NCBI RefSeq assembly: GCF_000739615.1
Contig: NZ_BATP01000020.1
Span: forward strand, 1 to 64,000
Source: Haloferula sp. BvORR071
GTDB taxonomy: Bacteria; Verrucomicrobiota; Verrucomicrobiia; Verrucomicrobiales; Akkermansiaceae
Direction: 5' to 3'
Length of the DNA: 64,000 bases
The notes below the pieces were generated by a model. The model was not told the origin of the DNA and searched no databases. It saw only the letters and a program-made list of their open reading frames with translations. Within the stretch, counting starts at the first letter, position 1, and the number at the start of each line of letters is the position of its first letter. The position numbers were made by a program, and so were the translations under genes. This document shows positions 1-64,000 of the stretch, one piece after another.

Positions 1-3000
1 CGAAGAGCTTGGTGCCGGGAGCGACGAGGCCACGCGGAATCTTCACCGTGACCTGATCGATACCCGCCCCGTAGAAGTTGTTCACCTCCTGGATGAGGAC
101 CGGATTCTCTGAGGGCACACCGGGCTGCGCCGTGGTCCAAGCGCCGAGGCTGCTGCCATACTGCACCGCGGGATTGAAGGAAGCTGAGTCATCGGTGCGG
201 CGGAAGACGAAGTTCAGGTAGCTGGCGTCTACAGTGATTACCGGAGCAAGGGCGCTGGAATCCGAATCGGAAGGATCGCCGCCGATGACGAACTCAACAC
301 CATTGGGAATTCCATCGTGATCGGAGTCTGCGTTGGCACCCGCACCGGAGATTCCATTCGCACTCTCCCAAGCATTGTAGGCATTGCCGAGTGAGTAGGA
401 GAGCTGCAGCGCATTGCCCACGACCTGCACCGACCATGAACCGGTGCCCGGGAAGGCGGTGTGATCGATGACGATCTCGCCCGCATCCAAGCCGGAGATA
501 CCGCCACTGGTGGAAACCAGCGTGAAGGTCTTGGGCGTCTCGCTAAAGTTCGCCAGCGACTCCGGGGTGATCACGATTGTGAGCGGAGACGCAGTCGTCG
601 CTCCAATGGTGAGCGTGCCCGTCTGGATCTTGTCGTAGCCGCTACCGGCGGTGCCATTCCAGTCGGAGATCTGCCATGCGATCCGCGAACCCGCATCAAG
701 CGAAAGACTATCGCCAAATGTCAGCGTGCCCACGCCATTGCCCGGAGCGAGTGTGCCGCTGACCGCGGAGGCGGTGGCCACCGTGCCGCTGCCGCCAAGG
801 GTGCCCCCGGCATCCACTAACACCGGTGAGCTTGGCAAAGTGGTATTCAGGAGCAGCTTGCCACTGCGAACCGTGGTGAAGCCGCTGTAGCTCTTGGCGC
901 CGGTAAAGGTGACTTCCTGGGCGTCGCTGCCGGTGGGGAGGCCGATGAAGACCTGGCCGCCGCCGCTGATCGCATTGCCCACCGTGAGGGCGTCCGTGCG
1001 GGTGAAGCTCAGAGTGCCCTCATTCACCACCGTAACACCACCGAGGCTACCGGCAGGGCCTGCGCCGCCTTGATTGATATCGGTATTGCCGGGGACGCCG
1101 CCGATCCGCACCGGCACACCGGTCGGGATGGTGAGAGTGCCACTCATGGTACTTTCCCCGGTGAGGATGAAGCCCATGAGGTTGTTCGTCATCGCCGCCG
1201 CCGGGTCTTCGATCGTGAGATTGCCGCTGCCCGAGATGATGCCTTGCAGCTTCATCGAGCGGTTCGTGCCGACCGAGCGGTTGATGATCTTGTTGTCCGC
1301 GCCGTTGAGCACGATGTCATTGGTCCAAGTCCAGTTGCCCTCGATCTGCGAGAGCTTTCCGCTCGTCGTCGTGTCGCCCAGGACCACATCGCCGCTACCC
1401 ATGGCGGTCGCGCCGTTGCGGATGGTTTGGAACTCGGAGCCATTGGTGATTACCAGATTGCCGGAGAATCCCGCCCAAGAGCTGCCTTCACTGAAGCCGA
1501 TGCCCGTGCCCGGATAACTGAAGACCGTGCCACCGCCATCGATCCGGATCTCGCCCTCGCCGCTCACAGTGCGCAGGTGCGGGCTGGTCTTGTAGTCCAG
1601 CAGGTCACTGCGATGGATCTTCAGGACCGCACCGGCACTGACCGCTACCGGCCCGCTGCCGATCTGACCGGAGGTCGCGCCATCGCCGAAGGTCAGGGAT
1701 CCTTCTTCAACAAAAGTACTACCGGTGTAGGAGGTCGCCGCGGTCACAGTGGCGGTGCCCGTTCCCTGTTTGGTAAAGTCGCCGGTGCCACCAAGACTAC
1801 CGCTGCCGCCGAGGGTGTAGGCCAAGGTGGAATTCGCCACCGTCACCGCGCCGGGAGTCAAGGTGCCGGTCAGGCTGACACTGCCGGTGCTCGCGCCATT
1901 CACGAATTCCACCAGATCTCCCTGCAAGTAGCTCGCGGGGCTGCCGCCGAGATTCCAATTCGTCGCACCGCCCGCTTCCCAGACACCGGTTCCACCGGTC
2001 CACTGCAGGGTGCCGCCCTTGTATTCCAACTCGACCTGCGTATCGGTCGTATTGTTCACCAGCGCGAAGCGCGAACCCGGGGCCAGCGAGAGATTCGCGA
2101 AGCCGGTGAAGCTGCCGCTGTAGTCAATGATTGGAATCCTGTCGCCGAAGTTCAGTCCACCGGTCGAAATCGCCGTGATCGTGTGGGGACCGCTCACCAG
2201 CAGACCGTCCGCCTGATTCACCACCAGTAGATCATAAACCGAGCCAGCGCGGAATTCCGAGGCACTGCCGCCGACAAGGGTTAGGGTCTTCACGAAGCCG
2301 GCACCGGCTTGGGCGGCGGTGCCCGCCGCGATCTTTGCGCCGGAGTTCACCGTCACCGCGCTGGAGGCGAGATCGCCGCCAAGTTTGAGAGTGCCGCCTT
2401 CCACCGTGGTCGCACCGCTGAGCGTGCTGATACCACTCAAGATCACCGTCCCCGCGCCGCGCTTCGCCAGCGTGCCGCTGCCGGAGATGACATTCGCCAC
2501 GCTGACTGCGGCTCCCGTCCCGTAGTTGAAGACGAGCGCGCCGTCGTTGGCCACCGCATCCGCACCGATCGTGCCGATGGTGCCGCCATTGCCAATCTGC
2601 AGTGTGCCGGCAGCATTCACGGTGGTGGTGCCGGTGCGGGTGTTGTTCGCGCCGAGAATCAAGGTGCCGCCGGCGATCGTGAGATTGACGTTCGCGGAAT
2701 TCGAGCCGCCGCTCTGCGTTTGCTTGCCAACCACGCCGGCCAAGGTCAGCGAGCCGATGCCATCCTTGGTGATGCTGAGTTGGCGAATGTCGGTGTTGTT
2801 CGTGCCAGTGTGGGCGAGAACCAGACCATTGAAGACCGTATCGCTCGCTTGATTGACGCTCAGCGTGACGGTGCTGGCGCCGGAGCCGGAGTCGCGGCGC
2901 AGGGCACCATAGCCGCTCAGCGAGCTCAGATTGATCGTCTTGCCACCCCATGAGCCGCTATCAAGAATCACATCCTTGGCATCGGTCGCTCCCGCTCCGG

Positions 3001-3553
3001 TATCGAGGCTGAAGGAAGTGCCTGCCGCTTGGGTGATCCCGGTGCGGCCGAGATAGAAGAAGCTGCCGCCAACCGCAGCGGGCGTGGTCGCCGCATTGCC
3101 GCCGCGCAGGGCCAGGGTGCCGTTGAAATTGAGAGCATTCGCGGTATTGAAGGCGGCCACCCCGAGATTGGAGGTGCCATTGGCCACCGTCAGGCGACCA
3201 CTGCCACTGAGGCTGGAAAAGTTCAGGCTGTTGTTCGCCGCGCTGGTGGTGAGGGTGAGATTGTTCGCGCCCAGATTGATGGCTCCGGCGGTGAGGGTGT
3301 TGGCCCCGCCAATGCTTACGGCACCACTCGCGGCGCTCACATTGAGGCCGCCCCAGGTGAGGTTCGCGCCAAGGGTATTGGCCAAGGCGCTGGCCGCATT
3401 CCAGGTGGCAGTGTCCGCCGCCAGGGGTGGACTGCCATCGCTCCACGCGGCAGGCAGGTTCAGATTGTCCAAGGTGGTGCTGCGGAGGTCCTGTGCTTGG
3501 CCGGCACCGGTCGCAATCACAGCGAAGAGGAAGGCGTAGGATCGGGTATCCAT
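1..3553 (-). CDS. Autotransporter-associated beta-strand repeat exoprotein, 3' end outside window
   Basis: I translated this frame from the minus strand. It is open from an ATG at 3553 to the left edge, about 1184 codons. The product begins MDTRSYAFLFAVIATGAGQA, a signal peptide of about 20 residues. The body is low-complexity Gly/Thr/Ser/Val sequence with recurrent units such as GTLAKRGAGTVILSG followed by ATTVEGGTLKLGG, the signature of passenger-associated transport (PATR) repeats that form a beta-helix. Near the cut end is a DSDHDGIPNGVEF calcium-binding-type segment and a short beta domain common at the C-terminus of verrucomicrobial exoproteins, so probably only a few codons are missing. 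The likely role is a secreted or surface-attached structural or adhesive protein. No catalytic motif is seen. The opposite-strand open frames across this region are codon-bias shadows. The call is firm for family and uncertain for function. Confidence 0.85.
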   Translation of the reverse strand, partial: MDTRSYAFLFAVIATGAGQAQDLRSTTLDNLNLPAAWSDGSPPLAADTATWNAASALANTLGANLTWGGLNVSAASGAVSIGGANTLTAGAINLGANNLTLTTSAANNSLNFSSLSGSGRLTVANGTSNLGVAAFNTANALNFNGTLALRGGNAATTPAAVGGSFFYLGRTGITQAAGTSFSLDTGAGATDAKDVILDSGSWGGKTINLSSLSGYGALRRDSGSGASTVTLSVNQASDTVFNGLVLAHTGTNNTDIRQLSITKDGIGSLTLAGVVGKQTQSGGSNSANVNLTIAGGTLILGANNTRTGTTTVNAAGTLQIGNGGTIGTIGADAVANDGALVFNYGTGAAVSVANVISGSGTLAKRGAGTVILSGISTLSGATTVEGGTLKLGGDLASSAVTVNSGAKIAAGTAAQAGAGFVKTLTLVGGSASEFRAGSVYDLLVVNQADGLLVSGPHTITAISTGGLNFGDRIPIIDYSGSFTGFANLSLAPGSRFALVNNTTDTQVELEYKGGTLQWTGGTGVWEAGGATNWNLGGSPASYLQGDLVEFVNGASTGSVSLTGTLTPGAVTVANSTLAYTLGGSGSLGGTGDFTKQGTGTATVTAATSYTGSTFVEEGSLTFGDGATSGQIGSGPVAVSAGAVLKIHRSDLLDYKTSPHLRTVSGEGEIRIDGGGTVFSYPGTGIGFSEGSSWAGFSGNLVITNGSEFQTIRNGATAMGSGDVVLGDTTTSGKLSQIEGNWTWTNDIVLNGADNKIINRSVGTNRSMKLQGIISGSGNLTIEDPAAAMTNNLMGFILTGESTMSGTLTIPTGVPVRIGGVPGNTDINQGGAGPAGSLGGVTVVNEGTLSFTRTDALTVGNAISGGGQVFIGLPTGSDAQEVTFTGAKSYSGFTTVRSGKLLLNTTLPSSPVLVDAGGTLGGSGTVATASAVSGTLAPGNGVGTLTFGDSLSLDAGSRIAWQISDWNGTAGSGYDKIQTGTLTIGATTASPLTIVITPESLANFSETPKTFTLVSTSGGISGLDAGEIVIDHTAFPGTGSWSVQVVGNALQLSYSLGNAYNAWESANGISGAGANADSDHDGIPNGVEFVIGGDPSDSDSSALAPVITVDASYLNFVFRRTDDSASFNPAVQYGSSLGAWTTAQPGVPSENPVLIQEVNNFYGAGIDQVTVKIPRGLVAPGTKLF

Positions 3554-3715
3554 GGAGGTATTTTTTCGAGGTTCGACGGGAACACGATCCGACGACGCGC
3601 GGCCCACGGCAACCAACCCCAAGCGGTCGGTCGGGCAGACCGGTTTGGAAAGCGCGCGGCATACCCATGCCTACTACTACCGGCCCCGTACTTGCTCGAC
3701 ATGCCTCGCCACGAG

Positions 3716-3878
3716 CGGCTCTTCGCCGGGTGCGCGGGAGCTCAGCCCCGCAGAAGCTACCGGTGCGGCACGACAGTATCTCGAGATGAAAACGTGGCTC
3801 TGCTGCGGACCTTTGCAGCAGACGGCAGTCAGGGACCATTCTGCGGGGCGGAGCCTCCGCGCTCCCGGCGAAGAGCCG
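3716..3878. repeat. REP-like compound inverted repeat
   Basis: This lies in the 333-base gap between the exoprotein start (3553) and the sialidase stop (3887). Two 40-base arms, 3716-3755 and 3839-3878, are imperfect inverted copies sharing cores such as CGGCTCTTCGCCGGG and GCCCCGCAGAA. Between them is a separate hairpin, CTGCTGC (3800-3806) paired with GCAGCAG (3815-3821). The nested palindromic design resembles bacterial REP/BIME elements or a transcript-end structure. No second copy was noticed in the window. The rest of the gap shows no coding frame that I can support. Confidence 0.55.
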
Positions 3879-3886
3879 CAGGTGAC

Positions 3887-6800
3887 TCAAGGCAGCACTC
3901 TTACGCGGAAGAAGCGCTGGGTTCCCGCCTCGACCTCCAAGGAAGTCTCCGAGCCAGCAGCCCTTACCGGTCCAGCATAGTCCACCCAATTCAACAAATC
4001 CTCACTCCGCTCTACCACGTAGCTCCGACCCGGCACACTCTTCCAAGACAGCTTCCCCCCATCCAAGGAAGACGCACCAAACCTGGAAGCGCCCGACTGC
4101 GGATTCGTGCCCGCCGCATACTCCGCGCCATTCGACATCCCGTCGCCATCCGAGTCCCCTGCAGCATCATTCAGCGCCAGATTCAAGCCATTCAAGAGCT
4201 CCCACGCGTCCGGCATGCCATCTCCGTCGGCGTCCACCGCAGGATTCAGCAGCCAATCCTCCTCCACCCGTGCGAAGGTCAACTTGGTGTAGTCATCCTT
4301 CTCAAACAGAACTCCTACCGAGCGATCTGGCAGAATGCAGATCGAGGAATACGCCGCCGAGCCCGCATACAATTGCCGCGATACCGGCCACGAGGCCCCG
4401 CCGTCCGCAGAGACCCGCAGCGTGAAATTCACCCGTGAGGAACTGCTCGCGGGGTTGCCAAAGATCACCAGCTCGCGCGGATCGCCGCGATGCGTGCTGG
4501 CCCACTGGATTACGCTGCCTTGGCACACCGGATCCGGCACGGATGACAAGCGGAACAAGCTTTCCCACGTTCCATCGCGCATCGGCACCGCGCCACCCGG
4601 TGCATAGCGGATCCAGGCCCGCTGTCCGTTCGAGCCACTGGGCGTGCGCATGGAGAAGAGCAAACGGCCGTCATCGAGTTCGCAGACCGTGTTCTCATTC
4701 GTCTGCGGCGATGAGGTTGGAACGCCCGCCCCGAAGTCCCAGGTCGCCCCGTGATCGCTGCTGAAGACGGAGCAGACCCGCACCGTTCCACTGGCATCCC
4801 GATACTGGGACGGAAAAACCAAGGTGCCATTGCGCAGAGCGAGACCGTGCCCCGGCCCTTGGAAGATCAGGTGCCAATTCGGATCGTCCTTCACCGCCGC
4901 AGTCACATTGATCGGCGTGCTCCAAGTCTGGCCATTGTCCTCGCTCTTGGTCAGCACGTATTGGCCCGTTTCGCCCGGCAAGGTGCCTGCGCCCGAGCCA
5001 TTGTAGGCGTGATTGCCGAAGGACCACAGCGCAGCCACCCACAGCGTGCCCGTTTGAGGATCGCGCAGAATGCAGGGATCGCCGACGCCATTGCCAGAGG
5101 AGCCAGTCACCGAGGCATCGAAATCCAGGATCACCCGTGTCGCGCTCCAAGTCGCACCACCATCGGTCGAGCGCGCATAGCCTACGTCGACGTTCGCAGG
5201 GAGGTCCCCTGAGTTATCGTAGCGATGATCATAGACTGCGTGCAGTACACCGTCCGCATCACTGACGATCCCGGGGATTCGGAAGGTGTTGATGCCTGCA
5301 TCGCCGCTCTTTACCACATCCGAGAAGGCAGGGACCAGGCCCAGGGTCAGGACTCCCGGCGGATTGGCGTTCACTGGTGCCACCGTGCCGCTATGAACTC
5401 CCGAAAAGACCAGCGAGCCCCAACTCGCATCGAGAGTGCTGCCAAGTGCCGCGTATCGCCGCGGCACGACCGCCAGAGCCAAGCGATTCTCGCCATCCAC
5501 CAAGGGCAGCGTGAACGTGAAGTCCAGCGTATCGCTGGCGGGAGCATTGATCGTCGCCAAGGTCGCACCGCTGTCTCGTGAGACCAGCGACACCGACTCG
5601 ATCAGCGCCCGCGTCCCGGCTGCCAGCGTCGCCTGCACGCCTTGCAGGGAAGTCCCCGGCCCATCGTTTGCGATTACGCATTCCAACAAGTCATGCCGGC
5701 CAAAGCGCGCGATCTCCCGCGGTGTCTGCACGACCGTGCTTGAAAAGGGTGGCGCACCAATCGAACCCCAACGCGCATCCCAGCGCTGCTTCAACTCCGC
5801 AACCTCTCCTGCCCCCAACGCGCTGCTGTAGACCGCGACCTCGGCGATATCCGCCGCGAGCCGGGAGAAGGGCGAGCCGCCATTCGAGCCGAGGATCAAG
5901 CCGCCGAGCGGTGCGGTGCCGGCATCGGTTACGGTGGCCACTGCCACTCCGTCGATCCAATGCGTCACCGCGGTATTGCCGCTACCGTCCGGCGCAAAAG
6001 TGAAAACGTGCTGCTGCCAGGCTCCGGCCTGCCGCGGCGCGGTCGTGCTCTCCGCGCCATTCCAAGTGCCCGCCTGTGCGGTTATGCCCGCTTGCCAGTT
6101 GCCATCACGCACCTCCGCCCGGGTCCTGCCACTCGAAGTCGTGCCGTCGAAGAGGAAGCCGTTGTTAGAATCGGTCACGCGGCAGAGCAGCGCAATACTC
6201 CGCGCTCCGGTGATCGTGCCGAACTCGGTCGTGGCATTCGACCACAGGTCGTTGCTACCATCAAAGCGCATCGCCTTGCGCGGCTCGCCTGTGCCGGAAC
6301 TCACTGCCCGCTGGAAGGTCTGACCGGCCACCTTGCGCGTCAGGTCCCGCAAGGCAGAGCCATTGTGCAGGTCCGCCCAACGCGTCACCGCATTTGCCGT
6401 GTCGAAGCCCATGCCATTGTCGGCGACGAACCATGCGTGCAGGTTCGCCCACGCCGGGAGCGGCTGTATCGGAAGAGAAGCCGTCGCCAGTGCCTCGGCA
6501 GCCATGCGTTCGCCGAGCAGGATCTGGCTCTCCGCATCGTAGTGCAGGCTCAGGCCATCCTGGTTGTGGATCACCAAGCCGGTGGACTCCGCATAGCCGA
6601 TATCCGCGCGGGCATTCGCCAAGGCAAGCTGCCCGGCACGAGTCGTATCGCGAGCGCTACCCGTTCCCGCGATCTCACCGAAGACACCCTTCATCCCTGC
6701 TGCCGCCGGCAAGTCCGCCTGCAAGTTGGTGATGAGCTCGCTGAAGCGCGTGCCTGCCTCGCTCGCCTCCGTCGCGGTGTTGCTCTCGCCTTGCACGTAG

Positions 6801-8674
6801 AGCAATCCGGCAATGCGATGCGAGAGGTAGCCCGCGGGTAGATGCGCCACCGCGGCATTCACCGTGTTCACCACCTGATCGTACATGTGGTGATCCGCCG
6901 CGCTCTTTTGCCAGAAGCTATTGCCACCACCTCCGCGGGAGGCCTTCACCACCGCGAAGTTCCGGTAGCCGGCATTCCACAACATCCGCGCGAAGCCAAT
7001 CTCTGGCCCCCAATGGTCGTCATTCCCCGCGTAGACACCGCCCGTCTGAGCGCCCATCACAGTCCAACCGCCGGAGGCCCCGAGCGCGGCATCGCCGGCT
7101 GCCGTACCGTCGCTACGATTGTCCCAGTAGAACGGCACCCCGCCCGCTTGTTCCGCGGGATGACTGCCGATCGCACCGTTCCGCATCCCCAAGTCGGTGG
7201 TCCCAAGCGTACCCAGCGAGTTCGACTGGCCGGTCAGCACGAAGATCTTCAGCACTTGGTTCTCGGCTACAGGTGCTTCTTCCTTCCACGACAAGCGCAC
7301 ATCCTCGAAGCCGATGTAGCGGGCATTGTTCTTCGCCAGCAGGCGGATCTCCAGGGGCTGGCCAAGCCGAGCGGCAAAGTCATCCGAGCGGAATTCGGCA
7401 GTGAATTCCTTGAGTAGCTTGCCGAGTTGATTGCCCGTACCGGTGGCATACATCGGCAGGGATTCCGTCATGGGCACCGATGCCAGCAGAGCGCCATTCG
7501 CGCGAATCTCCGCCGCGTAGTCGCCCGCGGCTGCGGCCGAGGAAGCCTTGAACATTGACACCTGGAGCTGGTAGCGGCGTCCCGCTTGGAGCGTCGCCGC
7601 AAGACTTTGCGTGATCCCAGTATCCGCTGGCCCCGCAATGATATAGCTGGATCCCGGCGTGCCAGTGCCGGTATCCGCTGCGCTCTCCGCAACGATCGAG
7701 TAGTCGGTCAGGCGCTTGGGAATCGCTGCGGCGTTCGGTGTGCCGGTTAGAGTCCATGATTCCGGCCCGCAGGCAGCCGTGCCACTATTGAGGAAAGCAC
7801 CTTCAAAGTTGCCATTCGGCACCGGCACGCTCGTCCAGCGCGAAACCAGCGCCATGGAATCCGCAACATGGCTCGCGACATGCGCTTCACCCGCGCTGTT
7901 GGGATGCACATTGTCGTAGGTCATCGCCGCCGGGTCCCAGCCGCCCGCGAGCGGAGTCCAGTCGCTACCATCCCATGCCGGATTGGCCATCGGCACGATG
8001 CTCACGGTCGAGTTCGCATTCGTTTTCGCCGCAGCGATGGCAGGGAGCTGCGTGGCATTGTAGGCATCCACCGCCGTATTCAGCGCCACGCGGTTCGCAT
8101 GCGTCGGGCCGACGTGGAGCAGTTCGCAGAGGTGGATCCGCACTGCCGGATTGTCCGCTTGCAGAAGATCGACCAGCGAGGAGACGTTCGCAGCCAGAGT
8201 GGCCGGAGTCTGTCCGGGATCATTCAGATCATTGATCCCGATCATCGTCACCACGGTGTCCGGCGTGTAACTCGCCAACCATGTCACCAGATCGCCGCTA
8301 CCACGCTTGCCAGAGGAAGGACCCTCCGCGGCCCCCAGGATCTGCGAAGCCCGCCAGCCCCAGTGCCCCTCATGATCGCGGTCGAAGGCCCGCCCGCGCC
8401 ATGTCGGGTAGAAAGCATTTGTCACGTCGTCCGCCGCGGTCGAGTTCGTGTAGTTGGTTGTGAGCGAGCCGACGAAATCGAAGTCCACGCCGGAATCGAC
8501 CAAACGCTTGAAGAACTCCCAGCGCCAGGAGCGATTGCCGTTCTGCGCGAAGGTGTTCCCATTCACCGCATACCCGGAGCCCTGGGTGATTGAGTCACCG
8601 ATCAAAGTGATCTTGCCCGGATCGGCGAAGGCCGTGACTGCGGAGAACAAAAACAACAAAAGGAAGCGCAACAT
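3887..8674 (-). CDS. Giant secreted sialidase with SGNH esterase and sialate O-acetylesterase domains
   Basis: The product has 1595 residues with a signal peptide at 1-17. Domain order: an SGNH/GDSL hydrolase at about 20-280 (GDSIT 26-30, GIND 146-149, DNVHPN 254-259); a carbohydrate-binding-like beta domain at about 284-465; a sialate O-acetylesterase-type (SASA) hydrolase at about 474-730 (GQSN 482-485, QGESN 628-632); a LamG/concanavalin-like domain at about 745-955; a beta-sandwich at about 985-1070; and a sialidase propeller at about 1115-1470. The propeller has the FRIP motif (1131-1134) and four Asp boxes at about 1169, 1244, 1305 and 1422. DADGDGMPD (1480-1488) and a C-terminal beta domain end the protein. 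The expected role is extracellular de-acetylation and release of sialic acid from host or environmental glycans. It follows the PEP-CTERM gene by 24 bases and may be cotranscribed. The substrate is inferred; other exo-glycosidase activity of the propeller is possible. Confidence 0.88.
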   Translation of the reverse strand: MLRFLLLFLFSAVTAFADPGKITLIGDSITQGSGYAVNGNTFAQNGNRSWRWEFFKRLVDSGVDFDFVGSLTTNYTNSTAADDVTNAFYPTWRGRAFDRDHEGHWGWRASQILGAAEGPSSGKRGSGDLVTWLASYTPDTVVTMIGINDLNDPGQTPATLAANVSSLVDLLQADNPAVRIHLCELLHVGPTHANRVALNTAVDAYNATQLPAIAAAKTNANSTVSIVPMANPAWDGSDWTPLAGGWDPAAMTYDNVHPNSAGEAHVASHVADSMALVSRWTSVPVPNGNFEGAFLNSGTAACGPESWTLTGTPNAAAIPKRLTDYSIVAESAADTGTGTPGSSYIIAGPADTGITQSLAATLQAGRRYQLQVSMFKASSAAAAGDYAAEIRANGALLASVPMTESLPMYATGTGNQLGKLLKEFTAEFRSDDFAARLGQPLEIRLLAKNNARYIGFEDVRLSWKEEAPVAENQVLKIFVLTGQSNSLGTLGTTDLGMRNGAIGSHPAEQAGGVPFYWDNRSDGTAAGDAALGASGGWTVMGAQTGGVYAGNDDHWGPEIGFARMLWNAGYRNFAVVKASRGGGGNSFWQKSAADHHMYDQVVNTVNAAVAHLPAGYLSHRIAGLLYVQGESNTATEASEAGTRFSELITNLQADLPAAAGMKGVFGEIAGTGSARDTTRAGQLALANARADIGYAESTGLVIHNQDGLSLHYDAESQILLGERMAAEALATASLPIQPLPAWANLHAWFVADNGMGFDTANAVTRWADLHNGSALRDLTRKVAGQTFQRAVSSGTGEPRKAMRFDGSNDLWSNATTEFGTITGARSIALLCRVTDSNNGFLFDGTTSSGRTRAEVRDGNWQAGITAQAGTWNGAESTTAPRQAGAWQQHVFTFAPDGSGNTAVTHWIDGVAVATVTDAGTAPLGGLILGSNGGSPFSRLAADIAEVAVYSSALGAGEVAELKQRWDARWGSIGAPPFSSTVVQTPREIARFGRHDLLECVIANDGPGTSLQGVQATLAAGTRALIESVSLVSRDSGATLATINAPASDTLDFTFTLPLVDGENRLALAVVPRRYAALGSTLDASWGSLVFSGVHSGTVAPVNANPPGVLTLGLVPAFSDVVKSGDAGINTFRIPGIVSDADGVLHAVYDHRYDNSGDLPANVDVGYARSTDGGATWSATRVILDFDASVTGSSGNGVGDPCILRDPQTGTLWVAALWSFGNHAYNGSGAGTLPGETGQYVLTKSEDNGQTWSTPINVTAAVKDDPNWHLIFQGPGHGLALRNGTLVFPSQYRDASGTVRVCSVFSSDHGATWDFGAGVPTSSPQTNENTVCELDDGRLLFSMRTPSGSNGQRAWIRYAPGGAVPMRDGTWESLFRLSSVPDPVCQGSVIQWASTHRGDPRELVIFGNPASSSSRVNFTLRVSADGGASWPVSRQLYAGSAAYSSICILPDRSVGVLFEKDDYTKLTFARVEEDWLLNPAVDADGDGMPDAWELLNGLNLALNDAAGDSDGDGMSNGAEYAAGTNPQSGASRFGASSLDGGKLSWKSVPGRSYVVERSEDLLNWVDYAGPVRAAGSETSLEVEAGTQRFFRVRVLP

Positions 8675-8698
8675 GGCACGATAGGGTGAAGGAGACCC

Positions 8699-9451
8699 TC
8701 AGCGACGGCGGCGCAGCAGAGCGACCGCGCCTAACAGGCCAAGCATGGAGAGCGCAGGCTCCGGCACGGGCGCATAGGCCCCGGTGCTATCGAGACGGAT
8801 CGAATCGATGGAGTAGTTGCCCGCGAGGCTGCTGCTGTAGTCGCCGATGAAGATCGAGCCACTCGCATTCATATTCGGATTGCCCGGCGCGATCGGTGTC
8901 GAGAGGCTGGCATTCAGCAGGGTCCCGTTGACCCAGTAGTAGTAACTGTTCGCCACGGCATCGTGGGCAATCCGGATGGTGTAGTAGTCGCCATTGCCGA
9001 AAGCAGTGCCGCTCATGAAGTCCAGATCGGTGGCGCCCGCCTCGATGCTCACGCGGTCGTCCTTCAGATAGATCGCGCTGGAGAGATTCTCGCCCGCCGG
9101 ATCCGTCGCGATGCCGAACCAGCCGTTCGTGCCCTGCGTGCCGCCGGTCTTCGCCACCGTGATCTCCATGGTCCAATCCGCCGTGGTCGCATTCGCCACC
9201 GAGCGGAAGATCGCGCCGGTGAAGTCGCCGCGGTAGAGCTGGTCTGCCGCGGTGTTCGCTGCATAGCCGCCGCTCACCGTCGGAATGCCTGTATCCCACC
9301 AGTCATCGGTGGCATTCGCATCGAGATCCTGGTTGTTCGGCGCGCTATCCAGCTCATAGCGATACTGGAATAACGCGGAGTCAAGTTGCAGGGTGGCCGC
9401 GGCGTGGACCGGTAGCGCCAGGCAAACAAGAAGAAGGGCAAGCGGCTTCAT
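8699..9451 (-). CDS. PEP-CTERM sorting-domain protein, LamG-like
   Basis: About 250 residues from the ATG at 9451, which starts MKPLALLLVCLALPVHAAA, a clean signal peptide. The open frame extends 11 codons upstream, but that adds a charged stretch before the signal and is unlikely. The middle is a beta-rich, concanavalin/LamG-like region (for example the WTMEITVAKTGG segment) suited to carbohydrate binding or surface display. The C-terminus is a PEP-CTERM signal: VPEPALSMLG, a hydrophobic helix, then RRRR. In known systems this tail is recognised by an exosortase and the protein is attached to exopolysaccharide or the cell surface. No exosortase gene lies in the window. It is followed by the sialidase gene, suggesting a shared glycan-related role. 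The exact function is unknown. Confidence 0.82.
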   Translation of the reverse strand: MKPLALLLVCLALPVHAAATLQLDSALFQYRYELDSAPNNQDLDANATDDWWDTGIPTVSGGYAANTAADQLYRGDFTGAIFRSVANATTADWTMEITVAKTGGTQGTNGWFGIATDPAGENLSSAIYLKDDRVSIEAGATDLDFMSGTAFGNGDYYTIRIAHDAVANSYYYWVNGTLLNASLSTPIAPGNPNMNASGSIFIGDYSSSLAGNYSIDSIRLDSTGAYAPVPEPALSMLGLLGAVALLRRRR

Positions 9452-9562
9452 CGGCCCCATCCATGCACCTCGCGCCGGCGGCATGCGACCCGCCGCATCC
9501 GGTCGGATGACAAGACCGGTTTTCCTTGTTCCGCGATTTCCCGGATCAGGTGATCATTGTGC
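9452..9562. promoter_or_regulatory. Divergent intergenic region with inverted repeat
   Basis: 111 bases separate the divergent PEP-CTERM/sialidase pair and the sialate O-acetylesterase gene. A perfect inverted repeat, CCGGTC (9499-9504) and GACCGG (9514-9519), sits near the middle and could be an operator coordinating both directions. No convincing -35/-10 pair was identified. Treat as a candidate site only. Confidence 0.25.
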
Positions 9563-10744
9563 ATGCCATCGCTCTTCCGGCTTCTGTTCGTTCTGCTCTT
9601 CGCCCCACCTGCGATGGCTGGCGAGCTTGCGATCGGCCGCGCCTTCGGCAGCTCGATGGTGCTGCCGATGAATCGGTCCGTGCCAGTGCATGGCCATGCT
9701 GCGGCGGGCAGCGAGGTCAGCCTCCGCTTCGCCGGCCAGGCATTGCGCACGCAGGCTGACGCGCGCGGAAATTGGAGCATCACGCTGGCCGCCATGCCTG
9801 TCTCTGCATCGGGTCGCGAAATGCTGATCCAAGCCGGGGAAGAGAGGATCAAGCTGGAGGACATCCTCGTCGGCCGCGTCTTCCTCTGCTCCGGGCAATC
9901 GAATATGGACTTCTCGCTCTCCCGCGCGGTTGGTGGCGCCGCCGCGGCCAAAGAGGCGAAGAACCACTCCACGCTCCGACTTTTCAATCTAACAGGAGCG
10001 CCCACCGATAACCGGGCCTACGATGCGGCCACCCTCGCGAGCCTCAATACCCGCGATCATTTCCACGGCCAATGGCAGCGCCCTACTGAAGCCTCCGCGT
10101 GCGACTTCTCCGCGATCGCCTGGTGGACCGGCCTGCTGCTTCAGCGACGCGACTCGGTCCCCATCGGCCTGATCGAGAATGCCGTCGGCGGTTCCCCCAC
10201 GGAGGCTTGGCTGCCGCGCGATCTCCTCCAGTCTCAGCGCGAGTATCGCGGCCTGCTCGGCAAGGACTGGCTGCAGTCAGAGATGATGAGTCCTTGGGCA
10301 CGCGCACGCGCGAAGCAGAATCTTGGCAGCCACCTCGATGCCGAGCACCCCTTCCGCCCGGGCTTCCTCTTCGAGTCCGGTGTCCGCGACTTCTCGGGCT
10401 TTCCCTTCGATGGCGTGCTCTGGTATCAGGGCGAGACCAATGCCGAGCTCAATGAACCTACTTGGCACCGCCGTGTGATGACGGATCTGGTCAGCGGCTG
10501 GCGCAGCCGCCTCGGCGACAAGCGCCTGCCCTTCTACATCATCCAGCTTCCGCGCATCGGCGGCAAGGATCCCCTGCGCCGCTACTGGCCGGAGTATCGC
10601 AAGGCGCAGGCCGATGTCGCCAGGAGCCTCGACCGCGTGACCCTCATCGTCACCGAAGACCTCGGCTGGGACTCCCCGGATGTCCATCCGCCCGACAAGC
10701 TGCCGGTGGCGCGGCGCTTGGCGGCAGCGATCCCGCCACCCTGA
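9563..10744 (+). CDS. Sialate O-acetylesterase family protein
   Basis: 393 residues from the ATG at 9563; an in-frame TTG lies two codons upstream but the ATG gives the cleaner signal peptide (MPSLFRLLFVLLFAPPAMA). The protein has an N-terminal beta region, then the SASA hydrolase core: GQSNM at 111-115 carries the nucleophilic serine, WYQGETN lies in the middle, and DVHPPDKL near the C-terminus supplies the Asp-His pair. Family members remove O-acetyl groups from sialic acids, or more widely acetyl groups from sugars, outside the cytoplasm. It is divergent from the sialidase operon, whose main enzyme already contains a SASA domain, so it probably has complementary specificity. At 393 residues it is shorter than many family members (500-650) but has the key motifs. 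Confidence 0.87.
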   Translation: MPSLFRLLFVLLFAPPAMAGELAIGRAFGSSMVLPMNRSVPVHGHAAAGSEVSLRFAGQALRTQADARGNWSITLAAMPVSASGREMLIQAGEERIKLEDILVGRVFLCSGQSNMDFSLSRAVGGAAAAKEAKNHSTLRLFNLTGAPTDNRAYDAATLASLNTRDHFHGQWQRPTEASACDFSAIAWWTGLLLQRRDSVPIGLIENAVGGSPTEAWLPRDLLQSQREYRGLLGKDWLQSEMMSPWARARAKQNLGSHLDAEHPFRPGFLFESGVRDFSGFPFDGVLWYQGETNAELNEPTWHRRVMTDLVSGWRSRLGDKRLPFYIIQLPRIGGKDPLRRYWPEYRKAQADVARSLDRVTLIVTEDLGWDSPDVHPPDKLPVARRLAAAIPPP

Positions 10745-10792
10745 CGCGAAAGCTCGACGACAGCCCGCGCCTCCCGTGCCATCGGTGAAACG

Positions 10793-11986
10793 ATGGCATC
10801 CGACGAGAACGAGCTCCTCCGCTGGCTTCACCGCTCCGCCCTGGCCACGGAGGAGACGGTGGACCGAGCGCGCCGCTGGCTGTGGCGCAGCACTGGCCGG
10901 AATCAGCCACAGGAGATCGCCGCCTACCACGGCTACGCGGATGCCACCGCGGTTCATCTAACAGGTAGGGTGCTGGCCCAGCGCGCCGCGGGCGGACCGC
11001 TGGATGACGACGGCTGGTGGGACAACCTCGTAAATACCTGGCGGCGCTGGGAAAGCGATGAAGTCGCGAATGTGCCCGTGACGATCGGCTTCGGTGATCA
11101 GGAGCAGACGGTGACCACTGACGAGGAGGGCTACTACCAGGCAAGCTTCCCAGCGCCCGCCGGACACCGCGATGAGCTCAGTTGGCAAAGCGCCAGCGCC
11201 GCGGTGGACTCGAAGGAAGGCATGATCCAGGCCACGCACGAAATCCTCATCCCCTCGCCCCGCGCGGCCTTCGGCATCATCAGCGATCTGGACGACACGG
11301 TCATCCACACCGGCATTACCAGCCTGCTGCTCGCGGCGAAACTCACCTTTCTGGAAAATGCCAAGACCCGCAAACCGCTCGATGGCGTCGCTGAACTCTA
11401 TCAGGCACTGCAACGCGGGCTGGCACGGCAGCCGAGGAATCCCCTCTTCTACATCTCCAGCTCGCCTTGGAATCTCTACGACCTGCTGGTGGACTTCCTG
11501 CGTCTGAATGAGATCCCCGCCGGCCCTCTGATGCTCCGTGATCTCGGGATCGATGAAACGAAGTTCATCAAGGAGCAGGGACACGGTCACAAGCGGGAGA
11601 AAGCCCTGCGCCTGATTGATGCCTATCCCTCGCTACCCTTCGTCCTACTGGGCGATTCAGGCCAGCAAGACCCGGAAATCTACGCCGAAATCGCCCGATC
11701 AAGGCCGGGGCGGATCCTCGCCTGCTACATCCGCGACATCGATCCGGACTTCGATTCGGAGCGCGACACCCGTGTCCGGCGCGCCGTCGAGCTCGCCGCG
11801 GCGGCCGGTGTGCCGATGGTTCTCGCCCGCGACAGCGTTAGCATCTCCGAACACGCCCGCAGCCTCGGACTGCTACCGCCGTCTGCCTTACCAGCCGTGG
11901 CGCAGGAGGCAGCGGCCGACAAGCAACGGCCCGAGACCGGCGAGCAAGCGGTTCATGACGCACTGGAATCCCTGCTGCCCGGATAA
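10793..11986 (+). CDS. App1-type phosphatidate phosphatase-like protein (DUF2183)
   Basis: 397 residues, no signal peptide. The N-terminal 150 residues include a beta-sandwich-like part (VANVPVTIGF to YYQASFPAP). The C-terminal part is the HAD-like catalytic domain of the App1/DUF2183 family: SDLDDTVIHTG at 164-174 supplies the DxDxT nucleophile motif (Asp165, Asp167, Thr169), followed by FYISSSPWNLYD and, later, LLGDSGQQDPEIY. In yeast, App1 is a Mg-dependent phosphatidate phosphatase at endocytic sites; bacterial relatives are common but little studied. It starts 48 bases after the esterase gene and may be in its transcript, though a cytoplasmic lipid phosphatase has no obvious link to sialic acid. 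Family call strong, substrate inferred. Confidence 0.82.
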   Translation: MASDENELLRWLHRSALATEETVDRARRWLWRSTGRNQPQEIAAYHGYADATAVHLTGRVLAQRAAGGPLDDDGWWDNLVNTWRRWESDEVANVPVTIGFGDQEQTVTTDEEGYYQASFPAPAGHRDELSWQSASAAVDSKEGMIQATHEILIPSPRAAFGIISDLDDTVIHTGITSLLLAAKLTFLENAKTRKPLDGVAELYQALQRGLARQPRNPLFYISSSPWNLYDLLVDFLRLNEIPAGPLMLRDLGIDETKFIKEQGHGHKREKALRLIDAYPSLPFVLLGDSGQQDPEIYAEIARSRPGRILACYIRDIDPDFDSERDTRVRRAVELAAAAGVPMVLARDSVSISEHARSLGLLPPSALPAVAQEAAADKQRPETGEQAVHDALESLLPG

Positions 11987-11993
11987 GCTTTAT

Positions 11994-12015
11994 AAATCTT
12001 TTATACAGAAGATTT
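11994..12015 (+). terminator. AT-rich hairpin after App1-like gene
   Basis: A perfect 7-base inverted repeat, AAATCTT (11994-12000) and AAGATTT (12009-12015), begins 7 bases after the stop codon at 11986 and is followed by TAGCATTT. It could be a weak terminator. In this GC-rich genome the AT-rich stretch could instead be promoter sequence for the gene at 12093. Confidence 0.3.
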
Positions 12016-12092
12016 TAGCATTTAACCTGAGATTTGCGTATTGTCGCCTCTCTCCCCTTGAAACACCGGGGTTCCTGACCTAGTTTCCGTGA

Positions 12093-12599
12093 ATGGAGAC
12101 CGTTGAGAGCCTTCGCGAGAAGTTCATGGAGAACAAGCCGGCGCCCCTGCCGCAGGAAGCCTACGAGGGGGAACAAGCACGCCGCCGTCGCAAGACCATG
12201 GCCGAGAACCACGCGATCCCCAAATGGGGCTGGGCGGTGGTCGGTGTGGCATTGGTCGTAGTGGGTGCCGCCACGATCTTCGCCTACCTCGGCAAGCAGG
12301 CTTTGGTAAACTCCATGCCGGACGTGATGCAGTGGGGCTACTACAGCGTGATCGCCCTCGCCGCACTGGTGGTCTACTTCCTGCCTGCAATCATCGCGCT
12401 GAACTACCGCGTGCGCCGCTCCGGAGCAGTCACCGTGATGAACTTGCTGCTGGGTTTCACTGGAGCCTTCATTCCGCTCCTCACCGCGGAGCATGCCGTG
12501 ACGCTCTACCTGCTCCTCGGCTTCAGCTTCTTCCTGTGGATGCTTACCCTCGTGTGGTCGATCGCCGAGGCGGAGACCCGGGATCTGCACGGTCATTGA
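12093..12599 (+). CDS. Small membrane protein, superinfection-immunity-like
   Basis: 168 residues: a charged cytoplasmic N-terminus of about 45 residues, then about four hydrophobic segments (near 46-68, 80-105, 112-128 and 135-155). The segment YFLPAIIALNYRVRRSGAV followed by NLLLGFTGAFIPLL resembles the superinfection-immunity (PF14373-type) fold, in which a YxLPxxIA segment is followed by a conserved NLxLGxT helix. That family was named from a T4 phage protein but is widespread in bacteria with no known phage link. There is no neighbour suggesting a pathway: it is 106 bases after the App1-like gene and convergent with the next gene. Family assignment is tentative; inner-membrane location is clear. 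Confidence 0.6.
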   Translation: METVESLREKFMENKPAPLPQEAYEGEQARRRRKTMAENHAIPKWGWAVVGVALVVVGAATIFAYLGKQALVNSMPDVMQWGYYSVIALAALVVYFLPAIIALNYRVRRSGAVTVMNLLLGFTGAFIPLLTAEHAVTLYLLLGFSFFLWMLTLVWSIAEAETRDLHGH

Positions 12600-12674
12600 A
12601 ATCAGGCATCCCTTTGCTCCTGTCGGAGTGAGAGAGACCGGACGACCGATCTGGAGCCTTTTCGCGTCAAGGGT

Positions 12675-13448
12675 TCATGGCTCAAGCGCGGGTATTTTAC
12701 CGACCTTGGAAGGCTGGCAGCCGCAGACGACGCAGCCGCAGCCATCTTTTCCGCAGCAATTGGCGTGGCACTTGGTGATATTGACGCAGTTCATGCTGAA
12801 TCGGTTCCCCCGGTCTTTCTCGTAGGACCAGCCACTCAAGCTGCGATGCGATACGTTCCCTGAGCGTTCCGGCTGGATCAGCCCGGCGGTCGAATAGTGG
12901 TTGTTATTCCCCGTTCCGAAAGGTCTGGCGGGATTTCCCAAGGGGCCCGCCATTCGCTTGTCCGCCGCCGGCGCTTCGGGTGCAGGGATCACCGTGGGAA
13001 CCGCCGCCTTGGCCGCGGCAGCCGCACCCGCGGGACGAACTCTGACCGAGTCCTTCACGATGGAAAACTCAACGCCAGCTTGCCCGCCAAGATGGCGGAG
13101 TGCCTCCCAGAACGGAACCGATTTCAGGTCGAGGGTCAGCTCGTAGCGCGGCTTGAAATCCGCTGGCAGCTCGACCACGAAGGGAACCTGCAACGCATCT
13201 TGCGGTGATGCCAATGCCTTGATCTGAAGATACACAAGGGCATCCGTGAAATCAGCGTTGTGGAAACGGACCTCCGGCAGGACCCTCGCTTCGAGCTGCC
13301 GCTGCAGCGCCGGCTTGAAAATAGTTGGCTCGCCCGCCCGGGCCGGGCCGCCCAAAAGCAAACATCCGATCACGAGCCCTGGCAGGGAAGTGCTGAGCTT
13401 CGTTCCCGGAGCCTTCATGTGGAAACGTTGATGGCAGGAAGTCTTCAT
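12675..13448 (-). CDS. Secreted protein with secretin N-domain-like region and Cys-rich tail
   Basis: 257 residues; hydrophobic signal region about 20-39 ending ARA. ATG13448 is the longest start, but a later ATG at 13418 (MKAPGTKLSTSL) would give a more standard signal peptide and no ribosome site separates them. Residues about 45-150 (VRFHNADFTDALVYLQ, then VPFWEALRHLGGQAGVEF) resemble the small alpha/beta STN/secretin N-domain-like module frequent in planctomycete and verrucomicrobial secreted proteins. An Ala/Pro linker follows, then a segment rich in Gly, Asn and Ser, and finally a tail with eight cysteines in about 25 residues (CHANCCGKDGCGCVVCGCQ). The tail suggests metal binding or disulfide cross-linking. 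No neighbour gives a function. Confidence 0.65.
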   Translation of the reverse strand: MKTSCHQRFHMKAPGTKLSTSLPGLVIGCLLLGGPARAGEPTIFKPALQRQLEARVLPEVRFHNADFTDALVYLQIKALASPQDALQVPFVVELPADFKPRYELTLDLKSVPFWEALRHLGGQAGVEFSIVKDSVRVRPAGAAAAAKAAVPTVIPAPEAPAADKRMAGPLGNPARPFGTGNNNHYSTAGLIQPERSGNVSHRSLSGWSYEKDRGNRFSMNCVNITKCHANCCGKDGCGCVVCGCQPSKVGKIPALEP

Positions 13449-13730
13449 GGTGCGGGCTATGAGATGAATTGGAGGTTCTCATCCTGATCACGTGAGCCGG
13501 TCACAAACTGCCGCCTCATGAGAATTGAAGCGATGAGCGGGTTTTTGAATCCCATCAACTTTCACCCTGGCAGGAAGCTGCCGGAGAAGTGTCAAAAGAT
13601 TGTCAAATCTGTTCAGACACGCGCTCCGCACCGCATGGACTCGCCTCGAACTCGGTCTTAAGCCCCAACCCTCTTAAACCGCGGCTTGTGCCCATCATCG
13701 GCAGAAGTCCTCTGCCGTCTGAGATAAGAT

Positions 13731-15035
13731 CTACAGCCTTCCCGCTGCCTTGATGTCGAGGTAGCGGTTCGCGAGTGCGATCGGGAACTGCTGGGCTGGG
13801 ACGTCCAGAGTCAGGATCCCGAAACCCTGGAGAGTGGCCAAGACCTCCGCGCGTTCGGCATCGTAGCGTTCGGCGGCGGCGAAGCGGAGGGCATCGCCAA
13901 AATCCTCAATCGGTTTGGTTCGGGCGTTTTCCACCGACCGCTCGCGCAGACTGGCGAGCAGCACCAGATGCTTCGAGCGCAAGAGGCGCAAGGCGGGCAC
14001 GATTTCGGAGGCGTCCTCGCCGCGGAGGTTGGTCATTACCACCACCAGCGCACGGCGCTTCTGGTGGGCCAGCAGGCGCTCAGCGGCGGCAGAGAAATCG
14101 CTGGGTTCAGGCGTGGTGCGGTAGTCGAAGAGGTGATTCAGCAGCACCGACATCGAGTGCGAGCCCTTCACCGGTGGCAGCCAGCGGTTGGTGCCGCCGA
14201 AGGCTTGGACGCCGACTTGGTCACCCTGGCGGAGAGCCACGTAGGCCAGCAGCAGCATGGCGTTCAAGCAGTGGTCGAACTGCGGTAGTTCACCATCCAT
14301 GGCGCGCATGCGGCGGCCGGTATCGGTGAGGAAGACGATGTTCTGATTGCGCTGCTCCTGGAACTCGCGGCTGATCAGCATCGCGCGGCGCGAGGTCGCC
14401 TTCCAATCGATCTGCGACATGGGGTCGCCCTCGCGATACTCGCGGAGCTGGTGGAAATCGCGGCTGCTGCCCGCGAAGGATTTTCGCACGATGCCCATTT
14501 GCTCCTGGCGGTGCTGCAGACTGAGAAGCGCGAAGCGGAGGACCGGCTCATAGTCCGGATAGACCTTCACTTCTTCCGGCGCGCCGACGAGGTAGCGGCG
14601 AAGCCATCCACCTAACAGCGACCAGCGGCGCACGTGGACTTGCCCGAAGGTCGAGATTCCACGCTCAATGATCCGCACCGCATGAGTCACCCGCGCCTTG
14701 CCCTGCGGTGCGATCGTGCCGCTCCACGGCATCGACTCGGCCTCGGCACCGGCAGGTACGCCATCGAAGATCTCCACCCGAGCGGGCACGCCGCCGGTAT
14801 TGCGGATTTCGAGGCGCACATCCGACTTCTCCCCGACCGCAAAGCGCCCGGGCAGGCGGCGGCTGATCTCCACTTTCTTGAGCAGTAGCAGGACGATGGC
14901 ATCCAGTAGGGCCACGGCTCCGAGCACGCTGCCACTGATCCACCAAGCCTTGGCAAGATCATGCCAGACCGAGGCAGCCAGCCCGAAGAGGGCCCAGGCC
15001 ACCACGATCCATAGCGTTCTACCCGTCGGACTCAT
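13731..15035 (-). CDS. DUF58 domain protein (vWA-like)
   Basis: 434 residues from the ATG at 15035; the open frame runs 75 codons further upstream inside the MoxR gene, but that part is a shadow. The start overlaps the MoxR stop (TAATG), indicating translational coupling. Two N-terminal membrane segments (LWIVVAWALFGLAASVWHD and the next hydrophobic stretch) anchor it. A beta domain follows, then the DUF58 hallmark DFHQLREYREGDPMSQIDWK, and a von Willebrand A-like half with IVFLTDTGRRM. DUF58 proteins act beside MoxR AAA+ ATPases, which are thought to remodel or activate partner proteins carrying vWA domains. It is the last gene of the six-gene cluster. Family call strong; the client process is unknown. 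Confidence 0.88.
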   Translation of the reverse strand: MSPTGRTLWIVVAWALFGLAASVWHDLAKAWWISGSVLGAVALLDAIVLLLLKKVEISRRLPGRFAVGEKSDVRLEIRNTGGVPARVEIFDGVPAGAEAESMPWSGTIAPQGKARVTHAVRIIERGISTFGQVHVRRWSLLGGWLRRYLVGAPEEVKVYPDYEPVLRFALLSLQHRQEQMGIVRKSFAGSSRDFHQLREYREGDPMSQIDWKATSRRAMLISREFQEQRNQNIVFLTDTGRRMRAMDGELPQFDHCLNAMLLLAYVALRQGDQVGVQAFGGTNRWLPPVKGSHSMSVLLNHLFDYRTTPEPSDFSAAAERLLAHQKRRALVVVMTNLRGEDASEIVPALRLLRSKHLVLLASLRERSVENARTKPIEDFGDALRFAAAERYDAERAEVLATLQGFGILTLDVPAQQFPIALANRYLDIKAAGRL

Positions 15036-16084
15036 TACTGCCTCGGTGCGGGCACGGACTCGACGATGATCTTGAGCACCTCGTCCATCGATTGGCCGCC
15101 CATGGCGACTTCCGGGGCGAGTTGGACGCGGTGGCGGAGGACCGGCAGGGAGGCTGCCTTGATGTCGTCCGGGATCACATAGTGGCGGCCGTACATGAGT
15201 GCGATGGCCTTGCCGATGCGCACCAAAGCGATCGCACCGCGGGTGCCGGCACCGAGCCACACAGTCTTCGCTTCGCGCGTGGCCTGGACGATCGCCACGG
15301 CGTAGTCGACCACCTCACGGACCACTTGGACCGCTGCGGTGGCAGCTTGGGCACGGACTACATCTTCCGGCGTGGCCACAACCTGCAACACCTTGGTGGC
15401 GTTGTCGCCCGGCGCTTCGGCAGCGGCACGCGCCACGATCTCCGACTCCGAAGTCTTGTCCGGATAGTCGATGAGGATCTTCATCAGGAAGCGGTCGAGC
15501 TGAGCTTCCGGAAGTGGATAGGTGCCTTCGTGTTCCACCGGGTTCTGCGTGGCCAAGGTCATGAAGGGCGGCGAGAGACTCAGGGTCTCACCATCGATCG
15601 TGACCTGGCGCTCCTGCATCACTTCCAGCAGCGCGGCCTGGGTCTTGGCCGGGGCGCGGTTGATTTCGTCCGCCAGCAAAAGATTACAGAAGACCGGCCC
15701 GCGGCGGAGCTGGAAGGTCTGGCTCTTCATGTCGAAGAGGCGGAAGCCAGTCACGTCCGAAGGCATCAGATCAGGCGTGAACTGGATGCGGCCGAAAATC
15801 CCGCCGAAGGCCCGTGCGAGGCCGAGCACCAGTTGGGTCTTGCCGAGACCAGGCTTGCCTTCAAGCAAGACGTGGCCGCCTGCCAACAAGCCGGCCAGCA
15901 CTTGGCTAACAACTTCACGCTGACCCAGCACGGCATGCTCCACCTGGGCGCGCAGGCGGGCTACCAGTGCCGAGGCATCCGGCGCTTGCGGCTGCGGCTG
16001 GTCCGCCTGGAAGTGCTCCGGCACGGCGGCCGGTGGCTGGTCCACCGGAGGAGGTGGTGGTTGATACATCGCATCTTCAGTCAT
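15035..16084 (-). CDS. MoxR-family AAA+ ATPase
   Basis: 349 residues. A Pro/Gln-rich N-terminus of about 40 residues precedes the AAA+ core: Walker A GKPGLGKT at 76-83, Walker B LLLADE at 135-140 followed by INRAPAKTQAALLEVMQE (a MoxR signature), sensor region MTLATQNPVEHEGTYPLPEAQLDRF, and a C-terminal lid with LRHRVQLAPE. MoxR ATPases are chaperone-like and act on vWA-domain partners; the DUF58 product next door is the expected client. The start overlaps the DUF4350 stop by 4 bases (ATGA) and the stop overlaps the DUF58 start by one base. All catalytic elements are intact. Cytoplasmic, peripheral to the membrane complex by inference. Confidence 0.93.
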   Translation of the reverse strand: MTEDAMYQPPPPPVDQPPAAVPEHFQADQPQPQAPDASALVARLRAQVEHAVLGQREVVSQVLAGLLAGGHVLLEGKPGLGKTQLVLGLARAFGGIFGRIQFTPDLMPSDVTGFRLFDMKSQTFQLRRGPVFCNLLLADEINRAPAKTQAALLEVMQERQVTIDGETLSLSPPFMTLATQNPVEHEGTYPLPEAQLDRFLMKILIDYPDKTSESEIVARAAAEAPGDNATKVLQVVATPEDVVRAQAATAAVQVVREVVDYAVAIVQATREAKTVWLGAGTRGAIALVRIGKAIALMYGRHYVIPDDIKAASLPVLRHRVQLAPEVAMGGQSMDEVLKIIVESVPAPRQ

Positions 16085-17193
16085 GAGAGGGATAGGTGGA
16101 TCTTCTGCAAATCGGCGATCACACGGGTGAAGGTCCCGGCATCCGGCGGACGCTCCTGAGTCATCGCGCGCTCGGCGCGCTCACGGCCGATGCCGGAGCG
16201 TTCGCCGATCCACTCGAAGAGATCGATCCCGCGCTGCGCGGCGGCGGAGTGGCGTTGCGCCCGTTCAATAATCAATTCACGCAACGGGCGCAGCATCGCC
16301 GAGCCGCGGTCGAGCCGCCATTGGAAATCGCCCAGCGCTTCGAGGTGGTGATCGTAGTCGCGCAGGTTTGAGCGCGCTTCCTCGCGGCGCAGCGGGCCGA
16401 AGCGCGGCATGTTCTTCCACAACCAGACAAGGGTGAGGGCAAACAAGCCGATCAGAGCCGGCCAAGCATTCCGCCACAGAAGATTCCAGAGTGAGAGCGC
16501 GGCATCCCGTACCACGATGATGCGCCCCTCATTCGGCGATTGCTCCGCCAGGGCCAGCAGCAGCGCCGCGTGTTCATGATCGGCGATGTAGCGGTTCCGG
16601 AAAGGCCGGGCATCGGTCATCACGCTGATCAGTCCCTCACCGTAGGCACACTGACCAAACAGCCCCGCCGGCCCCTTGAATGCCGAGACCGTGGCAAAGG
16701 ACTCCGCGAAGACCTGATAGGTTTCCTCACCCGTCTTCAGTTCTTCCGCCGTCTGCTTCTTGTCCGTGGACTCACCGAGCTCAAGCCGCATCGCGGTCAG
16801 CCACTTCTTCAGCGGTGCCGGCACCACCTCTTCATCCTCGTCCCGGTAGCGGGAGTGGAATTGTGACCAGTCGTCGATGTAGGATTCGGCATTCTCCACC
16901 AGGCAGACCAAGTGGCCGCCGTTCGACACCCAGGTGGCAACCTCACGCACGTAGGTCTCCGTCGAGAGCACCGAGCCCGGAACGATCAACATCGAGGCAT
17001 CGTGATCCAAGTCCGGCCAGCCCGGCTCGCTTTCGACCGTGTAGCCGTAGCGCTCCAAGAAGCGCTCCGCAGCAAGGTAGGCATCCAGCCGGGCCTTCCC
17101 CTTGTAGCCGATCTCACGGATGATGGTCTGGTGGGAGCCACAGCCGGCAAGCAAAAGACCCAGGAAGCAGGCGAGCCAATGCCAGCGTTTCAT
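16081..17193 (-). CDS. DUF4350 lipoprotein
   Basis: 370 residues. The N-terminus MKRWHWLACFLGLLLAGCGS is a lipoprotein signal with lipobox LLAGC, so the mature protein is probably acylated at Cys18. The DUF4350 region follows (AERFLERYGYTVE, then MLIVPGSVLSTETYVREVATWVSNGGHLVCL), resembling a glutamine-amidotransferase-like fold used for ligand sensing. A membrane segment (WPALIGLFALTLVWLWKN, about 240-260) leads to a cytoplasmic C-terminal helical region. DUF4350 genes recur between DUF4129 and MoxR genes in this type of cluster. The start overlaps the upstream stop by 4 bases and its own stop overlaps the MoxR start. A signal-receiving role is inferred, not shown. Confidence 0.8.
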   Translation of the reverse strand: MKRWHWLACFLGLLLAGCGSHQTIIREIGYKGKARLDAYLAAERFLERYGYTVESEPGWPDLDHDASMLIVPGSVLSTETYVREVATWVSNGGHLVCLVENAESYIDDWSQFHSRYRDEDEEVVPAPLKKWLTAMRLELGESTDKKQTAEELKTGEETYQVFAESFATVSAFKGPAGLFGQCAYGEGLISVMTDARPFRNRYIADHEHAALLLALAEQSPNEGRIIVVRDAALSLWNLLWRNAWPALIGLFALTLVWLWKNMPRFGPLRREEARSNLRDYDHHLEALGDFQWRLDRGSAMLRPLRELIIERAQRHSAAAQRGIDLFEWIGERSGIGRERAERAMTQERPPDAGTFTRVIADLQKIHLSLS

Positions 17194-18620
17194 GCCGACC
17201 TCCTTTCTGAAAAGGGCCAGCGCGCACAGAGCTCGCGAATCGTCTCATCCGCCGGAACGGTGCGCCCGTAGGCAAGGCGCATCCATGCCTCGGTAAGCCC
17301 GCCGAAATAGGGCGCGTGCGGGGCGGCCTCCGCGGCCACCCGGCGCATGCAATCGCTCTCGGTGTCCGACTCCGAGATCTCAACCTTGCCAGCTTCGATC
17401 AGGCGCGAGATCGCGCCGCGATAAAGCAGGCTCATCGCCTCCTGGCGGCGGCCCACGCGCCACAACTCCAACGCCGCAGCCGGAATATCCGGCGGCAGGG
17501 TCTCGGGGGCCACATCCATGCCCATCACCACCCGTGCCGGCGGCGGGCGGAGGCGCCCTCCAGAGTCCACGGACCTGCCCCGGAGGAGATGGCGATAGCG
17601 CCAAATCAAGCTCACCACAAAAGCGATGGCAGCGGCGAGGACGAGATAGAGAACGATCTGCCCCAAGACGCCCAGCCACGAGAGATCGGCACCACCGCCG
17701 CCCGAAGGCTTGGGAGCATCAGGTGCCCGTTCCTCGACCTTGTGGATGGTGAAGTCCTCATGGGACTTCACGCTGTCGATGGTTTCCTTCGGAGTGGTTG
17801 CCGCGTCCGCAGCGGGCACCGAGAACATGATCAGAATCACCGCCAGCAAGGCGCTGCTCGCACCCCGCAGCCGGTTCGCCAGACGGCGGAAAGCCAGTTC
17901 AACATCCCAGCCCTCGATCCACGTACGATGGTTCACGTAAATGCCGAAGCCCGCACCCGTGGAAAAAACATCCACCAGCGACATGGACAAGAGGCAGGAC
18001 AGGGTGATCGACCACATCAAGGTCCCGGGCAGGTCCAGCCAGGAGCCATCCCAGCTGTCGAGTGCGATCCACCATTCCTCGCCGGTCTGGTGGGGCAGGA
18101 AGAGCACTCCGGTGCCGAAGATTGCCGCCGCCAGCCAGATCGTCAGGGCGACGCGCCATAGGGCCAGCGCCACCACCGTGGCGTCACCGCGGCGCAGCAG
18201 CAGACGCACACGCTGGGCATAGTCCTTGCCGCGCAGTCCTTCCAGATCCTCCACTGCCATCGTCAGCGGCCGCCAGGGCGAGAGCCGCGCCCAGATCATG
18301 CGGAAAAAGAAACGCCGGAAGATCGCCCGCGGCCACTCGCGGAAGGTCGCCTTCCACGAAGGCAACTCGCCAAAGAGGTGGCGGCTGACCACGAACAGCA
18401 CCATCCGCGAACCGATCGGCACAAACCACAGGCAGACCAGCAGTAGCAGGATCGGCGTGTCGTGAAGAAAAACGAAACTGAGCACGACCACCGGCAGCAT
18501 GCCGAGCCACCAGCAGACGAAGAGGCGCCAGAAATCGCGCCGTGCCAACGCCAGGCCGAGATCCACGGCCTCCCAATCGCTGCGCGGACGGAGTTCCGCC
18601 GTCACATCTTCAAGCCGCAC
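17190..18620 (-). CDS. Multi-spanning membrane protein with C-terminal DUF4129 domain
   Basis: 476 residues with several membrane segments in the first half (for example LFVCWWLGMLPVVVLSFVFL and LWRVALTIWLAAAIFGTGVL), then a periplasmic stretch, a further membrane helix near 325-345 (IVLYLVLAAAIAFVVSLIW), and a cytoplasmic C-terminal DUF4129 domain. That domain shows ALELWRVGRRQEAMSLLYR and the following acidic and aromatic-rich segment. DUF4129 is often fused to transglutaminase-like proteins near MoxR/DUF58 pairs. It overlaps the upstream SpoIIM-like gene by 11 bases and the downstream lipoprotein gene by 4. Function within the cluster is unknown; a membrane scaffold is a reasonable inference. 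Confidence 0.78.
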   Translation of the reverse strand: MRLEDVTAELRPRSDWEAVDLGLALARRDFWRLFVCWWLGMLPVVVLSFVFLHDTPILLLLVCLWFVPIGSRMVLFVVSRHLFGELPSWKATFREWPRAIFRRFFFRMIWARLSPWRPLTMAVEDLEGLRGKDYAQRVRLLLRRGDATVVALALWRVALTIWLAAAIFGTGVLFLPHQTGEEWWIALDSWDGSWLDLPGTLMWSITLSCLLSMSLVDVFSTGAGFGIYVNHRTWIEGWDVELAFRRLANRLRGASSALLAVILIMFSVPAADAATTPKETIDSVKSHEDFTIHKVEERAPDAPKPSGGGGADLSWLGVLGQIVLYLVLAAAIAFVVSLIWRYRHLLRGRSVDSGGRLRPPPARVVMGMDVAPETLPPDIPAAALELWRVGRRQEAMSLLYRGAISRLIEAGKVEISESDTESDCMRRVAAEAAPHAPYFGGLTEAWMRLAYGRTVPADETIRELCARWPFSERRSA

Positions 18621-19575
18621 GGGTCCCCCTTCCCATCAGCAGGAAATAGGCGAAGCAGAGCACCCAGCCGGCGATGCCGACGCCATACTTGATGCCCACC
18701 GGTATCGGCTCCGCCGACCAGAAGCCCTCGAAGACGGCGGCCAACGCGGTCATCGCTCCGGCACCGTAGATCAGCGGCAGAGCCTGTTTCGCGGCTTCCC
18801 CCATCGCCCGGCCACGTGGCAAGCGTCCCGGTTTGAGCACTCCCATGCCAAGGCGCATTCCGGCCATGCCAGCCACGACCATCCCCAGCAGCTCATAGGA
18901 GGAGTGGCCGGCGACGAAGCTCCAGAAGGCCTCTGGATTGCAGGCATAGTTCGCATAGCCGGCGGACGCACCGATCTGGATGCCATTGAAGACCAGGAAG
19001 AAGATTGTGCCCAGACAGGCCACGATGCCGCCGGCGAAGATCTGGAAGTCGATCCCCACGTTGTTCTTGATGTAGAAGGCAAACATCCGGAAGTCGGAGC
19101 CGAACTCGCTGCGCAAATGGCTGAGCTGCTGGTCGCCCCCATACATGGACTCCATGCGCGACATCCCGTCTGGCCCAAGGGTCGCCCGAATCCAATCGAT
19201 ATCCAGATAGGCGGAGGCCATCATCCCGAAGAAAGGGATCCAGAACAGCGCGCTGCAAAGCCAGAACATGCGCCACTCCGCACGCACTGCCTGGGGGAAG
19301 CCTGCCAGGAAGAAGCGCACGACCGCCTCCCAGCCACGCTGGCGGGTCCGGTAGAGCTGCTTGTAGCCGCGGATCACCAGCGAGTTCAGCCGGTCGATCA
19401 ACTGGCTGGGGTACATCCGGTGACGGGCCAGCGCGAGATCCGCGCAGGCTTCGCGGAAGCGCTTGGGCAGGGTTTCCACCCCAGGCTCGGGTTTGCCCTT
19501 CTCGGCTCCCGTAAGCAGGCGGTCGAGCTCGACCCACTCCGCGGCGCGGCGTTCTTCAAAGGATCCGGGGCTCAT
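18610..19575 (-). CDS. SpoIIM-family (stage II sporulation protein M-like) membrane protein
   Basis: 321 residues. A soluble helical N-terminus (ERRAAEWVELDRLL through REACADLALARHRMYP) is followed by about six membrane segments from residue 100, including FWLCSALFWIPFFGMMASAYL, a GTIFFLVFNGIQIGASAGYA segment and a closing YGVGIAGWVLCFAYFLLMG. The NNVGIDFQIFAGGIV region with a small-residue-rich membrane pair is typical of SpoIIM-type proteins. In spore formers SpoIIM belongs to the DMP peptidoglycan machinery; in non-sporulators homologues sit with RDD, DUF58 and MoxR genes with unknown roles. The start overlaps the RDD stop by 4 bases. Confidence 0.82.
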   Translation of the reverse strand: MSPGSFEERRAAEWVELDRLLTGAEKGKPEPGVETLPKRFREACADLALARHRMYPSQLIDRLNSLVIRGYKQLYRTRQRGWEAVVRFFLAGFPQAVRAEWRMFWLCSALFWIPFFGMMASAYLDIDWIRATLGPDGMSRMESMYGGDQQLSHLRSEFGSDFRMFAFYIKNNVGIDFQIFAGGIVACLGTIFFLVFNGIQIGASAGYANYACNPEAFWSFVAGHSSYELLGMVVAGMAGMRLGMGVLKPGRLPRGRAMGEAAKQALPLIYGAGAMTALAAVFEGFWSAEPIPVGIKYGVGIAGWVLCFAYFLLMGRGTRAA

Positions 19576-20321
19576 CGTTTTTCCTGCAGCCAGTGTGCAA
19601 TCGCCATCATCCGTGAAACGCCGGTGGCGCCTTTTCCGCCGGTCAATTCGCTGGCGTGATCGGAGATTTCCGCCCGCCTCCCCTCAGACCACAAGCCGGC
19701 CCGCTCGCGGAAGGCAACCACTGCGCGGATTTCCTCCGGCCGCAAGGGCACCGTGGGGCGGGCCGCAGCCATCGGCGGCGGAGCTGGCACCGACGGTTCC
19801 GGGATCACCTTGTCATAGACCACCACCGTGCCGGCGGCGAGATCACCCAAACGCTGGAAACGCTTGGTAGCGAGGCAGCAAGCCAAGCCAAAACCCATCG
19901 TGGGCATACCCATGATCCCGGCACCGAGATAGGGCATCCCGTCCGCCACCCGCAGGAAACAGCGGACCACCGCTTGAGAGAAAGTAATGGGAGCCCCGGA
20001 GGTTTGCACCACCCGCAGACCCATCGCCCGCTTGCCGGGAGTCGCCCCCCAGCGGCTGGCCTCGAAGAAAACCGGAAACCACCACCAGGTGAAGAAGGAG
20101 GCCAGCTTCAGTATCCCGTCCGCCACGTTGCCGCCCGGTCCCATCATCCCGAGAATCCCTAGGATCATGGCCGCCACGATCAGTATTACCAACTGGAGGC
20201 CGGTATCGATCAACAAGGCCATCCCGCGGAGCAGCGGCCCCGCAATCCGCAGACGCACTTCCACGCCTTCCGCCAATTCGATGGCCTGCAACGTATCGAT
20301 CCGTCCCGCGCTTTCCTCCAT
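19572..20321 (-). CDS. RDD-family membrane protein, first gene of MoxR/DUF58 cluster
   Basis: 249 residues. The RDD domain occupies about 15-160, with a polar-residue-bearing first helix (LLRGMALLIDTGLQLVILIV), two further helices and the diagnostic FEASRWGATPGKRAMGLRVV segment. The C-terminal 90 residues are soluble and Pro/Arg-rich. RDD proteins have been linked to membrane transport or partner-protein anchoring, without a general function. It opens the chain of six genes that continues to 13731, each overlapping its neighbour, so the 76-base space upstream is where the cluster promoter should be. No clear promoter was read there. Confidence 0.83.
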   Translation of the reverse strand: MEESAGRIDTLQAIELAEGVEVRLRIAGPLLRGMALLIDTGLQLVILIVAAMILGILGMMGPGGNVADGILKLASFFTWWWFPVFFEASRWGATPGKRAMGLRVVQTSGAPITFSQAVVRCFLRVADGMPYLGAGIMGMPTMGFGLACCLATKRFQRLGDLAAGTVVVYDKVIPEPSVPAPPPMAAARPTVPLRPEEIRAVVAFRERAGLWSEGRRAEISDHASELTGGKGATGVSRMMAIAHWLQEKR

Positions 20322-20397
20322 GGTTTGGAAATCGCCCTGAAGCTACCCGCTGGGGGGATGGCGTAAAGCTGGTTTTCAGGGGGCGCTTTGCGGGGCC

Positions 20398-20673
20398 CTA
20401 ATCTTTGTAGATATCACCACGCGGACCGATGGCATCCACGTAGAGCACCTCGTCGATCTCGATGACCGTCACCTGCAAAATGGCGCGGTAGCTGCCGATC
20501 CGGAGGCGGGACCATCCGGCCATCCCGCCGCTCATCTGCTTGATGTGGGGATGGTCCGCGATATTGGCGAGTCCCGCGACTTCCCGCAGGGCGTCGCGCA
20601 CTTGGACCACCCGATCTCGTGGCATGCGGCTCAAATAGCGGGCGGCGCGGCGGTGAAAGACGATCGACCGCAT
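20398..20673 (-). CDS. RelE/ParE-family toxin
   Basis: 91 residues, the usual size for this fold. Visible features: an N-terminal basic strand-helix (MRSIVFHRRAARYLSRMP), HPHIKQMSGGMAGWSRLRIGSYRAIL (which matches the RelE pattern of a Lys/Gly turn followed by W-R-x-R-x-G-x-Y-R), and a closing hydrophobic strand VLYVDAIGPRGDIY. RelE toxins cut mRNA in the ribosome; ParE relatives poison gyrase, and sequence alone does not separate them here. The start overlaps the antitoxin stop (TGATG), the classic antitoxin-first arrangement. The complex probably autoregulates its promoter upstream of 20900. Confidence 0.85.
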   Translation of the reverse strand: MRSIVFHRRAARYLSRMPRDRVVQVRDALREVAGLANIADHPHIKQMSGGMAGWSRLRIGSYRAILQVTVIEIDEVLYVDAIGPRGDIYKD

Positions 20674-20900
20674 CAGATGCCCAGCTCCTTCTCCAGATCC
20701 TCCAAGGCAATGAAGTTCTCAGTCCGCCCCGCCTCACGATCGGCCTTGGCCTCGCGGATCGAGTCCTTTTCATCGGGAGTCAGATCGAGGCCGTGGGTCT
20801 CGATGAGGTCGATAAATTCCTCGTAAGGAATCACGACCTCAAGCGGCTTGCCGTCGCGGTCATACCGGACACTTTTTTGCAGGATGGCTTCCGCAGTCAT
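20673..20900 (-). CDS. Antitoxin of RelE-type pair
   Basis: 75 residues, acidic. N-terminal MTAEAILQKSVRYDRDGKPL leads to EVVIPYEEFIDLIETHG, resembling the Phd/RelB-type strand-helix DNA-binding part, then a charged helical C-terminus (DEKDSIREAKADREAGRT) suited to wrap the toxin. It lies directly upstream of and is coupled to the toxin gene. Part of the identification rests on this arrangement, since antitoxins of this size are weakly conserved. Confidence 0.78.
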   Translation of the reverse strand: MTAEAILQKSVRYDRDGKPLEVVIPYEEFIDLIETHGLDLTPDEKDSIREAKADREAGRTENFIALEDLEKELGI

Positions 20901-21000
20901 GCCCCCAAGGTAACGGCTCGCCGGGTTTTTGCGAGCCTAGGTTTGCCGACAAACTCGAACCTTGCAGGAGCAGGAATGAACCTCAGGAATTGTTTGTTCC

Positions 21001-21819
21001 ATGAAACCAGAACCCACCGCCATCTGGGGCGTCCCAGCTTACCTTCCCTACGTGCAGCCCGAACTGACTGACGAGGCCATCGCGGAGGTGGAACGCAAAA
21101 TCGGCTACCGCTTGCCGGAGGCCTATCTGGCCTTGCTGCGGGTCCAGAATGGCGGCTACATCCGCCTCGGATTGCCGGATCAAGTCCACGACGTCATCGC
21201 GGGCATCGGCCCGCACTACCCGGCCCTGGAAGCACCGGACTGGGATGAGGTCCGTGAATATGTCAGTTTTCCCCTGGACGGGCTGGTGCCCTTCGATGGC
21301 GACGGCCACTGGCATCTTTGCTTGGACTACCGGGAAAACCCCGACTCTCCCAAGGTCACCTTGGCCGATGTCGAATGCGATCACGAAACTCCGATTGCTG
21401 ATTCCTTCGAGGAATACCTGAGCCTTCTCACGGAGGACATGGAGGGAGACGAACTGGTACTCCCGGAAGTCCAAAACATCACGGCCCTCCTGGAGAAGCT
21501 TGGGCGCCACCTCGGGGTGACCTTCGAGGATCAGGGTGCATGGGGAAACGGCTATCCCGTGTATCGCGCCACGAGCAAGCAACTCCAAGAGCCAAACTGG
21601 ATTTGGATTAGTCCCAATACCGTGTCTCGGGGCTTTGTCCGCGAGAACGATGAACGCTATGAGGAGGTCCGGGACTACTTGCCCGGCCAAGCGGATCGCT
21701 ATCCCGACCTGCCGCCTGACAGCTATATCGTAAGTGCCACGGCGGGATGGGACGGGGCGATCTTGAGGGCATCCCGCGAACTGGAAATCCCTGCCCGGCC
21801 GTTTGACGAGTATCGTTAG
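21001..21819 (+). CDS. SMI1/KNR4 (SUKH) family protein
   Basis: 272 residues, cytoplasmic. The SUKH fold covers about 10-145: EVERKIGYRLPEAYLALLRV is the characteristic helix with the LP...Y..LL pattern, followed by NGGYIRLG, LVPFDGDGHWHLCLDYR, and ESL-type ending in SFEEYLSLL. The C-terminal 120 residues (VTFEDQGAWGNGYPVYRATS onward) are a separate domain not recognised. SUKH proteins are often immunity factors against contact-delivered nuclease toxins but also housekeeping regulators. No cognate toxin gene is beside it; the neighbour is the RelE-type pair on the other strand. AGGA sits about 12 bases before the ATG. Confidence 0.8.
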   Translation: MKPEPTAIWGVPAYLPYVQPELTDEAIAEVERKIGYRLPEAYLALLRVQNGGYIRLGLPDQVHDVIAGIGPHYPALEAPDWDEVREYVSFPLDGLVPFDGDGHWHLCLDYRENPDSPKVTLADVECDHETPIADSFEEYLSLLTEDMEGDELVLPEVQNITALLEKLGRHLGVTFEDQGAWGNGYPVYRATSKQLQEPNWIWISPNTVSRGFVRENDERYEEVRDYLPGQADRYPDLPPDSYIVSATAGWDGAILRASRELEIPARPFDEYR

Positions 21820-21896
21820 GACTTGGCGACGGCTCACTCCCCGCCTTGTCGAAGACGCTGCGCTTGGTGCCCCTTGGTCAAATTCAAGCCACAAGC

Positions 21897-22847
21897 TCAC
21901 CACATCATCGAAATCCCCGCGCTGATCGTATCCGTATCCGCTCCCGTATCCTCCTGCGTCCGGGTGCCGATGTAGGCGAGCTTGACGCCCACGGTGCGGC
22001 TGAGCGGGATGCCGATGCTGAGCGCCCAGCCCAGGTTGCCCTTCACGTCGTCGGAGGCGACGCCATTAACGGTGGATTCCCCGCCGTAGCCATAGCCGGT
22101 GCTGGCGGTGATCCACAGGCCCGGCCGGAACGTGTAACTGATGTGTCCCTGCCCGACAAAATAGACCTGCTCCTCCAAGGTGTTGCCCTTGAAGAACTCG
22201 TCGTTTTCGGTGGCGAAGCTTGCCGAACCAGAGAGCTCAAACGACCACGGACCCGAGTTGTGAACCCAGCCGAGTTGCGGCGTGAAGGTGTAGCGGTTGG
22301 AGCCCAGATTAATCAGCTTGTCCTGGAGATACTCACCAGTGGGCAGTCGTACCAGCAGCCCGAGGCCCACGATGTCCTCGCAGTCCTTCGCGGCGTTGTA
22401 GGCGGCGAATTCCTTCCCGGCGAGAGGGGGCGCTCCGTAGAGATTGATCGCGAAACGCAGCGTGGTATCAGCGAAGCCCTCGCGGTCCACGCTAGCGGGG
22501 ACCCCATCCAGCAAGCCCTTCCAAGTCCCACTCTGGTAGGCTTGGGCCAAGTCGAAGCGCGCGGATTTCCCAAATAGCTCGAAGGAGCGGATATACTGAA
22601 GGCCGACGGTTTGAAGGTCGAATTGCCCGTCCTCGATCCGCAGCACCGGGTTGAAGGTGATTTCGCCACTACTGTAGGCGTAAGCGCCGCCGAGGAAATT
22701 CGCGCCGATCGGCAGGTGGCTCCAGCGTCGAGGTTCGATATCTTGGGCCAAACAGGGCGTAGCAAGAAGGACGGCGCCAATCCCAGCCGACATACCCCAC
22801 CACCATTTCGAAGACCACGCTTCCGAGCACCTTGGCGTTGATACCAT
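21897..22847 (-). CDS. Outer-membrane beta-barrel transporter-like protein (phenol MetA-type)
   Basis: 316 residues. ATG22847 is preceded by ATAGGGA six bases upstream, a good ribosome site, though ATG22793 would give a tidier signal peptide (MSAGIGAVLLATPCLAQ). After the signal, the protein is all-beta: PIGANFLGGAYAYSSGEITFNP at the mature start and many amphipathic strands ending in a terminal aromatic (ISAGISMMW), as expected for an outer-membrane barrel. The opening pattern and length fit the putative MetA-pathway family (PF13557), proposed transporters of aromatic compounds, although in most bacteria the cargo is unknown. Isolated between convergent and divergent neighbours. Confidence 0.75.
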   Translation of the reverse strand: MVSTPRCSEAWSSKWWWGMSAGIGAVLLATPCLAQDIEPRRWSHLPIGANFLGGAYAYSSGEITFNPVLRIEDGQFDLQTVGLQYIRSFELFGKSARFDLAQAYQSGTWKGLLDGVPASVDREGFADTTLRFAINLYGAPPLAGKEFAAYNAAKDCEDIVGLGLLVRLPTGEYLQDKLINLGSNRYTFTPQLGWVHNSGPWSFELSGSASFATENDEFFKGNTLEEQVYFVGQGHISYTFRPGLWITASTGYGYGGESTVNGVASDDVKGNLGWALSIGIPLSRTVGVKLAYIGTRTQEDTGADTDTISAGISMMW

Positions 22848-22938
22848 CGCCGGTCCCTATCCGATTTCCCCAGCCCGGCAAAGTTTAAGGTCGCGGTGGT
22901 GAACCAAGGTGCAACGGGAACTCCTCGCGACAGATAGA

Positions 22939-22966
22939 CCGGGCCCGTCCCCCCGGACAGGCCCGG
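22939..22966 (-). terminator. GC-rich hairpin downstream of DUF892 gene
   Basis: CCGGGCCCGTCC (22939-22950) pairs with GGACAGGCCCGG (22955-22966) with one mismatch that becomes a G-U pair in minus-strand RNA, and a 4-base loop. It starts about 40 bases after the DUF892 stop in the direction of transcription. The following tract has only scattered T residues, so termination efficiency is uncertain. Confidence 0.45.
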
Positions 22967-23007
22967 CCCGCCATGTGCGCACTCACATTCGGCCAGAAAT
23001 GAAATGA

Positions 23008-23514
23008 TCAGGCGGTGGCAGCCATCTCATTGAGCCCGCGGCTGAAGATTCCGCCGGTAGCGAGGCGGGTGAAGGCCTCGTCGGCGTCGCTCTCTTCCTC
23101 CAGAGTGGTGCCGAGAATGTCCGCATCATCGGTGTAGCCCAGACACTCGGCAAAGGAGCGCGCCGTACCATAGCCGGCGATCTCGTAGTGCTCGATCCGA
23201 TTGGTAGCGGCGATCAGCACCGCATCACGGAGACTGCCGCCGCGGGTCCGGACGACATGCTTGCGGGCCTCGCGGATCAGTCCGCGGACGGCTTCGCATT
23301 CCTCGCCTCCAGGGTTCAGGCCATGGCGGCAGAAGATGTCCTGAAGCCGGGCGCGGTGGTTGCGGGTTTCTCCGATGTGCTTCTGGAAGGACTTGCGGAG
23401 GTTGGGATCGCTCACGCTATTGGTGAGGTCCGGCAGCGCGGCGATCAACTGCGACTCAGCGCTGTAAAGGTCACGCAACTGGTCGAAGTAAAGCTGCTCA
23501 AGGTTCGTGATCAT
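23008..23514 (-). CDS. DUF892 / YciF-like ferritin-fold protein
   Basis: 168 residues from ATG23514, chosen because family members begin with a short strand-free leader into TNLEQLYFDQLRDLYSAESQL; the frame is open to an ATG at 23577 and either start is possible since no ribosome site decides it. The product is a four-helix bundle with repeated acidic/His positions (E..H.EE patterns: KHIGETRNHRARLQD, ATNRIEHYEIAGYGTA, EEESDADEAF) typical of YciE/YciF ferritin-like di-metal proteins. These are induced by osmotic or general stress; metal binding is predicted, biochemical function is not established. It is divergent from the MFS transporter. Confidence 0.85.
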   Translation of the reverse strand: MITNLEQLYFDQLRDLYSAESQLIAALPDLTNSVSDPNLRKSFQKHIGETRNHRARLQDIFCRHGLNPGGEECEAVRGLIREARKHVVRTRGGSLRDAVLIAATNRIEHYEIAGYGTARSFAECLGYTDDADILGTTLEEESDADEAFTRLATGGIFSRGLNEMAATA

Positions 23515-23855
23515 GGTTGGGAAATGTTCCTGCCGCGACATTGCGAGCGGGGGAGTTTTTGATTCCGCGTTCCTCATCGCAGACCCTGTGCCGCCGCCGC
23601 GGCCAGAGCGTCCTCACTGACCATCAATGTAATACAGATACATCAGCCAATTCCAGCAGGCACATCGTGCATTCCGCATGACAGCCTCGCATTGCAAGCT
23701 GCGCGTTTTGCCCGGCTGGGCAGCGGCCCCCGCCAGAGAACGGTCAGTGTGATCCGACAGATCCCGCCGCACAACGATGACAGCCGCAGCGTGCACGGGA
23801 TTCGACCTTGCCGCCGTATGGGTGGGCCGAAAGAGTCGCCGCTAACCCAAGAACG
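23515..23855. other. Intergenic region between DUF892 and MFS genes
   Basis: 341 bases. Apart from a possible 21-codon N-terminal extension of the DUF892 gene (to 23577), I see no supportable gene. Short open frames on both strands lack coding character or a start site. The stretch must hold promoters for the two divergent genes, but no clear -35/-10 pair or operator was identified. Confidence 0.4.
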
Positions 23856-25226
23856 ATGGAAGACCCGAACCGAATGGCCGACAGCACGGCGGCAGAACCC
23901 TCGCCACCCATGGCACTGTCGGAGGCCCAACAGCGGGCGGTGATCTCGCGGGTGAGTTGGAATCTGGTTCCCCTGCTCTTTTTCTGCTACATCGTCGCCT
24001 ATATCGACCGGATCAACGTCGGCTTTGCAAAGTCGCATCTGGAGCCGGTGTTAGGGGTGGACCCCAAGATCTTTGGAGAGGTATTCGGAACCGGCGCCGG
24101 GCTCTTCTTCATCGGCTACTTCCTCTTCGAGGTGCCGAGCAACCTGGCGATGCAAAAGGTGGGTGCGAGGATCTGGATCGCGCGGATCATGATCGTGTGG
24201 GGCCTAGTCTCGATGTGCTTCATGTTCATCCATGACAAGACCAGCTTCTACCTGTTGCGCTTCCTGCTGGGCGCGGCGGAGGCCGGCTTCTTCCCGGGAG
24301 TGATCCTGTATCTGACCTGGTGGTTCCCGGCGAAGGAACGGGCCAAAACGGTGGCGCTCTTTGCCCTAGGCGGGGTGGCGGCAGGGATGATCGGCTCTCC
24401 AATCTCGGGACTGCTGCTCAAGATGGATGGCATCGCAAACCTGCCGGGATGGAAGTGGCTTTTCCTGATCGAGGCGATCCCGGCGGTGCTGATGGGCTTG
24501 GTCGTGCTCTTCTATCTGCCGAACCGGCCTGCTGACGCAAAGTGGCTTTCGATCCCGGAACGGACCTGGCTGATCAACAAGATCGCGGCGGAGGCGCAGC
24601 AGGCCGAAGTGCGGCGGATGAGCCTCAAGGATGTCTTCACCAGCCCGCTGGTGTGGGTGCTGTGCCTGCTCTACTTCCTGGTGAATGTGGCGGGCTACGG
24701 CTACGAATTCTGGCTACCCTCGATCGTGAAGGGCAAGATCGAGCCGATGTTCGCCAAGGAGCATCTCGATCTGCTGACGGGCTTGCTCAACATGATCCCC
24801 TACTTCGTCGCCGGGGTGGCGATGATCCTGGTGAGCCGCCACTCGGACCAGAGCGGGGAGCGTCGCAAGCACATCGCGGCCTCGGCCTTTGTCGCGGCGA
24901 TCGGTTTCGCGGGAGCGGCTTTCTTGCAAAATCCCTGGCTCGCGCTGGCCAGCCTGGTGGTGGCGCTGGCCGGACAAAAGTCGACGCTGGGCCCATTCTG
25001 GGCGCTGGGTACCTCGCAACTAAGTGGCACCGCAGCAGCGGGCGGGATCGCTTTTATCAATTCAGTGGGCAATCTCGGCGGTTACTTCGGTCCCAAGATG
25101 GTGGGCATGATCGCGGACAAGGATCGCGGCAGCGGTACCATCGCGATGCTGTGGCTGGGCGGAGCGCTGCTGCTGCTATCGGTGATCGCGATGAATTTGC
25201 CGGAAGCGAAGCGAAAGGCCGAATGA
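23856..25226 (+). CDS. MFS transporter, anion:cation symporter (ACS) type
   Basis: 456 residues from ATG23856; an upstream TTG in frame gives an unlikely leader, and ATG23874 is a second possibility. Twelve membrane segments. The ACS-family hallmark YIDRINVGFAKSHL follows the first helix, and LRFLLGAAEAGFFPGVILYL with WWFPAKERAK is the family's second signature. This group imports organic anions such as tartrate, phthalate, hexuronates or galactonate. No catabolic genes flank it, so the substrate cannot be named. A single-gene unit: convergent with a small membrane protein 21 bases downstream. Confidence 0.9.
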   Translation: MEDPNRMADSTAAEPSPPMALSEAQQRAVISRVSWNLVPLLFFCYIVAYIDRINVGFAKSHLEPVLGVDPKIFGEVFGTGAGLFFIGYFLFEVPSNLAMQKVGARIWIARIMIVWGLVSMCFMFIHDKTSFYLLRFLLGAAEAGFFPGVILYLTWWFPAKERAKTVALFALGGVAAGMIGSPISGLLLKMDGIANLPGWKWLFLIEAIPAVLMGLVVLFYLPNRPADAKWLSIPERTWLINKIAAEAQQAEVRRMSLKDVFTSPLVWVLCLLYFLVNVAGYGYEFWLPSIVKGKIEPMFAKEHLDLLTGLLNMIPYFVAGVAMILVSRHSDQSGERRKHIAASAFVAAIGFAGAAFLQNPWLALASLVVALAGQKSTLGPFWALGTSQLSGTAAAGGIAFINSVGNLGGYFGPKMVGMIADKDRGSGTIAMLWLGGALLLLSVIAMNLPEAKRKAE

Positions 25227-25247
25227 CGACGGTAGTCGCTCAGCTCA

Positions 25248-25562
25248 CTATTCTTCGGCTTTGCCGATGCGCATGCGGGGACGCTCGCGCTCGACGCCCG
25301 GTTTCTGAGTTCCGGGGAGTTCCTTGGAATCAGGTGATTGCACCGGACTCTTGAAGGGTTCATGGGGACCGTCGCCCATGTCCACGTAGCGGCCTTTGAC
25401 GGCATAACGCTTGTCGGCTTCCTCCTGCGCCTTGGCCTCGGCCACAGCGGCCTTCTTGGCCTCGTCCTGGCGGGCGGTGTAGGCCCACCACGCAAATGAG
25501 CCGCAGAAAATCACCACGCAAATGGTGATCGTGCGAATACGGCTCCAAGTGTTCGGACTCAT
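25248..25562 (-). CDS. Small single-pass membrane protein, hypothetical
   Basis: 104 residues. A membrane helix near the N-terminus (TITICVVIFCGSFAWWAY, about 12-29) is followed by an Ala/Glu/Lys-rich helix (EAKKAAVAEAKAQEEADKRY) that may be a coiled coil, then a Pro-rich disordered tail. The topology suggests a membrane-anchored periplasmic or cytoplasmic coil. I do not recognise the family. Its stop lies 21 bases from the converging MFS stop. The 122-base gap upstream carries no other gene I can support. Confidence 0.6.
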   Translation of the reverse strand: MSPNTWSRIRTITICVVIFCGSFAWWAYTARQDEAKKAAVAEAKAQEEADKRYAVKGRYVDMGDGPHEPFKSPVQSPDSKELPGTQKPGVERERPRMRIGKAEE

Positions 25563-25684
25563 CGGGCTGACTGGCGGGAGAGTTGCGCGGATTCAGAGAC
25601 GGTCGAGAAAATTTCCCGCGCGGTTATGGGGAGATACGGAGCTTGGTGAGCAGAATTGGGAACGCATGCCCTCCGAACGCGCGG

Positions 25685-26377
25685 CTAGGCGGAATCTTGG
25701 GTCTCTCCTGCGAGCTTCTGCAGGCGGCTGAGATGGATGCGGGGGTCGGCAGCGTCGCCGTGATTTGGGAGGACGCCATCGAGGTTCAGGGCGAGGGCCT
25801 TGTGGATACTGGCGGAAATCCGCCCTTCCTCTGAATTGAAGATGGCCGGCGGACGGTGCGCGAGGCGGCCGTAGCTGGCGAAGAGATCGGCGCAGAAAAG
25901 CAGGCGGTGGCGCTCGCAATAGTAGCCGGTATGACCGGCAGTGTGGCCAGGGAGATGGACCGCGCGGAGACCCTGCCAGATCTCGAGTTCGTCGCCATTG
26001 TCGAGCCAGCGGTCGGGCGTGAAAGGCGCAAAACCCAGCAAGGGCCGACCGATTTTTTCCATGATGCCGGTAACCCGCGACCAGCCTTGATAGGACGGGT
26101 GGCCTGCATAGTGGGCGGCATCCAAACGCGGCGCGGCGATCCAGGCCCCGGTCTCGCGGGCGAGCCGGCTGACGTGGAGGATATGATCGAGATGGCCGTG
26201 GGTAAGGATGATGCCGAGGATCTTCTCCTGCTCCCAACCACTGCGGCGCAGGGCTTGCTTGAGGAGAAGCGGGCCGCCGATGAAGCCGCAATCTAACAGA
26301 TAGAGGCCGTTCTCATCACGCAGGACGTGGAAGTTCACGAAGGGCGCGCGGACGATGAGCAGGCCGGGGACGCGCAT
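25685..26377 (-). CDS. MBL-fold metallo-hydrolase
   Basis: 230 residues from ATG26377, 19 bases after the protease stop; the open frame extends 37 codons further into the protease end but that part is not protein-like. The metallo-beta-lactamase motif THGHLDH is at 59-65, a further metal ligand His is in HLPGHTAGHTGYY, and LPNHGD near the C-terminus provides the last. This is the glyoxalase II-like group, hydrolysing thioesters, lactones or similar bonds with two Zn ions. No signal peptide. Close spacing suggests cotranscription with the protease, but a functional link is not evident. Confidence 0.85.
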   Translation of the reverse strand: MRVPGLLIVRAPFVNFHVLRDENGLYLLDCGFIGGPLLLKQALRRSGWEQEKILGIILTHGHLDHILHVSRLARETGAWIAAPRLDAAHYAGHPSYQGWSRVTGIMEKIGRPLLGFAPFTPDRWLDNGDELEIWQGLRAVHLPGHTAGHTGYYCERHRLLFCADLFASYGRLAHRPPAIFNSEEGRISASIHKALALNLDGVLPNHGDAADPRIHLSRLQKLAGETQDSA

Positions 26378-26396
26378 GCCGCAGATCAACGTCGGA

Positions 26397-29105
26397 CTAC
26401 TCCACCCGCAAGCGCAGAAAGCGGCGGCGGTCGGCAGGGCCGATTGACAGGGTGGCGCGGAGATGGACGCGGGTGGCGTCTTCCTCAAGTGTGGACACGC
26501 TGAGACCGGCGGTCTGCCAGTTGTCGAACGTTTCCGACCACTCCGGCGTGGCCGTCACATCGGTGGCGGATTTCGAGGCCCACCACGTGAGGCTCAGATG
26601 GGTCGCATCGCGAGCCGCCACCGGCAGTGAGGACCCGGCGTCCAGGACGCCGGGATTGGCGGCAAGGTAGTATTCCAGGATGTTGGCCATCCCGTCGTGA
26701 TCAGGATCCCCGTTCTTGGCATTGGGCGAGAGCCCGGGATAGCCGGTGAGCCAGGTATCGTAGCTGCTGCTGCCACCCACTGAAACCGCCACCGCGGCCG
26801 AGGTCGTGGTTCCGCCCAAGGCATCCGTGGCGATGGCGGTTAGATTATGGCTCCCGGAGGAGGGCACAAAGGAGAAGCTGAAGGGCGCGCTGGTATCGGT
26901 GGCGACCGGGCTGCCGTTGTCGAGCAACTGTACGGCATTCACCGTGCCGGTGGTGCCATTGCCATTCAGGTCGCCGGCGCTCACGCTGACGTTCAGGCTC
27001 TGACCGACGCTCAAGACTGCGCCGGCGGAGGGTGCGGTGATCGCAACCGTAGGCAGTGGATTGAAGGGCGGGCCGTGAATCTTCACACTGGCCGCGGTCA
27101 AGATGCCGGTGTCGTCGCTTGCCACGTCAGCGATCTTCAGTGTCCAAGTGCCGCTCGAGGACTCGCCCCAGTGGCGGACCGTGGAGAAAGTCCAGTTATC
27201 ATAGCTGCCTGCCACATTGTTCGCCTCCATGAGCTTACTGACCATGCCTGAAGGCGAAGTGAGCGTAATCTCCAGATCACCGCAGTAGGTGTGGTCTACA
27301 CTGAGGGTAACCTCCACGTGCTCCACGCGGCGGGCGCTGCCGTTGAATTGGAAAGTGCGGGTGATGCCCGCGGGCGCGGCGTCGGGGATGCTCACTGCCA
27401 AGCCGGTCTGCGAAACGGTTTGCGGGGAGCCTTTGGCGGGAAGATTGGTCCAAGTTGCCGCGAGGTTCACCGCCGCGGTGGCATCAATCAAACCGGCCCC
27501 GAAGTTGTGGTTGAAGTGGTAGCCGGCGGAGTTGTTCGACCAATCGGAATCCGCGGGGGCGATCTTCTTCGCGCTTTGAATGAGAATCTCCTGCACATCG
27601 CGCCAGCCAAGGTTGGGATTCTTCTGGAGCATCAGCGCGACGACGCCCGCGGCGGTGGGTGTCGCGGAGGAAGTGCCGCCGAAGGTGCTGGTGTAGTCGG
27701 TGGATGAATAGCCCAAGCTACCCGTGCGGTCGGTGGTGGTGATTCCCACTGCGGGGCTCGAGCCATTTGAGGGCGCGCAGACGACTACATTGGAGCCGCG
27801 TTCGCTGTAGTAGGAATGTCGGCCACGGCTATCGGTGGCACCGATGGCGATGGTGTGTATGTCGTTGGCATAGCCATCCAGGTTCGAGTTGTCGCCCTCG
27901 TTGCCGCCATTGCCCGCCGCCCACATGAAGATGGTGCCCAGGCCGCCGCGACCGGTGCTCGCGGCATTGGCGAGGGCCGCACGGGCCAGCGAGCCGGGGC
28001 CTTCGAGAGTCGCGCCATCGTCCTTCGGCCCCCAGCTGTTGGATTTTACCTGGATCAGCTGCGGCAGGTAGTCCATCGCCTCTGCCTCCACGGAGTCCGG
28101 CTCCAAAGAAGAGATCAGGCGCATGCCGACCAAGGTAGCTTCCGGGGCAGTGCCACTGACGCCGAGGCCATTGTTACCGCGGGCCGCGGCATTGCCGGCA
28201 CAGGCAGTGCCGTGGTCATCATCGGTCTCGGGAGTAGGATCGTCGTCGCCGCCGTTCCAGTCCTTGTCATTCAAGGTATCGAGGTTGGCGGCGAGGTCGG
28301 GATGATTGGTCTGCAAGCCATCATCCACGATGCCAATGCGGATGCCGCTGCCGCGGACTCCACCAGCGCCGCCGTAGTTCCAAGCGCTTTCGATGTTCAA
28401 GTCGGTGCCGCTGAGGACTCCGCTTTGGTTCTGATATTTCAGGTGCCACTGCTGGGCGACCATCGGATCGTTCGGCATCGTGCGCTTCTGGCGCAGCGAG
28501 GCGAGTTGCAGCTCGACCAGCTCGACAGTGGGCGTCTTGCGCAGGGCATCAAGCACGGCGATCGCGGCCAAAGGATCGGCGGCTGAGACGACGGCGAATT
28601 CCGGGGCATAGGAGGGCCGTTCCTTGAGCACCACTCCGGCTGGCAGAGCTGGCACCGGGGATTGCGCGTCCGGCAGCTTCAGCGTGATGTCGCGGGTGAT
28701 CGCCTTGCGATACTGGGGATCGTGCGGCTTGCCGGGCTCGTAGCAGACCGGGAGGACCTCGCGGTTGCGGTTGGAGACCTGAAGCTGCTTGAGGCGCTCG
28801 CGCAGGGTGGCGAGGGTCGCGGGAGGATCGAGGCGCAGGGTGATGTCGACACCATCCGCGCCTTTGGTCACGGCCTCGTCCAAGGCAATCTCGAAGGTCC
28901 GGGTGCTACCGCGGTCGCTGGTGGTGAGGGTAGCGGGCGCTTCGTCGGATGGGGCGAGCGATGGGGCGTCCTTTGCGGGTTCCGCGGCGGCTTGCGCTTG
29001 TGGCTGTTGTTCACTGGCGGGCGCACAGGTCAGCAGCGCGACCAAGCCGAGGGAGCCGGCAGCCACGAGAGTAGCGGCGACGATCCTGCGTCGTGAACGG
29101 GACAT
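26397..29105 (-). CDS. Kexin-like subtilase (S8) with P-domain and Ig-like domain
   Basis: 902 residues. N-terminal basic stretch and hydrophobic signal (about 8-26). A pro-region extends to about 205. The catalytic domain at about 215-550 has the triad Asp261 (GIVDDGLQ), His298 (DDDHGTACAG) and Ser479 (GGTSSATPTAAG), with SNSWGP containing the oxyanion-side region. A proprotein-convertase P-domain follows (about 560-680, DHTYCGDLEITLTSPSG and SSGTWTLKIAD), then an Ig-like domain (about 685-777, PTVAITAPSAGAVLSVGQ) and a C-terminal stalk with DPDHDGMANILEYYL and a terminal beta domain. A secreted endoprotease with kexin-like preference for basic residues is expected. The domain composition is complete. 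Confidence 0.92.
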   Translation of the reverse strand: MSRSRRRIVAATLVAAGSLGLVALLTCAPASEQQPQAQAAAEPAKDAPSLAPSDEAPATLTTSDRGSTRTFEIALDEAVTKGADGVDITLRLDPPATLATLRERLKQLQVSNRNREVLPVCYEPGKPHDPQYRKAITRDITLKLPDAQSPVPALPAGVVLKERPSYAPEFAVVSAADPLAAIAVLDALRKTPTVELVELQLASLRQKRTMPNDPMVAQQWHLKYQNQSGVLSGTDLNIESAWNYGGAGGVRGSGIRIGIVDDGLQTNHPDLAANLDTLNDKDWNGGDDDPTPETDDDHGTACAGNAAARGNNGLGVSGTAPEATLVGMRLISSLEPDSVEAEAMDYLPQLIQVKSNSWGPKDDGATLEGPGSLARAALANAASTGRGGLGTIFMWAAGNGGNEGDNSNLDGYANDIHTIAIGATDSRGRHSYYSERGSNVVVCAPSNGSSPAVGITTTDRTGSLGYSSTDYTSTFGGTSSATPTAAGVVALMLQKNPNLGWRDVQEILIQSAKKIAPADSDWSNNSAGYHFNHNFGAGLIDATAAVNLAATWTNLPAKGSPQTVSQTGLAVSIPDAAPAGITRTFQFNGSARRVEHVEVTLSVDHTYCGDLEITLTSPSGMVSKLMEANNVAGSYDNWTFSTVRHWGESSSGTWTLKIADVASDDTGILTAASVKIHGPPFNPLPTVAITAPSAGAVLSVGQSLNVSVSAGDLNGNGTTGTVNAVQLLDNGSPVATDTSAPFSFSFVPSSGSHNLTAIATDALGGTTTSAAVAVSVGGSSSYDTWLTGYPGLSPNAKNGDPDHDGMANILEYYLAANPGVLDAGSSLPVAARDATHLSLTWWASKSATDVTATPEWSETFDNWQTAGLSVSTLEEDATRVHLRATLSIGPADRRRFLRLRVE

Positions 29106-29175
29106 GGGTATGAAAGGGTGACAGCGTATCCGCAGATCGGATGGGTGGTATTAGGGAAAGAAGAAAGCACGGAGG

Positions 29176-29198
29176 CCTTGGCAGTCAAAGCGCCAAGG
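29176..29198 (-). terminator. Hairpin downstream of RibD-type reductase gene
   Basis: CCTTGGC (29176-29182) and GCCAAGG (29192-29198) form a perfect 7-base stem with a 9-base loop, about 120 bases past the reductase stop in the direction of transcription. It is followed on the minus strand by a pyrimidine-rich run. A weak or processed transcript end is possible; the distance makes this uncertain. Confidence 0.3.
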
Positions 29199-29319
29199 GG
29201 CCCGGAACCGTAAAATCACGCACCGACCGTCCTAAATCCGGGCCGCCCCGGAGACAGCCTGAAGGGGCCGTTCCAGCAGCTCTGAACGAATGCGACTCCC
29301 TTGAACCCAGTGGCTACCC

Positions 29320-29883
29320 CTAACCCTTCCCGCCGACCTCATAGCGCAGCTCCACCATCCCGCCACCCATCTGGCGGACCGCGGTCAACTGCAAGGTGGG
29401 ACTAAGCACCCGCCGGGGAAACAGTGGCTTGCCCTGCCCCAAGGTGACAGAGCCGATCTGCACGATCATCTCATCCAGGAGACCAGCATCGTAGAATTGA
29501 CCTGCGAGATCCCCGCCACCGACGACCCAGAGGTTCTTCTCCCCTGCTGCTTCCCGCATCAGGGAGTGAATTTCCCGGACATCCCCCTGAACGAAACGGA
29601 TGTCCGCGCCTTCGACCGGCGGCAGCGAGCGGGTGCTGAAGACCCACACCGGCTGGGTATAAGGCCAAGCGGCTCCGGTTTCAGCAGCGACCTTGTCGGC
29701 GTTTCGCAGCATCCACTCATAGGTTGCAGATCCCATCGCCAGCGCGCCGACCTCCGCGATGAATTCCGGATAGCTGGACTCGCCCAGATCGCCTAGCGTG
29801 AAAAGCCATTCCAAGGAGTCGTCCTCAGTCGCGATGAATCCGTCGAGGCTGGTGGCGGTGTAGTATTGGGTCTTCGTCTTCAT
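29320..29883 (-). CDS. RibD-type dihydrofolate reductase-family protein
   Basis: 187 residues from ATG29883 (MKTKTQYYTATSLDGFIATE); an upstream ATG at 29916 is less likely. The N-terminal strand-loop TATSLDGFIA and AMGSATYEWML, WVFSTRSL, LWVVGGGDLAGQFYDAGLLDE are the RibD-C/DHFR-like fold signatures (nucleotide loop GGGDL). These single-domain proteins bind NADPH and are annotated as putative deaminase-reductase or dihydrofolate-reductase-like enzymes; most have no proven substrate. Stand-alone gene, no pathway neighbours. Confidence 0.87.
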   Translation of the reverse strand: MKTKTQYYTATSLDGFIATEDDSLEWLFTLGDLGESSYPEFIAEVGALAMGSATYEWMLRNADKVAAETGAAWPYTQPVWVFSTRSLPPVEGADIRFVQGDVREIHSLMREAAGEKNLWVVGGGDLAGQFYDAGLLDEMIVQIGSVTLGQGKPLFPRRVLSPTLQLTAVRQMGGGMVELRYEVGGKG

Positions 29884-29977
29884 GCGGCGGGGTGAAGAGG
29901 GAAGCAAGTCCCTCACCTTGGATCAAGAGGTCCCCATAAAATCACGGGCCAAATTCCCACCGACCCATCCGAACGAC

Positions 29978-29992
29978 AGCGGCGCAGCCGCT
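29978..29992 (-). terminator. Short hairpin after the flippase gene
   Basis: AGCGGC (29978-29983), loop GCA, GCCGCT (29987-29992): a perfect 6-base stem beginning 21 bases past the flippase stop, so at the expected end of the exopolysaccharide transcript. There is no T-rich tract, so it would be factor-assisted if it acts as a terminator. Confidence 0.35.
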
Positions 29993-30013
29993 ATTATCGG
30001 TTAGACCGCCAGC

Positions 30014-31417
30014 TCACCCCGCCTTCGCCGCAGCCCCGAGGCCCGGAGATTGATCGCGCGAGGGCGCGGAGACGCGCAATCCATGCCCAACCAGCCGCGG
30101 CAAGATACAGCCGGTGACCGCGAAGATCACAGTAGCCATGCAGAGTAGCATCGTTCCCATACCGCCATAGCGCAGGCCGATGATGGCGGCGATGGCAACC
30201 AAAGCAGACTCCACAAACTGCACCCGTGCCAGCCGCCCGATCTGGCCGCTGCCGATCATCATGGCATGATTGAGGTGACGCCAGACGTGGGCGACAAAAT
30301 AGGTGGCATAGCACGCGATCAAGGTGCGCGGGGTGTCCGCGAATTCCTTGCCGAGCCAGAGCGGAAGCAGCAGCGGACCGAGCAGCACGAGGCCACCGAA
30401 CGAACATAGTGCGAAGCCGCTGCCGTAGAGATAGAGACGACGGGCGGCGCGCTTGGCCCAGTGGTTGTCACCGCGGGCAAGAGCTTCCGCGACGGCAGGC
30501 CAAGTTGGCGTGCTGAGCATCATCACGAAGCCCAGCTGCATGATGGTCATCGAGACGAACACGCCGTAGAGCGCGGTGGCAGCGGGTCCATTCACATGAC
30601 CGACGAGCCAACCGCAAAAACTGTATTCGACGTAGCCAGTGACGAGGGTGCAGGCGGAGAAGGCGAGGCCATCACTGAAAAGATGCTTGCCGATGGCCGG
30701 GCGGAATTGGGCCCAAGCCGGGCGGATCTCCGGATGCTTCCGCCACAGGGCAGCCGTGTTGCAAACCTTGGCGGTCACCACCGAGCCGTGGACAGCCAGC
30801 ACGAGATACCAGACCTGCGGGATGAAAAAAATGCCCGTACCCACGGCGATGGCAGCCAACACATTGCCCAAGGCACCCCAGATATTATTGACGGAGGCCT
30901 CGAGCAAACCTTCACGGACGCGCTCGGTAAGATTGAGAACGAAGAGCAGAAGAAAAAGGCCGAGGCCAACCCAGAGAGCAGGACGCAAAGCGGACTCCTT
31001 GCCAGCGAAGCCTTGGCCAAACAGCTGCGGCAGCGGCACCAGCAGCAGCAGCGAGGCGAGGATCAAGCCGGCCAGAAGCGCCATGCCGATCATCACGAAG
31101 AAAGCCGTGGAAGCCAGTTCCCCGGCCTGCTTGCCGTCGCCCTTGGCCTTCGCGGCCGAGAGCCCGTGGGCAAGCGAGGGCCCGACGCCGATTTGCAGCA
31201 ACGCGACCATCGCGAGGGTCATATTGACCGTCGTGTAGAGCCCGAATTCTTCGCGGCCGAGCACGCGTGCTGCCAGCGGGATCGAGAGCAACTGGAAGAG
31301 TGCCGTGCCCGCCTTCGAGAGGAAGGAGGTCACCACCGCCAGCTTGATCGACCGGTCGCGGTGGGCGGCATGGGCCGCCTGTTCCGTCCTGTCCGGACCT
31401 GTAGTTTCGTCGCTCAA
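30014..31417 (-). CDS. Wzx-like polysaccharide flippase (MATE/MOP superfamily)
   Basis: 467 residues with about 12-14 membrane segments. The start KLAVVTSFLSKAGTALFQLLSIPLAARVLGREEFGLY is the typical opening of the polysaccharide-transporter (PST) family, with KAG...P...LG..E.G. as motif. The product moves a lipid-linked sugar repeat unit across the inner membrane for polymerisation. It lies 11 bases after the WcaJ-like gene, closing the minus-strand exopolysaccharide operon from 37164. No O-antigen polymerase (Wzy) is recognised nearby. Confidence 0.86.
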   Translation of the reverse strand: MSDETTGPDRTEQAAHAAHRDRSIKLAVVTSFLSKAGTALFQLLSIPLAARVLGREEFGLYTTVNMTLAMVALLQIGVGPSLAHGLSAAKAKGDGKQAGELASTAFFVMIGMALLAGLILASLLLLVPLPQLFGQGFAGKESALRPALWVGLGLFLLLFVLNLTERVREGLLEASVNNIWGALGNVLAAIAVGTGIFFIPQVWYLVLAVHGSVVTAKVCNTAALWRKHPEIRPAWAQFRPAIGKHLFSDGLAFSACTLVTGYVEYSFCGWLVGHVNGPAATALYGVFVSMTIMQLGFVMMLSTPTWPAVAEALARGDNHWAKRAARRLYLYGSGFALCSFGGLVLLGPLLLPLWLGKEFADTPRTLIACYATYFVAHVWRHLNHAMMIGSGQIGRLARVQFVESALVAIAAIIGLRYGGMGTMLLCMATVIFAVTGCILPRLVGHGLRVSAPSRDQSPGLGAAAKAG

Positions 31418-31427
31418 AGGATTCTCT

Positions 31428-32951
31428 CTAACAGGCTCCCTTGCGGTTGAAGAAGGTCATCACCAGGATCTGAAGATCGAGGAAGAAGTTCCAGTTCTCG
31501 ATGTAATCGAGATCGAACTTCACGCGCTCACGCAGACAGGTATCACCGCGCAAGCCGTTGACCTGGGCCCAGCCGGTGACGCCAGGCTTGATGTTGTGGC
31601 GCACATTGTAGTGCGGGATTTCCTCCTTGAAGCCCTCGATCAATTCCGGGCGCTCAGGACGCGGGCCTACGAGGCTCATCTCGCCATGCAACACGTTGAG
31701 GAACTGCGGCAGTTCGTCGATGTTCCATTCGCGCATGAAGGCTCCGATCTTGAGGCGGCGGGGGTCGTCCTTCACGGTCCAGCCGGGAGCTCCGCTGGCC
31801 TCAGCATCGACCTTCATCGAGCGGATCTTGAGGATATTGAAGGGGCGGCCGTTCAGGCCGATGCGGCGCTGCTTGTAGAAGATCGGGCCGCGGGATTCCA
31901 TGCGGACCAAGATCCCGAAAACCGCGATCAGAGGGGCGAAGAGCACCAAGCCGACCAAGGCGCCGACGATATCGATGCCGCGCTTCAGCGCATTGTTGAA
32001 GGTGTGGTGAAGCGGCAGCTTGCCGATACCGAGGACCGGCATGCCGTGGAAGCTTTCGATCTGGAGGCCGGAGACAAGAATCTGGAAGCAGCTCGGGACC
32101 AGCTTGAAGTCGACGAACTCCTTGCCGCAGGTTTCCGCGAGCAGGAGCATCTGGTGGCGGTCCATGCAACCGTCCACCGCCATGATCAGGTCGGCACCAG
32201 ACTCGCGGACGGTTTCGCGGAAGTCGTTGTAGCCTCCCAGCACCGGCACATCCGCCGGCGGCTCGGAGTCGAGCTCGCCATTCGGCGGCAGGATCACGCC
32301 ATGCACATTGATCTGGTGGGCGCGGCCTTCACCGAAGCGTTCGATCGCACGACTGCACTCATCATTCCAACCGACGAAGACGGCCTTCTGGCGCAGCGCA
32401 TTTGCGAAGGAATCGCGGCGCAACACGCAATAGAGGAACCAGCGCCAGGCGCTGAGCATGACCACAGAGATCAGCGCGGCGATCACGCAGTAAACGCGGC
32501 TGATCGCCGGATCAATCTTGAGGATCAAGGTGAGGCCGAGGAAGCCAACCAGCCACATCGCGCAGGTCTTCACGATCACGACGACGGTGCTGCGGATCGC
32601 GAGATAGTTCCGAGGGTCGTGAACGCGGAAGTTCGCGAGCATCACCAACATCATCAAGCCACCGAAAATGACGTGGCCGAGGTAGCCGCGCAGGCTGATG
32701 GCGGGATCGTCCACGCCGAAACTCTGGAGGCCGGATTCGAAGCGCAGGACGTACGCCAACATCATCGCGCCGAAAACCACCGCGGCATCACCGAGGAAGC
32801 TGGTGATGACGAGTTTCTGGTGAGCCACCCAAGGGCGGTGACGGTGTCGAAGGGCAAAAGTGTTCGGATTCTCGTCTATCGAGAGGTCCGGGGGGGGCGC
32901 TGCCGGGGAAGCAGACGTCTCCACGGATGGTGCCGGGGGTGCACAATTCAT
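31428..32951 (-). CDS. WcaJ-like polyprenyl-phosphate sugar-1-phosphate transferase
   Basis: 507 residues. About five membrane helices in the N-terminal half with a nucleotide-binding-like loop domain (ETSASP start, then LVITSFLGDAAVVFGAMML). The C-terminal transferase domain at about 320-507 has KRGIDIVGALVGLVLFAPL, the FYKQRRIGLNG segment, FNILKIRSM, LPQFLNVLHGEMSLVGPRPE and PGVTGWAQVNG. It transfers a hexose-1-phosphate from a UDP-sugar to undecaprenyl phosphate, starting repeat-unit assembly. It is encoded 104 bases after the Wzc-like gene and just before the flippase. The exact sugar is not predictable from sequence alone. Confidence 0.92.
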   Translation of the reverse strand: MNCAPPAPSVETSASPAAPPPDLSIDENPNTFALRHRHRPWVAHQKLVITSFLGDAAVVFGAMMLAYVLRFESGLQSFGVDDPAISLRGYLGHVIFGGLMMLVMLANFRVHDPRNYLAIRSTVVVIVKTCAMWLVGFLGLTLILKIDPAISRVYCVIAALISVVMLSAWRWFLYCVLRRDSFANALRQKAVFVGWNDECSRAIERFGEGRAHQINVHGVILPPNGELDSEPPADVPVLGGYNDFRETVRESGADLIMAVDGCMDRHQMLLLAETCGKEFVDFKLVPSCFQILVSGLQIESFHGMPVLGIGKLPLHHTFNNALKRGIDIVGALVGLVLFAPLIAVFGILVRMESRGPIFYKQRRIGLNGRPFNILKIRSMKVDAEASGAPGWTVKDDPRRLKIGAFMREWNIDELPQFLNVLHGEMSLVGPRPERPELIEGFKEEIPHYNVRHNIKPGVTGWAQVNGLRGDTCLRERVKFDLDYIENWNFFLDLQILVMTFFNRKGAC

Positions 32952-33027
32952 GGTTCGGGGGGATGTAGGGGGATTTTTCCGGATCGGGGGGGATCCTGCT
33001 ACGACGGGGGAGCCGCAACTGGGTGAA

Positions 33028-33055
33028 GAACTAACAAAATCTAGCGGGACCGCTA
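33028..33055 (-). terminator. Hairpin with T-rich tail after the Wzc-like gene
   Basis: TAGCGGGACCGCTA (33042-33055) is a perfect stem of 5 bases with a 4-base loop, abutting the Wzc stop codon, and is followed on the minus strand by GATTTTGTTAG. It may attenuate transcription between the Wzc-like and WcaJ-like genes, which are 104 bases apart. Confidence 0.4.
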
Positions 33056-35278
33056 TTACGTGATCGGGGAGGGGGGAATTTCGGACATTCCACCCTCTGC
33101 AGCCGATGGGCTAGCCGCCACCGTTACGCCGGATCCGGACGAGGAAAGAGCCGGATGACTGAGGGGGACGACGGGCTCAGGTGCGCCATTTTCTTTGCCC
33201 CCGAACGGAGATTCGTTCCAGACAAATCCAATCAAATTTCCGCCAGATGAGCGGAGCAGATCAGCGGCTTTCTTGAGTTCCCGGCGCTCGCTGGCGTTCT
33301 GACGAACCACCAGACAAACGCGGTCGGCGTAGCGAGAAATGGCCAAGGCATCACTGACCGCCAGAACCGGAGGGCTATCGATCACCACCGAATCGAACCA
33401 ACGGAAGGCATCCTCCAAAAGGACCGGCAGGCGGGTGCCGGAAAGCAGCTCCGCGGCGTCATCCCGCATGGGACCGGACGAGAGCAGGTAAAGATTCGGA
33501 AGGGCTGTGGGGAAGCAGGCGCTGGCTGGCTCCGCCTCACCGGTGAGGTAGGCACCGAGGCCGGCGGTATGGCCATTCACGTGCTGGCGGCTGAGGCCGG
33601 GACGGCGCATGTCCGCGTCCAGCAGCAGGGTCCGCTGGCCCTGCATGGCAAGGGAAGCCGCGTAGTTCATCGCGCAGAGCGAGCGCCCCTCGCCGGGCAG
33701 GGCGCTGGTGAAGAGGACGGTGCGGGCATTTGGCTTGGCCGGCGGCGGCAGCAAGACCGCGCGCAGGCGGCGAAAGGCCTCAGCCACCGGGGAGCCGGGA
33801 TCGGAAAGCAGGACCATGTCCCCCTCCCTGCCGGACTGTATGGCCGGGAGACTCGCGAGGAGCGGGGAGCCGGTAGCGCGGGCAGCAGCGGCGGCATCCC
33901 GCACGCGGCCATCGCGCAGCTCGGTGCCGACCATCAGCACCAGCCCGCCGAGCATGCCTGCAAGGGCGGCCACCGGGAAAAGCACCTTCTTGGCCGGACG
34001 GGCGGCCTTTTCAGGGACAAAGGGGACGTCCCGCCAATCGATGGCAGAAGCGGTCAGCGAGCCAGCCATGGTGGCCTCGCGCAAGCGCTTGTCCACGGAG
34101 GCGTGCAAATCGCGGGCAGCCTCGGCATCGCGGCGGAGCTTGTCGAACTGCGCGCGCAGGCCATCCACGCCGACTGCGGCGGTGCGTGCATTGTTCACTT
34201 CGTCGGAGAGCTTGTGCTCGTTCTCCATCGCGACGTGATAGCTCTTTTCCAAGGCCTCACCGGCCGAGCGGACGGATTCGGCCAGATCCTGTTTCAGCTT
34301 CGCCACTTCGGCCGACAGCGCCTTGTAGACCGGATGCTTTTGCAGGTAGGTCTCCTTGGCCGTCGTGAACTCCAATTCCTTGGCCTGCAAGGCCCGGACC
34401 CGGGACATCACTTCATCGGCATGAGTGCTGCGGCCGATGCCTGCGATCGCGTCTGGATCCTCGGGATCGAACTTCTTGAAGGCTTCGTACTCCGCTTCCA
34501 GGCGCAGGCGCTCGGACTTGGCTTGAGTGAGCTGGGTATTGAGGTTGCCGAGGGGATCACCCGCAACCGCACTGCCCTCGCGGCCTTCAAGGCCCGGGAT
34601 GGGATGGGCTTCGCGGAAAGACTGCAGGCCTTGCTCGGCCTCATCCATGACACCACGCAGCTCCTTTTCCTTCACGGCCAAGCCTTCGCTGGCCTTGCGG
34701 GCGGTTCCCTCGCGGCGCTCTCTGCTGGCAAGCTGGTACTCCGCGACGATCGACTCGACGAGCTCCTTGGCACGGACCGGATCCGTGTCCTCCACGGAGA
34801 TCTCGACGACGCGGGTGCCGCGGTCGAGCTCTACCCGCAAGCGGCCGAGGAGGATGCCGATGAGACCTTGGTCCGTGGTACCAGCCGGAGCGAAGTCGGT
34901 CGCCTTGGCGAGTTGGTTGGACTTCACCACACGCAGCATCACCTCACGCGACGCCATGTTGCGCTCGATAGTGCGGAGTTGCTCCAGATCCTTGGTGTCC
35001 TCCCGGCCGAAGTCCGTGCCCATGGCGTCCGAGACCCGGGTGCCGACTTCCACCGAGCCGGTGGAAATGTAGATCTTTGGTGCCTTTTGGGTGTAGAGAA
35101 CCATCGCGCCGATGGCCGCGGCCATGCAGAGCACGACGATCCAGCCGCGGCGGATGAGGATGCCGAGGAGGCGACCGGCTTCCACCTTCGGCAGATAGAG
35201 CGTGGGGCTGGAGGCCGCCAGTTCAGCCTTGGGCGGCGAATTGGTCAGGAAATGGTCCGGTTTGCGGGGGGAAGCCAT
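33056..35278 (-). CDS. Wzc-like exopolysaccharide copolymerase with degenerate tyrosine-kinase domain
   Basis: 740 residues. N-terminal Wzz region: membrane helix at about 45-63 (WIVVLCMAAAIGAMVLY), a long coiled coil at about 185-400, second helix at about 432-450. The C-terminal BY-kinase fold has Walker A at 526-533, read as ALPGEGRS: Arg532 replaces the expected Lys. Walker A' LLLDADMRRP (551-560) and Walker B VVIDSPP (631-637) are present. The last 50 residues contain no tyrosine, so the usual autophosphorylated cluster is absent. It should control polysaccharide chain length and bridge to the Wza-like protein, but kinase activity is doubtful. Start ATG35278; 29 bases after the export gene. 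Confidence 0.87.
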   Translation of the reverse strand: MASPRKPDHFLTNSPPKAELAASSPTLYLPKVEAGRLLGILIRRGWIVVLCMAAAIGAMVLYTQKAPKIYISTGSVEVGTRVSDAMGTDFGREDTKDLEQLRTIERNMASREVMLRVVKSNQLAKATDFAPAGTTDQGLIGILLGRLRVELDRGTRVVEISVEDTDPVRAKELVESIVAEYQLASRERREGTARKASEGLAVKEKELRGVMDEAEQGLQSFREAHPIPGLEGREGSAVAGDPLGNLNTQLTQAKSERLRLEAEYEAFKKFDPEDPDAIAGIGRSTHADEVMSRVRALQAKELEFTTAKETYLQKHPVYKALSAEVAKLKQDLAESVRSAGEALEKSYHVAMENEHKLSDEVNNARTAAVGVDGLRAQFDKLRRDAEAARDLHASVDKRLREATMAGSLTASAIDWRDVPFVPEKAARPAKKVLFPVAALAGMLGGLVLMVGTELRDGRVRDAAAAARATGSPLLASLPAIQSGREGDMVLLSDPGSPVAEAFRRLRAVLLPPPAKPNARTVLFTSALPGEGRSLCAMNYAASLAMQGQRTLLLDADMRRPGLSRQHVNGHTAGLGAYLTGEAEPASACFPTALPNLYLLSSGPMRDDAAELLSGTRLPVLLEDAFRWFDSVVIDSPPVLAVSDALAISRYADRVCLVVRQNASERRELKKAADLLRSSGGNLIGFVWNESPFGGKENGAPEPVVPLSHPALSSSGSGVTVAASPSAAEGGMSEIPPSPIT

Positions 35279-35307
35279 GGGACGGGGCTGGGGGGAAGAT
35301 GGAAAAA

Positions 35308-35886
35308 TCAGAAGATACTCTCCGGGACGTTCAGGACGTCGCCATCGCGGAGCGTGATATCGTCCGCCTTGCCCGCGGTGATGTCCTTGAGGCTGAGGGT
35401 CTGGACCGAGCCGCCGCGCTTGAGGGTGATCTTCTTGATATTGGCGATGCGGGTAGTGCCACCAGCCATGCCAATGGCCTCGACCAAGGTGAGCTTGCGA
35501 TCGGAAGGGATCTCAAAGACGCCGGAATTCTGGACTTGTCCCAAGACGGTGACACTGCGGCGCACGCGGGCCTCAATGGTGACGCTGACCTGCGGATTCA
35601 CGAGGTAGCCATCCTTGAGCTTGGCGGTGATGGCGGCGGCAGCCTGGTCGGTGGTGAGGCCAGCCATCTTTACTGCGCCGATCAAAGGTATGCTGATGCT
35701 GCCATTCGGCGAGAGCTGGCCGCTGGTGGTCAGGTCATCCTGACGGAAGACGCGGATCTCCACATTGTCGCGCTGGCCGATCACGCCCGAGGAACGGGTG
35801 GGAGTCGACTGGCCGGCGGCGCGACCAGTAATGGCCGCGAGGATCCCCGCCAAGGCGGCAAGGATCAGAAAGATCTTCACATTCAT
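35308..35886 (-). CDS. Wza-like polysaccharide export protein
   Basis: 192 residues, shorter than E. coli Wza (about 380) but normal for the minimal version. Signal peptide MNVKIFLILAALAGILAAITGRAAG. The polysaccharide-export region (SGVIGQRDNVEIRVFRQDDL) is followed by a SLBB-like beta-grasp part (RRSVTVLGQVQNSGVFEIP then LTLVEAIGMAGGTTRIANIKK). No lipobox cysteine is seen, so it is probably a periplasmic ring component and the adjacent beta-barrel may complete the outer-membrane channel. It lies 24 bases after that barrel gene. Confidence 0.86.
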   Translation of the reverse strand: MNVKIFLILAALAGILAAITGRAAGQSTPTRSSGVIGQRDNVEIRVFRQDDLTTSGQLSPNGSISIPLIGAVKMAGLTTDQAAAAITAKLKDGYLVNPQVSVTIEARVRRSVTVLGQVQNSGVFEIPSDRKLTLVEAIGMAGGTTRIANIKKITLKRGGSVQTLSLKDITAGKADDITLRDGDVLNVPESIF

Positions 35887-35910
35887 AAGTGGGGGGGCTT
35901 GGGGGATCGA

Positions 35911-37164
35911 TCAGAAGCGGTAGCCCATTTCGACGCCGGCTGTGTGGCTGTCGTAACCGAGGCCGGGGCGATTCGAGGAATTTTCCGAATAGCGGTAGAA
36001 CAGGCCCATGCTGAAATCGTCTGTGAAACGGTACTCGAGCGCAGGACGAATGAAGTGGATGTTATCCACGCGGCCCGCGGGGGCGGTGCCGGAAACCTGA
36101 GTGTAGCTAGCACGCTCCGCCCCGGCTTCCAAGCGCGCACTCCACTTCTCGCCGAGGCGCTGGGCGATGCCGAGCGCGACGCCGGTCTGGGAGTAGTTCT
36201 GGCCCGGAGTGTAGGCAGAGGCCTGCTCGCGGCGGTAGCCATTCAAGTAGAACTCGGTGCCTTCGCGGGGCATCCAGCCGACACGACCTTCGAGAACCGG
36301 GTTGGTGTCCGAGCCATTGTCGAAGCTGCGGTGCTCGCCACCGAGCTCAAGGTCGACGGCAACCTTCTGGGTGGGCATCCACTCAAGTCGGCCGGTGACG
36401 CGGTGGACGGTCTGTTTGCCTGCGCCATCCACCTCGAAGTTGCCGCCGCGGTAGATCAGACCAAGGCGGGTCTTGGGCGAGTGGGTGTAGCGCAGGGCGA
36501 CCTCACCGAAGGTGTGGCTGGAGTCCGCGAACCGCGAGGAGTCGTAGGAAATGGATTCGTAGCCGCCGCCGGCTTCGACGCTGACCTTCTCGCGAACTGA
36601 CCAGGCTATGCGGACCGCAGTCGAAAGTTCAGTGCGGTCGGTGAGGGTGCCGGTATCCGCGGTGGCATCGCCGAGCTGGCCGACCGAGCCCTGCCAAGAA
36701 ATCTGGGTCTTCTTGCCGCGCCAGCCGAGATCCCATTCGGCGACCTGGTCGACGCGGTCGTTGTCACTGTGGTCGAGGTAGGCGACGCCGGTGGGCTTGT
36801 AGGCGACCTGGAGGTAGCCGCCCTCGCCCGTGTTCTTGTCACCACGGCGATAGGCGATCGCCGGTGAGACGCGGATCACCGTATCCGACTCCGGGCGGCG
36901 GGCACTGAGGTAGATATTGCTCTCGTAGGCAGCGGAGACATTGACGCCCATCTGGAGCTCCTGCTCGCGGACCTCACCGGCCTGAGGGTCAAAGCGGTAG
37001 CCGCTGCCACGGGGCACAATCGCGCTGTCCACCTCCCCGCTCAAGCGACCGGGAGCAGTGGAATGCACCTCCTCGCCGGGAGCAGAAGCCACCAGCCCGG
37101 CCGCCAGATTGGCAACAAGGAGAGATGGCAACACCCGGGGGGTTTGGGGCGTGCGACGGGACAT
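35911..37164 (-). CDS. Outer-membrane beta-barrel protein of the exopolysaccharide operon
   Basis: 417 residues. A signal region at about 10-28 precedes a short N-terminal stretch and then an all-beta body with alternating patterns (VNVSAAYESNIYLSARRPES; TFGEVALRYTHSPKTRLGLIYR; EFYLNGYRREQASAYTPG) ending in an aromatic (GVEMGYRF). The YESNIYLS opening is common to BBP2-type barrels found in exopolysaccharide loci. It is the first gene of the operon, divergent from the NRPS cluster. The likely role is to help polymer export or anchoring at the outer membrane; evidence is positional. Confidence 0.78.
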   Translation of the reverse strand: MSRRTPQTPRVLPSLLVANLAAGLVASAPGEEVHSTAPGRLSGEVDSAIVPRGSGYRFDPQAGEVREQELQMGVNVSAAYESNIYLSARRPESDTVIRVSPAIAYRRGDKNTGEGGYLQVAYKPTGVAYLDHSDNDRVDQVAEWDLGWRGKKTQISWQGSVGQLGDATADTGTLTDRTELSTAVRIAWSVREKVSVEAGGGYESISYDSSRFADSSHTFGEVALRYTHSPKTRLGLIYRGGNFEVDGAGKQTVHRVTGRLEWMPTQKVAVDLELGGEHRSFDNGSDTNPVLEGRVGWMPREGTEFYLNGYRREQASAYTPGQNYSQTGVALGIAQRLGEKWSARLEAGAERASYTQVSGTAPAGRVDNIHFIRPALEYRFTDDFSMGLFYRYSENSSNRPGLGYDSHTAGVEMGYRF

Positions 37165-37431
37165 GCGAACGGGAAACAGCGGGCAGATCCTAAAATTTCC
37201 ACCCCCTCGAAGGCAAGGAATTTCAAAATTCCAAACCTTACGAGATCACGTAATGCCCTCCATGTGACTTCCTGATAGAAGGAAGTTAGCACGTTCCAGC
37301 GGCGGATTTTGGCCATCCAAGAGCCCTTCCCACCGCTGGAGCGATGAGAATGAGAAGGAGATCGCGCGGATTGCCAGACCGTCGGTTTTTCAATATTTTC
37401 ACTGCACCCACCCCCCCGTCGCCAGCCCCCC
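37165..37431. promoter_or_regulatory. Divergent control region between EPS operon and NRPS/PKS cluster
   Basis: 267 bases separate two large divergent operons. A perfect inverted repeat, ACTTCC (37267-37272) and GGAAGT (37281-37286), lies about 100 bases from the EPS start and 145 bases from the NRPS start and could be a shared operator. The stretch is AT-richer than its surroundings near 37375-37400 (TTTTTCAATATTTTCACTG), a plausible promoter for the rightward genes. The NRPS ATG is preceded by a run of C residues and has no Shine-Dalgarno match. Confidence 0.4.
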
Positions 37432-39237
37432 ATGACCGCTGTCCCCCAAGCGCAGGAAGCCCTGCTTCTGCTCGACCGATTTCTTGCCCCTTTTGAAGCC
37501 CGAGCCCGCCGGGCACCGGATGAAACGGTGATCGTGGCAGGCGAGCGAAGCCTGAGCGCGGCTGATCTCGAGGCGCGCGCGAATCGTCTGGCCCGGCATC
37601 TCCAGACCATGGGTGTGTGCCCCGGTGTCTATGTGGGGATTGGCTTGGGCCGCTCGATCGAATTGATCGTGGCGCTGCTGGCGGTGGTGAAGGCGGGCGG
37701 GGCCTATGTGCCGCTCGATCCCGGCTACCCGCGCGAGCGACTGGACCACATGGTGGCCGCGGCGGGACTGAAGCTGGTGATCACGCTGCCGGAGCTGGCG
37801 GGGAACTTCAATGCGACGGCGGTGGACGTGAATGATGCGGCGCTGGAGGAACTCTCCCCTGCCCCGGTGAGCAGCTTCGCGACGGCGGAGGATCCGATGT
37901 ATGCGATCTTCACCTCGGGCTCCACCGGTCAACCGAAAGCGGCATCGGTCTTCCGCAAGGGCTTTGCCAATCTGGTGGAATGGTACCTGGCGGAACTGGG
38001 CGCGGATCATAGGACGCTGGTGATCAGCTCGCCGAGCTTTGACCTGACGCAGAAGAATTTCTTCGCGCCACTGCTAGGCGGTGGCCTGCTGGTGCTGGAT
38101 GAGGGCACGACCTACGATATCTCCCGTATCAGCAGGATGATGCGCAGTCATGGCATCACGCTGGTGAATTGCACGCCGAGTGCCTTCTACCCGCTGGTGG
38201 AAGCGGATGGGGCGGCGTTGGCGAGCGTGCGTTTCGCGGTACTGGGCGGCGAGCCGATTTCGATTCCGCGCCTGCGCGCCTGGCTGGAAACTGGCGCGGC
38301 GGAGGTGGTGAATACCTATGGGCCCACTGAGTGCACGGACATCTGCGCCTTCTACCGAATGCAAGGGCGGAATCTGGATGCCTTTGGCTTCGTGCCGCTG
38401 GGACATGAGATCCCGAATGTGAGGGTGACGATTCGCGATGAGGATCTGGCGGTAGTGCCGGATGGCGAGATGGGCGAGCTGTGCATTGCGGGCATTGGTC
38501 TCGGTGGCGGTTATCTCAACGATGCGGAGCGGACTCGGAAGGCTTTCGCGCTGGCCGGCGGGGTCTATCGCACGGGTGACTTGGCGCGGCGGTTGCCATG
38601 CGGGACTCTGGAGTTCCGCGGGCGGGCCGACCACCAGGTGAAGGTGAATGGCTATCGAATCGAGCTCGGCGAGATCGAGATCGCACTGGATACTCATGAA
38701 GCCGTGCGGGAAGCCGTAGTGCTGGCGCGCGATGGCCGGCTGACGGCACATGTGCGGGGCACGGCAACGGCGGCGGAACTGAAGACCCATCTCGCGACGA
38801 AGCTGCCTGCCTACATGATCCCGGGTGAGTTTGTTTTCCGGGACAGCTTTCCGCTTACCCCGAATGGAAAGATCGATCGCTTGGCTTTAGCTACTGAGGA
38901 GAATAGCTCCCATGGGTTTCATCGGACAAATGATGGCTCGCTGGTGGAGCGGATTCTCGGACTATGGAGCGATCTGCTAGAGAAAGAGGTCAGCGATCCT
39001 GAGGCGAACTTCTTCGATCTCGGTGGCACTTCCATTCACCTGGCCGTGATGCACGTGAAGCTGCGCGAGATGAGCGGCAAGGAGCTGGCGATCACGGATC
39101 TCTTTGCACGGCCGAGCGCGAAGGCGCTGGCAGATTTCCTTTCGCCCCAAGCGGCGGCCACCACCTCAAGCGCGCAAGATCGCGCGCGACTGCAACAGGC
39201 AGGCCTCGCGCGTTTCCGTCGCCCTTCCCCCCGCTAA
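37432..39237 (+). CDS. NRPS loading protein, A-T
   Basis: 601 residues. Adenylation domain at about 20-485: A3 TSGSTGQPK (161-169), A4/A5 region SFDLTQKNFF (202-211) and NTYGPTE (294-300), A7 YRTGDLARR (379-387), A8 RADHQVKVNGYRIELGE (398-414), A10 NGKID (478-482, catalytic Lys480). The carrier domain at about 505-575 has FFDLGGTSIHL with phosphopantetheine site Ser534. There is no starter condensation domain, so it probably loads the first acid. My hand-aligned specificity residues are D-L-K-N-V-G-T-D-I-K, which I cannot match to a substrate. It is 9 bases upstream of the PKS/NRPS gene, so cotranscribed. Confidence 0.93.
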   Translation: MTAVPQAQEALLLLDRFLAPFEARARRAPDETVIVAGERSLSAADLEARANRLARHLQTMGVCPGVYVGIGLGRSIELIVALLAVVKAGGAYVPLDPGYPRERLDHMVAAAGLKLVITLPELAGNFNATAVDVNDAALEELSPAPVSSFATAEDPMYAIFTSGSTGQPKAASVFRKGFANLVEWYLAELGADHRTLVISSPSFDLTQKNFFAPLLGGGLLVLDEGTTYDISRISRMMRSHGITLVNCTPSAFYPLVEADGAALASVRFAVLGGEPISIPRLRAWLETGAAEVVNTYGPTECTDICAFYRMQGRNLDAFGFVPLGHEIPNVRVTIRDEDLAVVPDGEMGELCIAGIGLGGGYLNDAERTRKAFALAGGVYRTGDLARRLPCGTLEFRGRADHQVKVNGYRIELGEIEIALDTHEAVREAVVLARDGRLTAHVRGTATAAELKTHLATKLPAYMIPGEFVFRDSFPLTPNGKIDRLALATEENSSHGFHRTNDGSLVERILGLWSDLLEKEVSDPEANFFDLGGTSIHLAVMHVKLREMSGKELAITDLFARPSAKALADFLSPQAAATTSSAQDRARLQQAGLARFRRPSPR

Positions 39238-39246
39238 CAATATCCG

Positions 39247-42200
39247 ATGAACGAAGAGCTCCCCCCAGCAGAAGCGATCGCGGTGATCGGCATGTCCGGG
39301 CGTTTTCCCGGTGCGGGGAATCCGGATGAATTCTGGCAGAACCTGATCGCGGGCAAGGATAGCATCACCCGCTTCGAGAGCCGCGTGGAGAGCGATGGCA
39401 GCAAGTATGTGGGGGCCCGTAGCATGTTCGACAAGCCGGACATGTTCGATGCTTCTTTCTTCGGGATCTACCCGAAGGAGGCCGAGCTGATGGACCCGCA
39501 GCACCGGGTATTCCTGGAGTGCGCGTGGGAAGCGATTGAGCATGGCGGCTACGATCCGCATGCCTATGCGGGCATGATCGGCGTTTACGCAGGTCTGAGC
39601 TTGAACTCCTATCTCTTGCACAATCTGGGCAAGGCCAAGGAGCTGGCGAAGAACTACCAGGTGGCCGAGTACCAGACGATGCTCGGCAATGACAAGGACT
39701 TCCTGCCGGTGCGGGTGAGCTACAAGCTCAACTTGCGCGGCCCGAGCATGACGATCCAGACGGCGTGCTCGACCTCGCTGGTGGCGATCTGCCAGGCGGC
39801 CACCTCATTGCTGACGTATCAGTGCGACATGGCACTGGCGGGCGGGGTTTCGATCAGCTTCCCGCAGCAGCGTGAGTATCTCTATACCGAGGAAGGCATG
39901 GTGTCGGGCGACGGCACGGTGCGGGCTTTTGATCAAGGTGCAAATGGCACTGTCTTCGGGCACGGCTGCGGCGTGGTCCTGCTGAAGCGCTTGAGTGAAG
40001 CGGTGGCGGACCGCGATCCGATCCTGGCGGTGATCAAGGGCTGGGCGGTGAACAACGATGGCTCGGACAAGATTGGCTTTGCCGCGCCGGGATTGAACGC
40101 ACAAGCGGAGGTGATTGCCTTGGCGCAGGCATCCGCGGGGGTGAGCCCGCAGCAGGTTTCCTATATTGAGGCGCATGGCACAGGGACACCGCTCGGCGAT
40201 CCGATTGAGATCGCGGCTCTGACAAAGGCGTTCCGCGATGGTGGTGCGGTTGGAAATGGGTATTGCGCGATCGGGACGGGCAAGACTCACATCGGGCATC
40301 TGGATGTGGCGGCGGGGGTGACTGGTCTTATTAAGACGATCCAGCAGTTCCGGTTTGGGAAGATCCCGGCTTTGCTGCACTTCACCGCGCCAAATCCGCG
40401 GATTGATTTTGCGAATAGCCCCCTGGCTCCGGTGGCGGAGATGAAGGAGTGGTTGAAGAATGGTACGCCGCGGATTGCGGGCGTCAGCGCCTTCGGTGTG
40501 GGTGGAACGAATGCGCATGTAGTGATGGAGGAGGCGCCGGAGGTGACGGCGACGAGTGGAGGGAGGAAGCAAGAGTTGTTTGTTTTGTCCGCCAAGACGG
40601 CCACGGCGCTTGAGGCGATGTCCGCGAACCTTGCGGCTCATATGGAGTGCGGTGGCATGACACCGCTTTCGCTCCGGGTTGGTGATGCTGCGGTGGGCGG
40701 AACCGGATCGGCGGAGAGTGAGTCTTCCCCAAGCCAAAGCGGTGTCGTGCCACCGCACTCCACAGGGCTTTCCGATGTGTCGTATACGCTGGCGATGGGC
40801 CGACGTGCCTTTCCCTTCCGCCGCCATGTGGTGGCAGGGAGTGTGGAAGAGGCGGTTGCGAAGCTGCGGGAGGGCGCGAAGTCGAGCGCTGCGCCGAAGG
40901 CGGCGAAGGTTGCGTTTCTGTTTCCCGGTCAGGGTTCGCAGTATTTGAACATGGGCCGTGAGTTGCTTGCGGAGCCAGCCTTCCGCGAGGCGGTGGATAT
41001 ATGCGCCTCGCTGCTGCAAGGGCATCTGGGATTGGATATCCGGGAGACGCTTTATCCTTCGGAAGCCACGCGCGATGAGGCGGAACAGCGAATTCACCAG
41101 ACTTGGCTGACGCAGCCGTGCATCTTCGTGGTGGAGTATGCGCTTGCAAAGCTGTGGATGTCCTGGGGCGTTCAGCCTTGTCTTCTGATCGGACATAGCG
41201 TCGGCGAGTATGTCGCGGCGGTGCTGGCTGGGACTTTCTCTTTGCCGGATGCGCTGGGTCTGCTGGCGGTGCGTGCACGCCTGATGCAGGGGCTGCCTTC
41301 AGGAGCGATGCTGGCGGTGCGGCAGGGCGTGGATGAACTGGCGCTGCCGGAAGGAATTTACTTGGCGGCAATCAATTCGCCGAAGCTTTGCACGGTGTCC
41401 GGCTCGCATGAGGCAATCGCGGCCTATCAAGCTGAGCTGGAGGAGAAGAAGATTGTCAGCCGCCTGCTGAAGACTTCACACGCCTTCCACTCGGCGATGA
41501 TGGAGCCGATGGTGGCGCCCTTCACGGCAGAGGCCGCGAAGGTGAGGACGAATGCGCCGACGATTCCCTGGATCTCGACTTGCACGGGCAAGGCGATGAA
41601 TGCGACGACGCTGGCCGACGCCTCCTATTGGGCGCGGCAGCTGCGGCATGAGGTGCGCTTCACTGATGCGCTGGCAACCGCCTATGCGGAGCAAGGCCTG
41701 GTCTTGCTGGAAGTCGGGCCAGGGCAGGCGCTCGGGCCATTTGCACGGCAGCATCCGGACAAGGGTGGCGCCACGGTGATCTCCACCCTGCCTGCTTCTA
41801 ACACCGCGAACGACCTGGCGGATCTGCTGAATGCCGCCGGCGAACTCTGGAAGGCTGGCACGACGCTGGACTGGACCGCCTTCTTCGCCGGACAGGAGCG
41901 CGCACGCGTGCACCTGCCGACTTACCCCTTCGAGCGCCAGAGCTTCTGGATCGACAAATCCGTTGAAGTCGAAGCTCCGGTGGCCGCGCCTGCGGGTGTT
42001 GCCGTTCCGTCCCCCCTTTCCGTTTCTGCTCTTCCCCCAAGCCCCCCTGTCATGTCTGCCCCCGCTGACCGCCGTCCTGATCTTGCCGCAAAGCTGCGCG
42101 CGATTGTCCTCGATCTCTCCGGCGTGGCCGTGGAGGACGATGCCGCGACCTTCACTGAACTTAGCTTCGATTCGCTTTTCCTGACTCAAGCCGCGCAGGC

Positions 42201-45200
42201 GATCCAATCGCGATTCGGCGTGAAGATCACCTTCCGGCAGATGTTGGGCGAGCTTTCGTCGGTGGCGGCCATTGCGGTGCACCTCGACAAGGAGATGCCT
42301 GCGGAGGTGGTGAGTGCGCCAGTTGCAGTGGCGGCTCGGGTGGTGGCTGCGCCTACGACAGCCGCCTTACTTCCGCCCGCAGCGAACGGTGGCACGACCA
42401 TCGAGCAACTGATGGCGAATCAGATTCAACTGATGCAGGCACTGTTGGAATCCCAGCGGGGCGCGACACCGGCTGCGGTTGCTCCGGCTGCCAGCGGCAA
42501 TCTTCCCGCGGTGAAGTGGCCCGTGGGCCACACGCGCAATGCCGTCACCAACACCCGCTTTGGCCCCTTCAAGCCGATCGACAAGGGCGAGAACGGTGGA
42601 TTGACCGAGACGCAGGACAAGGCCCTGAGCGAGCTGATCAGCCGCTACGTCCGCAAGACTGCTTCCTCGAAGGCTTATACTGCAGAACACCGCGAGCACT
42701 ATGCGGACCCGCGCGCGGTCGCGGGCTTCAAATCGCTGTGGAAGGAGATGGTCTATCCGATCGTTTCCGCGCGTTCGAAGGGCGCGAAGATCTGGGACCT
42801 CGACGGCAATGAGTATGTCGATATCACGATGGGCTTCGGCACCTACTTCTTCGGCCACTCGCCGGATTGGTTGATCGAGGCAGTCGAGAAGCAGCTCAAG
42901 ACCGGCATCGAAATCGGGCCGCAGTCGCCGATCGCGGGCAAGCTCGCCAAGGCGATCTGCGAGCTGACGAACATGGATCGCGCGACCTTTTGCAACACCG
43001 GCTCCGAAGCGGTGATGGCGGCGATGCGGCTCTCCCGGACGATCACGGGACGGACGCGGATCGCGTATTTCACCGGCGACTACCACGGCATGTTCGAGGA
43101 AGTGCTGGTGCGCGGTGCCTGGGTGGATGGCGTTTACAAGGCTCAGCCGATCGCGCCGGGCATCCCGCAATCGCTGGTGGAGAACATGCTGGTGCTGGAC
43201 TACGCGGATCCGGCCTCGCTGGAGATCCTGCGGGCGCATGCGCATGAGCTGGCGGCAGTGATGGTCGAGCCGGTGCAGAGCCGCGCGCCGGGCCTGCAGC
43301 CGCGCGAGTTCATGCAGGAGGTCCGCGCGATCACGAAGGCCGCAGGCACTGCCCTAATCTTTGATGAAGTGGTGACCGGCTTCCGCTGTCATCCGGGCGG
43401 TGCGCAGGCATACTTCGGCGTTGATGCGGACTTGGCGACCTATGGCAAGGTCATCGGCGGCGGCATGCCGATCGGCGTCCTGGCCGGCAAGCGCGAGTAC
43501 ATGGATGCGCTTGATGGCGGGGCCTGGAACTACGGTGATGATAGTTTCCCGGAGGTCGGCGTGACCTTCTTCGCGGGCACTTTTGTCAGGCATCCGCTGG
43601 CACTGGCCGCGGCTTGGCGCGTGGTGGAGCACCTGAAGGGTGAAGGCCCACGTTTGCAGATCGAGGTGACGGAGCGGGTGGATCGCCTGTGCCGCACCTT
43701 GAATGACTATCTCGCAGCGATCGGGGTTCCGATCCGCCTGCCGAACTTCAGTGCCTACGCGGTGATCGAACACGCGCCGGAGCTGAAGCATGCGAGTCTG
43801 CTGTGGTACTTCCTGCGCGAGCGCGGGGTGCACGTGTGGGAGGGCCGTCCGCTCTACTTCACGACGGCTCACACGGATGAAGATTTCGACCGGATTATAC
43901 GCGGCTTCACCGAAGCGGTGGCCGACATGCAGGCAGCAGGCTTCTTGCCCGGCTCCAGTGCGGTGGTGGAAGCGCCGACGGTATTCCCGCGGCGTGACGT
44001 CTCGCTGACGACCGAGGCGCAGCGTGAGATTTTCCACTCGCTGATGATGGGAGATGACGCGAACTGCTCCTACAACGAGTCGAACGTGATCCGCTTCGAG
44101 GGTGAGCTGGATGCGGGTGCGCTGCGCACTGCGCTGGCGGACATCGTGACACGCCACCCGGCGCTGCGCAGCTCCTTCAGCGAGGATGGGCAGCAGCAAA
44201 TTTTCCACGCCGCACCGCGCGAGGCGGCGGTGACGGCGCATGATTTCTCCGCGCTGACGGCTGATGTCCGCGAGATGAACTGGGCGCAGACCAAGGAGGA
44301 TGAGGCCCGCACGCCCTTCGACTTGGTGCAGGGGCCGCTGCTTCGCCTGCAACTCGCGAAGCTGACCGCGGATCGCCACGAGCTGCTCTTCACCGCACAT
44401 CACCTGGTGTGCGACGGCTGGTCCTTCGGGATGATCCTGATGGAGCTGGCGCAGGCCTACAATGCACGCAAGGCGAGCCGACTGCCGATGCTTCCGCCAG
44501 CGATGTCCTTTGCGGATTACGCGCGACTCGAGCTTTCCAACAAGGATTCCGAGGAGCGTGGCGCCGCAGAAAATTTCTGGGTGGCCAAGTTCTCGAATGG
44601 TGCCCCGGTGCTGGAGCTGCCGACTGACCGGGCTCGCCCGCAACTGAAGACCTATGCCGGTGCGATGGAAGCGATCACGCTGGATGCGGAGGGCTACGCA
44701 CGGCTCAAGAAGGCATCCCCGAAGCTGGGCGGAACCTTGTTTGCGACCCTGCTTGGCACCTTCGCCACGCTATTGCATCGGCTTACAGGCCAGGACGATC
44801 TGGTGATTGGCGTGCCGGCGGCGGGTCAGACCCGCGTGGGCCGCGATGAGCTGGTGGGGCATTGCCTGAACTTCCTGCCGCTGCGCCTGAATACGGCTGC
44901 AGAACGCTCCTTCCGGACCTTCGCCGCAGAGGTGAAGGAACAGGTGCTCGAAGCCTATGATCACCAAGACTACACCTTCGGCAGCCTGCTGAAGAAACTG
45001 ACCTTGCCGCGCGATACGAGTCGCCTGCCGTTGGTGACGGTGATGTTCAATATCGACAAGTCGGGCAGTGACCAGATCGGCTTCGATGGCCTGGGCTTCG
45101 ATGTGGCGACGAATCCGAAGCGCCACGTCAACTTCGACCTCTTCTTCAACCTCGTGCAGACCGACGAGCGGATGATCGTGGAGTGCGAGTATAACACCGA

Positions 45201-48200
45201 CCTGCATGATGCCGCGACAATCCGCCGCTGGCTCGGCTGCTTCGAGCAACTGATCGAGAGCGTGACCGCGGATGGCGATACCGCGCTGCAATCGCTGCCG
45301 ATCCTGGCGGCGACCGAGAGCAAGCAGGTTCTGGTGGAGTGGAATGCGACGCAGCGGGAGTATCCGCGCACGGCTACCCTCCCTTGCTTGATCTCGCATG
45401 TCGCGGCGCGGGTGCCGGAGAAGGCGGCCGTGAGCTGTGGCTCGCAGGCCCTGACATACGGCCAGCTGGAGCTCCGGGCGAATGCGATCGCGGCGCGCTT
45501 GCAAATCGCAGGCGTAAAGCGCGGCCACCTGGTGGGCATTCACCTCGAACGCTCGACCGAGATGGTCGCGGGCCTGCTGGCGATCCTGAAGTGCGGCGCG
45601 GCCTATGTGCCGATGGACCCGAGTTTCCCAGCGGAGCGGCTGGCCTTCATGGTGGAGGATGCGCACATGCCGGTGATCCTGTCGCAGACGTCGCTGCACC
45701 GCGAGCTACCGGCCTCGCAGGCGACCGTGTTGCTGGCGGATGAGATTCCGGGCGATGCTTCCGGGTTTACTTCGGTGAAAGTCGATAGCGAGGATACCGC
45801 CTATGTGATCTTCACTTCCGGCTCGACCGGTCGACCGAAGGGCGTGCGGATCCCGCACCGTGCGGTGGTGAATTTCCTGAACTCGATGCGCCGTGAGCCG
45901 GGCCTGAGGCCGGATGATGTGTTGCTGGCGGTGACAACACTGTCCTTCGACATCGCGGGGCTGGAGATCTTCCTGCCGGTGACGACGGGTGCTGAAGTGG
46001 TGATCGCGACACGGGAGATCACGATCGACGGCAACCGCCTTGCTGAGACCATTTCGAGCAAGAATATCACGGTGTTGCAGGCGACGCCAGCGACCTGGCG
46101 GCTCTTGCTAGAGGGTGGCTGGAGCGGCAAGCCGGGCTTCAAAGCCCTGGTCGGAGGAGAAGCGGTGCCACGCGATTTGGTGAACCGACTGGCTCCCCTG
46201 TGCGGCGAGATCTGGAATGTCTATGGCCCGACCGAGACGACGATTTGGTCGACCACGGCGCAGGTTTTCGCGGGTGAAGGCCCGGTATTGATCGGTCGCC
46301 CGATCGACAATACGCAGGTGTATATCGTGAACAATGCGATGCTGCCGCAGCCGGTGGGTATCGCTGGTGAACTATTGATCGGCGGCGATGGCTTGGCGGA
46401 AGGTTATCATGACCGCCCGGACCTGACCGCGGACCGCTTCATCACGCTGCAGGGTGTGAGGCTGTATCGCACCGGTGACTTGGCGCGCTGGTTGCCAGAT
46501 GGCAGCATCGAATGCTTGGGCCGCATGGATCACCAAGTGAAGGTGCGCGGCTTCCGGATCGAGCTGGGGGATATTGAAACTCACCTTGAGCAACACCCGG
46601 CGGTGGCGCAGGCAGTGGCGCATGTAAATGACGGCCGCCTCATTGCCTATGTGAAGACCGGTGCCAATGGTGGCAACGGCAGCGACGGCACGGCGATCTG
46701 GCGCGACCAGTGGGATCTGCTCTACAAATCCGCGATCGACCAATCGGGCAGCGACAGGCTGGATCGGCTGGATTCGGTGATCGCTGGTTGGGCCGGCGCG
46801 ACGGATATCGACGCCCAGGTCGGCGAGTGGATCGATGCGACGGCAGCGCGGTTGCGGAAGTATGGTCCGCGCCGTATTTACGAGATCGGTTGTGGCACGG
46901 GGCAAATCCTGTCGCGCTTCGCGAGCGAGACCGAGGTCTACTGGGCATCGGACATTTCCGAGGTGGCGATCGAGGCGCTGCGAAAGAATTGGCCGCACCC
47001 TCACCTGAAGTTCTTCCACCGTCCGGCGGATGAGTTCACGGATATTCCCGCGCAGTATTTCGATACCGTGGTGATCAACTCGGTGGCGCAGTATTTCCCC
47101 GATGCCAACTACCTCGCGAAGGTGCTTCAGGGCGCGGCGAAGTGCCTGAGACCCGGTGGGCGTATTTTCCTGGGCGACATCCAGAGCAATGCGCTGCTGG
47201 CGGCCCACCATGCGGAGATTCTACGCGAGCGCTCGCCTGATGGCACCACGTGCCGACAGTTGCGTGAAAAGGTGGCACAGAGATTGGCGCGTGAGACCGA
47301 GCTGTCGCTCGATCCTGCGTGGTTCGATCGCGTGGATGTTCCTGGGCTTGCCCATGCGGAGATCCAACTGCGCCGCGGCCGGATGGCGAATGAGACGACG
47401 ACTTATCACTACGACGTGATTCTCCACATCGGCGAGAAACCGGCGGTGCAACTGGTGACCAAGTGGCGGCAATGGGAGCGACTGAATTTGGAACAGCTTG
47501 AAGCGATTTTGGCGGAAGGCCCGGATGAGCTGGCGATCGCGGGCATTCCGGATGTGCGCTTGAATTCACCACTGGGTTTCCTGCGGGCTCTGGAACATTC
47601 ACCGGAAGATGGGCCACTGCCCTTCGCCCCTGGCGTTCCTGGCAATGCGCTTTCCGCGGAGGCGCTCTTCGCCGTGGCGGAGTCCACCGGCTACCGGGCA
47701 CATGTCCGCTGGCGGGGCAATGGCACGGCAGGCCTGATCGACGTGATCTTCCTTCCCGCGGGCAGCGGAGCGTTGCCGCTGTGGCCGATCCAATCGACGC
47801 CGGCTCCGCTCGCGAATGTGCCGTGGCAAGACGCACCGAGCGCATCGGGCGGCGAGCTGCCCGCACTGCTGCGGCTGCACCTGACGGGCAAACTGCCGGA
47901 CTATATGGTGCCGACGGCATTCGTGGTGCTGGAGAACTTCCCGCTTACGCCCAATGGCAAGGTAGACCGCAAGGCCCTGCCTGCCCCGGGTGTGGGTGAA
48001 GAAGCCTCCGCCCGCGACATTGCCCAACCGAAGAACGAGACCGAGCGCCAGCTCGTCGAGATTTGGAAGCAGGTGCTCGGCTTGAAGGAGATCGGCGCCA
48101 CGGATGACATCTTCGAGCTCGGTGGCGATTCGATCCTGATCTTCCAGATTAGCACGAGGGCGACCCGTGCCGGACTGAAGCTCACCCCAGCGCAGGTCTT

Positions 48201-48315
48201 CCGGCACCGCAATATTGCGGCAATCGCCGCGGATCTAACCGCAGCACCGGAGCCGGCTGCGGCCGGAAGCACGATCCAGCGGGTAAACCGCGATGCCTAC
48301 CGCCGGAAGTCCTAA
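39247..48315 (+). CDS. Hybrid PKS-NRPS megasynthase KS-AT-ACP-AMT-C-A-MT-T
   Basis: 3022 residues. KS (10-430): Cys174 in TACSTS, His310 in EAHGTG, His348 in KTHIGH. AT (555-860): Ser651 in GHSVGE, with HAFH (745-748) indicating malonyl-CoA. ACP with Ser976 (SFDSLF). Class III aminotransferase (1130-1570): IFDEV (Asp1373) and PLP Lys1401. Condensation (1590-2010): HHLVCDG (1718-1724). Adenylation from 2035: A3 at 2190, code D-I-L-Q-L-G-V-I-W-K by hand, close to the published glycine code. A SAM methyltransferase (EIGCGTG 2546-2552) is inserted after A8, the N-methyltransferase position. A10 is Lys2905 and the carrier site is Ser2962. No KR, DH or ER was found. The expected chemistry is malonyl extension, beta-transamination, and addition of N-methylglycine. 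Confidence 0.95.
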   Translation: MNEELPPAEAIAVIGMSGRFPGAGNPDEFWQNLIAGKDSITRFESRVESDGSKYVGARSMFDKPDMFDASFFGIYPKEAELMDPQHRVFLECAWEAIEHGGYDPHAYAGMIGVYAGLSLNSYLLHNLGKAKELAKNYQVAEYQTMLGNDKDFLPVRVSYKLNLRGPSMTIQTACSTSLVAICQAATSLLTYQCDMALAGGVSISFPQQREYLYTEEGMVSGDGTVRAFDQGANGTVFGHGCGVVLLKRLSEAVADRDPILAVIKGWAVNNDGSDKIGFAAPGLNAQAEVIALAQASAGVSPQQVSYIEAHGTGTPLGDPIEIAALTKAFRDGGAVGNGYCAIGTGKTHIGHLDVAAGVTGLIKTIQQFRFGKIPALLHFTAPNPRIDFANSPLAPVAEMKEWLKNGTPRIAGVSAFGVGGTNAHVVMEEAPEVTATSGGRKQELFVLSAKTATALEAMSANLAAHMECGGMTPLSLRVGDAAVGGTGSAESESSPSQSGVVPPHSTGLSDVSYTLAMGRRAFPFRRHVVAGSVEEAVAKLREGAKSSAAPKAAKVAFLFPGQGSQYLNMGRELLAEPAFREAVDICASLLQGHLGLDIRETLYPSEATRDEAEQRIHQTWLTQPCIFVVEYALAKLWMSWGVQPCLLIGHSVGEYVAAVLAGTFSLPDALGLLAVRARLMQGLPSGAMLAVRQGVDELALPEGIYLAAINSPKLCTVSGSHEAIAAYQAELEEKKIVSRLLKTSHAFHSAMMEPMVAPFTAEAAKVRTNAPTIPWISTCTGKAMNATTLADASYWARQLRHEVRFTDALATAYAEQGLVLLEVGPGQALGPFARQHPDKGGATVISTLPASNTANDLADLLNAAGELWKAGTTLDWTAFFAGQERARVHLPTYPFERQSFWIDKSVEVEAPVAAPAGVAVPSPLSVSALPPSPPVMSAPADRRPDLAAKLRAIVLDLSGVAVEDDAATFTELSFDSLFLTQAAQAIQSRFGVKITFRQMLGELSSVAAIAVHLDKEMPAEVVSAPVAVAARVVAAPTTAALLPPAANGGTTIEQLMANQIQLMQALLESQRGATPAAVAPAASGNLPAVKWPVGHTRNAVTNTRFGPFKPIDKGENGGLTETQDKALSELISRYVRKTASSKAYTAEHREHYADPRAVAGFKSLWKEMVYPIVSARSKGAKIWDLDGNEYVDITMGFGTYFFGHSPDWLIEAVEKQLKTGIEIGPQSPIAGKLAKAICELTNMDRATFCNTGSEAVMAAMRLSRTITGRTRIAYFTGDYHGMFEEVLVRGAWVDGVYKAQPIAPGIPQSLVENMLVLDYADPASLEILRAHAHELAAVMVEPVQSRAPGLQPREFMQEVRAITKAAGTALIFDEVVTGFRCHPGGAQAYFGVDADLATYGKVIGGGMPIGVLAGKREYMDALDGGAWNYGDDSFPEVGVTFFAGTFVRHPLALAAAWRVVEHLKGEGPRLQIEVTERVDRLCRTLNDYLAAIGVPIRLPNFSAYAVIEHAPELKHASLLWYFLRERGVHVWEGRPLYFTTAHTDEDFDRIIRGFTEAVADMQAAGFLPGSSAVVEAPTVFPRRDVSLTTEAQREIFHSLMMGDDANCSYNESNVIRFEGELDAGALRTALADIVTRHPALRSSFSEDGQQQIFHAAPREAAVTAHDFSALTADVREMNWAQTKEDEARTPFDLVQGPLLRLQLAKLTADRHELLFTAHHLVCDGWSFGMILMELAQAYNARKASRLPMLPPAMSFADYARLELSNKDSEERGAAENFWVAKFSNGAPVLELPTDRARPQLKTYAGAMEAITLDAEGYARLKKASPKLGGTLFATLLGTFATLLHRLTGQDDLVIGVPAAGQTRVGRDELVGHCLNFLPLRLNTAAERSFRTFAAEVKEQVLEAYDHQDYTFGSLLKKLTLPRDTSRLPLVTVMFNIDKSGSDQIGFDGLGFDVATNPKRHVNFDLFFNLVQTDERMIVECEYNTDLHDAATIRRWLGCFEQLIESVTADGDTALQSLPILAATESKQVLVEWNATQREYPRTATLPCLISHVAARVPEKAAVSCGSQALTYGQLELRANAIAARLQIAGVKRGHLVGIHLERSTEMVAGLLAILKCGAAYVPMDPSFPAERLAFMVEDAHMPVILSQTSLHRELPASQATVLLADEIPGDASGFTSVKVDSEDTAYVIFTSGSTGRPKGVRIPHRAVVNFLNSMRREPGLRPDDVLLAVTTLSFDIAGLEIFLPVTTGAEVVIATREITIDGNRLAETISSKNITVLQATPATWRLLLEGGWSGKPGFKALVGGEAVPRDLVNRLAPLCGEIWNVYGPTETTIWSTTAQVFAGEGPVLIGRPIDNTQVYIVNNAMLPQPVGIAGELLIGGDGLAEGYHDRPDLTADRFITLQGVRLYRTGDLARWLPDGSIECLGRMDHQVKVRGFRIELGDIETHLEQHPAVAQAVAHVNDGRLIAYVKTGANGGNGSDGTAIWRDQWDLLYKSAIDQSGSDRLDRLDSVIAGWAGATDIDAQVGEWIDATAARLRKYGPRRIYEIGCGTGQILSRFASETEVYWASDISEVAIEALRKNWPHPHLKFFHRPADEFTDIPAQYFDTVVINSVAQYFPDANYLAKVLQGAAKCLRPGGRIFLGDIQSNALLAAHHAEILRERSPDGTTCRQLREKVAQRLARETELSLDPAWFDRVDVPGLAHAEIQLRRGRMANETTTYHYDVILHIGEKPAVQLVTKWRQWERLNLEQLEAILAEGPDELAIAGIPDVRLNSPLGFLRALEHSPEDGPLPFAPGVPGNALSAEALFAVAESTGYRAHVRWRGNGTAGLIDVIFLPAGSGALPLWPIQSTPAPLANVPWQDAPSASGGELPALLRLHLTGKLPDYMVPTAFVVLENFPLTPNGKVDRKALPAPGVGEEASARDIAQPKNETERQLVEIWKQVLGLKEIGATDDIFELGGDSILIFQISTRATRAGLKLTPAQVFRHRNIAAIAADLTAAPEPAAAGSTIQRVNRDAYRRKS

Positions 48316-48371
48316 CGCGAATCCGGAATTCCCAAGTTCCACCAATCGTGTTCATCCTCTCCTCCAGCCCG

Positions 48372-51300
48372 ATGAGCCAAGCGCCCCAGACCCAAGACGC
48401 GACTGCTGCCCCTGCCGGGGATGGTGAGGAGCTGCTTGCCTTCCCGGCGTCGATCGCGCAGCAGGTTTTCTGGTACCTCGAGCTGCTGCAGCCTGAGGTC
48501 ACGGCATTCAATATCCCAATGCGGTTCCGTCTGGAAGGGCCGCTCGAGCTTGGCCTGCTAGAGCGGAGCCTGCGAACAATCATCGAGCGCCACGAGGCAC
48601 TGCGGACGCACTTCGAGGAAGATGAGGGCGAGCTGCTGCAGATCGTGCGGCCAAATGCGAACTTGACGCTGCCGCTGCACGATCTCACGGCGCTCCCGGA
48701 GAACGAGCGGCAGGCGGAGGCGGATCTCCTAGGCAGCATCGAGGCGCAGCGGCCCTTCCATCTAGCGACCGGTCCGGCCTTCCGGGCAGAGCTGGTGCGG
48801 CTCTCGACCACGGTGCACATTTTGCATGTCACGGTGCATCATGCGCTCTTCGACGGCTCGTCGATGACGGTGCTGACTGAAGAGCTGGCGACGATCTATC
48901 AGGCCTATTTCGAGGGCCGCGATTGCCCACTCGATGCGCCGCCGATCCAGTATGGCGACTTCAGCGTGTGGCAGAAGGAGTTCCTGGCCGGGCCGGAGAT
49001 CGCCAAGCAACTGGCCTATTGGAAGCAGCGTCTGGCCGGGATGACCGAGCTGGACCTGCCAACCGACCGGCCGCGGCCTCCGGTGAAGACTTGGAGCGGT
49101 GATCTGATCTCCGCCCTGCTGCCGAAGGAGCTGACCCAGCGGCTGCAAGCGATCGCCTCGCGTCACGGGGCTACGCTCTATCATCTACTGCTCGCGGCGT
49201 ACAAGACCCTGCTCCACCGCTACAGTGGCAGCACGGACATCGCGATCGGCTCGCCGATCACAGGTCGCACGCGTGCCGAGCTGGAGCCACTGATCGGGGT
49301 TTTCATCAACTCGCTGATTCTGCGCAGCGATCTCTCTGGCGACCCTCCTTTCGAGTCGCTGCTCTGCCAAGTGCGGGATACCGCGCTGGAGGCGGTGGAG
49401 AACCAGGAATTGCCCTTCGAGTGCCTGGTGAGAGCGGTCAAACCGGAGCGTGATCCGAGCCGCAATCCGCTGTTCCAAGTGAATTTCACGCACCAGCGTT
49501 CTTTCGCGAAGGCCGGGCGCTTTGGCGGAGTCGAGCTGATCCCGATCCCCTCGCGCTCACCGGGCGCGATCTTCGACCTGCACTTCTTCATGGTCGAGCG
49601 GGCCGAAGGTTGGCGGGTGACCTGCGACTACAGCAGCGATCTCTTCGACCGAGCCACGGCGGAGCGGATGCTCGGCCACTACCGGCAGCTGCTGGAGAAC
49701 ATCGCGGCGGATCCGGCCAAGCCGATCTCGCAGCTGGAAATCCTGACGCCGGCGGAAAAGCAAACGATCCTCGGCGAGTGGGCGGGAAGCACCAGTGAGT
49801 ATCCACGCGATTCCAATATCGCGGCACTGTTCATCGAAACGGCGAAGGCGAATCCGGAGCGGACCGCACTGGTGTATGGATCGAGGTCCTTCACCTACTG
49901 GCAGATGCTGACGGAAGCCTCTGCCATCGCATCCAAACTGGAAGGCGCTGGCCTGCGCGCTGGAGAATTGGTGGCACTCAGCGCCAAGCCATCACCGGAG
50001 ATGATCACCGGCCTGCTAGGCATCCTGCTGGCTGGCGGTGCCTATGTGCCGCTGGATCCGGACTATCCGGCGGAGCGCTTCACGCTGCTGTTAGAGGAGA
50101 GCAGCGCAAAGCTGGCACTCGCGGCGCCCGGCTGCAGTGGAACCTTCGAAGGATGGCACGGCAAGGTGGTCGAGATCCCTCAAGCGGGTCACGCCTCACC
50201 CTTCAACGCCACGCCGGAGCCGTTGTTCGGAGCTGAGCATCCGGCCTACCTGCTCTTCACCTCCGGCTCGACTGGCACGCCGAAGGGCGTATTGGTGCCG
50301 CATCGTGCGGTGCTGCGCTTGGTGCGCGGTTGCGACTTTATTTCGATCACGCCGGAGGACGTCTTTCTGCAGGCCGCGCCCTTGTCCTTCGATGCGTCCA
50401 CAGTGGAGATCTGGGGCCCGCTGCTGAATGGCGGCAAGCTGGTGATCCCCTCCGGCGGGACCGGCTTGCAAGAAATCGCGAGCGCCGTGCGGGAGCAGGG
50501 CGTGACCACCCTGTGGCTCACCGCGGGCTTGTTCCAAGTGATGATTGAAGAGCACGCGGAGGCCCTGCGCGGCCTACGTTACTTGCTCGCGGGCGGCGAC
50601 GTCCTCTCTGTGCCACACGTGCGCCGCGCGCTGGAGATGCTGCCCGGCACCACGCTGATCAATGGCTACGGGCCCACCGAGAATACCACCTTCACCGCAT
50701 GCCACCGGATCTCGCTGGAGGATTGCGAACGGCCATCGATTCCGATTGGCCGCCCGATTGCGAATACCACAGTCTACATCGTCGATGAACAGGGCCGCAC
50801 ACTACCCGCCGGCATCCCTGGGGAACTGCTCACCGGCGGCGACGGCCTCGCGCTGGGCTATCACAACGATCCAGCCCTGACAGCAGAGCGCTTCATTTCG
50901 AACCCCTCGCTCTCCGCTCAAAGCTCCAGGCTCTACCGTACCGGAGATCTCTGCCGCTGGCTGGCGGATGGCACGATCGAATTCATCGGCCGGCGCGACC
51001 AACAGGTAAAGGTCCGCGGCTTCCGCATCGAACTAGGCGAGATCGAGGCTGCGCTCGCCTCGCATCCCGAGGTCCGCCAATCGAAGGTAGCGGTACGCGG
51101 CGCCAGCTCGGAAACGAAGCGGATCCTCGCTTGGGTGATGACCGAGCAGGGCAGCCTGCTGGATGCCAACTCCCTCTCGGCATGGCTGGCCACACGCCTA
51201 CCTGCCTATCTCCGCCCGGACGGCGTGGCGCTGGTGGAGCAGTTCCCGGTCACCGCAAATGGCAAGATCGACGTCGCCGCGCTGCCGGACCCCGCGCAGG

Positions 51301-52391
51301 CGGCGGCCAGCGAGAGCAAGCCCTTCTCCCCACCGCAGGGCGAAACCGAACAAAAGCTCGCCGCACTATGGAGCGAACTACTACAAGTTCCGGAAATCGG
51401 CCGCGATGATGACTTCTTCGCGCTCGGTGGCCACTCGCTAATGGCGCTGCGCCTATTCTCGCGGCTGAACCGCGAGTTTGGCCAAAGCTTGCCGCTTGCT
51501 GCGCTCTTGAATCATCCCACGGTGGCTCGCCTCGCCGCCTTGCTCGCGCCCCAAGACATCGCGGCAACTCCGGCTGCGGCCTCCAAGGGCAAAGGTCACT
51601 TGGTCACGCTCTCCCCGGAGGGCAGTGGCACTCCTCTTTTCTGCCTGCATGGCGGTGATGGAGGGGTGCTCTTCTACCGCGATCTGGCGGAGAAGATGCC
51701 AAAGTCCTACCCGCTGCACGCGATCGAGTCCCTGAACCTCAGCAATAGCGGGCCCATCCATCCAGGGTCGGTCGAAGAGACCGCAGCGGCTTATGTGCAA
51801 ATGCTTCTGAAGGTGCAGCCCGGCGGTCCCTATCGCCTCGCGGGCTATTCCTTCGGCGGCGTGGTCGCGCACGAGATGGCCTGTATCCTCCAGGAGCGCG
51901 GACATCAGGTAGAATTCGTCGGACTCTTCGACACCCACAATCCGGTCGCTCCCGCCAAGCGTTACACGCTGACCGGCCGCTTCAATGCCTTCTGGCAGCA
52001 GCAGCACGACTTGCCCTTGCCCGCGCGTCTCGAGCGCCTGCGCGAACGGATCGCCGAGGGCATCGCGACCAACCGCCGCGTGAAGGCCGAGCTGGCCGAA
52101 GCCTTCGGCAGCGGTCCGGCGGAGGCGCACAGCGACCTGCGCCGCGTGCAAGTGCGCGAGGAGAACTGGCGCGCCATGCAGGCCTACAAACCGCGACGCT
52201 TCCACGGCAAGCTGACCCTCTTCAAGGCGATAAGCTTGAGCGACAAGGTCCAGTGGCCGGAAGACTACGGTTGGCGCGAGTATGCCGGCGGCGGACTGGA
52301 AATCGTGCCAGTGCCCGGAGGCCACCTCACCCTCTTCAATTCCGAGAATGTGTCTGCGCTGGCTGCTGCCCTGGCGGCAAAGTTGGGTTGA
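48372..52391 (+). CDS. Terminating NRPS module C-A-T-TE
   Basis: 1339 residues from ATG48372; a GTG eight codons upstream is the only alternative, and neither has a clear ribosome site. Condensation domain at about 20-450 with HHALFDG (156-162). Adenylation at about 485-975: A3 SGSTGTPKG, A4 FDASTVEIWG, NGYGPTE, A8 RDQQVKVRGFRIELGE, and A10 NGKID. The hand-read code is D-A-V-W-L-A-G-T-F-K, closest to published valine-type codes. Carrier GGHSLMAL with Ser1022. Thioesterase at about 1080-1335: LFCLHGGDGG and GYSFGG with nucleophile Ser1160. The TE releases the product by hydrolysis or cyclisation. It is the last gene of the three-gene line, 56 bases after the PKS-NRPS gene, ending 13 bases from a converging gene. 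Confidence 0.94.
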   Translation: MSQAPQTQDATAAPAGDGEELLAFPASIAQQVFWYLELLQPEVTAFNIPMRFRLEGPLELGLLERSLRTIIERHEALRTHFEEDEGELLQIVRPNANLTLPLHDLTALPENERQAEADLLGSIEAQRPFHLATGPAFRAELVRLSTTVHILHVTVHHALFDGSSMTVLTEELATIYQAYFEGRDCPLDAPPIQYGDFSVWQKEFLAGPEIAKQLAYWKQRLAGMTELDLPTDRPRPPVKTWSGDLISALLPKELTQRLQAIASRHGATLYHLLLAAYKTLLHRYSGSTDIAIGSPITGRTRAELEPLIGVFINSLILRSDLSGDPPFESLLCQVRDTALEAVENQELPFECLVRAVKPERDPSRNPLFQVNFTHQRSFAKAGRFGGVELIPIPSRSPGAIFDLHFFMVERAEGWRVTCDYSSDLFDRATAERMLGHYRQLLENIAADPAKPISQLEILTPAEKQTILGEWAGSTSEYPRDSNIAALFIETAKANPERTALVYGSRSFTYWQMLTEASAIASKLEGAGLRAGELVALSAKPSPEMITGLLGILLAGGAYVPLDPDYPAERFTLLLEESSAKLALAAPGCSGTFEGWHGKVVEIPQAGHASPFNATPEPLFGAEHPAYLLFTSGSTGTPKGVLVPHRAVLRLVRGCDFISITPEDVFLQAAPLSFDASTVEIWGPLLNGGKLVIPSGGTGLQEIASAVREQGVTTLWLTAGLFQVMIEEHAEALRGLRYLLAGGDVLSVPHVRRALEMLPGTTLINGYGPTENTTFTACHRISLEDCERPSIPIGRPIANTTVYIVDEQGRTLPAGIPGELLTGGDGLALGYHNDPALTAERFISNPSLSAQSSRLYRTGDLCRWLADGTIEFIGRRDQQVKVRGFRIELGEIEAALASHPEVRQSKVAVRGASSETKRILAWVMTEQGSLLDANSLSAWLATRLPAYLRPDGVALVEQFPVTANGKIDVAALPDPAQAAASESKPFSPPQGETEQKLAALWSELLQVPEIGRDDDFFALGGHSLMALRLFSRLNREFGQSLPLAALLNHPTVARLAALLAPQDIAATPAAASKGKGHLVTLSPEGSGTPLFCLHGGDGGVLFYRDLAEKMPKSYPLHAIESLNLSNSGPIHPGSVEETAAAYVQMLLKVQPGGPYRLAGYSFGGVVAHEMACILQERGHQVEFVGLFDTHNPVAPAKRYTLTGRFNAFWQQQHDLPLPARLERLRERIAEGIATNRRVKAELAEAFGSGPAEAHSDLRRVQVREENWRAMQAYKPRRFHGKLTLFKAISLSDKVQWPEDYGWREYAGGGLEIVPVPGGHLTLFNSENVSALAAALAAKLG

Positions 52392-52404
52392 AGAGGCGGG
52401 TGCC

Positions 52405-53169
52405 TCACGGCTGGTAGTAACCAAAGCGATAAAACTCACGCGCTCCGAGCTTCAGCCCGAGGCTGGCATGACCGCCGGAATCCAGCACCACCGTGCGCTC
52501 CAAGTTCCAGCCGCTGAGCAAAGACGAGCGATAGACCTCGACGATGGCCTTTGGCTGCGGATTGCTCAGAATCAGAGTGCCACTCGCGTCCGGCCGCACC
52601 GAGAGTTGCGCGGCGATCGCTGCGGTCATCGCACCCTGCTCGCCGACCGGCAGCGGCGCTGAGATGAAGACATAGGTCGCATAGGCCAGGCCAGACTTCG
52701 GCGCTTGGCCGACTCCGAAGACGACTTGGCCACGGTAGAAAGCGATTTGGCCAAATACATGATTGGAATGCGGGACGTCGCTCTTCCACAAGGCCAGCGC
52801 CTCGGCGGCGCTTTCGCTGGGCACACCCGCCATGCTCTCCACGGTGTTGTTGTCGGGAGGATAATTCGAAGGCAGCGGATAGCCTTCATTGAGTACCCGC
52901 TGATTCGACCAGACACCACTCGGATTGCGGTGGTCGAAGAACTTCCGTGCCTGCGTGTCCTGGGCATGTTTGCGTGCAGCCAGACAAAGACGCGGATCCA
53001 GCACGACCTGGACGCGCTGCTGCAGCGCATCATCGCGAATCAGCCGGTAGAGCTCCGCCTCTTTTGCATTTGGTTGGAATACCTGCTGGGCTCCAGATTC
53101 CACCACCATGCTGATGATCGACGCCAGGGCAAACGCCAACCCCTTCGACAAATAAACATGTGTTTTCAT
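52405..53169 (-). CDS. Secreted CAP (SCP-like) domain protein
   Basis: 254 residues. Signal peptide about 1-27 (KGLAFALASIISMVVESGAQ). The CAP fold covers about 38-170: LDPRLCLAARKHAQDTQARKFFDHRN has the helix with a conserved His and the HxN-type turn, and the later strand QIAFYRGQVVFGVGQA follows SNHV. The usual CAP-core GEN signature is replaced by VESMAGVPSESAAEALALWK, so metal or lipid binding may be altered. The C-terminal 80 residues are a beta domain (SGTLILSNPQPKAIVEVYRS and onward). Bacterial CAP proteins are secreted with varied roles. No clear link to the converging NRPS gene. Confidence 0.82.
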   Translation of the reverse strand: MKTHVYLSKGLAFALASIISMVVESGAQQVFQPNAKEAELYRLIRDDALQQRVQVVLDPRLCLAARKHAQDTQARKFFDHRNPSGVWSNQRVLNEGYPLPSNYPPDNNTVESMAGVPSESAAEALALWKSDVPHSNHVFGQIAFYRGQVVFGVGQAPKSGLAYATYVFISAPLPVGEQGAMTAAIAAQLSVRPDASGTLILSNPQPKAIVEVYRSSLLSGWNLERTVVLDSGGHASLGLKLGAREFYRFGYYQP

Positions 53170-53346
53170 GGGATTAGGTGAACTACCTAAGATAATTCAT
53201 ATTTCCCAAGTGCAAGGCAGGGGCCCGCACCCCGACAGCTGCATTGCGAGTTGGTAGTCCGTGCGTGGTGCAAAGGATAGCAAATGCGCCACCGCGGTTG
53301 GCACCGGCTCTGCGGAACAAGCTCCAAGAACAACCCGAATGAAGTC

Positions 53347-53499
53347 ATGAGCATGGACCCGAAACGCAGCAAAAAACCCAGGAAGGAGTTGGCACCCGAC
53401 GATCCCAGCCGCGATGAGAATCACGACGAGAGTCGCATAAACCCCTTGGATTTTCCGGAGGATAAAGGTCAGCAAGGAGGCAAAGGCAAGAAGGGCTAG
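53347..53499 (+). CDS. Small hydrophilic protein, hypothetical
   Basis: 50 residues from ATG53347 (MSMDPKRSKKPRKELAPDD...), rich in Lys, Asp, Glu and Gly with no hydrophobic stretch; likely disordered. The frame also opens at 53284, but the extra 21 residues have a different composition. No family is recognised. A competing hydrophobic frame on the minus strand covers the same bases; codon composition favours this one slightly. Retained as a possible gene only. Confidence 0.35.
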   Translation: MSMDPKRSKKPRKELAPDDPSRDENHDESRINPLDFPEDKGQQGGKGKKG

Positions 53500-53508
53500 G
53501 AAATTGGA

Positions 53509-53524
53509 CCTGCACCTTTGCAGG
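53509..53524 (+). terminator. Small perfect hairpin after the 50-codon frame
   Basis: CCTGCA (53509-53514), loop CCTT, TGCAGG (53519-53524), starting 9 bases past the stop at 53499. A terminator for the small gene is possible, but there is no T tract after it, and it lies just before the palindrome at 53530. Confidence 0.3.
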
Positions 53525-53529
53525 ACTGC

Positions 53530-53554
53530 CGACGTTTGCAAATTGCAACCGTCG
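53530..53554. promoter_or_regulatory. 25-base palindrome upstream of GT4/GH130 operon
   Basis: CGACGTTTGCAA, a single central A, and TTGCAACCGTCG form two 12-base arms with one mismatch, about 108 bases before the glycosyltransferase ATG. The symmetry and central AT-richness are what a LacI- or GntR-type repressor site looks like. No regulator gene is adjacent. It may control the storage-glycan genes. Confidence 0.4.
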
Positions 53555-53661
53555 AAGGGGGATTTTGCAGCGTTCGCCCGGGAAACGATCGTTTATCTCC
53601 ATTGGGGCTCAAGACATGTCGGAGGACCTATCTCAGGCACGCCACCCGCTAGGGACGATGC

Positions 53662-55983
53662 ATGGATTTGACCGCCCCCGCTGTGAATAACAGCATCAGT
53701 AGCCGCGAGAACCGGGAAGCGAGGGTTTTCAGGGTTCCCACTCTTCGCAGGATCGCCTTCCTGGGCACTTATATCCCCCGCCGCTGCGGCATCGCTACTT
53801 TCACCGACGACCTCAATTGCGCGGTGAGCCGAGCCCTTCCGTCGGCAGAGCGAATCGTGATCGCAATGGGGGAACACGACGCCTATCCCGAGCAAGTCAC
53901 GCTGGCCATTCGTGGCGACGATACCACGGCCTACCGGCGCGCGGCTGCTCACCTCAATCAGTCCGGAGTGGACCTGCTCTGCGTGCAGCACGAGTTTGGG
54001 ATCTATGGAGGGCCGGCAGGCAGCTACCTGATGCCGCTGTTGCGCGAAGTGAGGATGCCGGTGGTGACCACTCTCCACAGCGTATTGCGTGGGCCTGACA
54101 TCGCACAACGCAAGGTGATGGAAGAATTGGTCAAGCTCAGCACGCGCCTGGTGGTGATGGCGGAGAAGGGCGCCGAAATCCTGCGCGACGTGTATGAGGT
54201 CGATTCCCGCAAGATCGATGTGATCCCCCATGGCATTCCCGATTTCGCATGGTCGGAGAGCGATTCCACCAAGCAAGAGCTAGGCCTCGCCGCGCGCAAG
54301 GTCTTGCTGACCTTCGGCCTGCTCGGCCCGGGCAAGGGCATCGAGTACGCGATCCGTTCGCTGCCGGAGATCGCCGCACGCCACCCGGATATCCTCTATG
54401 TGGTGCTTGGAGCCACACATCCCAATCTGCTCGCGCATGAAGGCGAGCGTTACCGCGAAAGCCTGCAGCAACTGGCGGATGATCTCGGCGTCAGCGCGCA
54501 GCTCCGATTTGAAAACCGCTTTGTCGAAATGGAGGAACTGAAGCGCTTCATCGCCGCTGCCGACATCTACCTCACGCCCTATCCGAATGAGGCACAGATC
54601 ACCTCGGGCACGCTGGCCTACGCCTTCGGTGCGGGAAAGGCGGTGATCTCTACACCCTACTGGCATGCCCAGGAGTTGCTGGCGAGGGGCGGCGGCTTGC
54701 TCGTGCCCGCGCGCGATTCCAGCGCGATTGCCGCGGCGGCCACGGGCCTGCTTGATGCACCCGAGAAGATGGACAGCCTCCGCCGCACCGCCTTCCAGCA
54801 GGGACGCGAGATGGTCTGGACGCGGGTGGGCGACCTCTACGCGCGCAGCTTCAGCCGTGCGGTGGCGGAGAGCGCCGGCCAAGTTCAGCGATCCGGTGTT
54901 TCATTCCCCCTCAGGAGCAAGCTGCCGCGCCTCAAGCTCGATCACCTGGAGCGCCTGACCGATGGCACCGGCATCTTCCAGCACGCGATCTTCGACGTGC
55001 CAAACTACCGCGAGGGCTACTGCACGGATGACAACGCGCGCGCCTTCCTCCTTGCGCTGATGTTGGAGACGGAAGGCCGCTTCCCCGCACTGCCGCGAAT
55101 GGCCAGCACCTACCTCGCCTTCCTGGCAGCGTCCTTCAATGAAGCGAAGGGCCGCTTCCGGAACTTCATGAGCCATGGACGCGAGTGGCTGGAGGAGGCT
55201 GGCAGCGAGGACAGCCATGGACGCGCGCTATGGGCTCTCGGAACCGGTGCCGCGAGCGCCCGCCGCGACGGCTGGCGGCTACTCTGCCTGAAGCTCTTCC
55301 AAGGCGGCTTGCGGGCAGTGGAAGACTTCACCTCGCCACGGGCGTGGGCCTTCACCTTGCTCGGGCTTCATGAGTATCTGAAGGCCTATCCCGGGGACCT
55401 GCAGGCGCATCGCGTGCGCTTGCTGCTGGTGGATCGGTTACTGGAATGCTGGGACCACAGCGCCACGGGCGATTGGCGCTGGTTTGAGATCTCGCTGGCC
55501 TACGACAACGCGCGTCTCCCGCAGGCCCTGATCGCGAGCGGAAGCTGTCTTCCAGAGAGCCGCGCGCTGGAGGTCGGCATCGAATCGCTGAAGTGGCTCC
55601 TGCGGGTGCAGACCGCGGGCATGGGTCACTTCCGGCCGATCGGCAGCAATGGCTTCTACACTCGGGGCGGCGAACGGGCCGATTTCGACCAGCAGCCGCT
55701 GGAAGCACAGGCGACCGTGTCCGCATGCCTCGCTGCATGGCGGACCGAGGGCGATCCTCGCTGGCTGCGCGAGGCGGAGCGCGCCTTCGATTGGTTCCTC
55801 GGGCGGAATGACGTCGGGTTGCCACTCCATGATTCAGAGACCGGCGGCTGCTGCGACGGGCTGGAGCCGGATCGCGTGAATGCGAATCAAGGCGCGGAAT
55901 CTTCTCTTGCGTTCGCGCTCTCGCTGACCGAGTTACGAGAGGCGATTGTCGCCAATACGCAAACCGTGAAGCAGATCGCATGA
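53662..55983 (+). CDS. GT4-type glycosyltransferase with C-terminal alpha-toroid domain
   Basis: 773 residues, no signal peptide. AGGG is 7 bases before the ATG. The GT-B region at about 28-405 has GTYIPRRCGIATFTDDL, CVQHEFGIYGGPAG, VTTLHSVLRGP, IDVIPHGIPD, LLTFGLLGPGKGIEYAIRSL and TSGTLAYAFGAGKAVISTPY. The C-terminal 360 residues (LKLDHLERLTDGTGIFQHA, NYREGYCTDDNARAFLLALML) look like an alpha-alpha toroid such as those of glycosidases. The stop overlaps the next start by 4 bases (ATGA). Together with two GH130 proteins it probably makes or turns over an intracellular mannose-type glycan; GH130 enzymes are usually beta-mannoside phosphorylases. Donor sugar unproven. Confidence 0.87.
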   Translation: MDLTAPAVNNSISSRENREARVFRVPTLRRIAFLGTYIPRRCGIATFTDDLNCAVSRALPSAERIVIAMGEHDAYPEQVTLAIRGDDTTAYRRAAAHLNQSGVDLLCVQHEFGIYGGPAGSYLMPLLREVRMPVVTTLHSVLRGPDIAQRKVMEELVKLSTRLVVMAEKGAEILRDVYEVDSRKIDVIPHGIPDFAWSESDSTKQELGLAARKVLLTFGLLGPGKGIEYAIRSLPEIAARHPDILYVVLGATHPNLLAHEGERYRESLQQLADDLGVSAQLRFENRFVEMEELKRFIAAADIYLTPYPNEAQITSGTLAYAFGAGKAVISTPYWHAQELLARGGGLLVPARDSSAIAAAATGLLDAPEKMDSLRRTAFQQGREMVWTRVGDLYARSFSRAVAESAGQVQRSGVSFPLRSKLPRLKLDHLERLTDGTGIFQHAIFDVPNYREGYCTDDNARAFLLALMLETEGRFPALPRMASTYLAFLAASFNEAKGRFRNFMSHGREWLEEAGSEDSHGRALWALGTGAASARRDGWRLLCLKLFQGGLRAVEDFTSPRAWAFTLLGLHEYLKAYPGDLQAHRVRLLLVDRLLECWDHSATGDWRWFEISLAYDNARLPQALIASGSCLPESRALEVGIESLKWLLRVQTAGMGHFRPIGSNGFYTRGGERADFDQQPLEAQATVSACLAAWRTEGDPRWLREAERAFDWFLGRNDVGLPLHDSETGGCCDGLEPDRVNANQGAESSLAFALSLTELREAIVANTQTVKQIA

Positions 55984-57443
55984 CCAGGATTCGACTCCGC
56001 CGCCACGACCTGAACCTCCACCCCGAGAGTAACCGGGTGATCATTCGCCCCTTCATCCCGGGGGACACGCAGCGGATCACCACGGTCATTGGACGGGCCC
56101 TCGCGTTGTCGGAGGATGAGGTGGAGACCGAACTGGCGGGCGTGAAGAGCGAATTCCATGACCGCCACTTCGACATCGATGGTCTGCTGCTACAGCACTT
56201 CAACAAGGTCTCGGCTCATGTCTTCACGCAGCGCAATCTTTCCGTTTCGCGGCGCCTTCTGATCGGAGCGCTGTTCTCCGGGGAATATGCCCTGGAGTCG
56301 GCGGCGCTGTTCAATCCCTCGATCGTCCCCCACCCCAGTCAGGACAATCTCTCCGAGGGCGCGCTGCGCTTCATCATGAGCCTGCGCGCCACCGGCGAAG
56401 GCCATATCTCCTCGATCGAATTCCGCAGCGGCCAGATTCTCGCCGATGGCGGCATTCACCTCGATCCGGTGTCACGCTTCACCACCGTGCCGGAAATCAT
56501 GCCGAATCCCTCCTACGAAAAGGAGAGCTTCGAGACCAAGCTCCACGAGATGGGTTTTGAGAACGGTTGGACCACCGGCTTGCTCGAACCCTTGGAAGAG
56601 CACTTCACCCGCAGCGACCTGCGCAAGTCAATGCGCGCCGTGCGCCAGCAATCGCGCAATCCATCCCGCGATCTGCTGCGCACCCTGGAGTGCGCGCTAT
56701 GGCTCGCGGATTCAAACTACGAGCTGCGTTTCCCGGAAAAGCTGGCGGTGAGCGAGCGCATCATCTTTCCGGTTTCTCCCAACGAGAGCAACGGCATCGA
56801 GGATGCACGCTTCGTTCGCTTCGTGGAGGAAGACGGTTCGGTCATCTATCGGGCCACCTATACCGCCTACAACGGCAAGGCGATCCTCCCGCAGATGATC
56901 GAGACCGAGGATTTCCTGAGCTTCCGCGTGCTTACGCTCAATGGCAGCGCCGTGCAAAACAAGGGCATGGCGCTCTTCCCGCGGCGGGTCCAGGGCAGCT
57001 ACGTGATGCTCTCGCGCCAGGATGACGAGAACCTTCTCATCATGTTCGCGAATGATCCACACCACTGGAATGACCCGCAGGTGCTCCTGCGGCCGGCGGA
57101 AATGTGGGAGTGCGTGAAGATCGGCAATTGCGGCTCGCCGATGGAAACGGAGGAGGGCTGGCTGGTGCTAACCCATGGCGTGGGTCCGATGAGGAAGTAC
57201 TGCATCGGTGCCGCACTGCTCGATTTGGAAGATCCCACGCGGGTGATTGGACGCTTGCGGCAGCCGCTGCTCTCGCCCGAGGGTAACGAGCGGGAGGGCT
57301 ATGTGCCGAATGTGGTGTACAGCTGTGGAGGGCTGATCCATGGGCGCACCCTGGTGCTGCCCTATGCGATGAGCGACAAGGCCTCCGCGGTGGTCTCCGT
57401 GTCGCTGGATGAGCTGCTAGTGGAATTAAAGGCGGGGGTCTAG
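55980..57443 (+). CDS. GH130-family protein, coupled to GT4
   Basis: 487 residues, no signal peptide, cytoplasmic. A helical N-terminal 200 residues leads into the five-bladed propeller of GH130, with the GIEDAR motif at 272-277 (Asp275 expected as catalytic acid), NKGMALFPRRV, and YSCGGLIHGRTLVLPYA. GH130 enzymes cleave beta-1,2- or beta-1,4-mannosides by phosphorolysis; relatives grouped as GT108 in trypanosomatids synthesise and degrade beta-1,2-mannan (mannogen). The start overlaps the GT4 stop by 4 bases, and its stop overlaps the stop of the next gene on the other strand (CTAG at 57440-57443). Product specificity is inferred from context only. Confidence 0.87.
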   Translation: MTRIRLRRHDLNLHPESNRVIIRPFIPGDTQRITTVIGRALALSEDEVETELAGVKSEFHDRHFDIDGLLLQHFNKVSAHVFTQRNLSVSRRLLIGALFSGEYALESAALFNPSIVPHPSQDNLSEGALRFIMSLRATGEGHISSIEFRSGQILADGGIHLDPVSRFTTVPEIMPNPSYEKESFETKLHEMGFENGWTTGLLEPLEEHFTRSDLRKSMRAVRQQSRNPSRDLLRTLECALWLADSNYELRFPEKLAVSERIIFPVSPNESNGIEDARFVRFVEEDGSVIYRATYTAYNGKAILPQMIETEDFLSFRVLTLNGSAVQNKGMALFPRRVQGSYVMLSRQDDENLLIMFANDPHHWNDPQVLLRPAEMWECVKIGNCGSPMETEEGWLVLTHGVGPMRKYCIGAALLDLEDPTRVIGRLRQPLLSPEGNEREGYVPNVVYSCGGLIHGRTLVLPYAMSDKASAVVSVSLDELLVELKAGV

Positions 57444-58603
57444 CTTGATGAAACGCGGCTCCCGGGGCATCCTGATTCAGGCAACCCGAAGTAGGACTTG
57501 GGGATGTGCGTGATGCGGCAGGCGAGGTCATCCTCGCCGGACGCGACGATGAAATGCTCGCCCGCATCGGCGATGCCGGTGGTGAAGACCACACCCGTCA
57601 GGTAGCTCAGCTCGGCCCAGGGCTCCACCAGCTCGGGCCGCGGCTCGAGCACCGGCACCTCATCCTGGATAGCCACCACCATCCGCGGATCCTCCGCATC
57701 AAGGAAGGCATGAAAGGTCCGGTAGGTACCGACCACGCTGCCAGGCTGCACGCCGTGGTAAAGCATCAGCCAGCCCGCCTCTGTTAGGAGCGGTGGAGCA
57801 CCACCCCCGATCCGCATCGCTGAAGAAGTGCCTCGCCGCGGCCGGATCAATGGAGTATCCGCAGGCTTCCAGTGCAGTGCATCCGGAGAGGAGGCCAGAT
57901 TGATCGACGGACCAGCCTCGAACTCACTGTCCGGCGGGTAGGCGAAGTAGAGATCGCCCAAGGGCCGGGTCAGCGCATGGAACTTGCCGCCGGGTCGCCC
58001 CTCAAAGATCAGCATGTCCTTGTTTTGATGGTCCAGGATGATGCCCTGCAGCTCATAGTTCAGGCCATCCTGCGAGGTGTAGAGTGTCGTGGAGTGGCGC
58101 TCCGCGCTGACCGAGCAGGTGGTCATGTAGTAGCTATCGTTGACCCGCGAGATGCGGGCATCCTCCACGCCATACTCCTGATAGCTGGCTGCGGGGATGA
58201 TTGCCTTGTCGTAGAGAATCTCCAGCACCTCGCCCCCATCCGGATCGAGGATGACCGGTAGCAACCAGGACAGCGAAGTCAGCGCCATCACCTTCGAGGC
58301 GTGGGCCAGCAGGCGGAACTTGCGGGGATCCGTCGCATCCACCGTCGAAAGCTCGTGCGCATCCACCACAAAGCCCTCGCGCGGGCTCCAGCGGATCGCG
58401 TGAATGCGGTCGCCGCGCACCGCCTCTTTCAGGGCTTCCGCGATCCGCACCATCAGCAGCAGCCTGCCGTCCGGCAAGCGGGTGAGAGCGGGATTGAAGA
58501 CACCCAGCACAAAGGTCTCCCCTAGGATTCCCGAGCGTAGCGGCGAGCGCTCCAAGTCGACATCAGGTGGAGCGAGAACGATCCGGTCGCGTTGGAAGCT
58601 CAT
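57440..58603 (-). CDS. Second GH130-family protein, convergent
   Basis: 387 residues, no signal peptide. A compact GH130 propeller: FNPALTRLPDGRLLLMVRI at the start, GVEDAR at 145-150 (Asp148), MLIFEGRPGGKFHALTRP, and IGGGAPPLLTEAGWLMLYHGV. It lacks the long helical N-terminus of its neighbour, so the two are distinct subfamilies, not a tandem duplication. It converges on the other GH130 gene with stops overlapping by four bases. It may be the phosphorylase or mannosidase that trims the product made by GT4 and the first GH130 protein. Activity direction cannot be read from sequence. Confidence 0.86.
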   Translation of the reverse strand: MSFQRDRIVLAPPDVDLERSPLRSGILGETFVLGVFNPALTRLPDGRLLLMVRIAEALKEAVRGDRIHAIRWSPREGFVVDAHELSTVDATDPRKFRLLAHASKVMALTSLSWLLPVILDPDGGEVLEILYDKAIIPAASYQEYGVEDARISRVNDSYYMTTCSVSAERHSTTLYTSQDGLNYELQGIILDHQNKDMLIFEGRPGGKFHALTRPLGDLYFAYPPDSEFEAGPSINLASSPDALHWKPADTPLIRPRRGTSSAMRIGGGAPPLLTEAGWLMLYHGVQPGSVVGTYRTFHAFLDAEDPRMVVAIQDEVPVLEPRPELVEPWAELSYLTGVVFTTGIADAGEHFIVASGEDDLACRITHIPKSYFGLPESGCPGSRVSSS

Positions 58604-58861
58604 GAGGTTTCAGGTGGGTTGCAGTGACCGCCGGGCTGGTACTTGGATCCGGTCGCCACGGGCCGCTTGCCGCGGGATCAATACCATGGCACGGGCTGGA
58701 TCAGATTCATCCCGCATCTTCAGCCCCGAATGCTCAACGCTCCGGGGTTCAAGGGATAGGGTCGAGGGCTGCCTTCATGGGCACTTTTGCCCACTGGTCA
58801 TCTGGCTCACCTTTGGGGATTTTTCGTGACCGCTTTAACCACTCTTTCTTACGATCTACCC
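58604..58861. promoter_or_regulatory. Divergent region between GH130 and GH20 genes
   Basis: 258 bases with no supportable gene. A perfect hairpin TGGGCA (58778-58783), loop CTTT, TGCCCA (58788-58793) lies about 70 bases before the GH20 ATG. The region presumably holds both promoters, but no clear -35/-10 was read. Confidence 0.3.
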
Positions 58862-60451
58862 ATGCGTCCATTCCTGTTGAGCCTGCTCCTCTGCCTTCCC
58901 ATGCAGGCGGAAGTCCCCGTGATCCCGCTGCCACTGACGATGCGGGAGCAAGCGGTGGATTTCTCGCTCGAGGGAGCGGCGGCATCAGGCGCCCCGGACC
59001 CGCTGTTCCTGGAGTTGCTCTCGGAAGCGGCGGGACAGACCATCAAGGCGGACCCCGCGGGCAAGATCCGCTTCCTCCCCGTGGGCAATATCGCGATCAG
59101 CAGTGCGGAAGGCTATGTCCTGAAGATCGGCAAGGATAAGATCGAGATCAACGCGCCGAGTCCCGCCGGTCACTTCTACGGCCTACAAACGCTCCTGCAG
59201 CTCATGCGCTCGGCGCCGCGCGATGGCAACACCGTCCATTTCCCCTGCTCGCTCCTAGCCGACCAACCGCGCTTCGCGTGGCGCGGCTTTATGCTCGACG
59301 AAAGCCGCCACTTCAGCGGCGAGCTCGCGGTGAAGCGCCTGATCGACGCAATGGCGCGCTACAAGCTCAACCGCCTGCACTGGCATCTAACGGATTCCGC
59401 GGGCTGGCGGATCGAGATCAAGCGCTACCCGAAGCTCACGACTATCGGCGGCCGCGGCAATGAGTCCGACCGCTCGGCCAAGGCGCCGGTGGGCTACTAC
59501 ACCCAGGAGCAGATCCGCGCGATCGTGGCCTATGCCAAGCAGCGCAACGTGACCATCATCCCGGAGATCGATATGCCCGGTCATGCCGATGCCGCGATCG
59601 CTGCCTATCCGCAGCACGATGGCGGCGGCTACCTTCAGCCGAACAGCAAGGAGAAGTGGCCGCACTTCACCTTCAACCCGGCGAAGAAAGAGACCCTGGA
59701 GTTCCTCGACAATATCCTCAAGGAAGTCGCCACCCTCTTCCCCGATGCAGGGGTGATCCACATGGGGGGCGATGAAGTCCACTTCGGCTGGAAGCAGTGG
59801 ACCGAGCTCCCCGAAGTGAAGGAGTTGATGGAGCGTGAGAAGCTCAAAGATCTGGCCGCGGTGGAGACTTGGTTTAGCAAGCGCATGGCGAAGACCGTGA
59901 ATGGCCTTGGCTTCAGCGCCGGCGGCTGGGACGAGATCGCTTCCCGCGGCCTGCCGAAGGACAAGACCCTCGTCTTCTGGTGGCGGCACGACAAACCCCA
60001 GGTGCTGGAGCAGGCACTGGCGGAAGGCTATCCCGTGGTGCTTTGCCCGCGGCGCCCCTGCTACTTCGATTTCGTGCAGGATGACTCGCACAAGACAGGC
60101 CGGCGCTGGGGTGGCTTCAATACCTTGGCGGACACCTATCGTTTCCCTGCCGACCTGAAGCTCTCGACGGGGGACGAAAAACTGGTGCGCGGCGTCGAGG
60201 CCTGCCTGTGGACGGAGACCTGCCTCACCCAGGCACGGCGCGACTTCATGACTTGGCCCCGCTTGGTGGCGCTGGCCGAGACGGGTTGGACCAAGGAAGA
60301 GCGGAAAGATTACGCGAGCTTCGAGACCCGTCTGCCCACGGAACTCGCCTGGCTCAAGTCACATGGGATTCAAGCGTACGATCCCTTTGCAAAAAGCCCG
60401 GAAGTGGGCGATCTGGGCGCAAAACCGGAGTATCCGGACCGACCGGATTGA
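58862..60451 (+). CDS. GH20 beta-N-acetylhexosaminidase
   Basis: 529 residues from ATG58862 (MRPFLLSLLLCLPMQA signal peptide); the open frame begins 25 codons earlier but lacks a plausible start there. N-terminal GH20b-type domain at about 20-135, then a TIM barrel: RFAWRGFMLDESRHF, LNRLHWHLTDSAGWRIEIK, IPEIDMPGHADAAIAAYP, and the catalytic pair Asp304-Glu305 in HMGGDEVHFGW. It uses substrate-assisted catalysis to remove terminal GlcNAc or GalNAc from glycans, glycoproteins or chitooligosaccharides outside the cytoplasm. With the sialidase and esterases at the other end of the window it fits stepwise glycan degradation. All key residues present. Confidence 0.92.
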   Translation: MRPFLLSLLLCLPMQAEVPVIPLPLTMREQAVDFSLEGAAASGAPDPLFLELLSEAAGQTIKADPAGKIRFLPVGNIAISSAEGYVLKIGKDKIEINAPSPAGHFYGLQTLLQLMRSAPRDGNTVHFPCSLLADQPRFAWRGFMLDESRHFSGELAVKRLIDAMARYKLNRLHWHLTDSAGWRIEIKRYPKLTTIGGRGNESDRSAKAPVGYYTQEQIRAIVAYAKQRNVTIIPEIDMPGHADAAIAAYPQHDGGGYLQPNSKEKWPHFTFNPAKKETLEFLDNILKEVATLFPDAGVIHMGGDEVHFGWKQWTELPEVKELMEREKLKDLAAVETWFSKRMAKTVNGLGFSAGGWDEIASRGLPKDKTLVFWWRHDKPQVLEQALAEGYPVVLCPRRPCYFDFVQDDSHKTGRRWGGFNTLADTYRFPADLKLSTGDEKLVRGVEACLWTETCLTQARRDFMTWPRLVALAETGWTKEERKDYASFETRLPTELAWLKSHGIQAYDPFAKSPEVGDLGAKPEYPDRPD

Positions 60452-60476
60452 TAGCCTAAGAAATGCGTAATAAAAC
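60448..60476 (+). promoter_or_regulatory. Candidate sigma-70 promoter for PEP-CTERM gene
   Basis: TTGATA (60448-60453), 17-base spacer, TAAAAC (60471-60476), overlapping the GH20 stop codon. Placement about 70 bases before the ATG at 60548 is reasonable. Single-motif support only. Confidence 0.3.
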
Positions 60477-60547
60477 ACACGTTTTTCTAATGGAGCAGAC
60501 CAGGGAAAGCTGCTAGACGGCCCCTGCTGTTTCCTCACCCCACCCCC

Positions 60548-61414
60548 ATGTTCCGTCTCCCCTTTCTACGGTCCGTGCTGCTCTGTGCCCTCCTCTCCGG
60601 AGCAGCCTGCGCACAGACTTATGTCGATTTGAGTTTCTCGAACAACGTCCAGCCCGCGCTGGAAATGTATCCGAACAACTCGACCCTCGGCCCCTACTAC
60701 ACCTCCGGGCTGAACTTGGATTTCGCCGGCGCCGGCAACTACAATGGCAGCTCTGTCGACGTCCGCGTCAGTGTGATCGGCTTGACTGATGGCGAGAGTT
60801 CCAGCTTCCGTCCGACCAGCACCTATCAATGGGTGGGCTGGATCCCGGACTACAATTCGGTCAACAACTCCGACGACTTGGGCGTCTACTACCGCCACGA
60901 TGGCAACCTGCTGCAGCCGAGTGGCGGCGTGGCTTGGACCATGTCCTTCTACGAGGGGGGCAGCAATTTCACCAATCCGCTCACGCTTCCCGGCGTGCGC
61001 TTCCTAGTCTATGACCACGATGGCGAGCCCCTCCAGCACGAGTCGATCCGAGCCTTTGGCGACGATGGCCTTGTCGGCTACCAGCTCGCCAATGGCAGCA
61101 ACATCAGCGCCCATCAGGAAGGCGATGAATGGCGCTTTAACTCCGGCGGCCTCGGACTGTCCGAAACCGGCCCCGAGGGCGGCATGATTCTCTACTACCA
61201 GAATACCCAATCGATCCGTTTCGATCAATTCGCGACGACCTTCTTCGGGCTGCCTTCCGCCCAGAGCGGAGTCTTCCAAGCTTGGGATGGAAACCTCAAC
61301 CTCATCGGTGGCAACACCAGCGGCTTCGGACCGCTCGTAAGCGTGCCGGAGCCCTCCGCACCGATGCTGGCTGCGATAGCGATGCTGGGATTGGTACTGC
61401 GGCGGAGACGCTGA
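60548..61414 (+). CDS. PEP-CTERM sorting-domain protein
   Basis: 288 residues. Signal peptide MFRLPFLRSVLLCALLSGAACA. The body is beta-rich with many Gly/Asn/Ser turns (SNNVQPALEMYPNNSTLG, GAGNYNGSSVDVRVSVIGL, WIPDYNSVNNSDDLGVYYR) and no motif I can tie to an enzyme. The C-terminus VPEPSAPMLAAIAMLG plus LVLRRRR is a PEP-CTERM sorting signal. Expected fate: exosortase cleavage and attachment to the exopolysaccharide matrix. The ATG follows CACCCC with no ribosome site. It is preceded by a candidate promoter at 60448 and followed by a convergent gene. Confidence 0.82.
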   Translation: MFRLPFLRSVLLCALLSGAACAQTYVDLSFSNNVQPALEMYPNNSTLGPYYTSGLNLDFAGAGNYNGSSVDVRVSVIGLTDGESSSFRPTSTYQWVGWIPDYNSVNNSDDLGVYYRHDGNLLQPSGGVAWTMSFYEGGSNFTNPLTLPGVRFLVYDHDGEPLQHESIRAFGDDGLVGYQLANGSNISAHQEGDEWRFNSGGLGLSETGPEGGMILYYQNTQSIRFDQFATTFFGLPSAQSGVFQAWDGNLNLIGGNTSGFGPLVSVPEPSAPMLAAIAMLGLVLRRRR

Positions 61415-61432
61415 GGCATTTCCGCAAAGACT

Positions 61433-62380
61433 TCAGATCTCCGCGGTGTCGATCCACCAATCGGCTCCCGCTTGCAAGGCGTGCCCATAGATCGCCGCAG
61501 GGGCAAGGGTCACGGGAACATCTTCCAGTTCCTGCAACAGCGCACCGCTCATTCTCTGCGGCACTGCCACAAACAGAGCCGGCATCCCGTTCTTCGTCGC
61601 CAACGCGGCAGCCCCCCTTAGCAAGCGAGCTCCCGCCACTGCATTGGCATAGGCGAAACACGAAAGATGCGCCGAAAGCATCTCCGATCCATTTTCCAGG
61701 AAGAGCCGCTTGCCCCGGCGCGTGTCTTCCAGAATCCCGCAGGCATCACCATCCCTCGTCGTGAGATGCACGGGCTCCATCAGTGAGCGCAACTCGGGCC
61801 TTGAGCGGCAAGCCGAATAGCCGCGCTGCGCGATACTTGAGCGCAATCCCGCGAATTCGTCCGGCGCGATCTCAACCACGCTCCCCTCGCATTCACTCGC
61901 TCCGATCCTCAGAATCGTGATCTCCGCCAAGCGTTGAAAGCGTGGCACTCCAAGCCGGCCGGTGTAGTCCGTCGGCAACTTGCCCGTGCCCTCCATCACC
62001 ACGCAGTAGCAGCGATGCGAGTCGCTGCCTTCAATCGTGCGCTTCGTCTCGCGGATCAGCCTCGGCAAGGCCAACGAGCTGCGGGCAGCCGCGCTCAGTT
62101 TGAGATCACAAAGGTAGTGTGCCATCTGCACCATGCCCGCTTCGCCCCGCAATTCAAGCGAGCGCACGACCCGAGCCAGCCCCCCTCGAACGATACCGGC
62201 TTCCTCTAGCAAAACCAGCTCCGCTTCCCCCATTGCTTGGAAGAAAGGCAAGTAGTCCTCGCCATGGGAAATATAGAAGTACCCGGAGCTGCCGAGCGGA
62301 TAGCTGAACTCTCTCTCAAAAGCAGCAAGGGCCCCGCCCATGCTCTCCGGAATCCGCGTGCGGAAACGATGCAAATTCAT
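61433..62380 (-). CDS. GNAT-like protein, third gene of the lipid cassette
   Basis: 315 residues, cytoplasmic. The first half shows a GNAT-type acyltransferase outline: FEREFSYPLGSSGYFYISHG, then a strand-helix MVQMAHYLCDLKLSAAARSSLAL resembling the acyl-CoA-binding motif region (xYLxDLxVxxxxRxxG form, but degenerate). The second half (EIAPDEFAGLRSSIAQRGYSA onward) is not recognised. The start overlaps the DUF3419 stop by 4 bases. Its place after a BtaA-like protein and a desaturase points to modification of an amino-containing lipid. The acyltransferase assignment is tentative. Confidence 0.55.
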   Translation of the reverse strand: MNLHRFRTRIPESMGGALAAFEREFSYPLGSSGYFYISHGEDYLPFFQAMGEAELVLLEEAGIVRGGLARVVRSLELRGEAGMVQMAHYLCDLKLSAAARSSLALPRLIRETKRTIEGSDSHRCYCVVMEGTGKLPTDYTGRLGVPRFQRLAEITILRIGASECEGSVVEIAPDEFAGLRSSIAQRGYSACRSRPELRSLMEPVHLTTRDGDACGILEDTRRGKRLFLENGSEMLSAHLSCFAYANAVAGARLLRGAAALATKNGMPALFVAVPQRMSGALLQELEDVPVTLAPAAIYGHALQAGADWWIDTAEI

Positions 62381-63465
62381 GGCCGGCTGCCGACGTGAAT
62401 CAGCGGATAAAAATAGCTGCGGTCACGCCGCTCCATCGCCTGGCCCAGCGCGGCATTCCAGTCTAATCCAGTATCCAAGGCCGGGATATCGAGCGAAGAA
62501 TTCAACTGGCGGATGATCACTTTCCCGCGCGGCTTCAGCACCCGCCGTGCAGCCAGCAAGGTCGCTTGGCCATCCTCGGGCGAAAGCCAATCAAGGATGT
62601 TCGAGAGGTGCACCAGCCCTGCGCTCTCCGCCGGCATCGCTTCCAGCAAGTCTCTCATCTTGCCGTGATGCCACTCCGCCTGCGCATTCATCGCATGCGG
62701 GGCTTGCAGCCAATCGTAGCGAAAGCCCGGATGGAAGCCCCCGCAAAGGATCTGCTGGAGAAAGGGATTCGTGCACGGCGCCACGCGACAAATGATCTCG
62801 CGCGTCCGCGACGCGAAATGCTCGGCGAAGGGCCGCTGCGGATTGCGGGTCGCCTCCGCGCCGAAAAGCCGGACCAGATTCTGGAGCGACATCACTTCAG
62901 CGAACGCCGCATCCAGAGCCCGCGCCAATCCCGATTCGCCAAAGCCCGGCAAAGGCAGCGGGCAAGCCAGCATCTCCGCGAGCGAAGCTTGCCACGGCAG
63001 CAGCTGCGTCCGGAGTCGAGCGAAGATCTGCTCATAGCGCCCGCATTGATCAGGCCCGATCGCCGCCACCCGCTCCGCTGGACCAAAGATATCATCCTCC
63101 AAGCCGAGCTCTTCCTTCAGTTCCCCGAGCCCATGGGCGCGCTCGAAAAGATTCATTGGCAGGTGTCCGAGCAAAGCCGCGGCATGCTCGCTCGGAACAT
63201 CGGAAGCCAGCCGCCATTTCAGCCGGCCCAGCGCAAGCTGCGTCGGATTCACGTCCACCAAATGAATCTGCAGCGGCAACCGTCCCAAGCTGGCAGCAGT
63301 ATCGCCGCCGGAAGCAATCATCACAATCCGCTCGCCCGCCGGCAAATGGCGCGCCAGCTCCATGTCCAGACGCGGATCCTCTCGCACCTGAGCAAACGCC
63401 AGCGGCCAGGCCGCGGCATCCACGGCCCAGGCATCGGCAGACGGCAATTCCGGCATCGAACTCAT
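62377..63465 (-). CDS. BtaA-like 3-amino-3-carboxypropyl transferase (DUF3419)
   Basis: 362 residues. It shows the DUF3419/BtaA outline: MIASGGDTAASLGRLPLQIHLVDVNPTQLALGRLK near the N-terminus is the SAM-binding region with the D-x-N-P-x-Q-x-A-L pattern. SNILDWLSPEDG and a Rossmann-like C-terminus with RRVLKPRGKVIIRQLNS follow. BtaA enzymes move the aminocarboxypropyl group of SAM onto diacylglycerol as the first step to betaine lipids such as DGTS. A BtaB methyltransferase, which would finish DGTS, is not adjacent; a GNAT-like gene follows instead. Both neighbours overlap it by 4 bases. Confidence 0.8.
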   Translation of the reverse strand: MSSMPELPSADAWAVDAAAWPLAFAQVREDPRLDMELARHLPAGERIVMIASGGDTAASLGRLPLQIHLVDVNPTQLALGRLKWRLASDVPSEHAAALLGHLPMNLFERAHGLGELKEELGLEDDIFGPAERVAAIGPDQCGRYEQIFARLRTQLLPWQASLAEMLACPLPLPGFGESGLARALDAAFAEVMSLQNLVRLFGAEATRNPQRPFAEHFASRTREIICRVAPCTNPFLQQILCGGFHPGFRYDWLQAPHAMNAQAEWHHGKMRDLLEAMPAESAGLVHLSNILDWLSPEDGQATLLAARRVLKPRGKVIIRQLNSSLDIPALDTGLDWNAALGQAMERRDRSYFYPLIHVGSRP

Positions 63466-64000
63466 CGCTGCCTCCAGCCAAGCGGACTGCGCTTGAGGCT
63501 GCCAAGAACGAACTCCTTCACGAACGAACTATACGATGGAATGTACGGAGCACCCCGCTCGCGCAACTCGCCTCCCAAGGCTTCATGCACTTTCGGGAGC
63601 TGGTGCCAAGGAACCCCCGGGTAGAGGTGGTGCTCCAGGTGATAGTTCTCGTTGCACATGAAAAAGCGCACCACCGGCGAAGTCAGGATGCTGCGCGTGC
63701 CACGGATCTCGTCATCCGAGTGCTCGAGCAGCGTGTGCTGGCTCATCCCGCGGATATTCACCATCGTATTGATGAATAGCATCGGGATCAGCCACGCGTG
63801 GATCAGCCAGATTCCGGGAATCGGCGAATGACATAAGGCCGTGATCAGCAGCGCAGTCACCGCCACCTCAGCCAGGATACCAGCACGCGCCTTGGCATCG
63901 CCGTGCTTGAAGCCGAGAATCGGGATCGCGACGATATAAACCGGATAGCCTACCAGCAGCCGGAGCCAGTTCATGGTGAAAACCATCCAGGTCCAGCGCG
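63462..64000 (-). CDS. Fatty-acid desaturase-family protein, 5' end outside window
   Basis: The frame is open to the right edge (the ATG at 63986 is probably internal), giving the C-terminal 180 residues. Two membrane helix pairs (LRLLVGYPVYIVAIPILGF and AEVAVTALLITALCHSPIPG) and histidine boxes are visible: SQHTLLEH in the middle and NENYHLEHHLYPGVPWHQLP with HxxHH near the end. The type-1 membrane desaturase family uses these His boxes to bind a di-iron center. It introduces double bonds or hydroxyls in acyl or sphingoid chains. It overlaps the BtaA-like gene by 4 bases, so the three genes form one unit. Confidence 0.82.
   Translation of the reverse strand, partial: RWTWMVFTMNWLRLLVGYPVYIVAIPILGFKHGDAKARAGILAEVAVTALLITALCHSPIPGIWLIHAWLIPMLFINTMVNIRGMSQHTLLEHSDDEIRGTRSILTSPVVRFFMCNENYHLEHHLYPGVPWHQLPKVHEALGGELRERGAPYIPSYSSFVKEFVLGSLKRSPLGWRQR

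What the first reader, a model, noticed from the sequence alone, without database searches (positions are those of the whole stretch)
37432..52391. Hybrid NRPS/PKS line predicting a 3,4-diamino-acid-sarcosine-valine-type peptide
Domains read directly: A-T; KS-AT(malonyl)-ACP-aminotransferase-C-A-MT-T; C-A-T-TE. With no KR, DH or ER, the beta-keto group made by KS should be transaminated. If the loading A domain takes an alpha-amino acid, colinearity gives a 3,4-diamino acid, followed by an N-methyl residue and a hydrophobic residue, then TE release. Aminotransferase-containing PKS modules are known in iturin and microcystin pathways, but there they act on fatty or aromatic chains. This combination is unusual and I do not know a described product from this phylum matching it.
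Basis: partly seen in the sequence, partly recalled or inferred. Interest (0 to 1): 0.75.

Follow-up and report, generated by a model that had tools for sequence, protein, structure and literature searches.

The report
Exopolysaccharide-linked diamino-peptide assembly line
A three-gene bacterial assembly line probably joins homoserine, a malonate unit that is then aminated, N-methylglycine and valine into a small diamino peptide, and it and many of its relatives sit beside polysaccharide-export genes, which suggests that the peptide may belong to the cell's slime coat rather than being a free antibiotic.

Summary
Observation confirmed: window 37432-52391 encodes intact A-T / KS-AT-ACP-AMT-C-A-MT-T / C-A-T-TE, no KR, DH or ER. 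The 3,4-diamino-acid idea is supported and sharpened: the loading A code (DLKNVGTDI) differs by two positions from each of two published homoserine codes, giving 3,4-diamino-6-hydroxyhexanoyl-sarcosyl-valine. It is not rare: relatives loading Thr, Val or Pro occur in several phyla. Such a block adjoins 25 of 27 lines inspected in the family, including 7 of a second, FkbH-started type; two g4 lines lack it. Among 260 family genomes the line is in 31, the barrel in 32, both in 30. In 16 of 39 named genomes, from six phyla, a polysaccharide-initiating transferase lies within 30 kb (1.9 expected); 22 of 39 have none within 40 kb. A palindrome lies in the divergent gap in 12 of 18 type I loci. Best reading: a diamino acyl-peptide used with, perhaps attached to, an exopolysaccharide; attachment is inference.

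The parts
37432..39237 (+). Loading module A-T; A-domain code DLKNVGTDI(K), homoserine-like
39247..48315 (+). KS-AT(malonyl)-ACP-aminotransferase-C-A(Gly)-MT-T
42574..43926 (+). GSA-type (class III) aminotransferase domain; best solved-structure match MycA AMT of mycosubtilin synthase (6kfm); the most conserved domain of the line in 14 of 16 orthologs compared
48348..52391 (+). C-A(Val)-T-TE
35911..37164 (-). BBP2 putative outer-membrane beta-barrel of the export block
33056..35278 (-). Wzz-type chain-length protein with a weakly matched P-loop ATPase region
31428..32951 (-). Sugar-1-phosphate transferase (Bac_transf), initiates a polysaccharide repeat
30014..31417 (-). Wzx-type flippase (Polysacc_synt, 32 bits against a cut-off of 28.2)
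37238..37255 (+). Palindrome TTACGAGATCACGTAATG in the divergent intergenic region, candidate operator shared by line and export block
60548..61414 (+). PEP-CTERM protein; its homolog directly follows the TE gene in six other loci (G178, G251, G307, G446, G442, G215), separated by other genes here; membership in the unit is uncertain

Best explanation
The three genes form a colinear hybrid line. A1 loads homoserine; KS extends it with malonate; the AMT domain converts the beta-keto to a beta-amine, giving 3,4-diamino-6-hydroxyhexanoyl-ACP; the next module adds N-methylglycine, the last adds valine, and TE releases the chain (free acid, lactone or transfer, undecided). The line works as part of an exopolysaccharide system: a Wzx / sugar-phosphate transferase / Wzz / barrel block is transcribed divergently from it, perhaps under a shared operator, and the peptide is used with, perhaps as an acyl substituent of, the exported polysaccharide. 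Shown: domain order, intact motifs, codes, conservation, adjacency, palindrome. Inferred: substrates, amination, colinearity, functional coupling, attachment.
For: Domains and motifs. AMT matches MycA AMT 6kfm at 5e-132 with the YGK region conserved; a passage of PMC3870968 says that the MycA domain aminates a beta-ketothioester with Gln as donor. Hse codes (passages of PMC7524897 and PMC12283262). A-T fused to KS in 15 of 80 relatives and in the ORF just upstream in 30; a C domain precedes that A-T in 8 of these 45. Export block beside all 25 lines fetched from genera g1 and g3 (25 of the 29 line-bearing genomes there), of two line types; line in 31, barrel in 32, both in 30 of 260 family genomes. 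PF02397 within 30 kb in 16 of 39 named genomes, 1.9 expected, largest of 200,000 simulations 10. Neighbours there include Wzx, Poly_export, glycosyltransferases and an EpsH exosortase. Palindrome in the gap of 12 of 18 type I loci.
Against: The two g4 lines inspected (G237, G240) have no block gene in the 40 kb read; their barrels lie on other contigs. L131, a record named Akkermansiaceae, shows none in its 21 kb. 22 of 39 named relatives have no PF02397 within 40 kb, several on long contigs. No Poly_export gene and no glycosyltransferase is in the four-gene block. The palindrome was not found in 6 of 18 type I and in none of 6 type II loci tested. The passage says that the Hse codes are frequently accompanied by Ser/Dha. 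TE release would also fit a free peptide. No enzyme for attaching the peptide was identified.
Confidence: 0.52

Rival explanations
1. The line makes a free secreted small peptide (antibiotic, enzyme inhibitor or signal); the export block is a neighbour for regulatory reasons, such as joint expression in biofilms.
For: TE-terminated line; 22 of 39 named relatives have no PF02397 within 40 kb; g4 genomes keep line and barrel on different contigs.
Against: Adjacency in all 25 lines fetched from genera g1 and g3, although the line type differs; no resistance gene recognised among the 25 scanned ORFs; the nearest MFS gene lies 12 kb from the line and was found again only in G251 in the five stretches.
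Confidence: 0.3
2. The order is not colinear: the A-T protein acts in trans and the KS takes another starter, so no 3,4-diamino acid is made.
For: The A-T is a separate gene here; a second line type in the same family starts with an FkbH-like domain instead.
Against: A-T fused directly to KS in 15 of 80 relatives and in the ORF just upstream in 30; A-T kept in all 18 type I loci inspected.
Confidence: 0.12
3. A siderophore or metallophore line.
For: Short NRPS/PKS lines often make these (general knowledge; no call).
Against: No TonB receptor, siderophore transporter or hydroxamate/catechol gene among the 25 ORFs scanned with Pfam from 19.5 to 64 kb; no typical metal-chelating residue predicted.
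Confidence: 0.04

Closest known systems
Mycosubtilin/iturin MycA beta-amination module (KS-AT-ACP-AMT-C)
   Same: Same order around a GSA-type AMT; AMT aligns to 6kfm with 444 bits
   Different: Starter is a fatty acyl chain there (recalled); here an A domain with an amino-acid code; line beside polysaccharide-export genes
Laxaphycin/scytocyclamide lines (cyanobacteria)
   Same: AMT after PKS extension; a homoserine code DLKNFGSDVK is reported there, three positions from ours (PMC7524897, passages)
   Different: There homoserine is an internal residue and hexanoate the predicted starter; here the homoserine-like code is on the loading domain
N-acyl amino acid synthases linked to PEP-CTERM/exosortase (Craig et al. 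2011, seen only as a reference entry)
   Same: Small acyl-amino products made beside PEP-CTERM genes, by its title
   Different: Here the product comes from a modular PKS/NRPS
Acetobacteraceae type I PKS clusters with capsule and glycosyltransferase genes (PMC8776678, passages)
   Same: A PKS beside capsular-biosynthesis genes, with PLP aminotransferase genes in three of four groups
   Different: Fully reducing KS-AT-DH-ER-KR-PP type without the A-T / AMT-C-A line described here

Membership tests
MycA-type beta-aminating PKS module | KS-AT-ACP followed by class III AMT with PLP lysine, then C | tested here: met
MycA-type beta-aminating PKS module | No beta-ketoreduction domains between KS and AMT | tested here: met
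MycA-type beta-aminating PKS module | Fatty-acyl starter loaded by an acyl ligase | tested here: not met
   TIGR01733 amino-acid adenylation domain over its cut-off with Hse-like code
MycA-type beta-aminating PKS module | Amination of a beta-ketothioester shown in vitro | not testable with these tools
   needs protein
Wzx/Wzy-dependent polysaccharide locus | Initiating sugar-phosphate transferase, Wzx flippase, Wzz-type protein | tested here: met
Wzx/Wzy-dependent polysaccharide locus | Wza-type outer-membrane exporter (Poly_export) | tested here: not met
   none among the 25 ORFs scanned; a BBP2 barrel instead; the rest of the genome was not searched for it
Wzx/Wzy-dependent polysaccharide locus | Wzy polymerase and glycosyltransferases | tested here: inconclusive
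   none in the four-gene block; one glycosyltransferase at 53662, without a match in the five stretches; they may lie elsewhere
Siderophore NRPS locus | Receptor/uptake genes and chelating-group genes nearby | tested here: not met
   25 ORFs scanned

The most novel reading that the evidence does not exclude
A widespread class of short aminotransferase PKS/NRPS lines, found beside polysaccharide genes in at least six phyla and started with homoserine, Thr, Val, Pro or (by an FkbH-like domain) possibly glycerate, builds beta-amino acyl-peptides that are attached to exopolysaccharides as designed cationic or polar substituents: assembly-line chemistry used to decorate slime. In Akkermansiaceae the line type has been exchanged at least once at a fixed export block.
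Probability: 0.27. Interest if true: 0.88.

Novelty: new variant of a known kind. Interest (0 to 1): 0.62.

Why it matters
PKS/NRPS lines are mined as antibiotic makers. If a multi-phylum class of them serves exopolysaccharides, many uncharacterised clusters in soil and water bacteria should be assayed in the biofilm matrix as well as in culture extracts. Homoserine-loaded beta-amination would also be a route to a 3,4-diamino acid that I have not seen described.

Tried and rejected
Paper searches: (codes; 2 papers; 0; 2; 3; 334, 20 listed; 0; 6; 17, 10 listed; 12, 10 listed), 71 (0). I saw listings, and passages of four papers; none of what I saw describes this link, but two lists were long or cut and most subscription journals are not held.

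A recurring second palindrome site (TACGCGATCGCGTAATG) lies in one shared neighbourhood in G446 and G307 but beside other genes in G000 and G444 (by eye) and was dropped. One more site, G446:C19, lies near genes that look by eye like a glycosyltransferase and a flippase; not followed.

The control with other NRPS is weak: the 17 linked genomes gave five clearly separate NRPS places, none with PF02397 within 40 kb; other condensation domains there lie in or near the AMT loci and were not counted. The 39 genomes are 39 of those 80, picked by me mainly for long contigs; the query alignment was seeded partly with block-linked lines. The coordinates were typed over by hand; the simulation assumes even gene placement and rounded genome sizes. 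Siderophore reading rejected (no uptake gene among the scanned ORFs). In the block tree the proteins of each genome were concatenated; G237 and G459 were dropped there, and G459 in the AMT tree.

Full report
1. What is there. The catalytic motifs that I looked for are present in the window. The window is contig C47:1-64000 of a 7.8-Mb genome with three condensation-domain hits in all, two of them here. The genus includes Luteolibacter marinus: G444:C180 and the record of L075 have the same length and AMT place. That Luteolibacter belongs to Akkermansiaceae, Verrucomicrobiota, is recalled.

2. Substrates. Mapping onto the PheA pocket (ruler recalled; tenth position not read, taken as K) gives DLKNVGTDI, DILQLGVIW and DAVWLGGTF. 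DLKNFGSDVK is reported as Hse in laxaphycin lines, and DLKNVGSDVK and DLKNLGTDVK as Hse/Hsl, 'frequently accompanied by' Ser/Dha. Ours differs from the last two by two positions each and from the first by three. The Gly, Val, Ala and Pro assignments are recalled; DFWNIGMVHK stands in the Thr part of the passage. The first code is DLKN(V/I)G(T/S)DI in every type I line of the family where I read it (14 genomes). The second A domain is Gly-like in the window's genus and in G455 and G499, but DLFNNALTY (Ala-like) in G495, G475 and L093, with the MT kept. So the second residue is probably N-methyl-Gly or N-methyl-Ala.

3. Is the starter an amino acid? In the 80 named loci, A-T is fused to KS in 15, lies in the ORF just upstream in 30, another N-terminus precedes T-KS in 4, 7 fell in a rest class (among them L073, whose A-T is visible), and 24 are cut before the KS. 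In 8 of the 45 a C domain precedes the A-T (L080; L078, L092, L096, L106, L115, L125, L148), so there the KS takes a longer chain or a C-started one. Loading codes are mostly of Thr, Val and Pro types.

4. The neighbourhood. Upstream and divergent lie barrel (BBP2), Wzz-type, sugar-phosphate transferase and Wzx genes. The same four adjoin the line in all five first orthologs. In all I inspected 27 lines of family genomes. Eighteen are type I and adjoin the block (G459 shows no Wzz hit; G495 shows no Wzx hit although 18 kb further were read). Seven are a second type, FkbH-like-T-KS-AT-ACP-AMT-C-A(Val)-T-TE, with the block on their own strand downstream (G243, G277, G319, G443, G448, G452, G496; no Wzx hit in G448). 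The two g4 lines (G237, G240) show no block gene in 40 kb; their barrels lie elsewhere with Wzx, and in G240 and G540 Wzz, but without the transferase hit. 'FkbH-like' rests on reading the HAD motif by eye, not on a family match. In 260 family genomes the line was found in 31 and the barrel in 32, both in 30. Of those 30, 24 have both on one contig within 7 kb, G452 is joined, three are split between contigs (G481, G484, G514, not fetched), and two are G237 and G240. G450 has the line only (61% complete); G451 and G540 the barrel only, and G451's contig ends at the barrel. All carriers belong to 3 of 16 genera, so kinship inflates the count.

5. Exchange. In a quick tree of the concatenated block, the type II genome G243 groups with type I genomes G254 and G475 (SH-aLRT 99), so the line type seems to have changed there while the block stayed. 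The other type II genome of that genus, G496, groups with type II blocks of the window's genus (92), so the picture is mixed. The AMT tree has 3 of 21 inner branches well supported and one very long branch (G327).

6. Other phyla. In 39 genomes, PF02397 lies within 15, 30 and 40 kb of the AMT in 8, 16 and 17; 0.98, 1.93 and 2.54 were expected, and the largest of 200,000 simulations were 8, 10 and 12, so the 15-kb count is equalled by the largest simulation. The 17 span Planctomycetota, Acidobacteriota, Verrucomicrobiota, Pseudomonadota, Nitrospirota and Cyanobacteriota by record titles. The other 22 show none, including long contigs such as those of Leptolyngbya and both Edaphobacter records: the link is frequent, not universal. 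Ten of the 17 were fetched; 20 chosen proteins from seven of them include Wzx, Poly_export/SLBB, glycosyltransferases, an EpsH exosortase and a phosphopantetheinyl transferase.

7. Regulation. The divergent gap holds TTACGAGATCACGTAATG at 37238-37255 (0.01 matches expected in the window). Exact TACGNNATCNCGTAATG or the looser [TC]TACG-N6-CGTA[AG] occurs in the gap of 12 of 18 type I loci (not in G449, G215, G480, G457, G459, G495) and in none of six type II loci tested. Genome-wide the exact form has 12 places in 18 genus genomes, 7 of them at this locus; the reversed control pattern has none.

8. Verdict. The line is real, intact and conserved; the diamino-acid prediction stands as inference from domains and codes; the polysaccharide link was not in the paper listings and passages that I saw and is the more important result. 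Whether the peptide is attached to the polymer is unknown.

Noticed in passing
window 53662-60451: A glycosyltransferase, two facing GH130 (mannoside phosphorylase-like) genes and a GH20 gene separate the TE gene from the PEP-CTERM gene; in G178, G251, G307, G446, G442 and G215 the PEP-CTERM gene follows the TE gene closely.
   Followed up: partly
G327, L050-L051: A type I line whose AT region lacks GHSxG (by eye), whose AMT is strongly diverged and which gave no MT hit, with the other domains and the export block kept.
   Followed up: partly
G215, L032-L033: A further 1664-aa ORF with a match to the third gene of the line lies just after the PEP-CTERM gene.
   Followed up: no
window 61433-63986: DUF3419 protein beside a fatty acid desaturase gene and a 315-aa ORF without Pfam match, found again in G178.
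   Followed up: no
L157:1329-2756, L159:17633-19114: A PAF-acetylhydrolase-like alpha/beta hydrolase directly follows the line in 4 of 10 fetched loci of other phyla (family 5; two of the four proteins scanned).
   Followed up: no
G000:C60:206843-208141: A further condensation domain in a 1967-aa frame, away from this locus.
   Followed up: no
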